Assembly: GCA_021234155.1 (NCBI GenBank)
Contig: JAJEKV010000015.1
Location: 5,341,194-5,405,193, forward strand
Reading direction: 5' to 3'
DNA length: 64,000 bases
Source of the DNA: Isoetes taiwanensis
Taxonomy: Eukaryota > Streptophyta > Lycopodiopsida > Isoetales > Isoetaceae
The translations under genes and the position numbers were made by a program. Positions 1-64,000 of the stretch are shown here, piece by piece; the first letter of the stretch is position 1, and each line of letters starts with the position of its first letter. A model generated the notes under the pieces. That model made no database searches. It saw only the letters and a program-made list of their open reading frames with translations, and was not told the DNA's origin.

Positions 1-429
1 TCTATAAGTTAATACCAAAGGTGAATGTACAAGATGCGGTCTGGAATGCAAATCATCACGAGATCCGCGGCCGAGAAAATGCAAGTGATGAAGTCAAGAT
101 TATTCAAGAGAAGGAGCGAGCCTAAATACTTTGATTTCGGCACGAGAATCTGAAGCGAAGAAGACATGTCAATTAAAAACATTGCTAAGCTGGATGATGA
201 TGCAGGTAAGGATAATGCCATGTCAGTTCAAGAGGAGGAGGTTACAAGTGCCAAGCATACAAGGAAAAAAAGACAAACTGAAGTTCAAAAATTGCAGGGA
301 GGCTTGCAGATAGATACAACTCATCATGGATGAGATGAACTTGGGAGGAGTAAAAGACTTCACGAGAATGAAGGTGAGATTCATGATTTATTTGAAATCT
401 TGATGCATTTGGATACTAATGTACCCAAG

Positions 430-1975
430 ACCTATAATGAGGCTCGACTAAAGGCGACAAATTTGAGTGGATAAAGGCAATGAATGATGAGTTAGCATCA
501 TTGAGGAAAACGAGGACATTTGAATTAGTAGATATACCAGAAGGGCAAAACATAGTGGGGAACAAGTGGCTATTTAAACTGAAAACTAGTCCTGATGGAA
601 AAACTCCAAAATATAAGGCCAGATTGGTTGCTCAAGGGTTTTCACAAAAAAAGGGCCAGGATTATGAGGAGACTTTCTCACCACTTGTTAAAATGAATAG
701 CATTCAAATGTTGTTATCCATAGCCAATGCTTGTGACCTTGAAATACATCACATGGATGTTATCTTGCTTTTTGAATGCTAAACTTGAAGAAGAAAATAT
801 ATATGAACTGACCTCACGGTTTTGAAGAAGGAGAAGGTAAAGTTTGGAAATTAAAAAAAGCGGTTTATGGGCTCAAGCAATCACCTCGAGAGTGGTATAA
901 ATGCATGGACTCTTATCTGATTGAGCAAGGGTTCAGTAAATTTAAAAATGATGGAAACATCTATAAATTTGTAGCAGGAAGTGAATGGTGCATTATTGCA
1001 CTTTATGTTGATGACAACATTATGATAGCAAAAGAAAAAAAGTGTTTAGATCAGTGCAAGAACATTCTGAATAGAAGGTTTAAAATGACAGATCTTGGAG
1101 AGTTGCAGAAATTCTTAGGTGTTGAAGTTAAAAGGAATCGAGCAAATAAAACTATAGTTCTCACTCAAAGGGGTCAAATTGAGAGCATGCTGAAAAAATT
1201 TAAGATGGAGCAATGTAACAGTTGTAAAACACCTGTTGTACCAGGGTATAAAATCTCAGAGCAAATGAGTCCTAAGGATGACATTGAAAGAGAAGAAATG
1301 ATTGGCACACCTTACAGATCATTGATAGGATGTTTGTCTTATGTTGCCAACTGTACAAGGCCAGACATATCACACATTGTTAACATTTTAAGCAGGTACA
1401 ATAATGATCCAGGACGAGGTCATTGGAGTGCAGCAAAAAGAGTGCTCAGATATCTTAAGGGCACTATGGATGTAGGGATAACTTACTGCACAAATAACAT
1501 GATCCTAAGCTCATACTGTGATGCAGATTGGGGAGGCTGCATTGACACTAGGAAATCCACATCTGGTTATCTAATGCTTCTAGGTGGTGGACCAATAGCA
1601 TGGAAATGTAAAAAGCAAAGTTCATTTGCTCTATCAAGTGCTGAGGCAGAATATGCTGCTGCCACTTTGTGTGTAAGAGAATTAATTTGGGAAAGAAGAT
1701 TGTTAATAGAATTTGGATTTCCACAATCTGAGGCTACTGTATTGTACTGTGACAGTACAAGCTGTATAGCAATGTCTAAGGATCCAGTTTTGCACGAGAG
1801 ATCCAAGCACATTGAGTTAGAACTGCATTTTATAAGAGAAGCAGTCAGTAAAGGGCTAGCAAAGTTGACCTATGTGAATACTACAATGCAGCTTGCAGAC
1901 ATTCTAACAAAAGTGCTAGCTGAAGGGAGATTTGCAGAACTCAGAAGATTAATTCAACATACGGATATAACATGA
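430..1975 (+). pseudogene. copia pol: reverse transcriptase and RNase H, frameshifted
   Basis: This encodes the RT (RVT_2 type) and RNase H end of a copia polyprotein, which copies the element RNA and removes the RNA strand. One piece (480-782) holds the first RT motifs, including NKWLFKLK and ARLVAQGF. A second, uninterrupted piece of 356 residues (905-1975) holds the RT active site YVDD at 1004-1015, then RNase H motifs CDADW, the SSAEAEY segment and a C-terminal ADILTK motif. The two pieces are joined by a stretch (about 770-905) that needs more than one frame change, and another break lies just before 480 at a GG/CG context. The stop is TGA at 1973-1975. The 3' half has no inactivating change, so the copy is fairly young or the breaks are sequence errors. 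Confidence 0.9.
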
Positions 1976-1986
1976 AGGGGGAAAGT
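1974..1986 (+). other. polypurine tract of the copia element
   Basis: A purine run (GAAGGGGGAAAG) directly follows the pol stop codon and precedes a TG dinucleotide at 1987-1988. This is where plus-strand DNA synthesis is primed in copia elements, and it fixes the LTR start. Confidence 0.6.
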
Positions 1987-2570
1987 TGATGTTATTGTCA
2001 TGTTATAAGCTATGTTGAAGACTGTAGCAGCATTCAGAGTTGTACTTGAGCAACACAAGATCTAGAAGTGCAGATCAACAAGGGAAGATTATTCTTAGAG
2101 TTGCAAGTGTTTTTCATAAGGTGAATTCGAAGTCATAAATTATATGTTTAAAATTGAGCTTCAATGGTGCATGGTCAAAAAATGTCAATGTGCATGTGGG
2201 ATATTGTTTGAAGAGCTCGAAAATGAAAACATGCATGTGGGATATTTAGTTGGCAGTGAAGAAGAAAATAGTAAGGCCGTAGTTCACGCCTTGCAAAGTT
2301 CTTTGGCACACACACACCGTCGGGCGGAGATAAAAAGGATTTTGCATAAGGCGAGTTCATTGAGTTTGTATGCCTTGGATCGAAGTTGAAGGCGAGTTTT
2401 TCTATGTATAAGGAGCTTGGGCTATGGGAGACAATGTACAATTTAATTTAATTGTTCAATGGTTTTAAATATACACTAAAGAGAAGCATTGATTGAAGAA
2501 GAATTTTTCTAGTGCATTACAATTGAACTTATCTTTGAAGTTTATGATCATCTTGTTGATTCATCTCCAT
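1987..2570 (+). repeat. putative 3' LTR of the copia element
   Basis: The LTR is inferred to start with TG at 1987 right after the polypurine tract. It contains a possible TATA-type signal (GATAAAAAGG, about 2328-2338). The partner 5' LTR is not in the window, so neither the end nor the identity can be checked here. Short ORFs inside it look non-coding. Confidence 0.45.
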
Positions 2571-5326
2571 TAAAATTTAAAGTACTCACCCTCTATAGAT
2601 TCCTTTCACTTGTTTGGAATGGACTATCCTCCTCCTTGATCTTGCCCCCGATCTTTGATATGGACCTTCAAATGGAGATGTTCCTCTCGATATGTGTCTT
2701 CTCTCCATCATGATCTCCTATTTTTTGGAACCGATGAAGTCATGAATATTTTCCTACTAGTGCAAGGGAGTTGGAAGCTTGTTACAGTGTCGACCTTGGG
2801 TGCTTTGTGGTTGTGTAGCTTGGTTGCTCCTTTTGTTGATGTTGTGTGATACCATTGTGGCGTCCCTTGCTGCTAGGCTACAAGATGGTGGTGCTCCTCC
2901 CCCGGTTTCTATACACTCCTATGTCGTTATCAATTCTCCTCTCTACTAAAGATTATGGGACTCTATATAGGTTATGATGTTAATGCGGGCTTTCCGTCAC
3001 ATACTCCTACACGTATGTTTCGCCTCGTTGCGTTCTTCCTTTTGAAACTCATGTGCGGCCGTCCGAGTCGATTGAAGGGGGTCGAGAAGATTCTTGATGC
3101 CAATTGATTATCAATATTTTTTTCCATTCGATGGAGATTGATGATAGATAGGCGATTGGTGTCTGGCTACTCATTTTGTTGATAGAGGTGCTTGGCTGTT
3201 GTGCTTCCCCTCTCGAGTCTGCCTTTTCGGTCTCATCTCTTTGTCAATGTCGGTCGTCGCTTAGGTCTTGAGTCTTGAAAAGTTGTACCTCTTGCTCTTT
3301 TGTGGGTCGTCATTACTCACGAGAAAGCAAACACATGGTAGCCTAGGTGTCTTTTGTATTAGTTATTTTGAATTATTTTATGTTGGTGTATCGCTTGAGT
3401 TCATAGTCTAGTTTCTTCAGGACATAGTCACTCGTGGTTTTATCGTCTCATAGAAGCGGTACAAGTGGCTAGATCTTAAATTCGATCGTGGGCAATTCTC
3501 GGCCCGATTCTTGAGTTTTTCCAATTTTCCCTACTCTTACCCTCCATCTCAACCAGGACCCCCTCCTCATGAACCATGCACACAAACGCCTTCTTTAGAA
3601 CTCAGCCGCGACCCACACTCCACTGTGACTTCCCCTCGTTTACCTTTTTGGCATACACATCATTCTCGTTCCTTATGGGGATTATTGGCGTTCCATTTTG
3701 TATTTCTTGAAACTTTGCTCACCCAACTAGCACGGAACCCGGGCGATGGACTTCTAATTTAGCTTCGACTATTCAAAACTTCTATATTCTTTTCCCATAT
3801 GCTTGTTAAGTTTCCCCTTCGGATTAGATGTTTTTCTGGGTCTGAGAGGTGATATGATGTTTTGCATACTTAAATGTCTCTAATTTACTTGGCATTGTTT
3901 TAAATGTTCTTGATATTTTTATTATTGGGGGATTAGGCTTGATTATTCATATGCAAATTTGTGGTTTCTTTTGGAATTTAGTTTTGCAATATTTGTGAGC
4001 TCGATAGTCACAAGGTTTTTAAAATTTCCTAGTTTTCATTACACACAACTTGTCTCATTGCTTGGGTCCCAAAAGCTTCTATCATATCTGCAATTTTTCG
4101 TTCCTATGAATTATCTATGCTTTTTGCAATTAGTAGCTATACATTTCTTTGTGAATCTATGCATTAAATATGGTGTCCCTGCTCCCATTTTCTTCTATCA
4201 CACATACTCTTCCTAGGTTTAGTGACATTTTGCTAGCACATTTTGGGCGGTTTAGTGTCATCTATGATGTTCGACAAGTTGTTATTGTCCTTAGGCTCAT
4301 GTTGTTCTCGCTCCCCTTGTTCTTCTATGACATGCATCGCGGTTATTTGTGGTCCTAGTATGAGGGATTGTTCTTCTTCTAGGTTGGAATTGGTTATCGT
4401 GGTTATTGTAGTTCGGCGTGATTCTTGATTCCCCATGCTTCTTAGTTAAGGGAATGTTGTTTTCTTCAACATGCCATCATTTCTTTTATGTTCATCTCTT
4501 TTATTAGCATCTTTCTCTTGAGGATTTCGCGGTAGCCGACCTCGTTAGTATTCTCGATTGCAACCTTATCCTAGTTTCCTTCATCCGACTCTTGTTTCCT
4601 TTTCTTATGGACCACGTATGTGGTTGCATAGGACCGCCACCATTCAACCCACTTTCATTTCGATGAAGGGTACTCTTTGATCGCGGCCGCTAGTGGCGTT
4701 CGATATTTTTTACATCATGGATGCTGGTTTCATCCTTTTTCTGGTGGCGCTACATTTCGCCCGATCCTTCATGAATAGTTGTAGTTATCTTGTCTCTCCG
4801 GGGTCTATGAGGGAGAGCACTAGGTCTGCTTGAGGAGAACATAGTTCTCTTCTTTTGGCCCGGTGTTTTGGTGTGCATATCTTGCAAGTCCTCATCCGAG
4901 AATGCCAATCGATCTACCGTGTAGATCGAGATTCAAATGAGAGGGCGGCGATATATATTCGGTCTTCGTCTTTCTTCTCATTCGACGTTCTTCTCACCTT
5001 GATATAGTAGAATTGGGCAAACCCTCCCGTCCCACCTTTCTTTTTCCTCTTTTTTAGTGGACTACCGACTTCAGGTGTCATCTATGTTACGAACAAGGGG
5101 GTGTCCTGTAGAATCCGTCAAAACCCGCGTGCATTAACGCAGAGGGGTGGTTTTTTTATCCTTTTCCATATGTATAGTAGGGGTTGTAGGGGTTTTGGAT
5201 GTTTTTCTAGTTATAAAACCATACGGAAAGGGGTCAAATTTGTCTATCGAAATGCATTATACTAGGGGTTTTGGCTACCCTATGCCGCGGTGGCATATCT
5301 TGTATAAAGAAGGTGGATCGGGGTTA
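2571..5326. other. no gene seen; pyrimidine-rich non-coding DNA
   Basis: The plus strand is visibly rich in C and T. Short reading frames are present on both strands, but none carries a recognisable domain or a plausible gene structure. The reverse strand resembles the purine-rich 17.4-21.5 kb region in texture but not in alignable sequence. It is probably decayed transposon material. Confidence 0.5.
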
Positions 5327-5511
5327 AGAAATTCTATAATGTCTCTCTTTAAAAAACAATTATTGTTATTTATATGGCCCATAAACCGCACGCGTGACAA
5401 GCCATCGCCCTCAGTGTCATCTATGTTGTTAAGAAATTTTAATAATGTCTCTCTTTTAAGCAAGTTATTGTTATTTATATGTGCACGGCCCGCATGACAA
5501 GCCCCTACTTG
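5327..5511 (+). repeat. tandem duplication, about 103-bp unit
   Basis: The stretch beginning AAGAAATT(C/T)TAATAATGTCTC at 5327 recurs at 5430, each copy followed by TTATTGTTATTTATATG and a GACAAGCC block. Two diverged copies are offset by about 103 bp. No coding role is evident. Confidence 0.7.
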
Positions 5512-5739
5512 GGCCATCACTCTACTTGCTTGGTGCCCTCGTTGGGGGAATTAATCATCGGATCTTCCTTCCCAATTGCTTTGAATATGCTCGCTTTGCT
5601 TTGAATCTACCCTGCCTGCCTTCAATGCGACCCTTTTTAGAAATCGGCTTCTGTCCGCCTTGAATCCACCACCTACCTCGATTCCAACCCGAGTTGATGA
5701 GGAATTAGGGGGTTCGACCCTTAAAAATCGGCTATTCAA

Positions 5740-6720
5740 AAATTTCCCATAGCCAAAAATATTCCCGGCATTTTTCAAGCTATTTTAAGTAGAAGTTTCT
5801 AAGCATGGAAAAAAATTAGTGGCTATATATAGCCAAATGGCGATTTTTAAGGGGGGTCTAGGCAATTTCTAGGCGGGCTAATTTTATGAAAGAGAGATTT
5901 CTTTTAAAAAATAAAAATAGCCATAGTTAAAACAAGTACTCCATTTTTTTAGGATTAGCCAAACTATTTTCCCCTTTTCCTTAAAGAAAAGGGGATTAGC
6001 CTTCTTTATATTATAATATTTATATATTAAATCATTAATAGCCAAATAAAAATGAATTCTTATTATAGACTTTACACATCCCCACCTACCATCATCAATG
6101 ATAGTAGTTTTTCAAACTACAATTTCTATTATATATAGCACATATGCATCTTCAAAAGAAATTGTAAGAGATGGCCAATATCCCTCTAGATGCCCGGTTG
6201 GTTGCATAACATCTTCCTTCAAGGGTTAGAGATAAGTGCAATTTGATCACCATATATCTACAAGATGCCATTGCATTCAATGTAGTTCGGGACTATGGAT
6301 GTTATAAGCTATGTTGTGAGCTTGTTAAAAGTTCTTCAATATTATTGTATGTTCCTTGATTGTTAATTATTATTTGTAATTGTAGTACAATATATCTAAA
6401 GCTACACAATTTAATTTACATTTTTTTTTTTCCAATTAAAAAAATAGCCAAGTGAAAATTTATAGTAATAATTTACAAGTTTTGCCAAGTCCAAATATAT
6501 ATAAATGTAATAATAATAATAACTTTAGCTAAATTAATATCATAAAATCTTGTAAAATTTTGAAAAATAGCCAAACCATTTTTTATGAAAAAAATATATA
6601 GTATGTTTAATTTTTTCCCGTTTCTAAGGATTTAGGGAAAGTACACTATAATTTCATATTTTTAAGCAGCCTTAAATGTGAGGCATTTTTAATGGTTAGT
6701 GCAAATTCTAATTTTGGACC
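5740..6720. other. AT-rich segment studded with AGCCAAA motifs; no gene
   Basis: At least seven copies of TAGCCAAA or close variants (TAGCCAAG, TTGCCAAG, TAGCCATA) occur in about 1 kb of AT-rich DNA with poly(A)/poly(T) runs. No open frame of note is present. The same word, in both orientations, is dense in the 3' UTR of the LINE at 41.1-41.8 kb, so this may be a decayed LINE 3' end or a related repeat. That link is inference. Confidence 0.4.
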
Positions 6721-7048
6721 CTAACCTCCTTCCTCCAATCGTACGGCTTGAATTCAACCCCATTGACTTGCCTTACCTTGGAATTACTCTATTTGCCTTG
6801 AAACACACACTGCGTGCCCTGTCTTTGCTCTACCACAATGACTTTTGATCATAGCCCCGCATTTCATTTCGCAATCATAATCCCCGCTTCTCGGCTGATT
6901 CAAGCGGACCACCGCCATATCTACCGCCTTGTCCAACTTTTTCGCCCCATAAACTTTTTTGCCCGCGTCACTTTTTGAGTTCGCACCCCAGTTGAATTCT
7001 AAGCCTCATTTTTCCATAGGAGCGCATCCTTCCTTCCTCTAATCAACA

Positions 7049-8071
7049 ATGGACACTTGTGTACCCCCGATCCAAACCCCCCACGGATGGAGACACCCCT
7101 CAAGCCGCGCCCAAGCCCGGGGCCGGTCTTCGACTAATGCCCGGGCATAGTCCCAAAGCAGCTGGTCTCGAGCAGACGAGCCGGCCCAGAGAATCAAGCG
7201 GATGGTTTACAAAAACGGCTCCAGAGCCGGATGGCAAGAACAAGGGAGAGGCCACTTCCATGAGGAGGGAGGCACGCGCGAAGGCCCAAGCAAGAAGATC
7301 AGACCCGATGGCAGACCAGACACACACGACAACCTTAAAACAACTAGAGCAGGAATCACATGCAACATGATCCGAATTGCAGACCTGGCAGAAGAGATCC
7401 AGTCCTCGGCGTTCCATGTACTCAGAAGACAACTGGCAGCAGAGAGGCAACGGATTGCAGAAATGGAGACCCGCACACAATAACTGGAAGACTGCACCCG
7501 TTTGACATACTTTGAAAGACAACAACAGAAGCAAGGTCTTGTTGATCTGCGGGCTCATGTGGACTTCCTCTCCACCATCATAGAGACCATGACACAAAAT
7601 AGGCAGCGTGTTGATCAAGAGACAATGGCAACCATCTCCTGCATCCAATCAGAAGTCGCAGAGGCCACCATCATCACGCGAAGCATGCAGGCTGCCTTTG
7701 AAGCGAGCCAATCGGAGTTGAGAGTGCTTCAGAGGAAGGCCGAAACACGAGACCAGGAGCTCCAAGCAACCGTCGCCCAACAAAGCAAGGGCTTTTATGT
7801 AGAAGCCCATGAACAACTGCGGCAATGCACACATGAATTGGCAAGGCAACAACAATTCCACCAGGAGCTGATCTCCCGACTACAGAGAGGAGAGGCCACA
7901 GCACGGGGCATGATAGATCCACATACCCGACAGCTTGCAAGATGCCAACCAGGATGGCCCACTGCTGCATCACCAAGCTGCCCCATGCCACCACCACCCC
8001 GCCACAGGCCACAACCCACGCCCCGCACACCACAACTAGCATATGCCACAGCACGAGCCCGACCACCTTAG
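7049..8071 (+). pseudogene. coiled-coil protein ORF, broken (possible transposon gag-like protein)
   Basis: The stretch is much richer in GC than its surroundings and reads as a Q/E/R-rich, helix-forming protein. It begins with a basic, low-complexity head (about 7059-7365), continues in another frame from about 7365, is interrupted by one in-frame TAA at 7481-7483, then stays open to 8071. The middle (7502-7920) has long runs without proline and regular hydrophobic spacing, as in coiled coils. The end is proline-rich. No zinc knuckle or catalytic motif is visible. It lies just upstream of the LTR at 8288 but outside that element. It could be a gag-like ORF of an older element or a broken host protein, and I do not recognise the family. 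Confidence 0.35.
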
Positions 8072-8287
8072 AGTTCCAGGAACGGAGACACAGGAGCCAC
8101 AATATAGTGGTGCGCGGCTTGATGGAAGAGGCAAGAGAGCACCTCATCAACCGACTCCAGACATAGATCCTGGCCCGGATGACATTCCACACGCCCTTAC
8201 ACATTGTTAGGGTGACATGCCATGGAGCCCAGCACCCTTACCGTCCCCGGTTAGTCACCTTCACAGTCAGGGACGCGCGACAGTGAG

Positions 8288-8911
8288 TGTGACGTTTCAA
8301 GTATTTATACGGTATACGTATAAATATATTGACACGTCACCCAATATAGATACGCCACCATGGGGTATGGTAACCTAGGGGTTAACCTAAAAGGGATTAA
8401 ATTAGCTATGCTAATTTAATTATTAAGGATAATAACCTATAATTTAGGGATTAATATTTAAAAGGGGTAATTAAGCTAATTATGGTTTGGGAAGGCGCCA
8501 CTGGCCAAACTCGATTAGCAAAGCATGGTGGATGCTAATTTGAACCATCAAGGTGGATCACCACCCCCATATCGACCATAATCGACCAAGAGGGCTGGCG
8601 CCACCTTTGAGGAGCCGACAAAGTGAGCACCACCTTTGAGGAGCTGAGCGTCACCTTTGAGGAGCTGAGCGCCTGCCAAGCTGAGCGCCACCTTTGCCAA
8701 GCATTACACTGTAGCCAAATTTGAACGTCAAGTCCGGGAAGATGGAAGCACCAAATGACAAGCGGTTCTAGCAGAATTGGGGTTGGTGGCTAGTATAGGC
8801 CGATATTCTAGGGTAGCGCCCCTGTTGGGCACTTGTTGTCTTGTTCCGCCTGCGTTCTCTCACATTGCTTTACTTGTAGGAACTAACCCTTGATTGTAAA
8901 GGTAAGTTCTC
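8288..8911 (+). repeat. 5' LTR of element A
   Basis: Aligned by eye with 16710-17368, most of its length matches closely, including the GGTTAACCTAAAAGGG stretch and a conserved AT-rich block. Just inside the 5' end, TATTTATACG and CGTATAAATA form a 10-bp inverted repeat around a 5-base loop. Differences from the 3' copy are often single bases beside CG. Confidence 0.8.
8596..8700 (+). repeat. minisatellite inside the LTR (~21-bp unit)
   Basis: Repeats of a unit like GCCACCTTTGAGGAGCTGAGC occur about four times. The same array is present with different copy number in the 3' LTR (17018-17159) and in the reverse-strand LTR of element B (24096-24240), so it is an inherited but length-variable part of this LTR family. 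Confidence 0.75.
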
Positions 8912-9753
8912 TTTATATTCCGATTCGGGTTTGCTCTTAAAGGATGGATGGATAGTTCTTTGCATAGTATTACTCGGAAATGGGGAAGTGGGGGGGTAGA
9001 GACCTACGAGCCATGATAGTAGGATGCTCCTAGGTAAATCCATGTACTTCCCATTAGATCGCCTGTGTACAAGAGACCACCGGGTGGGTAAGTAGGCGCT
9101 ATGGTGCGGCTTAGCACCGGAGAAGGGACCACGGTGGTGAAGTGGGGTGGGGTCTTGCCGCGAACATAAAAGGCTCCTTAGACTCCTACGATTGGGCTAG
9201 GCCTGATGGCCGATCCGCGTAGAGGGGCGGATATGTGTGCGACACTCCACGGGTGTAGAGGTGTGATCCGTATGGAGCATCTTGCACTTTGAGTAGATTT
9301 AGGGCCAGTAAGTCGGGTATGGATGCGGGGGTCGGTGATGCGGCACGTATTCTCTAGCTCACCCATGGAACCACTGTGATCCTAGAAGGGGCGCTTCACG
9401 ACTGCCTCATCGGACCGGGGCGTCATGAACCCTGGAGTAGACTCAAAAGGGTGATACCTTGAGTCTGCGTTTTGGAAGGCTATAGCGAAGCCATAGTGTG
9501 AATCGACCCATCGCAAAGTGTGCCTGGGGAGCGGATGGAGTGGACAACCCTAGCCGATGTTCTATGCCAGATAGCGCCATGTCAAGATTCGATCTGGCTG
9601 ATCTCTTGAGACCCTAGCGTCGGTCGATCCTCTTTGAGTCTCGGTAGGGGTAGAACCATGGGTTTGGGTGTTTTCCTTAGTATTAAATGCATATTCTTTG
9701 TTGTTGTCACTTGGATGGATGTGCCACCCCTCGTGGTGGTAAATTATGATATG
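8912..9753 (+). other. conserved untranslated leader of the element A family
   Basis: This stretch directly after the 5' LTR matches, in reverse complement, 23053-23919 next to the LTR of element B. Similarity begins at the LTR end (TCTTTATATTC) and stops near GGTAAATTATGAT. It has no long ORF in either copy. A primer-binding site and RNA packaging signals would be expected here, but neither could be pinned down. Confidence 0.65.
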
Positions 9754-10444
9754 ATTATGTTGTGTGCTAACCTCCAGCGGACGTAGGAGCCCCATTGAAA
9801 GCGTGGGCGAATGACCCCTCTCGTGTCCTTCACTTGAGCATCTTCTTATAGATGGCCCGAGTTAGGCGGAGGGCCACGCTCATGGTGAGTTGGTAAGCCA
9901 TGGGAGGGGAAATCCCGTATGTATCGTCCAAGTGTCGTATATGTTAGGGGAGGCGTCGCGGTGGTATCGAGCCATGATTTTGGTTGGACGGAATCATAGC
10001 ACTGACCAAATCTTTAACCCGATTAGTTTGGTAGTTGAGTGGGAGTTTAGGCTAGTTGGATTTTGCTTAACTTTTTGGTGATTTAGTTTTGTGTTAGGTG
10101 GATGTAATAAATTGTGAGTTTTAGGAAGTTTAGGCGATTTTGGAGGGAAAAAGTTGTGATTTGGAGGACCCAAGTTTGGAAGGGCTATAACGTTTTTGTA
10201 GGCAGTTCGGATGAAGGCGAGCGGCTCAATGGATCGGGCACCTCCCAAATACCCTAAGGAACCACGTCTCCAGGGTCGAAAAAGACAACAGCCGCAAGAA
10301 AAATCAAAAGGGCTGCTGTCTTTGGAGGTGTTTTTCTCGACGAACTGAAGCCGTATAAGGATCGCAGCGCCCCATACGGTCCGCCGTATAAAAATACGCA
10401 TCCGTCTTTAAAAAAAAAAAAAAAAATTTTTTCCTTTTCCGCCC

Positions 10445-10508
10445 GCATTTTGAACCCCTGACCTCCCACTTCCAACCCAACACTCTTTCCATCTTGCCAA
10501 CTATCTTT
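10445..10508 (-). repeat. tRNA-like sequence (SINE head), first copy
   Basis: On the minus strand a box-A-like TAGTTGGCAAGATGG is followed about 30 bases later by a box-B-like GGGGTTCAAAA. This is the internal RNA polymerase III promoter layout of tRNAs and tRNA-derived SINEs. Too degenerate for a functional tRNA. Confidence 0.45.
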
Positions 10509-10600
10509 ATGTAGCATATATATGTTCTACTATTTTTTGTTATACATAACTAATATTACATTTTTGTCCGGTTAGCGGTTCTTTTAAGAAAAGGTACATC

Positions 10601-10660
10601 ATGGGATTGAACCCCTGACCTTCTGCACCCAAGCCAACACCTTTACCAATAAGCCAACTT
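10601..10660 (-). repeat. tRNA-like sequence (SINE head), second copy
   Basis: On the minus strand TTGGCTTATTGG (box A) precedes GGGGTTCAATCCC (box B) at tRNA-like spacing, with a T-arm-like stem around TTCAA. It shares the CAGGGGTTCAA core with the neighbouring copy at about 10.45 kb, so the two may be tandem insertions of one SINE family. Confidence 0.5.
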
Positions 10661-13600
10661 CTTTCTTGAAGTAATATAACCCTTTTTCTAGTATTTATAG
10701 TGCATCTATTCCTATTTAAATTAGGCGTGCCTTTGGTAAACCCGTTGTGGAGGCAACAACTCCACGAAGCAAGCTCTTTCCTTCGCAGCGGAGCAAGCTC
10801 TCTCTCGCCATAGTCGCGGAGCAAGCTCTCTCGCCATAGCCGCTTGAGTAAGTGGTCTTGCCATAGCCACGGAGTCGACCTCTCTGCGCCATAGTTGGCC
10901 AGGATAGCTGTTAACCATATATAAAGCTAGTATTCCCTAGGAATAAACCGACCAAGTGAAGCGGCGTAATCTACAAGTCAAGTCCGGCCGACTTGTTATG
11001 ATAACATCAACTCACTTGGTGGGACTAATTCGAATTTAATTAGCGACGGGGTAACTCTCTAGAATAGCGGCCGTGTTATATCCTTGGATATTCTTTGGCG
11101 GCGATAATAATGTCCGGTTATCGTTCCTCGACCTATAATTTTAATTATTTTCCTTTGGTAGATGCCGTGATAACACAATTTCTTCGGGCCTTGCCATGAT
11201 TCAATCCATACTATATTCATATGCTTTATGTTAGACCTTACTCGACGTCTAAACCTTAGCTCGTCTTATTTCCCAGAGAAAGGATCTCTTTTCGCCCAAC
11301 CAACTAGGGACTGCCATGCAGCACCCCTCTAGACCATGGGTAGCTTTAATCCTACCACCTCTCACTACTTCTTCTCAATGGTCGTGTTCTTTTTATGGAC
11401 CATTTTCCCAGACCACGGTACAAACTCTGTCATACGTAGTGAGTGCCTGTGTTAGAACCCCCATAATAATCTCAACACTTTGTGCCAAACTTCACCGTCT
11501 ATATGGATGTGATTAATTATACATGCCACCGCTGTCAAAGTACCCTCTTTTGGGTGTTCTCCCGTACATTCCAATGCCACCCAACCATTGTTGATTACTC
11601 ACCTCCTTCTAGGGTACCTAGATAAGGTCCGAGCAAAATGTTTCCAAAGACCTCTCAAGATAGGCCTCCTCTATTCAGAGATCTTGTGTTCAAGTCTCTG
11701 GGGGTCCGTCATATGTCCTCATGGCCTATTTGCCAATATGGCATGGCGTATAAATGCTATCTACCTATCTATCTATTTAAAAAAAGGGTCCTTGGTGAAC
11801 TCAATTCACCATGTTGTCCCTAAGACATGGGCGTCTTCCTCCCTAAGCCATACACCAAATCTTTAAAGAGTTTTTGGCTCTTCTTTGCCTTTCAAGCTGC
11901 AGGTATATCTTTGCATGTTAGCAAAGACTAACCTTCATGTTAGGAAATAACCTTTCTATCTAGATTGCTAAATATCATACATCAGGGTCCTTTATTCCTT
12001 CTCTTCTTCAATATGTTTTCTAAGTCTATGATCGATTTTCAGTATTCCGACCCTTATGCCTGCCACAGCTACATATTTCACTCTTTGATTGTGACCTTTA
12101 TTCAGTAGAGTCACCAATCCAATTACTCCTTTATGTATTCATTAACCGTCTTGTGGCTTTTAAGCCGCTATTATACTCCCTATATTGTTAACCCACCTAT
12201 CATTGGGGTTATGATCCATCAACGTTGTCCTGCATCCTCGAAATGTTAGTCATTACATTTCTCTGTCATGATGTTATGCTACTGTTCTGGCATTCCAAAT
12301 GACTTGGCATCTTCATTTAAGCCATAGTCATGGCCTAAGAGCGGGTGAGCCTTCGTATAAATCGTGAATTACACAGGTCATCAAGGTGCTTGCCTTGTAT
12401 TTTGTGAGCCTTCTACAATTACCTACGTTTAATATAACCGGGCTTGTATCAATGTTAGGAGTCTTGTATATGTTAACTTGCACCCCATGTAACCCATGGC
12501 GTCACCTGCACCTGATCGGTATGGATCATATGGGAAAAGCTAGTCTTAGGTGTTTATGCAAGACACATTCGAACATTTAGCGGTAAGCGCTATTAGCTAC
12601 TTATCACGGAATTGTACTATTGTACTACTCAACCCCACTACCTTAAGCTTTATTCTATTGCGTTGACATTTATTTCAAGTGCCAACTACCACATCATACC
12701 CTAGCATGCAGCGGATTGATGGTCCTTTGCACATTTCAAGCGTATCTCGGATCTTTCATGGTAACTTTAGGATACCCTCGTCTTTCTCCTCCTTGCATTA
12801 AGCCACCTAAATTACCTCCCTGAGATGTTTATCATATCGTACATGGTATGTACATAATAAACATATCTCCACATCCCACAATGCTAGAGCTCTGCTCTAA
12901 CCTAGCTAAAGTGTAAGCTTGGTAGCTCCTTGAAACAAAACCTATTGCCTATGTACCTTTATAATGTGGCTGAGCCACCAACTTCCCCTGGGCGTTGGCC
13001 AACTCTATGTTGGAAATCCATATCTTTTGCCTACATTTTTGATAGGATCCCTGACTACTTTAACCATCCCTTTAGTGCCTTATGGTATTCGGTCGTGTAT
13101 ATACACTATCATACCACCCATGGGATTATGCCATAATTCGAGAAGGTTTGCTACCCCGGATGAGGAGCTTTTCTAAAGGCTTCTTTCGCTAAGGATCCTT
13201 TGTGTATCATACCACCCATACTTAGTTACAATTAACCTATTGTTATTAAGTTAGCAGGTCGACTTCAGCTTTTGATCAGCTTCAAATGCTGCCGTCTTTG
13301 ACTCCCTCATACTGAAGTGGAGGCACTCAAACCTTCTGGTCTTCTAATAGGAAAACCCAATGTTTCAATCTTCGTTAGTAACCGCCATATGATTATCCAA
13401 TTCCTTACCCTCTTAAGAGTTTCAAAGTCATAACCTCTAACGGGTCTATGCCTCAAGACAACGGATCCTCCACCTTCTACTTCAGTACCTACAATTGTTC
13501 CCCGCGCGTAGCGTAACTCTTAAGATATATGGACTACTAGTCTATAAAATCTCACTCCTTGTAATCTATACACCTCGTCTTGATTTTTTTTATCGGGACT

Positions 13601-16600
13601 TAGAGTTCCTATGTATTGCCTCTTCTCGGTTACCCCTAAAGGTATACTCGCCAAAGTCATCGTACTCCTTCTTATCTTCCATCAGGGGATGCGATATTCT
13701 TATACATCTTTTCACTCCCAAAACCAAATAAATGCTCTCAGCGTATAACAAATGGCGTTTTCCTTCGTTTCAACGAATAGAAAACGAGGTTAAAATCGGA
13801 GGCGGTTGGCGGTCTTGATTAGTTTGTTCTTTTCCCTATTTATGTGCTTCTTCGTCATGTTCTCGCTCATCAGCTCTCTTGAAGCATCTCCTTTCCTCTT
13901 CTTTCTTCTCCCTACGGTTTGGCCCACCCCCCCACCCTTCTCCTGTGGTTATGTCTTGTTTGCAAACTAACACTTTGTTGGAGGCCTTGTGCCTAGTTTG
14001 AGGCCTAATGCACGGTTGGGGCCTTTGTGCTGGTTGAGGCCGGTGTGCCTTGTTGGGGCCTTTTGTGCTGGTTGAGGCCGGTGTGCCTAGTGGAAGGCTT
14101 GGTGCCTGGTTGGAAGCCTTGGTGGTTTGGATGGCCTTGGTGGCCTTTGGTTTATCTTTTTGTGTATCACGGGGTTTAAGCGTGGTAATTTTGTTTGGAG
14201 GAGGGCTTGGGATTGAACCACAAGATGAAGATCAATGGAGAAGACAATTCAAACATGTTTTCGTCTTTGGCTATTTCTTTGATGTAGTGTATTTTTCCCA
14301 ATAAGGCTAGTGCATGAGGGTACAAGATCTATTATGTTTTGGACCTAGCACGGTTAGTGATCCCATTATTGTCGGGTTTTTCCTCGAAAAACCGAAGAAT
14401 GCAGGTTTTTAATCCAGACCATAATGGTTTCACTAGCTCGCTATCTGTATGTACTTGTTTTTGGTTATAAAGGAGATGCCGAGTACCTTTGAGTGGCTAA
14501 GCTCTTATTATCGTTTATTCCAACAGTTTCCAACCATCCTCGGGATGTTTTGAATGTAACATCACCATATATGCTAGACTTACTCTAGCTATTCTCCTTG
14601 ATTTAAACTTTTCTCATCTTCCTTAGTACGGCGTATCTAAGATAGTCAACTCCAACCATTGGGTTAACTTGAATGCTTATCTCTGGTAAAGCATACCTAA
14701 CCCAATATCTCGTATATAAACATATCATTACGCTCATTCTTTAAACCTTGTCAAGTAATATTTCCCTCCCCTTGTACGAATATTCTATTATCTTTTAATA
14801 TGATATACATCTGAATATCACAATTAACATCCTCGATATGATCACCACTATAGTATTTGATACTATTAAATCCTTCCTACACCCAAGACTGCTACGTTGT
14901 TATTATATGATATAGTAACATGTGTGCACCAACCCTAAGTCTAGACTCATATGTAACTCATTGACATAGCCATCTAGCTATATTCTTACTTGCGGCCAAC
15001 TTAATTCCCCAACTTGGTTATCTAGTACCGTACACATGTTGTGGTTTCGACACCACTAACCTTACCTTGCCTTAGGTCCTCAAGCTCAGTCCTGCTTCCA
15101 CGAGGGGCAAATGCCAACCTAAGTTCCTTGTGGACATGTTTCATCTCTAGTATAAGAACTCTTATCTTCATTACTTCCGTATTCATATGGAATGTGAACT
15201 AAAGGTTCTAGTATGCATTCTATGTTCTTTTAGTTATGTTTTACTATTAGATGGTCCTAGTACACATATACCAACGCGGAGTTACTCCTCGGGATACACA
15301 CACGATACCAAGTCCAGAGCACATCCTCCTTGGTGAGAAGTTCCTAGGGGCACCTACCTTGTTCATACTCGGACTTTGGTCTATTCAAAGTGTCCCTCAA
15401 ATTCTATATTTTGAAAGCGTTGTTTACAACAGCGCCTAAGCTCCTCTTGGACTTAACATACCTTGCGACTTTTTAGATGATTGCGCCTGCTCCTACCAAT
15501 TGTTGTCTTCTCTTGACCTTGTGTGGAAATTACGTTCCACACTAGTGTCCAGTCTGTTATACGGCATCTCGATGCTCCCAGTAGACATCAGATGTATCCA
15601 TTTCCTTAATTTATATCACGCATAATCGTCATGCAATTGACCGGCGTCATTAAAGCGTATCAAGTGACTATGTGTCGTCATCTTAATCATGCTGCGCTTG
15701 CATCGTTATTGCACACCTCGGGAATATCAATCTCCTTTTAAACGCATAGCGTATCGTAATTTTATAATCCGTAGTTTATGGATCCATCCTCATCACGATA
15801 TTATTCTCTACCTTTCATAAATCATACCTCTATTCAAGTGGCAATAGCTATAAAATGTTGGCCCACACTTCTAAAGTGGTTTCCCTCTCACGAAAATTTG
15901 GGTACTCATAATCCGGTTTCCACCTTAGTATAGTACCTCCTTAACATGGTCTATAGTAGATAATCATAAACCACTTCTCCATCAGATATATGGTGCTATA
16001 TCCAGTCTCCTTCTACATTGCATAGCAATCTAGATGCCGCATAATAACTCAATCCTCGTAATTATTAGGTCCAGTATTTCACTTAGATGACAAACATCGT
16101 CAAACCAATTTCTCGAGTAACCATCCAAAATAAGGGTACTTTAACACTCCTTATTCCCAAAATTCAGCACTTCTACTTCGAATAAGAGCCCAGCACATGC
16201 TCAGTCATCGCCATATAATAGGCTCAGAACAGACCAGGCATGCTTTCGATGCTTCCAAGTGGACACCATATTATGGCCCGGCCTTACGTGATCTGGGGGC
16301 GATTGCATAGCCATATGCGCGGATCTACCGACCGGCGGTACCAATTACGTCGAATATATATGTCAGCTGTACCTGTCTATAATATATAATCAGTTACACG
16401 TATGTATAAAAAGAAACCACAAATGAAACGGTGGGACTTCCACAAACCTTGATTCTTGATTTTTGACAGTCCTAACCCATGATCATGTCTGATCTATACC
16501 TCTACCTCTTATATTTCAGAGTTATAAATTGCACATTACAAGTCATTTCAAACTTAATCACTTTGAACATGACAACGTGCGGTGTGACTTATAATCTCCG

Positions 16601-16696
16601 CTACCTCTTTAAGGAGGGAGACTTCCTTCCTTTGTATGATGTGTTGCCACCGCAGCAACGGTAAATCTTGATCTTTGAGGGCGACATCATCATTTT

Positions 16697-16709
16697 AAGG
16701 TGGGGAGAA
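16697..16709 (+). other. polypurine tract of element A
   Basis: AAGGTGGGGAGAA sits immediately before the TG of the 3' LTR at 16710. The near-identical AAGGTGGGAGAA precedes the LTR of the minus-strand gypsy element at 27.26 kb, which supports gypsy ancestry for element A. Confidence 0.75.
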
Positions 16710-17368
16710 TGTGGCGTTCCAAGTATTTATCACGGTATCACGTATAAATATATTGACACGTCACCCCAATATAGATCGCCACCATGGGGGGTATGGTAAC
16801 CTAGGGGTTAACCTAAAAGGGATTAAATTAGCTATGCTAATTTAATTATTAAGGATAATAACCTATAATTTAGGGATTAATATTTAAAAGGGGTAATTAA
16901 GCTAATTATGGTTTGGGAAGGCGCCACCTGGCCAAACTCGATTGGCCAGCATGGTGGATGCTAATTTGAACCATCAAGGTGGATCACCACCCCCCATATC
17001 AGCCATAATCGACCAAGAGGAGTTGAGCGCCACCTTTGAGGAGCTGAGCGCCTGACAAGCTGAGCACCACCTTTGAGGAGCTGAGCGCCACCTTTGAGGA
17101 GCTGAGCGCCACCTTTTTGGAGCTGAGCGCCTGCCAAGTTGAGCGCCACCTTTGCCAAGCACGTACCTGTGTAGCCAAAGCTGAACGTCAAGTCCCAGGA
17201 AGATGGAAGCACCAAATGACAACGGTTCTAGCAGGAATTCAGGTTGGTGGCTAGTATAGGCTGATATTCTAGGGTAGCGCCCCTGTTGGGCACTTGTTGT
17301 CTTGTTCCATCTGTTCTCTCTGTGCTTTACTTGTAGGAACTAACCCTTGATTGTAAAGGTAAGTTCCT
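16710..17368 (+). repeat. 3' LTR of element A
   Basis: Partner of 8288-8911. It starts TGTGGCGTTCC and ends at GGTAAGTTC, after which similarity stops. The internal GCCACCTTTGAGGAGCTGA array (17018-17159) has more units than in the 5' LTR. Spot differences such as TACGG versus TCACGG sit next to CG. Confidence 0.8.
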
Positions 17369-17876
17369 AGGATGGGTCCTATGATACAAACAAGTGGCCG
17401 ATAGTGAAGTGGTGTTCTCATTGAGCTTTGTAAAATCGTTGAGTACAAAAATGATTCCCCTATTCGGGATAAAACTTCTGAAAAAACTTGAAATTTGAGT
17501 GCTCCGAAACTAGACAATCATCGAGAGCACAACGAACTAAGGACCACACGATCACAAAGACGATTCATCCACCGCTTGGTCTATGCAAAAGTGAGAAAAA
17601 TTGGCGACCGCTTCTCACCGGGATGAAAAACCCCGCCCTTTCGGGTTTTCGAGGAAAACCCTAATGAGAAACGGTCGTCAACGCTCTCGAAGAATGCCGC
17701 GAGCATACGTCTGCCGAGAAGTGAGGCGATAATACAACAAGATGGCTCTGACAACTGAGAGAACTGCGAGAAAATGACCTGCAATGAAAAGTCTGAAAAG
17801 AAGAATAACCCATTAGAAAGTTAGAAACCCGCGGGCATAGGCGCATCAAAGCGCAATTATCAAGAATATAATAGCA

Positions 17877-18170
17877 CTCGGAGGCTCCAAGGCCACGCCG
17901 AGGAAGAAACACAGCCGACCAGTCGGGAATCGTCCGCGGAAAAAGACCATCGCGGGAAAGAACATCCGGCTAGTGCTGCCTCGGAGGCTACAGCGCCACG
18001 CCGAGAAGAAAATAAATAACAAGTACAGTCTCGGAGGCTACAACACCACGCCGAGAAAAAGAAAATATGCAGACAAAGCTAACAACCACAGAGCCATACC
18101 ATAGATGGAACAACTGATTGAAAAATGACTAAGAAAATGCTATCTCGGAGGCCATGGGGCCATAACATAA
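17877..18170 (+). repeat. short hairpin-forming repeats (CTCGG ... CCGAG)
   Basis: A 26-28 bp unit of CTCGGAGGCT, then GCCACG, then CCGAG recurs at 17877, 17980 and 18030, with a partial copy at 18144. The ends of each unit are complementary (CTCGG/CCGAG). Spacing is irregular, so this is not a simple tandem array. Confidence 0.6.
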
Positions 18171-18529
18171 ATGAATCGTAACCAAAAACTAAACACTCTG
18201 AAAACTGTACGTACAACCAATAAGCCCAAATATGATAGAGGGAGAGGGGGGCGGGAAACTTGTGGAGGCAAAGGTGAAAGAATGAAAGGAGCTCAAGAGA
18301 ACGCCGATGATTGGAAAGGAAGAATGAAGCTGTATAAAAGGAGAGGAAGGCGTCCCCATCCAAGGAATGTCGGTTCTATTGCTATCACAATAGAGCCGTG
18401 GCATTCTAGGATGGGTCTATATCCCGGACAAACAAGTGGCCGATAGAAGAGGAATCTACCTCAAAAAGAATGCGACAAACTAGGATGACTAGAGAAAGGA
18501 CAAGAGCAGAAACAAAAGAGGGAAACTAG

Positions 18530-20590
18530 TAAACAGAATGACCAGAATCGTTCAGATGAAAAACACAAACACGGTAGAAAATGGCTAAGCAAGGCCGATA
18601 GAGAAACAAGGATAAAAACAGATGAAGGAGCAAAAGCCTGACATATGGACACCAACCTAGCAAAGAGAACCAAGGCGAATAACGATGAGAAATGAAGACG
18701 ACAAGGCAAGAAAAAAGAAAAACTAAAATGATTCAAAAGCGGTCAAATGACGAAAAAAGAAATAATAAGAACTAGAGAAAAATGATCAACAGAGAAACGA
18801 GCATAAAGCAATGCAAGAGGTTAACGAAGGATAAAGAGCAAAGAAGGAACTCGGAGGAAAAATATGAAATCTGGGAAAAAATAACTAAGGAAAAATCATA
18901 AGGTCAAAGAAAAGAGATAGGGCAAAAGCCTCTAGAAATAGTAATACAAGCAAGCCATAAGAAAGAGCAAATTCGAACTTCAACCTCAGCCTACCATCAA
19001 AACGAACAAACAACCCACCCATGATGAAATGGGCAGAGACACCACCTTACAAGATAGAAAAGAGACACTCTAGCACGAACACTAACAAGAAATAGAGACC
19101 AAGAGAAACGCGGTAGATGAAATTGGTTATAAAGAATGGAAAGGTAGAAATTTTATGAAAGAGAAAAGTAATCAACTCGACATGCAACTATGGAAATACC
19201 CTATGCCAAAATGCACACATGTAAAGAGCAAACTTACCAACCAAATGATGAGCAAAGCAAAGCAAACTACTGTGTGTCTCCAAGACTAAAGATCTAAGGT
19301 GCAAAAGATGCCAAAGAGAATGCAAAGATAGATTGCATAAATTTGCTAAGCAATGAATCAGGCATCAAACTGAAGATGCGATATGCCCCAATGGATGCTA
19401 TTATCAAAAATGAAAACCTTTAGTGCAAAATGCTCATATGCAAAGAGCGAGAGAAAGAATGCGGCAAGAATGAACAAGAAATGGCGATAAAATAAACCGA
19501 CAAACCAAAGCGGTCGGGTAAGAAATGGATGGAACCTGAGGCGAGAAAAGAACCCGGGGCTAGCAACTAAGTGAAAGGACAAATGGAGAGAACAAGACCC
19601 ATGGACTAGAGACCACTATGAGAACAAAAGCAACGTAGCACAATGATAAGCCAAAAGGATGGAGCAAAAAAGACAAAATTGGTAAAAACAAGATGACCGA
19701 GAAGCGTCGGATGAGACAAACAAGGAAGAAAAGGGCTAAGCAAGGCCGATGGAGAAACAAGGATAAAGCAAATCAAGGAGCAAAAACATGATAAATGGAC
19801 ACCAATGAGCAAAAGAGATCAAGGCAAACCAAGATGAGAAAGCGGAGGGAGACAAGACAAGAGAAAAGAAAAAATAAAGCGATTCAAGAGGTTAAAACAC
19901 AAAATGACAAATAAAGGAACTGGAGCAAAAAGATAAACGAGAAACGAGCCTAAAGGCAATTCAAAGAGGTTAATGAAGGATAAAGCAAAAAGGACTACGG
20001 GGAAAAAAATGAGAATCTGGGGCAAAAAGGACTAAGAAAAAACCATGAGGTGAGATGACCAAAGCGAAAAAGAGGCGGGTCAAATGCCTCTAAAGCGATA
20101 ATGCAAGCAAGCTACTAGAAAAACCAATCCAAATTTCAACCCCCACCGTGCAAGTTAAAATGAATGAACAAGATGAAGAAACCCAATCATAATGAAATGG
20201 GCAAGAGACACCACCTCGACAAGATAGAAAGAGACACCCTAGCATGAACACTGAAAAGAATTGACCAGGTGAAACGTGGCAAAAAATGGTCGTAAAGAAT
20301 GGAGCAATAGAAATTTTAAGAAAGAGCAAAGTAAACGACTAGCCATCCAACTATGGGAAAATTATATGTCAAGAAAAGGGTGACTAAATCGAGAACCATA
20401 ACTTTCCCATGCCAAACGCACATATGTAATGAGCGGACTTACCAACCGAACCATGAGTAAAAGACACCAATCAAATGCGTGGTACCAAGACTGAAGATCT
20501 AAGGTGCAAAGGATGCAACCACCATACAGAATACAAGGATAGAATCGCATAGAATCGAAGCAGTGAACATATAACGAGCATCGAAGGAAT
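18530..20590 (+). repeat. large tandem duplication, ~1.16-1.21 kb offset
   Basis: Two diverged copies run from about 18530-19370 and 19690-20590. Landmarks are AAGCAAGGCCGAT(A/G)GAGAAAC (18589 and 19740), GAAATGGGCA(A)GAGACACCACCT (about 19028 and 20198) and GATCTAAGGTGCAAA(A/G)GATG (19291 and 20497). Both are purine-rich and non-coding, and resemble a young satellite or a duplicated element interior. Confidence 0.75.
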
Positions 20591-21600
20591 AAGGACCTTA
20601 ACAAAGGTGATATAACAAGAATAGATCAAGCATGAAGAAGAAAAAAACGAAAGCCCACACGAAAAGAGAACAAACACGTATGGGACAAGATAACCATCAT
20701 AGACCAAAAACGTCGAACAATACAAAATGTAAAATAGAAAACGGAATGAAAGGAAATAGAATGAAATATGAGAAATATGACGAACATGCAAGGAGAACTA
20801 GAAGAACTAAGACATTTATCGCTAATGTCATACAATGCAGATATATAATAAGCCCTCCGTATGACAAAAAAGAAAAACGTGCATGGGCCCTCAAAAGGCA
20901 ACCAAGAGAAACAACTGGGAACATATGAAAAAAGAGCATGCATTGGTAAGACGATGGGGATCACATGGCTTAAACTAAAGAACCAACGAGTAACCCAAAA
21001 TAACTATATGGACATTCACAACACTCCCACGTAATTCGAGACATGAAATGAAAAATAAATGAACATGCCCGGTCTATCCCGACTTAATCATAGCAATAAG
21101 AGAAATAGAATGAATGAATATAAGTCTCAAAGAAAGGAAATGCATGACATATAGAACAAGCAATGTAATAACGAACCTGGTTGGAATTGCGCAATGCAGA
21201 ATGTTCCCAAAGGCAACAGAAACCATGCAATAACCATATTAGCAACTAGATATATATGCCTATAATGCATCAAACATACAGTATAGAATGTCGGAGAGCA
21301 AAAGAAACCGTATAAATAAAACCATAGAAAGCCCCAAGATGAATTTAATGTGAACATCAAGTGCCAAATAAACGGTCTAGAGAAAAAGACATGGCAACCA
21401 ACAAATGGCCTAATGACTTGGAAATTCATAAAGCACAATCTCTCGGGCAGGGGTGCAACATGACCAATGTACATGGCAAAACGCTCTCATGAAATTGATT
21501 ATTCGAGTTACAAAAACAATGCAACAAAATCTCAACCGAATGAGCTCAGGAGAACATACCTCAAGATCTTAAACCATCATCCAATTAAATTGGGATTATG

Positions 21601-23044
21601 TCAACTCCAAAATCACGCCAACCTATAGTTGTTCTCTAGTGGCTTTTACTTTTTTTTTACTTTTTTTTGTGCTTGAAAAATTACATAAATATTGCACTTC
21701 TCTTATGTCTTTTTTATGGAACTTGAAATATGTAAAAAAAACGAGCAAGTTTTTTAAATTCATGAAATTATAATCCTAGGGCATTTGAGACAAAAATGAT
21801 ATATATTTGACAAAGATATTACATTTTTAATTGGGCAAGAGTAGCCCCGAAATTATGGTTACATGATATAAATATCAATAAGACAATGATATTGTCCAGG
21901 GAAATATTAAGGGATCATTCCTTGCTTCTTCACATAAGAAACACACGGTTGGAATCCATGTCAGCTAATCTGTCTAGCTCTGGATGCAATTCTAGCACTT
22001 CATGCACGTCATCCCCATAGCGAAATTTGGTCTAATTACATCATTAAAGGATCAACCCTTTACTTTGTACATCATCAAATTATGGTTCTATTCAGAAGTT
22101 TTGTTTACTTCTGGACCATTGAAATTAAATTGAATTACATTTCATCGAGCTCCATTGACAGTGAACCAGGTACCTATAACCATGTCAGACATGGTTTTGC
22201 GTCATGTTGAGTCGCCAATAATAGTTGAGACCATGCCCCTTTTGAGCCTAGAGATGGCAATGGACCTATAAAAAAGTGGGTAAAATAAAACCATTAAATA
22301 CAATGCCAAGTAAAATAGCATAAAGGAAATATGAGTGACGTGGTTATTACCCTTGCAAATCCAAATTTATGTTCCTTAATGTTTTATATGGTCCAATTGT
22401 GCATTCAAATAATCTCACATGATTTATTCCAACAAGTAAAGCCTAGTTAACCAACAATGAAAATCACGCCAAGCGTGTTATTAGCAAGCATAATATTGTA
22501 GAAGAAATCTAGTTATAGAGAAAAACCTAGTTAGCGAACAAAAAATCATGCCAAGCATGTATTAGCAAGCATCATATTGCAAAAAGATACCTAGTTATGG
22601 AACAAAATAAATCGCCAAGCGTGTATTAACTAGCATATTAATATTGTAGAGCTGAAGTTGAGGATGTTTCACCAAAGACATAAGATACCTTATGTGTCAC
22701 CATCGTTGCAAGTTTCAAGCACGAAGTTTTACCACTAGGAATTATTTTACCACTGTAGTTTTTTGTTGCGAAGATGCAAATTACACGTGAAAATAATAGC
22801 AAACAATGTATGTGATTTGAAATCCACTTTTCTATAAATCAATGCAAGCTCAACATGATTTGATTTACAATTCACTCTTCTGTAGCAAATCACACATGAA
22901 AATAATAGCAAACCATGTGTGCAATCTAGGACCCACTATTCTATAAACCATGCAAGCTCACCATGATTTATGATTCACTCTTCTCTAAATCACGCTTAGC
23001 GTGTTTTACATTCCCTCTTATGCTTGACTAGGTTGCAAACCCAG
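21601..23044. other. AT-rich region with short tandem repeats; no gene
   Basis: At 22440-22640 a unit containing CCTAGTTA, GCCAAGCGTGTATTAGCAAGC and ATATTGTAG is repeated about three times. At 22785-22990 a ~105-bp unit with GAAAATAATAGCAAAC and GATTCACTCTTCT is present twice. No coding sequence is seen. Confidence 0.55.
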
Positions 23045-23049
23045 CATCT

Positions 23050-24540
23050 AAAACCAAGGATCATAATTTACCACCACGAGCGGTGGCACATCCATCCAAG
23101 TGACAACAACAAAGAATATGCATTTAATACTAAAGGAAAACACCCAAACCCATGGTTCTACCCCTCGGACTCGATTGAGGATCGGTGGCCCGGCTAGGTC
23201 TCAAGAGATCGGCCGGACGAATCTTGACATGGCGTTGGCGGCGCCGGAACATCGGCTAGGGTTGTCCACTCCATCCAGCCCCTCACATTGCACACTGCGG
23301 ATGGGTCGATTCACGCTATGGTTTCGCTATAGCCTTCCCGACAGCTTGAGACTCAAAGGTATCACCCTTTTGAGTCTACTCGGGAGTTCATAGCGCCGGT
23401 CCGATGGCGAGTCGGGGAAGCGTCCCCTTCGGATCACGGTGGTTCCATGGGTGAGCTAGGGGAATGCCGTGCCGCATCGGCGACCCGCATCCATACCCGA
23501 CTTACTCACCCTAAATCTACTCAAAGTGCAAGATGCTCCATACGGATCACACCTCTACACCCGAAGGGAGGACCCATACCCGCCCTCTATGTGACCAGGC
23601 TATCGCCTAGCCCTTTGTAGGAGTCTCGGGGCCTTTTTATGTGCGTGCAAGACCCCACCCCCACTTCACCTGCTGTGTCCCTTCTCGGTGCTAAGCGGAC
23701 CATAAGCGTCGACCCGGTGGTCTCTTGTACCGCAAGCGCATCTAATGGGAAGTGCGGGGATTTTACCTGGGAGCATCCTACTATCATGGCTCGAGAGGTC
23801 TCTACCCCCTTAATTCCCCCATTTTGAGTAATACTATGCAAGAACTATCAATCCATCCTTTAAGAGCAAACCTAGAATCGAATATAAAGAGAACTTACCT
23901 TTACAATCAAGGGTTAGTTCCAAGTAAAAACCGCGAGAGAGCAGGCGGAACAAGACAACAAGTGCCCAGTGGGCGCTACCCTAGAATATCGGCCTATACT
24001 AGCCACCAACACAATTCACTGCTAGAGCCGTTGTCATTTGGTGCTTCCATCTTCACCGGGACTTGGCGTTCGGCTTTGGCTACAGTGCGTGCTTGGCAAA
24101 GGTGGCTTCGATTTTGACAGCGCTCAACTCCAAAAAGGTGGCGCTCGGCTCCTCAAAAAATGGCTTTCGGCTCCTCAAAGGTGGTGCTTTCGACTTGTGC
24201 GGATTCGGCTCCTCAAAGGTGGCTTTCGGCTCCCCTTAGGTCGATTATGGGTGATATGGGGGTGGTGATCCACCTTGATGGTTCAAATTAGCATCCACCA
24301 TGCTGGCCAATCGAGTTTGGCGGTGGCGCCTTCCCAAACCATAATTAGCTTAATTACCCCTTTTAAATATTAATCCCTAAATTATAGGTTATTATCCTTA
24401 ATAATTAAATTAGTACGACTAATTTAATCCCTTTAGGTTAACCCTTAGGTTACCATACCCCATGGTGGCGTATCTATCTATTTGGGTGGCGTGTCAATAT
24501 ATTTATCATTATCTGAGTATAAATACTTGGAATCGTCCGC
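23050..24540 (-). mobile_element. element B: 5' LTR and leader of the element A family
   Basis: Read on the minus strand, about 24540-23920 matches the element A LTR, and 23919-23053 matches the leader behind it, in the same order. Only this 5' portion is present: no second LTR or polypurine tract is found on the left. The outer LTR end (near 24534-24541) is altered compared with TGTG(A/G)CG. This is a truncated, inverted relative of element A. Confidence 0.75.
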
Positions 24541-26700
24541 GGTGAAACCATCTGCGCTGAGCATCACGGTTGAAGGAGCGCCTTGTCGTGGGCCGGGATC
24601 GACCACGGAAAATCGCGAGGCATGAGTTGGAAAGTTAAAAGTGTCCACAAGCGGGGAGGAAGCGGCGGGGCTAGTCCAGAAGGATGCAGTCTTGGGCCAC
24701 CAAATGCGCGTCGAGCACCCCAAACCCTCGAGGCCCTTTTCGCAACCCGGTTGCACATCACGCAACAATGACCTCACACGCCCTTTGCCGGCATGCCACA
24801 TGTCGCCTCCACCTCCACCACCGTCGCTGTGTCGCCACCACCACACCCACTGCTGCGGCTCACGCCAGCGAATAGGGTTTGTGCTGCGCATGGTGCGTTT
24901 GGAATTGTCCGGGGCTTCCCATGGCGAGGAGGGGAGGCGATCTCAACTTCGGTTCGCCCGTCGATATGAACCTCATCTTCCTCATGGAAAACGGGCTTAT
25001 CTTTGGACATAGACTACTACCCGACTTGCGGGATACCATTGCTACTCGTCTTCATTGAATGCCGCACAGAAAGGGGCGCGAGGAGGGGGTCGCTTGCTAC
25101 TTTGGATGACCGGCAGCTGTCGGTTTTTCTGTGCAAGACAATCAAACACCGCGGTACTGCGGGTGCACGCGTCGCAATTCTTTGTGGTAGCCCTTTCTTT
25201 GTGGGGTACGCTACTTCCTACATCAGGAAACGGCTTCTATCATACCTATCGGATGTGGATAGGTTGGCCCCTATGTCGATCTATCGATGACATACAACAA
25301 TACAAAGCGAGGAGGGTAGTGTGATGCTCTTGGAGACTTCAATGCCCTCAGCGGCACATAACGACCCGATGAGATTCGACCCTCGGACGGATGATGTATT
25401 GCAACTAAAGCCCTTGAGGAAGGAGCTTGGCCCACGAGCATCAGCTCACATTTAGAGTATCTTTGACCTAGTGATTTACAATGGGTGGCATAATGGCCAT
25501 CCTTGATAACATACTTCGAGGGCGGGAGAACCAAGGAGGTGGGTCAGTGTGGTAGACTATGTTTCGGTGGCGGCGGGACATGCATCTCGTCAAACATTTT
25601 AAGTCGAAACAAATGGTAGGGATGAGGAGGTGGACTCGGACCACCTACCACTCTACTTGCGGTGGCTTGGCGGGTTGATCCGGACACACAATGCGTGGCG
25701 TCCCCTACTTCTTATCGATGCACACATCGTATCGGAAAACAAGCATTCCCCACGGCCAAGCGGCGGGGGCCATCCACGACTCCACTCCCGGTGGAATGAG
25801 CCAGCAAGGGAAGAGTGGATGTGTCATTCACCCGTCTCCCTTCGGGTCGACCTAGCTGCGGAAGCATGAATAAACATGAGCACATAATAACAATATATCA
25901 ATACAATCACCTCGAGAAGGGTGAAACACATCATAATCATCACCTATACAACAACATCAACATGAGCAATAACAACAAGGGAAATCCTACCCGGGGCTCG
26001 AGACTCAAGGGGGTTATTTGAGGGCCTCAGTCGTTCTTGAGGCCAATTCATGGCAAATGGATTTGGATGATATAAGAACATGGTGAGAGTAGTCCCTCCA
26101 TCCGCCCCTCAGGTGCACACTTTTTGCGAGTAGGTTGAAAAGTATAGGGACTGGCGTAACTTTGCGGGTGCATAGCCAAAGGGGGACTCTGGCGGGTTGC
26201 ATCTCCCGGCCAGATGAGGCGGGAGAAGAGTCACCTCTCCCCGGAGGCATCCATGCCCATCACGGTGACTAGAGGGCCTTTGCGTGTGGACTTGAACCTC
26301 ATGGAAGGTGACACATCACCCCGGAGGTGTCGAGCTCATGCCTTGCCCCGATCGGTGACAAGCCATTAAGCCTAGACCCGTAGACCCCAGGTAGGCTTTA
26401 CACACGGAGGGGTCAAACTATGATGGGACAAGTTCCTCCTTGTCAACCCGGTCTAGTCCGCCACCCACAACGGTGGGCTCATTACCACCGGGGCGCAAGT
26501 ATTTGGGAACTAGTAGGTTTGTCTAGAGTCATCGCTATATAGGCTTTAGGCCTCTACCCCCTTCCCAATACATGGAGGTCACAAAGTAAAATACCAACAT
26601 CATCCAGGCTGAAATGAAGAGTAATATCTAATCTAACTACCTAAACATCGAGTTAGGTTCCTTTGTTAGGCTTATGATCTCGGGATCTATAAGGCCTCTA
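24541..26700. other. GC-rich stretch, no recognised gene
   Basis: From 24541 to about 25.1 kb the DNA is GC-rich with overlapping open frames on both strands, as GC-rich DNA gives by chance. A short coherent frame at about 24932-25050 reads as an amphipathic peptide, but I cannot assign it. The remainder to 26.7 kb shows nothing recognisable. Confidence 0.4.
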
Positions 26701-27260
26701 TGGCTGAACTAACATGCTAACCCGACTTATTGCCTAGCCAAAGGCGGCTTTACTGAGAATGACTAATTACACGGTACTCGACCTGCTCTAGATCCTCGGA
26801 ATCGTCCATGCCCACGATCCTGAAGGCTGGCGCTACTTCGAAGATCTGTTGTGCAAAGGTGGCTTTTCAGAGCCTGGCAATGCGAATTGAGGTCTTGGCT
26901 AAAGCGAAATGGCTCAAGAGAACCCTAAATGCAAGGGAAAGGAGCTCAAGGAAAACCCTAAAGTAAAAGAAGAAAAGGTTTAGGGTTTAAGGGGAGAGCC
27001 CTTATCTAGAAACCCTTAGGGTTAGGTTAGACATTGGCCAAATGGGGTTTAGCCATTTGGCAATGGGGTCCATGGGGTTTATAATTGTGTATGTTTATTT
27101 AACATGCACAACATTCGAGGTTGCTCCCCTAGGTGCAACACTTGCCCCCTAGGTGCAACCCTTTAACGGCTCTCAAGTACATGTCTTTAAGTGACATGTA
27201 TGTGTGGCGATGGCGGTATAATATCGTATTGGGATCGTATATTATCTTTGGAGCGTCACA
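26700..27260 (-). repeat. LTR of the minus-strand gypsy part
   Basis: On the minus strand it starts TGTGACGCTCC at 27260, directly after a polypurine tract. The inner end at about 26700 is only approximate, because the partner LTR is missing. Single TTTAGGG-like words inside it are not a telomere array. Confidence 0.5.
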
Positions 27261-27273
27261 TTCTCCCACCTTG
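27261..27273 (-). other. polypurine tract of the gypsy element
   Basis: Minus-strand CAAGGTGGGAGAA abuts the LTR start TGTGACG. It is almost the same as the tract of element A at 16697. Confidence 0.7.
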
Positions 27274-27989
27274 ACTTGATGTTGTCCTCGGCATCGCGTC
27301 GTCCCCACCTTGAAAACGCATATCCCTGCAATCACATTTAATATACATAGAATTTACAATATGATTACCTCAAGGTAATATTTTAATTTATCATCACATA
27401 TCCTTGTATAATATCGTACTATGGTGAGAGGCTCTTTCGTCCTCTACTTCATCATCTATTATTCACAAAAATTTTTATGGCTTATACCATTATTATAACT
27501 TCCAAAATTTCCTACTTAAGATTCCACATGGTTCCCTTACAACACATCATGATAAAATTATGTGTTGCAAGTCTTCATGATGTGACCTTCTGTAGCTAGA
27601 CTCTCCTATTGGCTGCGGGTCCAACACTACGTTAGTACACATTTAATTAATATAAAGTTGGTTGTTAGGGAACCACCCATTAAATACAATTACATGAATG
27701 CAAGGCATATCTTCGGCGTAGGAAGATTATGTTTCTTCCATCATTGGCCATGGAGGCAGGCCCTAGCATGCCTAGGATGCTCACTCATGCCTACACCTTT
27801 AGTTGCCTTTGGCATGGAGGATAGTGTCCTTGGCGTATTTGGGCGTGAAGGATAGAGTCCCTCCGTGGTAGTAGGCATTGGCTAGCGGTGCTTTCCTATC
27901 AATGCATACACGAATGACCTCTTATCTCTCAAGGTCGTCTACTTCCGTGGGGACGGAAGTAGACTTTTAATCTACCTTCCACTCACCTA

Positions 27990-29275
27990 TCAGTCGATGT
28001 CGACTACGCCCGGTGACGAGCCGACCCTTGCATTGCTCCATGAATTGGGGGTCTTGTTTCTCCAAATCGATTGTAGTACCCGCGTGGCGTCTTCCACGAC
28101 TAAGTCGTCCATTTCACAAGGTATTGGAGAAATTTGGATCTTCTTGTCTTCTTGAAGAACCTCGGGGGCGATTTCAAGATGGTCGTCCAGTCATTTCCGA
28201 TAACTTTCAGTTGTCTCCAATACTTTCTACGAGATTAGGAGTGTGCTTCTTTAGGAGACTTACATGGAAGACCCTATGGATTTTTAGATGTCTTTGGCGG
28301 GTCCAACTTGTAGGATTGGGTACCTACTATTTTGCTTATCACGAAGGTCCAGCCCATCTTGGAGCAAGCTTCTTGCAATTTCGATCGCGGAGCTTGGCTG
28401 CTTCACCTTGATCTTCAACCATACGTGTCTCCCACGGAAATTCCCTTCTTGGCCTATGCTTGTCGGCGATGCTTTTCTGCCTGCTTCTTGCTGCTAGGAG
28501 GTATTCTCTTACCTCCTCCACCAACTCTTGCATCTCCGAAAGCATCTACTGGGAGACTTCCACTTTTGACCTTTGGATTGTGCCAAGTATGCGGGGTAAG
28601 ACAACGATACCCATAATTGATCATAAAGGAGACATCTGCGATGACTCACGCTTGTCTTCTTGTTAATGGCCGAACTCTACTAAGTGGATGAAATCTTCCC
28701 ACTTAGATTGCTTGTTCAAACATAGCTTCTTAACATATCTTCAATGATCCTATTGGTTCGCTCCGTCTGACCATCTGTCTGCGGGTGGTATGCCGAGCTC
28801 ATAGAGAGCTTCGTCTGGATGGTGGTAAATAGGTCCTGCCAAAAAGCACTCATGAATTTAGAGTCCCTATCGAGATTATCTCCCTCGGCATGCCGTGGAG
28901 CCTAAAATCTCCTTAGCAAATGGGACGGCGGTATCAATGTTGTGTCAGTTGTCCTGCACGGCACAAAGTGTGCCATCTTCGACAACTTATCGACCACCAC
29001 CATCAAGGCATCCTTGCCTCTTGCTGTTCTTGGAAGTCCTGTAATGGAGTCCATGCTTATGACTTCCCACTTAGCATTTGGCAGCGCAGCGGCTCCAAGG
29101 CTCTTGGGATTGGGAGTTGCTCGCCTTTTTTCTAGCGGCATATCGGCACTCCACGAATGTATCTTGCTATCTACTTCTTCATGCGGGCCAGAAGTAGCTG
29201 CTTCTAATCTTGAAGTATGTCTTCATAAACCGTGCATGCCCCGCCATGGGAGACCGAATGTGCAACCGCGAAAAC
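27990..29275 (-). pseudogene. gypsy integrase with C-terminal module, broken
   Basis: In minus-strand order, an HHCC-type zinc-binding region begins at about 29270 (SPMAGHA, then YFWP). The DDE core follows: EVISMDSITGLP and DKLSKMAHF lie at about 28960-29080, and the SAYHPQTDGQTER-type motif is recognisable at about 28755-28797. A C-terminal stretch around 28100 has the LVKW and EDAT words of chromodomain-like or integrase-tail modules. Integrase joins element DNA to the host chromosome. Several frame changes between 28900 and 28545 and again near 28100 make this copy inactive as written. Nothing upstream of the zinc region (RT, RNase H) remains on this strand. Confidence 0.85.
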
Positions 29276-29280
29276 CCGGC

Positions 29281-30330
29281 CGGTAGAGCGGTTCGGTCAA
29301 GGGAAGAAGCCGAAGCCGCGGGTCCTCAGGCTCTAATTCAGACTCGATTTCCGGATCGGAAGAAGCGGGGAGGAGGAGAGGCAGGACCGCGGGAGGGTCC
29401 AAACCATGATAGGGGCGGGACACAATCGACTATCGAGAAGAAGGTCGACTTCGGCACTCGGCAATGTATGGAAAGCAAGAAAGTTGGAGAGGCCCCGAGG
29501 GGATAGCAGGTCGAATGGAAGGCGAAGCATGGTTGGATGAAATGAGGGAATATGGAAATGCCTATGGTATGAAGGACAAGGACAAAGGCGAGTAGCTACA
29601 ACCAACTTGAAGGAAGCGGCCGAGTTTGGTGGAAGGGCTACGCCAAAGCACATGGACTAGCGAGGGACGATTCGCGGGTTCAAGAAGTTTGCTAAGGCAT
29701 TCAAAGCGTCATTATGTGCCAAGAGAACACAAGTGTCACATGATGCGGCCAGTTTTCTGAGGTTCTGCCGAGGGCAATAAATCAGTTGAAATGCAGCGGA
29801 AGAATTCATGAGACTAAGGCTCTATGTGCGAAGTTGAGTGAAAGGCTTGCCGATGGATGGTTACATTGAAGGATTGAACGAGGAGATCCGGAAGTTAGTA
29901 AGAGCAATAAACCCTAGGACGGTGTCAGAAGCGGGAATCAAAGCGGTCGGCCGCAGGAACCCGGACCCCAAGAGCATGCACCAAGGCAGCGGTATTACGG
30001 GGATAAAGGAAAGGGCCGCGGGGAAGTTATAGCGAGAGCGGCAAGTCCAGCGCCGCTGGGCCTCAATACAACGCTAATCATGGGAAGCAGGGCAATGCAA
30101 ACTTTGGCAAGCAGGATAAGAAACAGGTGACCTTCAAAGAGCAAGGAGGGGGTTCCAACTATTCCAAAGCGGTGAAAGCGGTTTTGCAATCCATTCCCAA
30201 AGAGAAGAAGCGGGGAGTGTATAAGCGGTGTGCTTTAGGTGTTTTCCAGCCGGGGCATAGGACAAACAAGCGCCCCTTGGTGATGAAGCAGCGGCATTAG
30301 CGAGAGATGGGATGGGAGACACCCACGGAC
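29281..30330 (+). pseudogene. gypsy gag, broken
   Basis: Frame-jumping remnants match a plant gypsy gag layout: a capsid-like part (LDEM, EAAEFWWKGYAKAHGL and FKAS words, about 29530-29720), then a basic, glycine/serine-rich part (about 29930-30120), then KKQVTFKEQGGGSNYSK at 30118-30170. A cysteine-histidine knuckle is not cleanly visible. At least four indels separate the pieces, many beside CG. Gag would coat the element RNA. Confidence 0.65.
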
Positions 30331-31890
30331 GTTGGCGAGGGCGGCGCCCTAGACTATATCGGGATGAGTGCCATATTTTTGCCGCCATTGACGGAGCGAG
30401 AGTCGGTACCAAGTCATTTCAACAACCGGGAGCGCCAAGTCAAGTCTTTCATAGTGTTGATAGATGGGGAGCACCCATAACTTTGCTTCTCTAAGGATGG
30501 TACGGATGTTGAAGCTGAAGCCCTTGAAGTCCAAGCCTAGGCGGTTGTCTTGGCTAGTGGGCGATCCGACACAGCGGGGAAGAGGATGAACTTCAAGCGT
30601 AGACTTGCGGGGTATCAATGTTGCATTGGGAGCCGAAGTGATGAACATCGGCAAGTACGACTTGATCATAGGCATGGAATACCTTGGACCAGCAGAAGCG
30701 GTAATTGATTGTGGGAAGCGGAAAGTAACCTTAACAACGCCAGAGGGCAAGGTCATTGAGATAGCAGGTAAAAAGTCACCCCAATCATGCAATGCATGTC
30801 TAGTGAGAAGTTACTTAAATGCATAAGAAAGGAGCAAGTGGCCTATCTCCTTAAACTTGAGGTTGACGACCAAGAGACAGAAGAAGAGAAAGAGGCCAAA
30901 ACATTGAGCAAGCTCCCAAAGCCTATAGCAAAGTTGGTGAAGGAATTCCATGACTTGTTTCCTGACGAGATTAAGCAGCTTCCACCTTACAGAGGAATCG
31001 AGTGTGAAATAGCATTTGAGCTAAGGGACTAAGCCAACAAGCAAAGCCCTCTGAGAATGTCGGCCGATGAGTTGGCCGGAATTGAAGAAGCAAGCTGCAG
31101 GAATTGCTAGACCTAGGGTTCATAAGACCCTCTCCTTTTGGGCGCCTATCCTTTTGTGAAGAAGAAAGATGGAAGCCTTAGGATGTGCATTGACTACGAG
31201 TCAATTAAATAAACACACCATTAAGAACAAGTATGCTTTGCCTAGATCAGATGATCTAATGGACCAATTGCAAGGAGTGAAGATCTTTTCCAAGATAGAT
31301 TTGAGATCAGGTTATCACCAAATCAGAATCATGGAAGAGGATATCCATAAAGGCGCATTCGGGGGCGAGATATGGCCCTCTGAGTTCCACAAGTGATGTC
31401 GTTTGGATTGTCTAATGCTCCAGCAACCTTCATGAGGCTCATGAGCGATGTTTTCCGTGAATTCTAGACTCTTTCATCATAGTTTTCTTTGATGATATTC
31501 TAGTTTCTGACAAGTCCCTAGAGGAGCATGTCCAACACTTAAGAAAGGTGCTTGAAGAGCTAAGAAGGCATCAACTCTTTCTTGAAGCTATCAAGTGCCA
31601 CCGCGCAAGAAAGGGTGGAGTACTTGGGGCATGTGATCACAGCAGAATGGATTTCCACGGATCCTGCGAAGATCGAAGCAGTAATTGATTGGCCGGCACC
31701 GAAGAACACCCATGAAGTGAGAAGCTTCCTATATTACTGGGAAATTAAGTAAAGAACTTTGCAAAAGTAGCAGGCCTTATTGTGGACCCACCAAAGGGGG
31801 AAAGATAAAGGATTGGGCAAGTCATTGGCAAAAGAAGGCCCATCGGCGTTTGAGAAACCATCGTAGCCCATCCTTAAGGTCATCATGAGA
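30331..31890 (+). pseudogene. gypsy protease and reverse transcriptase, broken
   Basis: The retropepsin region lies at 30440-30760. Its open part (30605-30826) includes YDLIIGMEYL, the conserved segment before the RT. The protease active-site loop near 30465 is damaged. Next comes the FPDE...LPPYRGIECEI linker (30955-31015). RT motifs follow in changing frames: MCIDY (31180), [13 protein letters not shown] (31289-31330), MSFGLSNAPATFM (31397-31435) and FFDDIL (31484-31502). Similarity fades after 31810, before RNase H. RT copies the element RNA into DNA. Confidence 0.85.
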
Positions 31891-31897
31891 AGACAAA

Positions 31898-32371
31898 TCA
31901 TTTTGCTTCTAAAATGTTATAGTTAGACAACTTCCAACCATAACGCCTATAACTAACCTTAATTTCTTCGATCTGCTCCATATTCGTGACATCAAAATTT
32001 TTGAAGGAGAAAGTATAACTATATACTTTGTTATCCGTCGTATTTTTCACCAAGGATTCAAGGACACAATTGCCACATTCTCCAGGCACATCTTCAAGTT
32101 TTAACAATATCTCATAGATGTATCTAACAAGCATCCAACAAGCAGAGACCTCATTACATATTGTATATCCTTCCATGACCTCAAAAAACCATTTCTTCTG
32201 TAATAGGTCTTGCTTCATATCATACCCTTCAAAACTAACATCATCCAATGAGATTGCTCTGAATTTTGCATTTGTATCTGTCATGCAAAATTCAAAACCT
32301 CCAACTCCCCGTTGGGGCCGAGTCATGTTAAAAAAAGAATAAGTTATGCAAATGATTTTCACAATAAGCAT
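31898..32371 (-). CDS. uncharacterised 157-residue ORF
   Basis: This uninterrupted frame has mixed, protein-like composition (Trp, Cys and charged residues spread through it), unlike the low-complexity frames around it. The more convincing part begins at an internal Met (about 32326), reading MTRPQRG, and continues to the stop at 31898. It has several Cys (including CGNC) but no motif I recognise. It abuts the truncated end of the gypsy RT. It may be the last exon of a spliced gene or an old transposon ORF, and no function is proposed. Confidence 0.35.
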   Translation of the reverse strand: MLIVKIICITYSFFNMTRPQRGVGGFEFCMTDTNAKFRAISLDDVSFEGYDMKQDLLQKKWFFEVMEGYTICNEVSACWMLVRYIYEILLKLEDVPGECGNCVLESLVKNTTDNKVYSYTFSFKNFDVTNMEQIEEIKVSYRRYGWKLSNYNILEAK

Positions 32372-32400
32372 AAATGTTTTTCAAAGGCAACATAAGTCAA

Positions 32401-32950
32401 ATTCCAACCCCAAACACACATTGGAAGAGTCACATTTTAAAAAAAAGCCAAATATTATCCTAAACCTTCACAAAGATTGCAAAGGACCTCCACAATAAAA
32501 ATAAAGGTTATTTAAATTCCAACACAAGTTGGAAGTAGATACATCTTTGGAAAAGATGATCTTTTAGAAGATCCACCTACAATCTGGAAGATCTATCTCA
32601 AAAAATTAACTAGAGCTCTCACTAAGAGGTGTTGCTTCCAACTTGCCTTGGAAGTACTACAAAACTCTAGTTCAACCAGAAAGCTACAAAACCAAACTTC
32701 CAACACATGTTGGAAGCAAGCAAACCTCAATTTTATATACCTATCAACTTAATTATCCATTCATAATTCATTCTAGAAGTTATGCCACATCTTAAAACTT
32801 AAGAGGACCAAACTTCCAGCTTGTGTTGGAAGTTTATTGAAACCCTAACCCAACCATAGGAAGTCTTGTTATTATTTGACACAAGTTAGAAGCTGGCAAA
32901 AGATTATTGCTCCATTTAAATATGGTACTTTCAGCACACGTTGGTAGCTG
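32401..32950. repeat. cluster of short interrupted palindromes (CTTCCAACA..TGTTGGAAG)
   Basis: Near-perfect inverted repeats of about 18-20 bp lie at 32517-32534, 32635-32654, 32697-32716 and 32813-32832. Degenerate relatives are at about 32401, 32880 and 32930. The best copy has 9-bp arms (CTTCCAACA/TGTTGGAAG) around two bases. Spacing is irregular (60-120 bp) and the DNA between copies is unrelated. No gene is present. Confidence 0.7.
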
Positions 32951-33599
32951 ACGCCATACTTTAGGCTTGACAAAGATGCTCATGTAATCTTAGAGTTTAA
33001 GGGCTCAAGTCAACAATGGGCTGAAAGGCTCACCTACAACATGTTGGGCTCTCTAAGCGAGGGATATGGCTCGCGCAATATTAATAAAGATATATCTATA
33101 GCCTTCAAGTCTATGGACATCAGGATAGGGGGTCTGGCATGAACTGAGCTTTGTTTTACCAAGCATTCATGATGTTTGGGACACACTCTAAGATCCTAGC
33201 AAAGGTTGGTTTGGGGGGGTCCAATGCTCTATACGTGGAGTGACTTAAGCAGCTCTAGACTCTAGCTCCTTTCTAGATGTCCTGGTAATAGGGAGTGTCA
33301 ATGTGGCAGCTAAGTCAAACTGTATTGGTAAGACAAAAAATTAGGTCAAGATTTATGCATTTGCCATGAGCAGAGGTGGTATACCAATACTTGAGCTTGG
33401 GTTGCTATGCTGAGGTCTTAATCGAATATGTATTATAAACAAACCCTAATTTTGAAACTTTGAGGGCTTGAGCAATTTTGGTCATTTTGAGGTGGGGTAT
33501 AACATTTCTAGCCTAATTTGAGATAAAAAAATAAGTTCTACTAGACTGTCTAATGGTTCTATTGCAACAAATTTCAAATGGTTTGGAGCTGTCTAGGTC

Positions 33600-33925
33600 A
33601 CATTATAAAGGTTCAAAGTTTTGACTACTGACGACGTGTGTCACAGGCCCGAGTGAGATTCTCAATTGTGCTCCTAGCGCACGGCGTGAGTACTGGCAAC
33701 CTGTTTGGGTCCTAGATATCGCCAAACTGATGAAGTGAAGGCATTTTCTTGCTTTACTCGATGAGTAGAGCCCAAAAACATCCTTGTTTGCTCAATTTGG
33801 GGTAGTTTGGGGTAGATCATGAGGTCGACTACTCACGACATCGCCATAGGCCCGAATAAGATTTTTAGTAAATTGCTCCTCGTGCTTCTAGCACAAGGCG
33901 TGAAATCTTGGAGGTTTGTTTGGTC
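33600..33925 (+). repeat. dispersed repeat, two copies, related to 46.2 kb
   Basis: A block with ACTACT(C/G)ACGAC, AGGCCCGA, AGATT, TTGCTCCT and GCACG/AAGGCGTGA is present at about 33620-33700 and 33825-33920. A third relative is at about 46205-46290. A tRNA-like sequence lies near both loci (34.02 and 46.12 kb), so this may be the body of a composite SINE or another small repeat family. No gene is seen in 33.0-34.0 kb. Confidence 0.5.
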
Positions 33926-34014
33926 ATATTGAAGGTTTAAATCCTTTTGAATCACGAAGAGAATTATACATCTTGCTTAATAGATTAGCGTGCATAAAAG
34001 ATTGCAGCACTATT

Positions 34015-34090
34015 ACACTAGCTCAAATGGTAAGTACAGTCGGCTAGGAGCCAAGAAGTCAAGGGTTCAAATCCCTGTTAAAATTGTCAC
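34015..34090 (+). repeat. tRNA-derived SINE head
   Basis: Box A TAGCTCAAATGG (34019-34030) and box B GGTTCAAATCC (34064-34074) are both close to consensus and 33 bases apart, as in a tRNA. The T-arm stem AGGG/CCCT is intact. There is no convincing full acceptor stem, so a SINE or tRNA relic is more likely than a tRNA gene. Confidence 0.6.
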
Positions 34091-34933
34091 ATACACAAGG
34101 CCCCCAAAAAAGAATCATTACTAGTTTTTAGCAACAGTTTTTACACAAAACCACTAGAATAAAATGATATTACTAAGTGGGTTAATGTGTTGAATAACCA
34201 CTACTAGTTACGTAGTGTGTTTCTTACTTATAGTTTATTATGCTAGTTTGCACAATTCACCTTCATGGTTCTTTATGGTAGTTTGTTTATTTGGTTGATA
34301 ATAGTGCTTTATTATTGTGTTTGTGGTACAATCAATAATATAGACTATAAACCATTAATGGATTTTGCTTTGATTGTTTGCGCAACCTAATGTGGTTTCA
34401 ACATGGAGTTTGTCTATCTCTTTTCATAAGAATCAACATCTTGAGACAATAAAATGTGTCAATTTTTCCTTTTAAATGTGTCAATATTATGGAAGAGATG
34501 AGAAGCGGGATGGGAGGTTTCTTGGCGCTATGACTAAGCGCTTCTTGGGGGTAGCCGAGATGTGTAGAGAGATTACGGCCCAACTTGGGCAAATTGTAGG
34601 GAATTTAGATCTTTGGGGGGACGGGGAAAGACACGTAAGGGAGGCAGGGGGACAGTGATGTAAGCCCGGGAAAAGGTAAATTTGGGACGAGAGCAGGTTT
34701 GGGGAGCCGTGAAAAGGATGGACCGATCGAGAGTGAGTCGAGACTCCTATGTAGCGAGGGAATGATGGCGATCATATAAATTACGAGGATGGGCGGTTCA
34801 TAAGTTTATTTCAGAATTGTCCGGATCCGTTAAAACCCGGATCATTGCACTTTTGAGATTTTTTTGAGCGGGAAAAGCGAGGGAAGAAACCAAAATCACG
34901 AATACTTTGCATGTGGAGAGTGGTGTCTGAGCA

Positions 34934-36886
34934 ATGGCGGAAAGGAGAACTTCGAGCTCAAACCATGTCTTTGTTGAAATGCAATCTCATCTTGTGGGAC
35001 CAATCTTGGACCAAATTAATGAAGAACAAAGGAGGATTTTTGGAGAAAGCGAGGAAAGGAGATCAATTCATGAATTGAGGTATTCCTAACTTCAAAAATC
35101 ATCAGTTTATTCCCTCTAGATTAAAAGATCTTGAATCCCGAGCAGTCATTGGGTGTATTCGTCATGAGGGAGTGAAACTAAGCTATCTAAAAACAGAAAT
35201 TATGAAGATGGATAGGAAAGTTGAAATTTCTGGAATGTATTGGCTGCAATTCCCTTTCTTTGTGATAGAATGTGGAAATCCAAATCTGGTCCAATATTTC
35301 TTGAAAGCAAGGTACCATTCTGAGCCAACACGCAATTTTATTTTCAGAAATGGAACCCAAAATTTGATCCTAAAGACTTAAAACAGCTATACCATCCAGC
35401 AGCTTGCACTGTAGCAGGACTAAATCCTATGTATTGGCATGAGGATATTTTCAAAGAATTATTCACGGGAGTAGGTGAATACATAGGATGGGAAGGAGTT
35501 CCAGAAAGAGCTCCAAAAATCTGGGTTCAAATTGATATTCTGAAAGAAATACCAAACCAAGTTCAATACCAAGATTTCTTTGGAGAAATCAAGAGCTTAC
35601 CTCTGAATTGGCAGGGTCTTCCTGCACCATGTAATATTTGTGGACTAAGATTACATGGTGGGGGAGTATGTCAGGGTAAATGGATGAAGCACACTGATGA
35701 TCAAGCTATTACTGAAAACAAGGAAATTTCTCAGTATGAACACGAGAGCTTCAAAGCAAATTCATGGATGACTGTTAAGAAAAACAGGAATGGAAGTGCT
35801 AACAGAAAGGTTAAAAAACAGAAGGAAAAAGGAAAAACTGAAAATAAAGAAGATGGATCTAAAAACTTGTATGCTTTGAGGCAGGAATGGAAGAAAAAAG
35901 GAGAGCATAATAAAATAAATGGACAGATCAAAGTGTTGGTTAATGCTAATGGCCAGGGAGTGGAGAATTCCAAGGAACCTATAAGACCAAAAGGCCAGGT
36001 GTTGGAATTATCTATGGTCCCTATAAGTCCAAAGAATAGAAAGGGAAAAGACATTATTGAGCGAGAACCTCGACCCTCATATTCATCCAAGTACTTCAAT
36101 GAATGTTAAATATGATGGTCGACTTTCAAAATCTAATGTTGGCGGGAATAATGGGAAGGTCATTCACAAAGGGAGAAGGTTCAAGGTCTAAGTATCGGGG
36201 GAGGGCAGGTCGAGGGCAAGCGGATGTATGATATATTATTAGAATTGATGGAGAAAATTTGAAACCTTGGCAAATGGCGAAATAGTGAGGATATAGGATA
36301 TCAAACGGAAAAAGTGAGTGAGGGTGCATCAGAAATACAAGAAAATGGCATGGCTGAAAATGAAGACACTGGAGATGAAAAGGAAAATATTATTGATCAG
36401 ATCCAAACTGACTCTGATATAGTACCAGAAACACAAGAAGAGGGTTGTGATGATAACAAAAAATATAAGTCAGAGTTCAAGTTTTTCACAAGATCACCAA
36501 TGGAAATGAAGGATTTGCAAGATTCTATAAGCCCAACTGGCCTGGAAATTGGGATCAATAGACCAATAAGTCCAAATGGCCTGGGAATTGGGACCAATAG
36601 ACCAATAAGTCCAAATGGCCTGGGAATTGGGACCAATAGACCATTAAGTCCAAATGGCCTGGGAATTGGTAACAATAGGCCAATAAGACCAACTGGCCAG
36701 GATTTGCAGGTAGGGGATATGCAGGGCCAGGATATTAGTCCTATAAGTCCTTGTATGGAAGAGAATGAAAAAGAGATATATTATACTCCCCTTACCACCA
36801 AAAAGAAGATAATGAATGTCAAATTCTCCCCTAACAGTCCAGCTTTGAACCTGAGAGTACAGGAAAGGAAAAGATATCCAGCATGA
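34934..36886 (+). pseudogene. LINE ORF1: nucleic-acid-binding protein, frameshifted
   Basis: The likely start is the ATG at 34934 (MAERRTSSS), open to a stop at about 35085 unless the frame changes there. A second change lies near 35340. The central part (35429-36109) shows the DUF4283-like APKIWVQIDIL segment and a CX2CX4HX4C knuckle (CNICGLRLHGGGVC, about 35632-35673). A lysine-rich stretch follows. Between 36109 and 36314 several stops occur, then an open acidic and Pro/Asn/Gly-repeat tail runs to TGA at 36884-36886. ORF1 proteins of plant L1s bind the element RNA. Its stop overlaps the start of ORF2 in an ATGA. Confidence 0.8.
36520..36710 (+). repeat. in-frame 48-bp minisatellite in LINE ORF1
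   Basis: A 16-residue unit, NRPISPNGLGIGT with variants, is repeated about four times, encoded by 48-bp repeats with very little variation. Diverged relatives (PIRPKG, PISPKN) lie earlier in ORF1 at about 35980-36035, so the motif is older than the array. Confidence 0.85.
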
Positions 36887-37581
36887 AGATCATTACATGG
36901 AATATGAGAGGAATTAAGGGTCCTCTCAAAAGGAAAAGGGCTCTGATTGCCCTTAAAGAAATGAAGGCTGATATTATTTTAATGCAAGAACATAGACTTC
37001 CACATTTTGAGACATCTAAATTACATGATTGGATTAAACCTGGGGGAGATTCAGTCTGGTCTGCTGCTGAGGGCACCAAAGGTGGCATTTGTATGGTATG
37101 GTGGGGATTCAATTGTCTTCAAAAGTTTATACATCAATCGGGTAGATGGACTGTAGCAGTATTACAAAGAGGAAAGGAGATAATTGCTATTATAAATGTG
37201 TACGCATCTACTGAATCAAATGAGAGACAAGAACAATGGAAGGACATCCTACAATGGATTCAGAATGAAAATATCGATAATTGGATGATGGCAGGTGATT
37301 TTAACAATACACCAGTATGGGATCAGAAGCTGGGAAAGAAAATAAATATGGCTAGGAAAGAAAAGGATACTTGGGAAGCTCTGATGGAAAATTTTTCATA
37401 TATTCCTCCATCTACCTCAAACTATTATTCTTGGAGCAATAAAAGGAAGAATGAGGAAAGGGTTTTTTGCCTTCTGGATAGATTCTACATATGCAATAAG
37501 AATCTCAACACATGGGATGATGTTATGATATCTGGGGATATTGGCAATTCAATTTCTGATCATTTTCCACAGATTTTCTGA
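36883..37581 (+). pseudogene. LINE ORF2, AP-endonuclease domain
   Basis: This is the N-terminal, apurinic-type endonuclease that nicks target DNA to prime reverse transcription. Recognisable catalytic elements in order are ITWNMRG, MQEH, NVYAS, AGDFN, LDRFY and SDHF, so all expected acidic, Asn and His residues are present. The ATG at 36883 overlaps the ORF1 stop (ATGA), suggesting re-initiation. Translation breaks at 37581. A one-base shift continues the protein for about 40 more codons to 37694, so the break is a single indel. From there to 38652 the linker and first RT motifs (LTNATYKILAKILANRLKP, near 38475) are spread over several frames. Confidence 0.9.
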
Positions 37582-38652
37582 GGATAGGACTCGACCATGT
37601 AAAGGGAGGAACAAATATTCCATTCAAATTCAACACTACATTTCTTAGTAATAAGAGTTTCATTGAAGAATTTAAAGGTTTTTTGCAACTCTAGCTCTGT
37701 CGTGAGAGCGAGAATCTATGAAGGCATTCTTCTGAGAAAATGAAGATAGTCAAAATTTGGATCAAAAAGTGGGGTAAAGATTGGGCAATGAAAAGAAAAG
37801 AAAAGCGAGGGAATTATATGGGCAAATGAGGGAGATAAGAGGTAAGTTGTTCCTAGATAAAGATAATCAAATGTTACAACAGTTAGAGGAAGATCTTGAA
37901 AGAAAAGTTAAATTGGTCGAGGAGAATGAAGCAAAATCTCTAGCAGTCAGAAGTAGGAGTAAGTACATCAATGAGATGGATAAAGGAAATTCAGCTTTCT
38001 TTTTAGAATTTGCTAAAAGCGAGAATGGTCAACAATGGAATTGTACAGGTCAAAACTGTGTCAGGAAAAATGTTAGAAAAACAACAGGAAATAGAAGACT
38101 TCTTTCATGGTGAATACAGTAAGATTTTCAGTGAAGTCAGAGTACAACATGATGAGGTGGAAAAATTCTTTCAAGATATCCCACAGAATCCCCAAGCTAA
38201 TCAAGATGAAGACCTATTGAAAGAACCAGATGAAAAGGAAATATTGGAGACAATTAGGTCAATGGCAAAAGGTAAAAGCAGGGACGGATGGTTTTCGGCC
38301 GAGAATTCTATGAAGAGTTTTGGGATATTTTCAAGGATGATCTTATAAATTTCTTGCAAAGGGGCTTGGAAGGCAAAGAAATTAAACCACGCCATAAATC
38401 TTTGGACATATCACTCTAATTCCAAAGGTAGGTAATCCATTCTGATTAGGAATTTGGAGACCAATATCTTTGACAAATGCAACTTACAAAATATTAGCCA
38501 AAATCCTTGCAAATAGGCTGAAACCTACCTTACATAACATTATTAGCCCCTGTCAAATTTGCTTTCTTACCATGAGAGAAATATTTTGGAGAACTACATT
38601 GGTGCATCGGAGGGATTACCTTTGGAATGAGGTGTAATGCGAGCATAAATGT

Positions 38653-40665
38653 ATGTTACTCAAGTTGGATTTTCAAAGAGCTTATGATACAATTAATTGG
38701 CAATTCTTGGAAAGAGCTATGAAACATTTAGGTTTTCAAGATGAGGTGTATCAAAAAATCTGGAATTTCAACTCTACAGCATCATCAGCCTTGGTAATTA
38801 ATGGGAGTCCAACTAAGCTATTCCAATGTAGGAGAGGAGTAAGACAAGGGTGTCCTTTAGCCCCTTATTTGTTCTTAATTGTTGCTGAAATTGTTACCAG
38901 AATGGTTATTAATCTTCAACAACAAGGTAAAATTAAAACATTGGAGATGCCTGAAGATCAAGAACCTTTCACTATTATGCAGTATGCTGATGATACTTTT
39001 GTTTTTCTTAAACATGGAGATGAAAGTTTGGAGAACTTTCTGTATGCAATTGAGGAATTTGGAAAGGTCTCAGGGGTTAGACTGAACAGGAAAAAAAGTG
39101 CAATTATTTTGGATACCACGGATAAAGTTTTACAGGATATCAAGATTTTGGATAAGAATACCTCAATTTCCATTCTAGGTATTCCTTTGGCACTAAACAA
39201 AAATTTAGCTGGAGTATGGGAGCCGATTGTTTCCAGAATCAAACAGAAACTTAACAAGTATCCTGCTACTTTGTCTTTGGCTGGAAGAGTGGAAATTGCA
39301 AATGCAGTCATAAGTAGTACACATATTTATTTCTCTTCAGCAATTATTGGAGATAAAGGTTCTTACAACAAAATTGAGTCTGCTATTAGGAAGTTTATCT
39401 GGCAAGGTAATCATAAAGTGGCGTGGTCGGATTTAATAAAGGACAAAAAGAATGGTGGATTAGGATGCAAGGATCTTTTTCTTCAAGCACAGGCTTTGGC
39501 TGCTAAATTAGTGTGGAGGGCTATTTACTGTACCAAACCATCTCCAGCACTGAAGTTAGTCAAGTTTTGGATTGGGAAATCTCAAATAGTTGGCAGTCCT
39601 ACTATCAAACACCAACTTCCTGATTCAGCTTTTTTCAAGGTGAAACCAATTGCAGGTACATCTAAAACTATCAAAAGGATCTTGGAAGCTTGGAACGAGG
39701 CAAGTCTTTGTTACAAACCACCATTCATTGATGCAAATTGTCAGGAAGTACATATGTTTTGGCATCCAGATCTTGCTACAGAAGAGGAAGGATGCTTAGC
39801 ATTCAAGCATCCACAGAAATACATGCAATGGCATAATGCTGGTATCAGAAAGTTTGAAGATTTAAGAGAAGGCAACAGATGGAAAACTTGGGATGAGGTG
39901 GCAGTGATTACAAAGGGATCTCAAGTGGATAAGGAAATTTATAAAAAGATAAGGCTGAAAGTGGATTCAATAGATGAGTTTAGTGATAATTCCAATCAAT
40001 GGACTTTGAATGGAAAAGAGGTGTACTCTGTTAAGGATGTTTACAGATTAATTATAGGTCACAAAGATTCTAAGGCAAACAGTATGTGGAATTGTGAGGA
40101 AAAGACACTGGCCAAGATTATGGCAAAGGGTTGGAAAATTTATACAGCTAATAAAATTAAAACCTTTAGATGGTTAGTACTACATCAGAGCTTACCAACA
40201 AATGAGAAAAGGGCAAAGTATGATACCTCAGTGTCACCTATGTGTCCCCTGGGTTGTGGTCAAACAGAAAGTTCAAATCATGTCTTCACATGTCACAAGG
40301 TTGCAGACTTTTGGAGCTGGGCAGCACAGATAAATCAGGGAGCAATAACAGCTAATAACTTCCTTTCTTTTATGAATGCCAATACTCAAATCCTGAATAC
40401 TACTAGAATTCTAGGTTCATGGATTCTATGGAAACATAGAAATAGGGTTCAAATGGGAAACAAGAATCCTTCCTTATTCTGGATTAAAAAGGAGTTCATA
40501 TACATTATGACAGAGACAGCTGTGGCACACAAAATGGCAAAAGGAAAAAGCTATGATAGATCATGGGAGAAATTTGGTACCTTTCAGGGATATTTTGATT
40601 TCTATCTTACTAATCTTAATGCATTTGATGATGTATTGCACAGGAGAAATGAGGAGGCTCAATAA
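38653..40665 (+). pseudogene. LINE ORF2, reverse transcriptase and zinc-finger region (open 670 codons)
   Basis: The frame is open throughout. RT motif A (LKLDFQRAYDTINW) is at its start, motif B is GVRQGCPLAPYLF, the catalytic YADD lies at 38983-38994, and motif D is GVRLNRKKS. Thumb-like helices follow (FIWQG, GGLGCKDL). Near residue 500 begins the zf-RVT-like region, with RWLVLHQSLPT, CPLGC and SSNHVFTCHKV. RT synthesises element DNA at the nicked target. The first residues of the domain lie upstream in other frames, so the Met at 38653 is not the true start. Ordinary plant L1 ORF2 ends shortly after this zinc finger, as here. Confidence 0.9.
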
Positions 40666-41014
40666 TACAGGAAGTGGAGAAAGAATGATGGGAGTTGCTG
40701 AATATTCAGATGACGAATTCTCTACACTATCCAAGTCTGAGCAAGAAAATACATTCAAGCAGCTAAGAAGGGAAATGGTACATGCAAAAGCAATAAAGAG
40801 GGTGCTCAAAATCAGAGAGGTATGGAGGTTTAATAATCTCAAACCATACTTTGAGAGCCTGTTTCATAAATGGCAGCAGAAGAGGCAAGCACATGTCCTG
40901 CTGCTGCTTGATTTCACCAATTACACACCAGAGGATTTGGACATAATGCTGAAGATGTTTGGCAAGAATGACATCCCAGATTTCACCCTACAGGATGTGC
41001 TTGATGTGGTTTAG
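40649..41014 (+). CDS. LINE ORF3: 121-residue protein of unknown function
   Basis: This ORF starts at the ATG at 40649, 17 bases before the end of ORF2 and in a different frame, and runs to TAG at 41012-41014. It is uninterrupted although the LINE around it is not. The product has an acidic, Ser-rich head (SDDEFSTLSKSEQ), a long basic helical middle (KRVLKIREVWRFNNLKPYF) and an acidic C-terminal third (PEDLDIMLKMFG). No known domain is recognised. Composition is protein-like, unlike the 3' UTR after it. It could be a real third ORF translated by re-initiation, or a former C-terminal extension of ORF2 split off by one frameshift. Confidence 0.55.
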   Translation: MRRLNNTGSGERMMGVAEYSDDEFSTLSKSEQENTFKQLRREMVHAKAIKRVLKIREVWRFNNLKPYFESLFHKWQQKRQAHVLLLLDFTNYTPEDLDIMLKMFGKNDIPDFTLQDVLDVV

Positions 41015-41971
41015 CAAGTCGATGCTGGAGTATTGCATACTAATCAGTACAGGGATCAGCATAGGGATCACACCTTGGTTATCGTCAGTTTTCATATCTG
41101 AAAACCATGGAATAAATTACTACTCCTATATTTTAGTGTAGCCAAAATAGGTTTAGCTAAACTACCTTCAAATTGGGGCTAGAAATTTCTAACACTTGGC
41201 TAAACTAAATGGTTTTTCTCCATCACAGTTTCTTGCTTTTGGCTAAACTTTCACAAAATGGAAAGGAAAATATTAGCCATCAGATATAGTAATTTAGAAA
41301 AATCCAAGCATTTTGGCAAAGACATTGAATTTATTGTAGATATATAAATCAAGAAACAAACATACATGAACATGTTCAAAAACCTATAAAAAAAAGGGAC
41401 TACATTGTTCCTTTTCCTCTAATGCTTCAACTTTGTACTTGGAACAAGAAAGAAAGTGGAAAAAGCAAAAGAAAAATATAAACCATATTTGAAATTTCTT
41501 AAAGTTAGTACATACATTGTTGTTGAATTTCGGGCTAATCTATTTATTTTTCCAAGCCCACTCTATCTTTGGTTTAGCTAATCGATGTCCTGATGGATAT
41601 GTCTGGAGGTAAAGGTTTGGCTATTCAACCTAAAAACTCACTTGGGCAGAAAAAAAATTGGGCTAAAATTTTCTTTTTTTCGGGCATTTTTTCCATTTAT
41701 TTTAGCCATTTTTCTTGGCAAAACTGCTGCAAAATAGCCATTTGGCTAATCTTAGCCGTTATTTTATTCCATGCTGAAAACTTCATCTCGGTTTTATTTT
41801 ATTTTTTTGATATCTATATTTTGCTATAAGACTATAAGGATCTAGCTAGTACAGCAGTTCCTATATTTCTGATTTTTCTGCTTTTCTTTGCTTCCATAAG
41901 CAAAGGTACTTATGTATTTCATATAAATGCAATATAAAAAACACCTTGCCCTCAAAAAAAAAAAAAAAAAA
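41015..41971 (+). other. LINE 3' UTR and poly(A) tail
   Basis: Non-coding, AT-rich sequence between ORF3 and an 18-A run at 41954-41971. It contains many copies of GGCTAA/TTAGCC and TAGCCAAA in both orientations (for example around 41140, 41205, 41240, 41530, 41660, 41740). An AATATAAAA word about 25 bases before the tail could serve as a polyadenylation signal. Confidence 0.6.
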
Positions 41972-42224
41972 TATATATATTATAGGCTAAATGATAATGG
42001 TTTTGCCCCTTTTTTTTGGGACAAATCAATAGCGTTTTTGGACAATACATCCATCTAATAATACTACTTTGCTATTTAGAATTCGTACTGGTTTCTATAG
42101 GAAATTAAGAAAGGCTGATTGAACATTCCATTGTTGTTTTATAAGTCTATCAAGCATACCCATGCAAGCTTTTATAAAAAACATATGAGGTTTTTTGTAT
42201 TAAAGTGGCATAAATGTACATAAG

Positions 42225-42335
42225 ACAAGTCAAGGTCCCAGGATTTGAACCCAGGTATTTCCATTTGGCCCATCCCTCTAAAAAGATTCATCTCTGTAAA
42301 GACTTGAAGAAAGGCATCTTACCAATGAGAACCGC
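42225..42335 (-). repeat. tRNA-like relic (possible SINE)
   Basis: On the minus strand CTCATTGGTAAGATG (box-A-like) and, about 75 bases later, GGGTTCAAATCCTGGG (a good box B with flanking stem) occur. The spacing is too wide for a tRNA, so an inserted or SINE-like copy is proposed. Confidence 0.4.
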
Positions 42336-42636
42336 TTCAATAGAAACAATCCCTGCAAATAAATAAGTGACATTTGAAACACTACAAGATTCTGTGCAGA
42401 TTTATTTGTTTCTGGCTTTGAACAATTCCCATGTTTTTTGTACCAACACTAAACTTATGGCTAGTTAAGAAGGGCACGACAATAGAGCAGAAACTTCCTT
42501 TCTCTATAAAATACAACTGGAATTTTTACCTGCATAATTGGAATCATAACAGTAGCAAAAAAATCATAGAGAAAATGCATACGTATATCATTTACGTCCA
42601 TAATTGAGCATTCTTTACCACACATACCTACATGAC

Positions 42637-42730
42637 GTATCAAGAGAAAAGCAAGTAAATTACCTCATCGTGCACGGAGAAAGAGATATCAAGAAAAAAA
42701 CAAGTAAATTACCTCATCATGCAAGAAGGC
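42637..42730. repeat. two copies of a ~50-bp unit
   Basis: TATCAAGA(G/A)AAAA(G/A)CAAGTAAA and the following TTACCTCATC(G/A)TGCA occur at 42637 and 42688. A local tandem duplication with no coding role seen. Confidence 0.6.
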
Positions 42731-43229
42731 ACCTTTAATAAACATATATAACCAGGAACATACAGGAGCATCATCATCAAATGCAACATGCAAAAATCAA
42801 GGTCTAGGAATAGAACATGCACAAATGTCATACCTTGTTGAACATGTAGGCTACTTCACAGAAATAACACTCAAAATAAGCTGCAAGCCAGATTTAATCT
42901 GAACAAATGACTATAGTGCTTAGTTCCTGATAAAATAATACCTAGAAGATTTTGATAATAGCATCTTGATTCCATGTTACATTCGACTGAAGGTCTTTGG
43001 ATTCTGATATACACTAGTGACAACATTCTTCTGGTAGAAAAGGAACATCGAAGACCAACCAACCTAAATCTCGGATTTGAAGATATAGAGTTTTGGGGAT
43101 GTTGTAGTGGCTGTAAAAATATCACTTAGAATCATACAACCAAGACAAGGACCATAAAAGCAAAGCAAGAATCAACTCAACAGGAAAAAACCGAGCTTGG
43201 CAATGCTCAGCTATGTAGGGCAAACCTAG

Positions 43230-43700
43230 TAATTTCTTTCTAACTCCAATAGCTGCTTGAAGATGCAGATCTGTAGATAGCCACTACATTTTGCTTGCTA
43301 TGCGTTTGCAACCTTACCTTCCGGAAAATCTCTTCCTTTATTTCACATTCCCATCGTCATCAAAACAAGCAAAAGAACTAACAACTTCGTTCCTGCAAGA
43401 ATCCTGAAATGCAAGCACACCTCGGTATCTTTCATGGCACATCTTCCAAAGTGCAGCTTGCAGCATTAAGACTAAAGCAAAATCCGGCAAGAAAAAGAGG
43501 GAAGAAGAAAGAATGATACTTAGTTTTTGACAGATTCTGCCATCGGCTCTTCTATTGCCAGCACTGAAAAAGGCATCACTATACGCTCTTTCGCCGCCGC
43601 ACCTCCGGTCGATCAAGCGACTGCGAGGATAGGGTTTCAAGGATTTAGGGCTGTCATTTTCCCCCCATTTTGCGATCACATCCCATTTTGTGTAAGCATT
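43230..43700 (-). other. possible 5' region of a host gene
   Basis: Read on the minus strand, a locally GC-rich patch follows AAACCCTA, then a stretch ends in CGGAAG|GTAAGG, a good splice donor (about 43322). This combination resembles the first exon of a plant gene. The open frame at 43338-43721 has no recognised domain and no clear exon follows in 42.4-43.2 kb. Weak; it may be chance. Confidence 0.2.
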
Positions 43701-43739
43701 TAAAAATTTAAAAAAATACACTGCTCATTACAACCCTGC

Positions 43740-46020
43740 TCCACGGACTCTTATGGCCAAAGGGTTAAATTTAGCGGCCCTCCTGGGAGAAAAAATCATC
43801 TCTCCTTCTATTTCCCGGATTTCTTTTTAAAAATAGCCTGAAAATCGCCCAATCTTTTTACCTCGTTGAAATTTTTTAAGGATGGCCGAATTTTTTGGTG
43901 TGAAACCCCCTATTTTCAAACCATGCATGATCTCAAAATTTGAATATTTGTGCTCTTTTTGGAGTTATGCAGTGGACTGCTAACAAGGACGGTTATCGAA
44001 AATAGTTTTGCAAGCTATAGGAATTTTGCCTTCTCAAAGAATGTCATATTGGATTTTAATGAAGGAAATCCTTATTTTCCACAATGTTCTCTTAAAAATT
44101 GACTAGAATTTTGCCTTCTCAAAAAGATCAGATTGGAGAATAACCCCCCAATCTCGAATCATATGACGGACTCGAGTCCCATTTTCTCGTTTAGGGATTA
44201 TTTCAAGCACTCTGATGTTAATTATTTTCCTAAAAAACTAATGATGTATCCATCAGTCAGATATGCTATGCTCTCAAGCATAGAAAAGTATTGTGGCCAT
44301 AGCTCATTCATAACGTTGGCAAGTGCTTGTCACAAAATTTTGGTTCGGAAAAAAAAAAAGACTTCTAATAAGAATTAGATTTTTATGTGTTTTAATTATT
44401 GGCAAAAGCAAAAAGCTCTCGAATAAAAGGGATCATTGGTTTGTGGCGGATATTCTTCCCTCTAAAAAAGTGCCTAAGACCAGAAACGTCTGACTTGGTA
44501 GATAGGAAGCGCTAACTTGGGCTCTCAAATTTAGACGGAGGTGGTGAAGCAGGCAAGAATCCAGAGCAAAAGTCTACATCTGAAGGTGCGAATCAGCACT
44601 TTCCATAAGCAGCCGAAGTTTTTGGAAGCCTGAGCAATCCGAGCATGGCGAGTCTTATCTCTTGTCTACCACCTCCATCTCTTCTTTCTAAATAGGGCAA
44701 ATCTCCACCATAATCGTGATACATCATCTTTGTACATGAAGGGTACTCGAAAGATTCTGAAAAATGTTAGATGACTCTCGACAATGCCAGCACTGAGAAG
44801 TGTGGTGGTGTGCTTGAAAGGAAATGCTACAATATGCTAACATTTATTGTGCTATATGTGTTGAAAGCCCAATAGCAGCGTAGGCTAGGTTGGGGATGTT
44901 ATAGTGATGCTAAGTTTCTCTTAACTAATTAATGGAAGTTTATATGCTCCAACAAGAATTCTTCAGGTGAGGCGCCCTTCAAGGGATGCTAAAGAGATAT
45001 TATTTCATACAGGATTTTTTGACTGATGACCTCTACCCTCTAGAATGCCAGGCAAGCAAAGCTCTCATGCATCTTTTTCCTGTCCTATGATTCCTGAGTT
45101 TTACTAATGGGTTTCCCAATTCTAGAGTTAAGATCTACTCATCTTGTCTGACCAAGTATGCTTAAATTAGCTTACAGGTGTCTCATTACTGCCTCCATGG
45201 TTAATATGGCCCTTGGGGTGATTTGAAAACATCAATGTGACGTGGCATTAAGGGGCCATGTAAATTCAGTAGCTAAGTTAAAGAATCTCTTGAATACTGA
45301 ATCTTTTAATGGCCTTACTCGATCACATGAAGATGAGGTGACATATAGCAAAGAATTAGATAGAATTGACAGATTGCAGGGATTCTACAGCTACTTCAAA
45401 TGTCATTGGTTGAATGCAGAGGTTCCAGCCCCCACAGCTGGGGTTGATAGAAATGATCATATTCTTGATAATTGAGTGTCATGGCCTCCTTAGTTCTTGG
45501 TTGTGTGGAAATGGGATAGCACATCTAACAAGATAAATTGAATTTGAATTGAACTGGGAAGAAAAAAATAACTCATATCGGTAACTTTTGGGGTTAAAAT
45601 CAATTTTATTTGACATTCAATGGTGGTTCAATATAGCCTTGAGGTGTTATGAAACTAATATTTCTTATTGTTCATTCACCAAAATCATGTCACCAAACAT
45701 TAATACCACATCAATGAAAAACCATGTTACCAAACCATGTCATAATTCGGGATAGTTTCACATGTTATCACTAGTTTTAATGAATCAGTATTATATCTAA
45801 GAAACTATCTCGTAAATCAAAACTGGTTTAAATGAACCACTATAGCATAGATAGCCACCCTTAATAATCATGTGACAAACCACTACCAATTTTAAGAAAC
45901 CACTATAGCATGTGGTTTTCTTCTATCAAATAAATACATGCATAAAAAACCACATATATCATGGTTTTTTAGTGATCTAGTATTGGTTAATTATAGTAGT
46001 TTATTTTTGGGCTCCTTGTG
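43740..46020. other. no confident gene
   Basis: Short open frames, for example at 44133-44378 and 45242-45475, look partly protein-like but have no recognised motif, no splice context and no neighbours that support them. From about 45.6 to 46.0 kb the DNA is AT-rich with repeated ACCACTA/AAACCA words. Confidence 0.35.
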
Positions 46021-46126
46021 ATACTCTACATAAGAAATAAAAGTCAAATAAGTACCATCAAGGTGCTCTTGGCATACTCTACATAAGAAATAAAAGTCAA
46101 ATAAGTACCATCAAGGTGCTCTTGGC
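46021..46126 (+). repeat. perfect tandem duplication of 53 bp
   Basis: ATACTCTACATAAGAAATAA starts at 46021 and again at 46074, with the whole 53-bp unit repeated identically. Identity implies a recent duplication or an assembly artefact. Confidence 0.85.
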
Positions 46127-46185
46127 ATATTGGTAAGGTGATAGACTTGATGCCAAAAGGTTAGGTCTCTAAATTACACAGAAAA
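46115..46185 (+). repeat. tRNA-like sequence (SINE-like)
   Basis: TTGGCATATTGG (box-A-like, 46122-46133) is followed by GGTTAGGTCTC (degenerate box B, 46159-46169). The layout resembles the 34.02-kb copy and is followed by the same dispersed repeat (46205-46290). Confidence 0.4.
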
Positions 46186-46204
46186 AATTGTGACCTAAAA
46201 AGTC

Positions 46205-47256
46205 AACAGTCAACGGTCAACTACTCACGGCGTGCGCCAGGAGGTTGATTGAGATTCTTAGTGGGATCTTTGTCACGCCCGTGAAATCTTGGCCCTTTTG
46301 TCCCTTTTTTAATTTATTGTTTCCTATTAATTCTTAGTGTTCGATACAATGCTTCTTTCCACGGCCGCGAGCTTCTTTCCACGGCTCACGAGATCAATAG
46401 GGCAATCATGAGGTTTGCTCTAGAAGTGTACTTTGGTCTTCATCTTGTCAAAAACATCACAAACATCACTCCCGGTACTTTGCCGAATTTATGTGGGCTC
46501 GAAGATGGAGTTGGCACATCGCAAGCGGAAAAGATCTCCTCTTTTAAGCCCCTCCTTGCGTAACCTCCGTGAGAGAAATGGTGGAAATATGATGGGATCG
46601 AGAATATAGCCTTGTGGGAATGAGGGATTTGGATGCACTATCCTTCCGAGATTCCTTAGCGCTCACTTTCTCAATCAATACCTAAATTATGCAATTCAAA
46701 CCAAGTTAGGTCAAGAACAATTGGATGCTCCCGAGTTGGACAAAAGCTCATTCAAGAAGATGTGATGTGTCAAAGCAAATTCTCGATCCATGAAACAAGA
46801 ATTAGCCGACTGAAAGAGAGTGGAGGCATAGCCGAAGAAAACTTTTGCAACACTTTGGGGCATCCAATTGGTAACTTAACTTGGACTACTCTAAGAGATG
46901 ATGACATTCTCAACCGGTACCCTTTCTAGTACATAACAAAGAGAAATGGAATTTCAAAAACATTAAGCGGAATGAGGGTTATTAGGGGAGGATCCCAGAA
47001 AGGGCCACGAAAAATCGTCTTTGAAACATCTCTTTCTTTTTTCCTTTGATCGGATTTTCCATGTTGTAATCAATTACTCGCCGAGGAGTATACGATGCGC
47101 TCAGGAGACACTTCAAGATGAATACCCATCCAAATAAATAGAATTTGGAGTCAAGCATTTAGGCCAAGCACATTAGATTACGCCATCTAGTATGAATGAC
47201 AACATAAGTGCTCTCGAACCCGAAAGGGTAGTCTCGATCACTACTCATCAACACTA
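46205..47256. other. dispersed repeat, then unrecognised protein-like remnants
   Basis: 46205-46290 is related to the repeats at 33.6 and 33.8 kb. From about 46600 to 47050 several frames in turn give protein-like stretches without stops (one of about 55 codons at 46760-46930 includes IHETRISRLKE). No family is recognised. It could be a decayed transposon or host exon. Confidence 0.25.
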
Positions 47257-48808
47257 ATATGTAGCATAATAGCGGGGGTTTTCTTTGTGTTTTTATGCGC
47301 TTTTCACAAAGGTTTTCCTAAAGATTTCATGGCGTATTGAATGGATGTACTAATGCGCACATCTAGAGTGCACCATTTCTTAATCGTTGATTTTTTTTTT
47401 TTCAATGGTCCAACATCGGGGCTCACAACAAAAGCCCTCTTTTATTTTAGGGGCTGAACATGCAAGCCTCGTGGATAGCATTTTAGGGCCGAAACAGGGC
47501 TTGCAAATCTGCAACAGGGATTAGCAAGATAAGATTCATTTTGTCGAGATTAATGGGCGGTGTTAGTCCGTTGTCGAGATTAATGAAGGCGGCCGTTAGT
47601 ATTTCTATAGAATGGTCGCAGATTAGAAACCGGAAATGGTTATTTAAGGTCTATAATTGAGGCTTTTTTTTCGGCGCACCTCGCCATACCCATGTCGGTG
47701 CGGTCGCCCGGCCCGTGAACGAGGTAACCATAAATTTTTAACAAACCCAATTCTTCTGTTGGCATTTGGCTATGGCCGGGCTAGGCAGCTATAGCCATGG
47801 CATGTGGAAGCTTCGAGTAACGAGGAGGCATGAAGTATTGAAGCTACATATTTTAGGCCATTTGGTCGCGGTTTAGGGCTCGCTGGTTCTTTGGTTGTTG
47901 CTACATGTTAGAGTGCCGGTTGGAATTAAATCAAAGACACGTGCAACTATTGCCTTTTGGCCAATTTTTAGGTAAGGTTATGTCGCCTAATCGAGAGTAG
48001 AGCAGATCCACGCGAGATAGTTCCATAGGGAAGCTTCGGGAATGCCGTAAAGCCGGAAATCCATCTAGGCTATGCTGAAGCCGCGGTTTTTTCTTTTGGT
48101 GATTTTCGTTGTGGGTCTTCCACAAATCACGGTTTCATCCCACGAGAACTATCTTCGGTATCTTGCCTCTCGTTCTCTAATTTTTGAGACCTTGAATTGT
48201 TTCTGCAAATTTTTTCCTTCTCGAGGAGCAAAAATATCTTCCCCGATCGGATGACTAGTGGCGGGGCACATTTACCCACGATGACATATCTGTTCTTTAT
48301 TTCTCGCCATATGCCACACATCCGTCTCCCTCCTCCCATTACATCTCAAAATGTGCCATGCCGTACCACTCAATCTACATTAAGGAAGTTATGCTAGGAT
48401 CTAAGCTTGTTCTTCATAAAGTTCTAGATCATGATCAAACTTAGTTCTTGGGACCCTCTTTAGAGCCCAACATTGAACCTGCGCCCGATACCTTTCAACA
48501 TGCGAGGTTTATTGCTAATGGTAGCACAATTCTTCAGCCATATCAGCTTATTGATGGGCTAAGCTTTTGTAGAAGATGAGGAGACTTCGGCAAATGCTCT
48601 TAGATGGTGTGTTTGGCCGGGATTCTCTGATCTACTTTCGGGTGGAATTTTTTTGTGGAATTTTTTTAAGAAGATTTGCAAACGTTTGTAGCTTCAATGT
48701 AGCTAGTTCAAGATTGCTAAATGTTGGTGCTTTTTTTATCCAGGAAGCTAGGTTAGGTTAGCATTGATTGCAGTTGGTAATGAACTGTAAACTAGAGCAC
48801 ATATTCAG

Positions 48809-48894
48809 TTTCATGATTGGGCATGAACAAAATTTGGCAACAAGATAACTCTTTCATGATTGGGCATGAACAAAATTTGGCAACAAGATAACTC
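48809..48894 (+). repeat. perfect tandem duplication of 43 bp
   Basis: TTTCATGATTGGGCATGAAC begins at 48809 and 48852, with the full 43-bp unit repeated without change. Confidence 0.85.
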
Positions 48895-49385
48895 TTTCGC
48901 AAGAGCATGATTTATAAACACGGCAGCCCCTTTTTATAGGTTGTGGCACAGAATTGCAGCCGTATTGCATTTGAGCTTCTAAAATTTGAAGCTTTGTTGT
49001 TGAAAGCAAATGCAAGGAATGTGCATTTCTGTTTTTTGTTACTGAACTATCATTCCTTTGCTTGTAAGTAGGCTTTATATTGGCCTGCTTTATATTGGCC
49101 TTTGCACAATGTAGCCTCTATAAGATTTAATGGTCCATTCTTTGCATTTTATTTAGAAGCACTATAAATTGAGTCATTTATGTACCAATGCTCGAATGGG
49201 TTTATTGCTTGATGTTACTCGAGTTCTTTGTGTATGGTGTTACTGCAGCAGGATTTACATGTGTGAGTGGCTTGGGTTGTCCAAGGTGTTCTCATGGCTT
49301 GCATAACAAAATATTCCCTCTTTTTAATTCCATGGTATATGTTTCTAGATTGCTACATATAGTTGCAGGACTTAGACTGCTATAC

Positions 49386-49448
49386 ATTGTTGCAAGAGTG
49401 AGAGAGGTTGAAAATAGCATTGTTGCAAGAGTGAGAGAGGTTGAAGGT
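49386..49448 (+). repeat. tandem duplication of 33 bp
   Basis: ATTGTTGCAAGAGTGAGAGA at 49386 recurs at 49419, giving two nearly identical 33-bp units. Confidence 0.8.
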
Positions 49449-49512
49449 TAGAAAGAAAATCATAGGAGTTTTGCTCTGGTTTTACATGTTTTTACGTATG
49501 TTTGCTTTTTTT

Positions 49513-50100
49513 AGGGCCCGAAGGGCCCAAAATTTTTTTTAGTATAACAACCAACACATAACTACCATTAACATTAATGAACACAACCATTGGGTCCAAC
49601 ACATTTAAATTAAAATCCCCCTTAGACCCCCTTTGGTTTGGGTGCATATTCACAGGGGTGACTCGGGACAGCGAGAGCTGTTGGATAGGCATATTCACCT
49701 TATTCCTTAATCTACACCGTGCGTAAAGTTCCTCGTTTGTGGGGTATGCAAAGTACAAAATTTGCTATCTTGTATAACAAGATTCACAAAATACTATAAG
49801 ATTTCGCGGGAATACTATATGGTGTTGATTTCATGCGTGCAAAATACAATTATGAGGGCTCTCCTGCCCTCGTCACCCTCCGCGTGTGAATATGCACCCA
49901 AACCAAAGGGGTTTGAGGGGGATTTTAATTTAAATGTGTTGGACCCAATGGTTGTGTTAATTAATGTCAATGGTAGTTATGTGTTGGTTGTTAATATCAA
50001 TGGTTGTTATGTGTTGGTTGTTATGTGTTGGGGGATTTAATTTTTATATGTAGGATGTTAATGGTTTGTGTTGCAAAAATTTTTTTTTTGGCCGGAAGGA
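49513..50100. mobile_element. foldback MITE, ~590 bp
   Basis: The left arm (about 49530-49681) and right arm (about 49855-49993, with an expanded tip to 50100) are inverted copies. Shared words are GGTTTGGGTGCATATTCACA and ATTTAAATTAAAATCCCCC on the left, with complements on the right. The tips are GGCCC/GGCC next to A/T runs. The loop (49682-49854) is unique. The right arm has an internal direct repeat of TTATGTGTTGGTTGTT. There is no coding capacity. Confidence 0.65.
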
Positions 50101-50717
50101 CGTCATCCAGCCGGTGTGACAAAAATTTTAGAATTCAAATCGAGAAAAAACTAGAATTCATTTGAGGCTTTCATCACGTAGCTTTTGAATTTGATCACAA
50201 TAAAACAAATAGAACATAAGTAAAAGTTACCATAAAGATAGAGCAAATTGATCCCATTATTCTCGAAAGTCATAAAGTTTGCAACACCCATGCACAAACA
50301 TTTTTCAAGCTGGAATTTAACGGTAGCCTTTGGCCTCCATGGATTCTTGTGGTGAGAAACCAAAATGGGAAACTTTTGCGCTTGTTAGCACAAGGATCTA
50401 GAAGCCTTGGAATTTGCTTAATAACCGCCTCAAAATCTAAAAATGCATGGCAATTTTTTGCAACCTTCATTGAATGAGCCATAAAACAATATCCAATAGC
50501 AATCCTCAGATTAATCAATCGGGTAGGATGTGAAAGCCTACCAAACCCGCCGAAAAATTGCTGTTTTAGCATAGATAACTTAACCAAACATATTCATATC
50601 ATACACTATCAAAAGATCTCGGAGAGCTTTCCAACATAATAAAAATCATCTCAAAGCGAATGCGGATCAAAAGTTATGATAAGAAATGTGTTCTTTGGCG
50701 GAAAGCGCACTACATGC

Positions 50718-50905
50718 GCCCTTCAAGCCCTTCATGTGCCCATTATGCACCACACACAAAAAAAGGGCTTTTATTGTGAGCCATTGGTTGTTGGGCTAAA
50801 ATCAATGGCCCTTCATGTGTGCCCATTATGCACCACACGCACAAAGAAAGAGCTTTTGTTGTGAGCCATTGGTTGTTGACCATTGAAAAAAAAAAGGCTA
50901 AAATC
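50718..50905 (+). repeat. tandem duplication, ~95-bp unit
   Basis: CCCTTCATGTG, GCCCATTATGCACCACAC and TGTGAGCCATTGGTTGTTG occur in the same order at 50728 and about 50811. Two slightly diverged units lie next to the right inverted arm. Confidence 0.7.
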
Positions 50906-51036
50906 AATGGCTCAGAAATGGTGCACTCTAGATGTACGCATTAGTACATCCATTTGAATACATCACGAAATCATAGGAAAACCTTAGTGAAAAGCGTACA
51001 AAAACACAAAGAAAACCCCCTGTTATTATGCTACAT

Positions 51037-51262
51037 ATTCACACGGGGGTGAAGGGCAGCGAGAGCCCTGATAATTATATTTTGCACGTACAAAATCAAC
51101 ACCATATAGTATTTTGCTTGAAATCTTATAGTATTTTCCAAATCTTGTTATATAGTATAGCAAATTTTGTAGTTGCATACCCCACAAACGAGGAACTTTA
51201 CGTACGGTGTAGATTAAGGAATAAGGGATGAATATGCCTATCCAACAGCTCTCGTTGTAAAC
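51037..51262 (-). repeat. inverted second copy of the MITE interior
   Basis: This stretch is the reverse complement of about 49665-49890 of the MITE, from TTCACACGGGGGTG to CCAACAGCTCTCG, where similarity stops abruptly. The long flanking arms of the MITE are absent. It begins exactly where the 3.8-kb inverted-repeat segment ends. Confidence 0.75.
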
Positions 51263-51498
51263 CCGATTAGAGAACTTGATGGCAACTAGTTGTGCTAAGC
51301 TCAACCCATGTTGCAAATGCCTTGCTAATTTGATTAGCATGTAAACCTATTCATGTACTCTCGCGTTTCATATATAAGTAAAGATTCCATTCTTCTTCTG
51401 ATTCAGTATTGTTTTTTTGCTTCGGCATTGACAGATTCAACCGAAACGATTTTTGCAATATCGGAAGTTCTCAATATATAGTACTCCTAGCCTTGTGC

Positions 51499-51620
51499 AA
51501 TGTATGTTCACCACTTGGATAGTGTGCATGTTCACCACCTAGCGTCAATGCATGTTCGCCATTTCGCTAATGTGCATGTTTGCCACTTAGCTATCATGCA
51601 CCATGCTACATTAGCTATCA
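51499..51620 (+). repeat. minisatellite, 24-27 bp unit
   Basis: Variants of CATGTTCACCACTTAGC(TA)ATGTG are repeated about five times. Translation gives an H/V-rich peptide that is clearly a product of the repeat. Confidence 0.7.
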
Positions 51621-51859
51621 CATATACCATGCTAGCATTGTCGCCAAAGTCTAGGGCATGCATCAACGTGATCATGGGTGGAAGTCGTGATCATGGGTTC
51701 AAGTTCTTGAAATGGCATACGACATTTTGGACGATTATGATATTTTGTATTGTTATATATATACATATATATGTACATATATTCATGACACTTTTAGCTT
51801 ACACCTGGACTAACACACAACAGTATTTGGATCCCCTGGATATTTTTTCCCAAACCACT

Positions 51860-52085
51860 AAAATGTGTGTGAATTTGGCTATGATCAAGATGCTCCTCAT
51901 CTCATCTTCAAGTCAACTAAGGCTGCCCTCCTTCATTTATCAAGGTCAAAATGTAGAGGTTGTGCCTACCTACAAGTATGTGGATGTGAAGTTCACTATT
52001 ACCACATACGGGATACTTCTATTTGCAACTTGCTTGATGATAAGGCTGGAAGATGCTATATGCAATGCAAAACAACACTTATAAA
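51860..52085 (+). pseudogene. fragment of a non-LTR reverse transcriptase (C-terminal side)
   Basis: The frame contains FIYQGQNVEVVPTYKYVDVKF, resembling the post-catalytic 'F.Y.G..IE.V..YKYLG..F' region of LINE RTs, followed by a helical RLEDAICNAK stretch that fits the next segment. No catalytic motif is present and the frame ends at 52084. It is not part of the LINE at 34-42 kb, which has a different sequence there. Confidence 0.4.
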
Positions 52086-52106
52086 GCAGATCTTTATGAC
52101 TAGGCC

Positions 52107-52620
52107 TACCGCACTTATTTTTGGGTCTTGGTGGAGCTTCGTTCTATATATGGGATGGTTTGTGTGGGGTGGTGGTATCACTTGCCACCTAGAATAATTT
52201 GGGCGGATTCAAAAGATTTTTGGGTCTTGGTGGAGCTCGATTCTATATATGGGATGTGTGTGTGGGGATTGGTGGTATCAACTTTTGCAGGAGATCAGTT
52301 TTTTGCCGCTATAGAGGGTTGCCTTTAGGCCAACCTCTAGAAGATGTGACGACCATCTGAGGATATTAAGTATCATACGAACATTATACTCATATGTACA
52401 AAAGATGTTTGGAGCGGATTCAAAAGATTTTGGGTCTTGGTGGAGCTCGTTCTATATATGGGATGTGTGTGTGGGGATTGGTGGTATCAACTTTTGCAGG
52501 AGACCAGTTTTTTGCCGCTATAGAGGGTTGCCTTTAGGCCAACCTCTAGAAGATGTGACGACCATATGAATATTCGTATCATCGAACATTATACTTATAT
52601 GTACAAAAGATGGTGCCGTC
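52107..52620 (+). repeat. ~210-bp tandem duplication spanning the LTR junction
   Basis: A unit beginning GCGGATTCAAAAGATTTT at 52203 recurs at 52413. Each unit has about 150 bp of flanking DNA plus the first ~65 bp of the chromovirus LTR (TGTGACGACCAT at 52345 and again at 52554). A third, partial and diverged copy of the flank lies at 52107-52190. Confidence 0.8.
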
Positions 52621-53073
52621 CTGCGGATGCAAAGGGTAGTTGCATGAAGCAAGGTTTGAACTTGCAACCTTCGAGTTGCAAAGTCACACATCCTTGCCAA
52701 GTGCCCTACCAATATTTGTTAAACACATTCATGTCTTTCTCATATGCGAGGCTCTTTCGAGGAGGTTCTAGAACCAAGAATATTCTAGAACCTACATGCA
52801 TGCGTGACACTTGGCATGATCTAATCCATTGAAGTGGCGCGATCGACCATTGGCCTACATATATAAGGAGGCATCTCCTTCTTGTCGAACCGATACGGTT
52901 CAACGCCGGATCTTGAGCCTTCTAGGCATCCGTCTCCGTGTTCTGCTTGCCCGGGCCATTGTACTCTTTGATTCCCGTTCATATATCGATTCTTTGCCGA
53001 TCTTGGCATATTTCTTAGTATTTCTTGCATTATTTTCCATGTATTTTCCTTATTTTCGCCGTAGGTTCATCGC
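52554..53073 (+). repeat. 5' LTR of the chromovirus
   Basis: Starts TGTGACGACCAT and matches 57885-58387 nearly throughout. A TATATAAGG promoter motif lies at about 52860-52868. The 5' third carries an antisense tRNA-like sequence (52645-52715). Differences from the 3' LTR are mostly indels beside CG. The primer-binding site after 53073 could not be matched to a tRNA by eye. Confidence 0.85.
52645..52715 (-). other. antisense tRNA-like sequence inside the LTR
   Basis: On the minus strand ATTGGTAGGGCACTTGGC (box-A-like) is followed by a stem-forming segment and AGTTCAAACC (box-B-like) at near-tRNA spacing. The same structure is present in the 3' LTR at 57980-58047. It is part of the LTR rather than a chance insertion into one copy. 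Confidence 0.5.
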
Positions 53074-53159
53074 GGTCCGAACCTAATCCCTTATCGGTTC
53101 TTGCCGCTATGACCTAAGCATTTTTTGCTCATATTTGGTGATTTTATATCTATAGAGGA

Positions 53160-54000
53160 GGTTTCGACTTTTTACAACGAGGTCAGTGACTTGTTCAAGT
53201 ATGCGGTGATAGAGCTTTAAGGAGCGTGTTACTTCACATGAATCTGCTTCTAGCCGGGATTGAGGCTATCGAGCCTAAGATTAGCCCGCCAAAGAAGTTT
53301 GGCGGCTTTTCGGTCCAAGCTCGTAGTTTTGAATCGGATCAGGCTTGTGATTGGCTCCATCCTCATAGATATCCCGCGGCCGGGGAACAAGTGGGGCTGA
53401 TTGGTTCTCTTTCACGGGGCCGGCTCTAAGTTGGTTTGCTTCTTTATTAGAAAAAGGAGCCCCGAGTTGCACCAATATTTTGCTGCTTTCAATCGCGAGC
53501 TTTCGAGGCATGCTTTGGAACCACCATCGTCCGCTGCAGGCCCGAATCCTAAGACTTTTAAGGCTCTCATCGGCTTAATATATGCATCGAGAATTTCATC
53601 AAATTCGCGGTGAATCTTGCTGGGATGATGTTGCCAGATTATTTCGAAAGGGGTTCACGAGGGCGTGGAAAGATATGTTGTTTTCTATGGAGAACCCTCG
53701 GACTTTGGAAGAAACCATCAGATTTGCAGTTCGATGTGATAATCGGCTCTTCGAACATAGGCAAGAGAGGCATTAAGGTCTTCTCTATCACCTGGCGCTT
53801 TGTAGCTCGCCTTCTCGGTCTCATCGTAGAATCTAGCAGGTTTGGACTGAGCCTATCATTGGTCCGCAGGCGGTTCAAGGACCTTTATCTATTCGAGAAG
53901 CGGCGTGGAGAGGCTAATCTTTGCCTCTACTATGGAGGAGCTGGCCATATTGCTTTCGTGGATGCCCCGTGCGGGCCCAAATCGGTTGGAAAACTTTAGG
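53160..54000 (+). pseudogene. chromovirus gag, broken
   Basis: Pieces in two or three frames recall a gypsy gag. A KFGGFS..ARSFESDQACDWL stretch lies at about 53295-53355. A capsid-like segment at 53582-53776 has WKDMLF and NPRTLEETIRFAVRCDNRL. A degenerate zinc knuckle near 53920-53970 has GGAGH, but one of its cysteines is a Tyr as written. Gag packages the element RNA. Confidence 0.7.
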
Positions 54001-54039
54001 GGCGGTCAGGTAGTAGAAGTCCTCGTCGGTTGGCAGCCC

Positions 54040-54420
54040 TTTTCTCATACTCCTTTCCGGTTCTTGACATGTTTATTCCATCGGATAAGGTCGACAATGC
54101 ATTCTTCATCCCTATATCATTGAAATCAGAGGTTGGAAGATTGGAAGCATTGGGCAACTTGATTGTGGTGCAAATGCTTTATGGATAATGCATTCGGCCC
54201 GGTAAAGCACGCAATCCTAGAAGCAAGGTTGAGCAACCCGGTTACATTAAGTGATTGATGGATGAGAGATCTCCCGGGTGTAGTCACGGAATGTATTGCG
54301 CCTCTTCGAGGTTTTGTTGAGGAGTTTCTTGTAGTATCTCCTTCAATCTCATTGCTACTCCACATGCACCAATAGTCTTGGGTGCGCCTAGCTCGAGCTA
54401 CATAACCCACAGTTGATTGG
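54040..54420 (+). pseudogene. chromovirus aspartic protease, broken
   Basis: A region in mixed frames contains ISLKSEVGRLEAL, then an LDCGANA segment (about 54160-54180) that fits the active-site D-S/T/C-G loop of retropepsins. Further on comes a HGMYCAS/ECIA-like flap-region trace. It would cut the gag-pol polyprotein. The stretch 54430-55090 between this and the RT is a low-complexity linker rich in Ser, Pro and Leu codons. Confidence 0.5.
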
Positions 54421-55089
54421 CATGCTAGATCATTTCAATTTCTTTGGTTCTAGCTCTAGTTCAGTTCATCTGCCCGGTTCATGCCTATACACCAACATCG
54501 ACCGATCCGTGCGATGTCATTGGGCCTGATTCCATCCTTGCTATTCATTTGCTTCTCCATGTCTTGATTTGACTCTTGCCTCTGCTCCGGTTCATGCCCC
54601 AGATCTGCTGACCATATTCTACCGATGATGTTCCAGCTCCGGCCGGTTTACGCTCTTGATCCTACTCTTGCTCGGTTCCAATTCACATACGCTCCTGGTC
54701 AGTTCTTGTTCGATCCTGCCCTCTAGTTCTATTCCTGTTTTGTTCTGCTCTTGGTCTTGTTCGTTTCCTGCTCATGTTCCTACTCCTGCTTTTGTAGAGT
54801 CTTCTTCATGTCCTCAATTTCCATTATCTCGAAGATTTCTCTTAGCGAGTTCGATAAATCTAGAAGGCAAGATCCAAGTTCGATGTTTGCAATCCAGTTC
54901 ACCGGTCGGCTAGCTTCGGCACCTGTGGTCTCCGCTCCAACTTCTAGACAAATATGGTGACTTTCTCGATGTTTTGACAAAGTCGGGGCCAGCAAATACC
55001 GGGCATCGTCCATATGATTGTCTTATTGATTTGCAGACGGGGCAAAGCGCTGCCGCCATATGGTCCGATATATGGTCTATCTACATCGC

Positions 55090-56170
55090 TGAGTTGAAGG
55101 TTTTTTCGGGATTATATTGAAGAGAATCTAGCCATTGGCTTTCGACATTCTGGAGTCCCTAACTGGAGCACCTATCTTCTTAGTCAAAAGAAAGATGATT
55201 CGCTACGTCGGGTCGTTGATTATTGCGGCCTCAATAAAATCCAGGATGCCCGAATCGGTATCCGGCTTCCTCGATCCCGAGTTATTGGAGGCGACTCAAG
55301 GTCGCATTATTTTACTTAAGATTGATCTTGAGCTAATCTTATTATTCCGGATCGAGAGGGTGATGAGTGGAAAGCGACTTTTAGGTACTTTCGGTATGGC
55401 CATTTTAAATTACCAGTTATGCGTTTGGACTTACCAATGCTCCGTGATATTCCAAATATAGCCCGATAATGTTTTTCGAGAATTCTTAGACACTTCGTTA
55501 ATATCTATTTGGATGATATTCTTATTTATTCTAAGACTCTCGAAGACATGAGAGGCATGTTCGACAAGTCCTTCGAAGCTTAAGTGGGCTATATGCCAAA
55601 CTTGAGAAGTGTCAATTCAAGCGGGATAATTTGGGTTCCTTGGCTATTGCATCACTCCACATGGAGTCTCTATAGACTCAGAAAGGTCGACACTGTTGCG
55701 GAATGGCAAACACCTTCATCCGTTCGAGATGTTAAGTGTTTTCTTGGGTTTGCCAATTTCTATCGGCGTTTCATTGAGATTATTGAGGAGATTGCCCTTC
55801 CTTTGACGCCTCACGGTTAGGGCGTGCCAATTGAATGGACTATGGAAGCGAGAATCTTCTTTCGTTACCATGAAGCATGCTTCACCACGGCGCCGATTCT
55901 TGCTCATGCGGATCCTTTGCGCCCATATATTTGTGAAGCGGATGCCGATTTTTGCGCTTGGTGGGATCTTGTCACGGGGGGGGATGACCATGAATTGCAT
56001 CCATCGCCTATCACTCACGGAAGTTTCAGCTGCTAAAATCAACTATCCCATTTATGACAAGGAGTTGTTGGGATAGTGGATTCTTTTTGAGGTGGAGGCG
56101 TTTCTGGAGGGATCGTTATAAGACCACGGTCTACACGGATCATCAAAATCTAGAATATTTTTAGTGCTCG
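55090..56170 (+). pseudogene. chromovirus reverse transcriptase and RNase H, broken
   Basis: RT traces in order are SQKKDDSLRR (55179), a DYCGLNK segment, KIDLE at about 55320, YGHFKLPVMRL (55397), and the catalytic YLDDILIY at 55506-55529. FLGYCITPHGVS and a FLGFANFYRRFIE segment (55741-55776) lead into the connection domain. The RNase H start has EADADF (55935) and YDKELL (56054-56071), then YTDHQNLEYF-like residues near 56135-56165. At least eight frame changes are needed, many at CG. Confidence 0.85.
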
Positions 56171-56229
56171 AGTGCTCAACCGTCGCGGGGCCGATTGGCA
56201 TACCCAAGTATTATCTGGATTGATTTCGT

Positions 56230-57640
56230 GATCAAAAACTGTCCTGGATCCCTCAAGGGAAGCCCCTGATGCCTTGTCTCGATGCTCTACCTTGAGCCCA
56301 AGCTAGGTGATCCCCGCATTTGACCGGCAATCCTGTGAGGTTATTCTAGGGCCCTGACTGGTTCGGCTTATGGCCCTCACTTTGTTCGAGAGGCCTCATG
56401 ATATGGCCTTTGCTGGAGTTTGTTCGAAGCATCTACGCCCTCCGATCCATTGGCTCAAGATGTATTCTCACACCTTGGCTGCGCATCATCTTCTCGAACA
56501 AATGCGATCAAACTATGATCGTTTTGAGGTTGAGATGGACTCATATTCCATGATGGGCTTCTCTATGTGCCAGATGGTGCTTCTAGGCCGGGTTCTCAGG
56601 CTTGCCATGATTCACCTATGGCGGACACTTTGAGTAGCCAAGACTCTTGAACTTATTAGTCGATAGTATTGGTGGCACAGGCCGTCACTCTGGTCGAAGC
56701 TTTTATTGATCCTGTGACATCTGTTGTCGAGCGAAGGTCCTAAGACATCTTCCTCATGGCCTTCTTCAGTCACTGCCAGTACCAGATGGACCTTGGAAGA
56801 GCATTTCTATAGACTTTATTCCGGAGTTGTCAGTCTCTCGGGGATATGATGCCATGCGATTGTTGTTGATCATTTCTCTAAGATGGCTCATTTTATTCTG
56901 CAACATCATCATCACCAGCGAAAAAACAACGATATCTTCTTCTTAGTGAAGTAATCCGGACTTGCGGCTTGCCCGATATTATCGTCGTGATCGTGGATCC
57001 GCAGTTTGTCGCGGGTTTTGGAAGCGGCTTTTGGAGTTATTGTATATCGACAGCTCAGCGACATCTGGTCATCATCCAGAAAGTAATGGGCAGGGGCGCA
57101 CTAATCGAACACGGAGCAATATTTAAGGCACTTTATTAGTTATCAATAGGATGATTGGGTCAATTATCTTCCAATCGCTGAGTTTGCCTATAATAACTCG
57201 GTACATGCTTCCTTGGCGGACTCCATTCTTTCTAAACTCCGCCCGGCATCGCGTTCGGTCCCTTAAGCGTGTTGGCAGAGTGACTCGGTCAATTCTAGTC
57301 TTTGAGTCCCGACTTGAGAAGCTCGGGCTCTTCAATGGATCTTGGCATCATCTTCAGAAACCGAGGCACGCTATCGCATTATGCGGATCTGTATCGGCGA
57401 GGAAGCTCCTAAATTTCATGTTGGTGGCGTTATGCGGATTCTTCGTAGGGGACCTCCCTACCTCCTTCGGCATAAAGCTTCTATCTATCGCCTTGGTCCT
57501 TGCACCGCGGCTCCAGATCAGCAATGTGGCATTACTGCTCGAGCTCCCTCCCGGTTGTTTGGCTTCATCCGTTATTTCATGTTTCTCGATTGGAGCCCTA
57601 CCGCGATCAATAATTTCTCGGTCCAGCGTTCCTCCACCGC
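56230..57640 (+). pseudogene. chromovirus integrase, broken
   Basis: The zinc-binding N-terminus is poorly preserved. The core is recognisable at 56790-57000 (DFIPEL-like, DHFSKMAHFI at 56869-56898, then a DPQF segment near 56997) and around 57100-57190 (EFAYNNS-like trace). Frame breaks are frequent. Integrase inserts the element DNA, and the chromodomain behind it would direct it to marked chromatin. Confidence 0.7.
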
Positions 57641-57654
57641 CTCCACCCGTGAAA

Positions 57655-57819
57655 TTGATGATCATGAGGAGTTTGAGGTTCGAGATTCTAGACTACAAGT
57701 TTCTTCATCGAGATTGTGTTACTTTGTTGATTGGGAAGGTTACTGCGCCAAGTGATAGGGCAGGAACTGCAGAAATCGGTAATGCCTCCGATAAAATTGC
57801 GGAGTTTCATCGGCGTTAG
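57655..57819 (+). pseudogene. chromodomain at the end of pol
   Basis: Residues EEFEVRD, an ILDYKFLHRD segment in a neighbouring frame, FVDWEGY and a final DKIAEFHRR match the three-strand-plus-helix plan of chromodomains. The stop TAG is at 57817-57819. At least two indels lie inside it. Chromodomains bind methylated histone tails. Confidence 0.75.
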
Positions 57820-57869
57820 GATAAGCCACGTTTGAGTACTCCGCCCCAACTTGGAGGACTCGTGCGCCG

Positions 57870-57884
57870 TCGTGGGAGGGATGG
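57870..57884 (+). other. polypurine tract of the chromovirus
   Basis: GGGAGGGATGG lies directly before the 3' LTR start TGTGGCGACC at 57885. Confidence 0.55.
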
Positions 57885-58387
57885 TGTGGCGACCATATGG
57901 ATATTCGTATCATATGAACATTATAACCGATATGTACAAAAGATGGTCGTCACTACGAATGCAAAAGAGTAGTTGCATGGAGCAAATTTGAACTCGCGAA
58001 CCTTCCGTTCGCGAAGTCACACCTACTGCCAAGTGCCCTACCAATATTTGTTAAAGATATTCCCTCATGTCTTTCTCATATCACGGGGCTCTTTCGAAGG
58101 TTCTAGAATATTCTAGAACCTACATGCATCTTGTGACATTAATTTGACATGATCTCATCCATTGGAGTGGCCATCGACCATTGGCTCACATATATAAGGA
58201 GGCATCTCCTTCTTGTCGAACCATTCCGGTTCAAGCGCCCGATCTTGAGCCTTCTAGGCATCCGTCGTGCGTGTTCATGCTTGCCCGGCCATTGTACTCT
58301 TGATTCTGTTCATATATCAGATTCTTTGCGATCTTGGCGTATTTCTTCCGTATTTCGATGCGTATTTTTCGGCGTGGGTTCATGACA
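57885..58387 (+). repeat. 3' LTR of the chromovirus
   Basis: Partner of 52554-53073, with the TATATAAGG motif at 58191-58199 and the antisense tRNA-like block at 57980-58047. It ends CATGACA. The flanking bases do not form a clear target duplication, perhaps because the left junction was altered by the 210-bp duplication. Confidence 0.85.
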
Positions 58388-61300
58388 GAAAATGGTTAGT
58401 ATAGACAACAATGGCCTTTCAAATCTCATCTATACCATGCTCATGGGTGCAATGCCTTAAAAGCTCTTTGGAAGAAGCGAGCTAACGGGGCCTTCGGATG
58501 GCATATGCAAAGCATAGGTGCATACAAGTACAAATCGAGGAGGATCACAATCATCCGAAGCATCATGTTGGCGCATGCTTCCTCGCCAAGCTTTGGGGTC
58601 TTTGGGGTTTTGGAATAGGTAAAATTGCACACTTCAAAAGCCGGATCAATCCCATGCTTGAGTGGGATCCGCCCTCCTCATAACCAAATGCGGCGATTCT
58701 CACAAACATGCAACCTGCACAAACACTCATATCCTGCTTTTGATGGTGGAAGTAGTAGAAAGAAAAAAAATGGTGTTAAGTAGCGGCCCGGTGACAAAAT
58801 GGTTGAGGGCCTCTCAAGGCATTGGTCATAGATCCGACTGGGAGCTTTGATTTGATGCTATTAGTAAGGAAACGGGATAAGTAAGTAAAAGGTGAAGTGA
58901 GGTTCGGTGACCACCAATTCCTAGTTGATCGAAGTGTTGTATTTTCACCCTCCTATCTTGTTTGTTGCCCTACACCTCGGAATCAATCCCTATCTTCGAT
59001 GACATCCGAGTGTCACATCAATCATTGGCCGGTCGTAACCAAACAATGATATTCGGAAATGCAGAAAATAGAATATTTTAAACCAGGCTTCCATGATGCG
59101 GATTCATTGCATCTATTTACCTGAGATGCTTGCCTCGAATTGAGACAAACGGTCGATTTGGGGGGAGAGAGGGAAGGACAAACCATGTCAATGTTGCTAG
59201 CTAGGAGTTATTAAGGACAAAGCGCCACCACTTTCGTTCATAGCGCTTGGCATTTGAGCCTATCAAGGCTATCTTTGATTGGTCCGCCTAACTAGCCACT
59301 TCATATGATGTTGCACACTAATTACGTAGGAATTTTGGGATCATATCTCAGGAGATGATGGATATGTGGCACTCAATTGTGTCCCCCACAAACACTTCAT
59401 TGATATGTACTTTTGTACAATTTGTGAGCATGCTTATTACTGCTAAGGTTTCTCCCTTGAAAACCCTTCGGGACAAGGATTTTTAATCCCGACGTTTAAT
59501 ACATCTACTATAGTCTTTTTTCGGGTTCCATAGGCCATTAGATCGTCATCAAGGCGATAAAACTCATTCATTCAAAAATGCTCCATGAATAGTTCTTAGC
59601 TTTAAAATCCATCAAATGCAATATGTATGCAATGGACAAATATTGGGGATTGTTACATTAAAGAATAATTATAACTCTAGTATTGTGTATCTACATAATA
59701 TGTATAACTAGCCTAGTTAATATTGTGATAAAGTTTATATTGCCCACAATCCTAAAAAAGTTGGATAAAGGGCGATATTTGTGGAGGAAGTATTTAAACC
59801 TTGAAATCAAAAAGCTCGAGATTTCACCTATTTTTATTCTTGATATGGCATTCTTGCATTCTTGGAATTGTGCAAAACCCTCTTATACATCATTGTTTAT
59901 AAGAACCCGTTTCTATACATTCCGCTAGTTGTCTCTATAAGGTATTTTTTACTTAGTTAATTTATTGGAAAAAGAATAGCTCATTATAAAAACTAAAACT
60001 TTGATTAACCTTTGATTTTATAGTTTTTGAATTTATTCTATTAAGGAGGCATTCTAGGGAAAGGTCATCATCATCAGAAGTGAAGTGATGTTCCATTGAA
60101 ATTTGAATGAAAAAATGAGTACAATGACCCCATGGGGAGCAGTGATGAATCCCAAAATGAGTGAAAGAGGGAACAAAATGATAAACCCCAAATGAGTAAA
60201 ACAACAAATGCAACCCGGGTTAGACCACCGATATATAAGATAATTGTGTACAATGAGTTCAGGGCCCCCACATAGAACATTCAGAAAGTTGCTATACTAT
60301 AATGCTCCCCAAGCGCAACAATTTGCAATAGTCGGTCGCGCCACCCATCCAAAGCAGTGACCCCAAATCTGTAAAGCTAAGATACCGCTCTATGTGTCCC
60401 TCTTGGTCGCTCGTATAAAGAGCAACCTTATGCACATCAGAGAGCTCCAAACTACAAGACCAAACAACATGTGATTGTCAACTGTGTTAGGAGCCATCAC
60501 GGGCCAAAAGTCGACAAGCTACAAAAGTTGGACTAGACAAAATGAAAAAGAGCGATCCATGAGGATACCGGAAAACTATAGGACTACAGAGAGGAGAGGA
60601 AAATAGGCTCGACCCAAAGGCATATAAAAAGACCCCATGCACATCAATGAACTCCAAACTGCAAGATCTAACCATATGTGACTATCAATTGAGTTAGAAG
60701 CCATCCATGGGTAAAAATTGACAAGCTATAAAGTTGGACTAGAAATATAAAAGCACGGTATTGAAAATTGAAGAGATGATCAATAAAGGGATCCTCGAGG
60801 GAAGCCCGCGAGGGCCTTCTGTAGAGATAGAAAAAACAAGAGCTCGACCAAGGGGGCTTCCCTTTGTGCCCTCTAGAAGCATCATGTGCTACTGCTTGGA
60901 AAAAATCACGAAGCCCATCGGCCAACATTGAATGAAAAGTAAAATCCATATAGCGAGTAAGAAATTTAGGAGGGAACTCAGGTACAACAACAAGGTTTAG
61001 CTTAGAGGAAATGTCGATGAGAAATGCACGAGGGGAAGACACAAAGGCTTTTATGGGAGAAAGGGCCAAAGAAAACTTGTGCTATAGGGCTTGTGCCAAA
61101 GAAATCTTGGGTCCAAAAAGAGGTGGCGATAAAAGCGTCCCCTATCCCTAGAATGATGGTTCCCTTCTATATAAGAAGAGAACCATAGCATTCTAAGGAA
61201 AAGTCCTTATGCACAAATATCATATCGATACAAAGAGGAACCTCCCTCAAACCCCATCATAGATTGAAACCACAAAATTTGTTTGGCACAATTCAATGCA

Positions 61301-62170
61301 GGAAAAAATGTAACAATCATGAGGCGAAGCGGGATGCCAATGCAAATAGAAGGAAGGAAGGAAGGAAGGTGTATTTTTCACGTCAGAAAGCACTAGCCAG
61401 ACATCCTTTAGGACATCTGACGGCACATGGCATATGTTCTTGCAATCCCCTTCAAAGAACACAGCCCCTACAAGGATACCGGGGGCCAAAGGTCCTAAGA
61501 TGCCAAGATCTAGTGAGGGAAGGGTTCCAAAAACCACAGGACAAGCTGGACTACATAAGGCAAAGAAGGCGAAAATCGAAACACAAAAAGGACTATGGCC
61601 ACCACCAAAACCGTGAAATTAAAACTCTAGAACCAATGTACCAACAAACCTCTGAAGGAGAATACATAATGACAAGGCGCTATGGAAGTAAGAACAAAAA
61701 TACCTAACCTATATCATCCATGCATACTTAGGACTCAAAGCGAACTTTCATGAAGACGCTATAAAACCCCATAATAATAAATAAGAAAGATCAAAACTGA
61801 TATGATTCATGTATATTTGGGAAGTTGTAACAACACAGAATCGTAAACCGCTAGTGCCTTGAAATTCCTCGATTTTTGAGGCTTTGTTCCTTTTAGGTAA
61901 TTTTTTGGGTTTATTGTTTCTTGGCGCCCGCAAGAAAACCGCCATTACAAATAAAGCAGAACCATCTCATAATTTCATTGAACTTAAAATTTCATTCAAC
62001 TTGTTTTTTACATTCATTGAATCGCATTGCATACATTACAAAATTGCAATGCACTGCATCCAAAATTACAAAGCCTTCAAAATTACTTTCAAAGGTAAAC
62101 CTGTTTGACAAATCTCTGAAAGTTTCTAAGACGGTTTTCTAACACAATTGATGCTCATCACTTCTCTTCA
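58388..62170. other. no recognised gene; decayed intergenic DNA
   Basis: Only short frames without domains occur. A two-copy tandem repeat with 208-bp offset (about 60410-60550 and 60618-60760, landmark CTCCAAACT(A/G)CAAGA) and a (GGAA)n run at about 61350-61370 are the visible structure. From 61900 to 62170 the minus strand is AT-rich and would be the 3' UTR and downstream flank of the recombinase gene. Confidence 0.5.
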
Positions 62171-62289
62171 TCAATTTGGCAGATTTAAAATACCCTTTCC
62201 CTTGTCCAAGTATGGAACTAAAACATTGGAATCTGGAACCTGAAGAAAAGTACAGTTATTGAATGTAGCGCCAACAAAAGAGTGGCCAC
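62171..62289 (-). other. candidate further 3' exon of the recombinase gene
   Basis: A strong donor (GTTG|GTAAGT, exon end 62365) and acceptor (ATTGCAG, exon start 62289) define a 75-bp intron in the right orientation. The exon behind it is open for 38 codons in the phase used elsewhere in the gene and contains FVGATFNNCTF, a word I associate with tails of such recombinases. However, the frame before the donor is closed by the TAA at 62413. Reaching this exon in frame would need changes near 62415 and in a 7-A run near 62370. It may be the original C-terminus, cut off by small indels. Confidence 0.45.
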
Positions 62290-62412
62290 CTGCAATAGTA
62301 ATAAACCAAAATCAAACAACAAAATTTGAACAACTAATAGTAAACAATAAAAAGCAAAACTTACCAACATTTTTTTAACTTCAATAGTGTTGGAAAGTAC
62401 TTCTCAAGGTGC

Positions 62413-64000
62413 TTATTGATTTTGAAAGTTATCAAACATGTCATAATCAACTAAACCCTTGTACTCAGGTTCCTTTTCCACTTCAGCAACGTCAAGCATA
62501 TTTTTTTCTTCAACAAAACCAGCATTTACATGATCAGTAGCTGAACTACCACGAATAGGACCTGCAACAATTTAACATGTTCAATAAACTCAAATTAAAG
62601 AAAATCTACACTAAATTTACCTGGAGCAGTAGGCACAGCGACACTTGACAGGTTACTCACATGATCGCTAGATGAACTAGCATGAATAGGACCTGCAATA
62701 TAAAAGGGAGACATGATCACTAGATAAACTAGATGACAGCTTCAATAAACTCAAATTAAATGAAAACTAAACTAAATTTACCTGGAGCAGTAGGCACAGC
62801 GACATTTGACAGGTTACTCACATGATCGCTAGATGAACTACCATGAATAGGACCTGCAATATGAATAGGACCTACATGATCAGTAGATAAACTAAATACA
62901 TCTTGATTAAACTCAAAATAAAAAAAACTAGACTAAATTTACCTGGGCCAGGAATATCTGGAGCAGCACTATCTGGAGAAACCAAGCACTTGGAGGAATG
63001 CGAACCAAACATTGAGTTTTCTTTCCTTTTCATCATTTCAGCAAGCACATCAGAATATAACCTCAAGCTGCCGTCATCATTATACGGCTTGCTATTCACA
63101 CTCATGGCAGCGTTCACTTGAATATCCTTGCTTCGATCATACCTGCAACAGTAATGTAAATAATCAGTAAATAAAATAAAAAACAAACAGAATTAAAGAC
63201 GTGCACGTACTTTTCATATGACTCTGTATTCCGATGCCCTGTAACTAACTTCCCAATCTCTGGAGGAACCCCAGCCATTGACATACGCGTAACAGTCGAC
63301 ACGCGACCACTTTTATTGCAGATATCGGCATCAAGAAATGCTCCCATTTCTTTTATCCACTTCGAGATACCTTTCTCACCAACTCTACCTCTACTAAACC
63401 AAGACTGAACAAGAAAAACAGAAAATTAAAAAACAAATAAAAATTGAAAGGACATAAACTAAAACTTACCCCAGGTTTATAGTTTGCAATTGGCTGCAGA
63501 AATAATGGCCTTGGAGCAGCGTTCTCTTTAGGAGGAAGATGCCGAATGTATTGCTTGTATGTTAGCAAAAAATCCTCCTCAAAGCTCCAAATGGCAGGTC
63601 TAAAGTGGCTTGGATCATAGCGCGTCACAGATGTTCCCCATGTTTTACTAGTCCTCTCATTATACATGACATACTCTGAGCTACCATCAGATTCAAGTGT
63701 CAAGTCAACATCTTTCACTTCATAAAGCTCAGCAGCTCCCCTAATGGCAAATCTAGAGCACAAATAAAAACACAAACGTCTCTGAACACCTCGAGGAGTC
63801 TCTATCTTATAATCAATGTCTGCAAGGAGATCCCTCGCGCAAATTATAAGGAATTGCACGAGCCTTCTTTTCCTTCACCCCTATACCAGCCTTCCTAGAG
63901 CGGTGCGAGATGCAACAAATGCAAGCCTAGCTCTAACAAACAAGGGATCTCGCATGATATTGAAGCCTTCTCAAATCGCCACTTACGACCATCTTTGATT
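62413..64000 (-). CDS. Crypton/DUF3504-type tyrosine recombinase, spliced gene (5' end outside window)
   Basis: The gene encodes a tyrosine recombinase, which cuts and rejoins DNA through a 3'-phosphotyrosine. Exons, in minus-strand order: from the window end to 63470, 63404-63211, 63142-62943, 62853-62782, 62692-62621, and 62561 to a stop at 62413-62415. Introns are 59-89 bp, all GT...AG, and all joins keep frame. Catalytic residues: Arg in FAIRGAAEL (codon 63742-63740), a Lys in TSKTW, NKSGR (Lys where most families have His, then Arg), His in TGHR, and Tyr in EKY, whose codon is 63141-63139. AGVPPEIGKLVTGH is highly typical of DUF3504. The tail after Tyr is Ser/Pro-rich with repeats. Upstream of about 63860 the protein continues in other frames (VKEKKARAIP), implying at least two indels near CG-rich spots. 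It could be a Crypton transposon gene or a domesticated host gene. Confidence 0.85.
62621..62853 (-). repeat. tandemly duplicated exon plus intron (161-bp unit)
   Basis: Exons 62853-62782 and 62692-62621 are both 72 bp, phase 1 at each end, and differ at only a few bases. The introns before them are both 89 bp and also alike. Each exon encodes GPIH(G/A)SSSSDHVSNLS and a VAVPTAPG end. The following exon (from 62561) starts with a third, diverged version (GPIRGSSATDHV). Adding or skipping copies never changes the frame. Confidence 0.85.

Follow-up and report, generated by a model that had tools for sequence, protein, structure and literature searches.

The tyrosine recombinase (YR) gene near the right end of the window, a 64,000-nucleotide stretch of the genome of the quillwort Isoetes taiwanensis, belongs to a lineage of mobile, expanded and intron-bearing YR transposons of the Crypton kind, with an end architecture of its own and a lysine in the active site. 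We put at roughly 0.8 the probability that this gene encodes a DNA transposon's recombinase and is one partly broken copy of a large lycophyte family, with the mechanism proposed below. An earlier note on the window had offered either a mobile Crypton-type lineage in a plant or a domesticated host recombinase; the first is supported by our analyses and the second is not.

Structure and State of the Recombinase Gene

The gene has six exons on the minus strand (63823-62413) which form a single continuous frame ending with TAA at 62413-62415 and are separated by five GT-AG introns of 65, 68, 89, 89, and 59 bases:

63824..64000, minus strand: upstream coding part, frames broken in the window copy and open in relative L045
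63470..63823, minus strand: exon 1 as aligned to relatives (frame open to 63874), with Arg I (IRGAAE) and the beta-hairpin Lys (TSKT)
63211..63404, minus strand: exon 2, with NKSGR (Lys replacing His, and Arg II) and TGHRN (His III), stopping just short of the tyrosine
62943..63142, minus strand: exon 3, with the catalytic tyrosine at its start (YEK/YDRS, the slash marking the exon joint)
62782..62853, minus strand: exon 4, a 72-nt tail exon present in duplicate (first copy)
62621..62692, minus strand: exon 5, second copy of the duplicated 72-nt tail exon
62580..62946, minus strand: tandem exon-intron duplication (161-bp unit, 2.3 copies) covering exons 4 and 5 and their introns
62413..62561, minus strand: exon 6, including the TAA stop

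Both the six exons with consistent GT-AG introns and the full R..K..[K]xxR..H..Y set that the earlier note had read from the letters are borne out. The GT-AG ends are preserved in 20 of the 25 cells given by five introns in five other long copies (the partial copy L038 excluded), and the spliced product carries RFAIRGAAE, ERTSKT, NKSGR, TGHRN, and YEKYD, which supply R, K, K (for His), R, H, and Y.

The window copy has 346 codons open across the six exons, more than any of the five other long copies aligned, whose first open stretches are 98-174 codons long. Exon 1 as listed is incomplete because relative L045 reads on upstream, a region where the window copy has several frame changes (63824-64000 and beyond). 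One stretch of this decayed N-terminal part, upstream of the window, aligns with the distant relative L002 (E 3.9e-5), and the DUF3504 profile described below gave the N-terminal part no support. All six long copies compared from the subfamily with the 23-bp inverted repeat are broken, the window copy upstream and the other five within the six exons. Since the assembly is described, in the published account's passages on sequencing, as Nanopore reads with polishing (PMC8566536), some of the frame breaks in the window and in other copies may be sequence errors. A seventh exon was considered at about 62171-62290 (minus strand; GGHSFVGATFNNCTF), which by eye resembles the C-terminal tail of animal relatives and is in phase with the duplicated exons, and was rejected when a tail HMM gave no support.

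Protein Family and Catalytic Residues

Profile comparison confirms that the window gene is predicted to encode a DUF3504/Crypton-type tyrosine recombinase. The Pfam model for this domain (PF12012, DUF3504) alone matched the window protein weakly, with 14.1 and 14.5 bits relative to a cut-off of 29.7. As bait we used a cnidarian KIAA1958-like protein, which itself matches DUF3504 (3.1e-25) and is 26% identical to the window protein over 207 aligned positions. An HMM was then made from 120 DUF3504 proteins listed among the 845 that the bait retrieved; most of these are unnamed, and the named ones are mainly cnidarian, with one from a scallop and one labelled as a bacterial MAG. With this HMM the spliced window protein scored 55.9 bits (E 1.6e-16, 977 targets), which upholds the DUF3504/Crypton assignment of the earlier note, though Pfam alone remained below its cut-off. 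Exon 1 matched profile positions 153-257 and exon 2 positions 269-341, and because the two exons match singly and in consecutive order, intron 1 separates neighboring parts of a single domain. Among 774 window ORFs only the two holding exons 1 and 2 scored; the best of the others had an E of 0.63, and none of 200 shuffles did better than that value.

The protein database yielded no homolog of the window protein, either among 211 word-sharing candidates at E up to 0.001 or among 1945 at E up to 10. Likewise, there was no match in viral contigs and a prokaryote genome collection, nor was there an Rfam match in the window.

The HxxR histidine is kept in 117 of the 120 profile proteins (as NHSxR) and is a lysine in the window protein and in L002. 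Across 30 loci, including the window copy, the first arginine is found in 27 and the beta-hairpin lysine in all 30, and the lysine replaces histidine in 27 of the 29 loci covered at that position. The corresponding counts for the remaining residues, among loci covered, are 23/29 for the second arginine, 25/28 for the histidine, and 28/28 for the tyrosine. The R-H-R-Y tetrad of Cryptons is, accordingly, represented by its two arginines and tyrosine, with Lys in place of His.

Genomic Setting

The window gene is inside a 22-Mb contig and therefore not on a contaminated contig end. Its surroundings are like those in land plants: zf-RVT, RVT_1, Exo_endo_phos, and Copia RVT_2 exceed their Pfam cut-offs, and DUF4283 is below its own. 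The L1 and Copia matches agree with the plant retroelement surroundings described in the earlier note, and two elements could be delimited:

35324..41014, plus strand: plant L1 retrotransposon, fairly intact, its ORF1 region with a 39-bp tandem repeat at 36527-36698 (PNGLGIGTNRPIS)
441..1975, plus strand: Copia reverse transcriptase/RNase H remnant (RVT_2, 4e-34 for 812-1972)

Two further features of the window are an unclassified dispersed repeat, with three copies that are 84-89% identical (8291-9750, 16707-17366, and 23060-24537, the last inverted), and a 160-aa ORF at 31901-32380 (minus strand) that lacks a Pfam match and reads like a real protein fragment.

Contamination by a fungus, oomycete, or animal would agree with the named hosts of described Cryptons, which in Table 1 of PMC3212892 are fungi, animals, and stramenopiles. 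Its probability is nonetheless negligible given the 22-Mb contig, the L1 and Copia neighbors of plant type, the spread of its copies over many contigs of this genome, and the grouping of these copies in a tree apart from animal-type proteins; the fungal or oomycete contig end that the earlier note had raised is contradicted by the same contig and its retroelements.

Inverted Repeats and Copies in the Genome

The gene is bracketed by a perfect 23-bp inverted repeat (IR), AACCGCTAGTGCCTTGAAATTCC, the sole perfect 23-base IR listed for the region taken with the flank beyond the window (L007, 10 kb). The element it bounds is 3,654 bp and extends 1,499 bp beyond the window end:

61846..61868, plus strand: 23-bp inverted repeat marking the gene-3' terminus, matched perfectly by a partner beyond the window end, equivalent to 65477-65499 (L007 6477-6499)
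61844..64000, minus strand: gene-3' part of the transposon, whose end is the TA beside the IR as taken from the L030 empty-site comparison

Extension past 64000, advised in the earlier note as the way to the start codon and element ends, recovered the far IR arm; the coding frame of the window copy proved broken upstream and its outer 5' end was not located.

As a control, random 6-kb pieces were drawn from the window, and 6 of 100 also had flanking IRs that were perfect over at least 20 bases. Single IRs therefore count for little, and it is the convergent pairs across the genome that carry the argument. The genome searched comprised 1,658,258,908 bases in 1110 contigs, in which the 23-mer has 21 exact matches (10 forward, 11 reverse; reversed control, 0). 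These form nine convergent pairs with lengths of 3654, 1270, 839, 3825, 1434, 1429, 3697, 3656, and 3336 bp, five long and four internally deleted, and leave three single matches. With up to three mismatches allowed, two of the single matches pair as well (L039, 1262 bp; L040, 3749 bp), giving 11 paired copies for examination. The short copies match the window element at its ends only and are, for this reason, deletion derivatives. Repeat pairs with and without the gene occupy different genomic sites. Comparison of flanks indicated that L029 and L036 are the same on both sides and that L032 and L040 have the same 5' flank; owing to these common flanks, the 12 copies fetched represent about ten insertions.

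With the window protein as the query, the genome gave 263 exon-level matches at more than 100 places, with identities from 98% to 36% among the matches listed, counts that rest on 150 of 2257 candidates scored. The earlier note had proposed that a copy count would separate a transposon from a single gene, and the 21 exact terminal repeats, nine convergent pairs and 263 matches point to a mobile element and speak against a single gene.

The Outer 5' End and Its Hairpin

In eight of the 11 paired copies, as determined by flank comparison, the element extends 54-132 bp beyond the 5' IR to T(A/T)TGTGCTAGG (one with a mismatch). The flanks of copies that start in this way are unlike each other, duplicated sites excepted. 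Flank comparison did not find the outer 5' end of the window copy, L035, or L039. A 20-base motif from the 5' end, TGTGCTAGGTARCCGGCCGG, has 76 exact matches in the genome (control, 0), and the more diverged copy L072 begins with a close form of it.

Between the outer 5' end and the IR lies a hairpin, for which folding with DNA parameters gave z values of -6.2 (L034), -4.0 (L036), and -10.5 (L031), and a hairpin outside the 5' arm of the relative L073 had a z of -13.1; for each of these four stretches, which were picked for their palindromic look, none of 200 shuffles was as stable. Among the copies folded, a hairpin is consequently present outside the 5' IR in two subfamilies whose sequences are unlike.

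Target Sites

The joined flanks of one copy, L030, match two related places that run through the junction, on C909 (90%) and C1018 (86%). To the right of the junction these alignments continue for 28 and 19 bases, and about 50 bases to the left of it there is an 11-base gap. As aligned, the insertion occurred without loss at the junction, the empty site reading CATGGTTTCGTCC and the occupied site CATAGT/TATGTGC...GCGGTT/TACGTCC (slashes mark the joints). At this one site the bases common to element and target would be (T)TA, with both joints exact if the site had an A where its relatives have T. The same search with L031 yielded no empty site.

The 3' joint reads TTTACG in seven of the 12 fetched copies. 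The same letters recur in L071, L072, L073, and L074, four loci that are dissimilar in other respects. The CG of this joint looks like target choice, because in the L030 empty sites it belongs to the target. No exact duplication of at least 2 bases was found directly beside the IRs for any of the 11 copies, and no constant direct repeat surrounds the copies with the 23-bp IR. At the outer ends the bases are variable and T-rich, and the direct repeat is not constant between copies, L030 fitting a 2-3-bp (T)TA. Compared with the 4-6-bp terminal direct repeats of Crypton F and S, the repeat in L030 is 2-3 bp and inconstant over copies, and that in L073 is 23 bp.

The latter, a perfect direct repeat, flanks L073 (C1037:4902400-4908399) at 798-820 and 4175-4197, unlike the situation in the window subfamily, and may be either an att-like site or a larger target duplication.

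Diverged Relatives and Selection

The more diverged relatives vary in their ends. L073 (34% identity) has its own 31-nt IR (94%), with arms about 3.2 kb apart, and L074 (40% identity) has its own 27-nt IR (93%), the IR spacing in the two being about 3.1-3.2 kb. In L072 there is a 12-nt IR (E 4.5, weak) and hairpin arms are visible by eye; the 3' end is seen in L071, and L075 has no clear IR. A scan for perfect flanking IRs of at least 14 bases was positive in two of these five relatives, with none at L071, L072, or L075. A candidate tRNA-like stretch next to L073 could not be confirmed.

IR-like ends of its own and the same NKxxR lysine are found in a second family (C606, C31), which is far diverged. 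Its member L002, assembled from nine hand-picked exons, is open for 650 codons without a stop, with the end of the last exon unsettled, and its 31.3 bits exceed the Pfam DUF3504 cut-off of 29.7. By eye, the C606 family and the window gene differ in intron positions. A tree of 34 proteins separates 14 plant sequences from 20 of animal type (100/99); the tree was made without fungal, oomycete, or insect Cryptons, and long branches make the placement of L002 and L073 unsure.

Adjoining the L002 gene there is an inverted second copy, L005 (C606:38000-47999, reverse strand, 7582-10000). Its exons 2-7 have many small indels (28 runs), and seven of its eight introns are 92-100% identical and one is 86%, with six indel runs in total. 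This is the opposite of the pattern expected from decay, and is perhaps a polishing or assembly effect.

Among 15 loci, 52 of the 105 possible pairs were usable (dS >0.05) and had a median dN/dS of 0.17; in the dS bin of 0.15-0.4 the median was 0.52 (8 pairs), and no usable pair includes the window copy. Judged by these ratios, purifying selection on the coding sequence is shown for most pairs.

A domesticated host gene of Crypton origin, comparable to the animal ZMYM, KIAA1958, and QRICH1 genes, might likewise have several exons, an open spliced frame like that of the window copy and introns kept between copies. We consider domestication extremely unlikely, however, as there are many copies with element ends, along with deletion derivatives, and the catalytic residues are mostly kept, whereas the animal domesticated DUF3504 genes, in the parts of PMC3212892 that treat them, lost the tyrosine and second arginine.

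Proposed Mechanism and Alternatives

We propose that the YR would bind the inverted repeats and the 5'-end sequence and join the element ends into a circle. This circle would insert into short T-rich targets sharing a few bases with the circle joint, through one strand-exchange overlap and without a long target duplication. The short, internally deleted copies would move in trans, and the HxxR lysine would stand in functionally for the histidine normally found there and be a hallmark of the lineage. Movement by the element's own YR is likely, as we infer from the sequences, and the intron pattern common to the copies fits movement at the DNA level and not through an RNA intermediate.

Counting against this proposal, IRs and a 2-3-bp direct repeat (TTA in L030) would also fit a YR gene that was captured or carried by an inverted-repeat transposon and moved in trans by a DDE transposase. 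There is a precedent in MarCry-1_FO of Fusarium, a composite in which, according to the entry in PMC3212892, a Crypton is joined with a Mariner, with 16-bp TIRs and TA duplications, and the convergent IRs and possible TTA duplication at L030 are what such a carrier would leave. The quillwort element resembles MarCry-1_FO in having a Crypton-type YR within an element with TIRs, but movement of the latter is explained by its Mariner DDE transposase, TIRs, and TA duplications (PMC3212892, same entry), and in the quillwort element no DDE gene was noticed, Pfam having covered the window exons and ten window ORFs. In addition, three subfamilies have related YR genes between IRs whose sequences are unlike, so that capture would have had to happen repeatedly; most pairs show purifying selection on the recombinase; and, because the 5' hairpin sits outside the IR, the IR is internal to the 5' end and not the extreme end of the element. 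For these reasons we regard transposition by a DDE enzyme as unlikely and favor movement by the element's own YR.

DIRS elements are also YR elements, some with inverted termini, and a relic of a DIRS- or Ngaro-type retrotransposon would account for a YR gene between IRs. The ALOG genes of plants are evidence of a past arrival of such elements in streptophytes (PMC3537659). DIRS1-type elements and ALOG thus resemble the quillwort element in that tyrosine recombinases are concerned and that a YR element had entered streptophytes before. The differences are that DIRS elements are based on a reverse transcriptase and that ALOG keeps the DNA-binding domain only, whereas the quillwort element is 3.65 kb with a YR gene as the only gene seen, and no reverse transcriptase was noticed among the ORFs listed for 58000-64000. 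The copies also have common introns, which indicates that movement did not pass through RNA, and it was DUF3504/Crypton proteins that the profile matched; a retrotransposon relic is for these reasons scarcely credible.

Comparison with Cryptons

Kojima and Jurka (2011; PMC3212892) described Cryptons from fungi, animals, oomycetes, and a diatom as elements without TIRs or long direct repeats and with a very low copy number in most hosts. The quillwort family is like Cryptons (A, I, F, and S) and animal DUF3504 genes in that a single DUF3504-type YR gene is found in a DNA-level element, with short direct repeats at most at the outer termini and with non-autonomous derivatives, which exist for Cryptons as well (PMC3212892). 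It differs in its multi-intron genes, its 5' hairpin, the lysine in place of the HxxR histidine, its lycophyte host, and its IRs, which are of 23 bp in nine pairs, 31 nt in L073, and 27 nt in L074, with none clear in L075. Its copy number is also far from very low, with at least 76 copies as counted by exact matches to one end and more than 100 places by protein.

The earlier note had held that a plant lineage of this kind would be poorly described. In agreement with this, the matches listed from the open-licence literature included no description of a plant Crypton family, and none of elements that have a YR alone together with IRs and a hairpin at their ends. The word Crypton has zero occurrences in both Isoetes genome papers. 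Crypton labels in plants have, however, been printed: a 2015 survey names Crypton as one of the superfamilies that occur in every group it studied (PMC4438587), and an atlas of plant TEs has 535 entries called Crypton in one column (PMC8729191). We take these to be annotation labels.

A Possible Likeness to Integron Cassettes

Integron cassettes are mobilized with attC hairpins and the tyrosine recombinase IntI, the hairpins varying in sequence with their pairing kept. By analogy, the quillwort elements may be compared with them in having a tyrosine recombinase beside a DNA hairpin of variable sequence and kept pairing; integron cassettes differ in being bacterial and in forming cassette arrays, and the likeness drawn is one of architecture. 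It is conceivable, if distinctly unlikely, that the 5' hairpin is a recombinase substrate as attC is for integron integrases, with one end of the element recognized as a folded single strand and the other as double-stranded DNA. If this folded-strand reading were true, its marks would be the active site with Lys for His and the hairpins of two subfamilies, unlike in sequence but conserved in pairing, and the elements would constitute a separate order of YR elements and not a Crypton.

Implications

Because the ends of the element are marked by IRs, a hairpin, deletion derivatives, and an empty-site pair, in a family found at more than 100 places of one genome, the substrates for a first in vitro recombination assay can be taken directly from the sequence. 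The recombinase family that gave animals several regulators now extends to an expanded, mobile lineage in a lycophyte.
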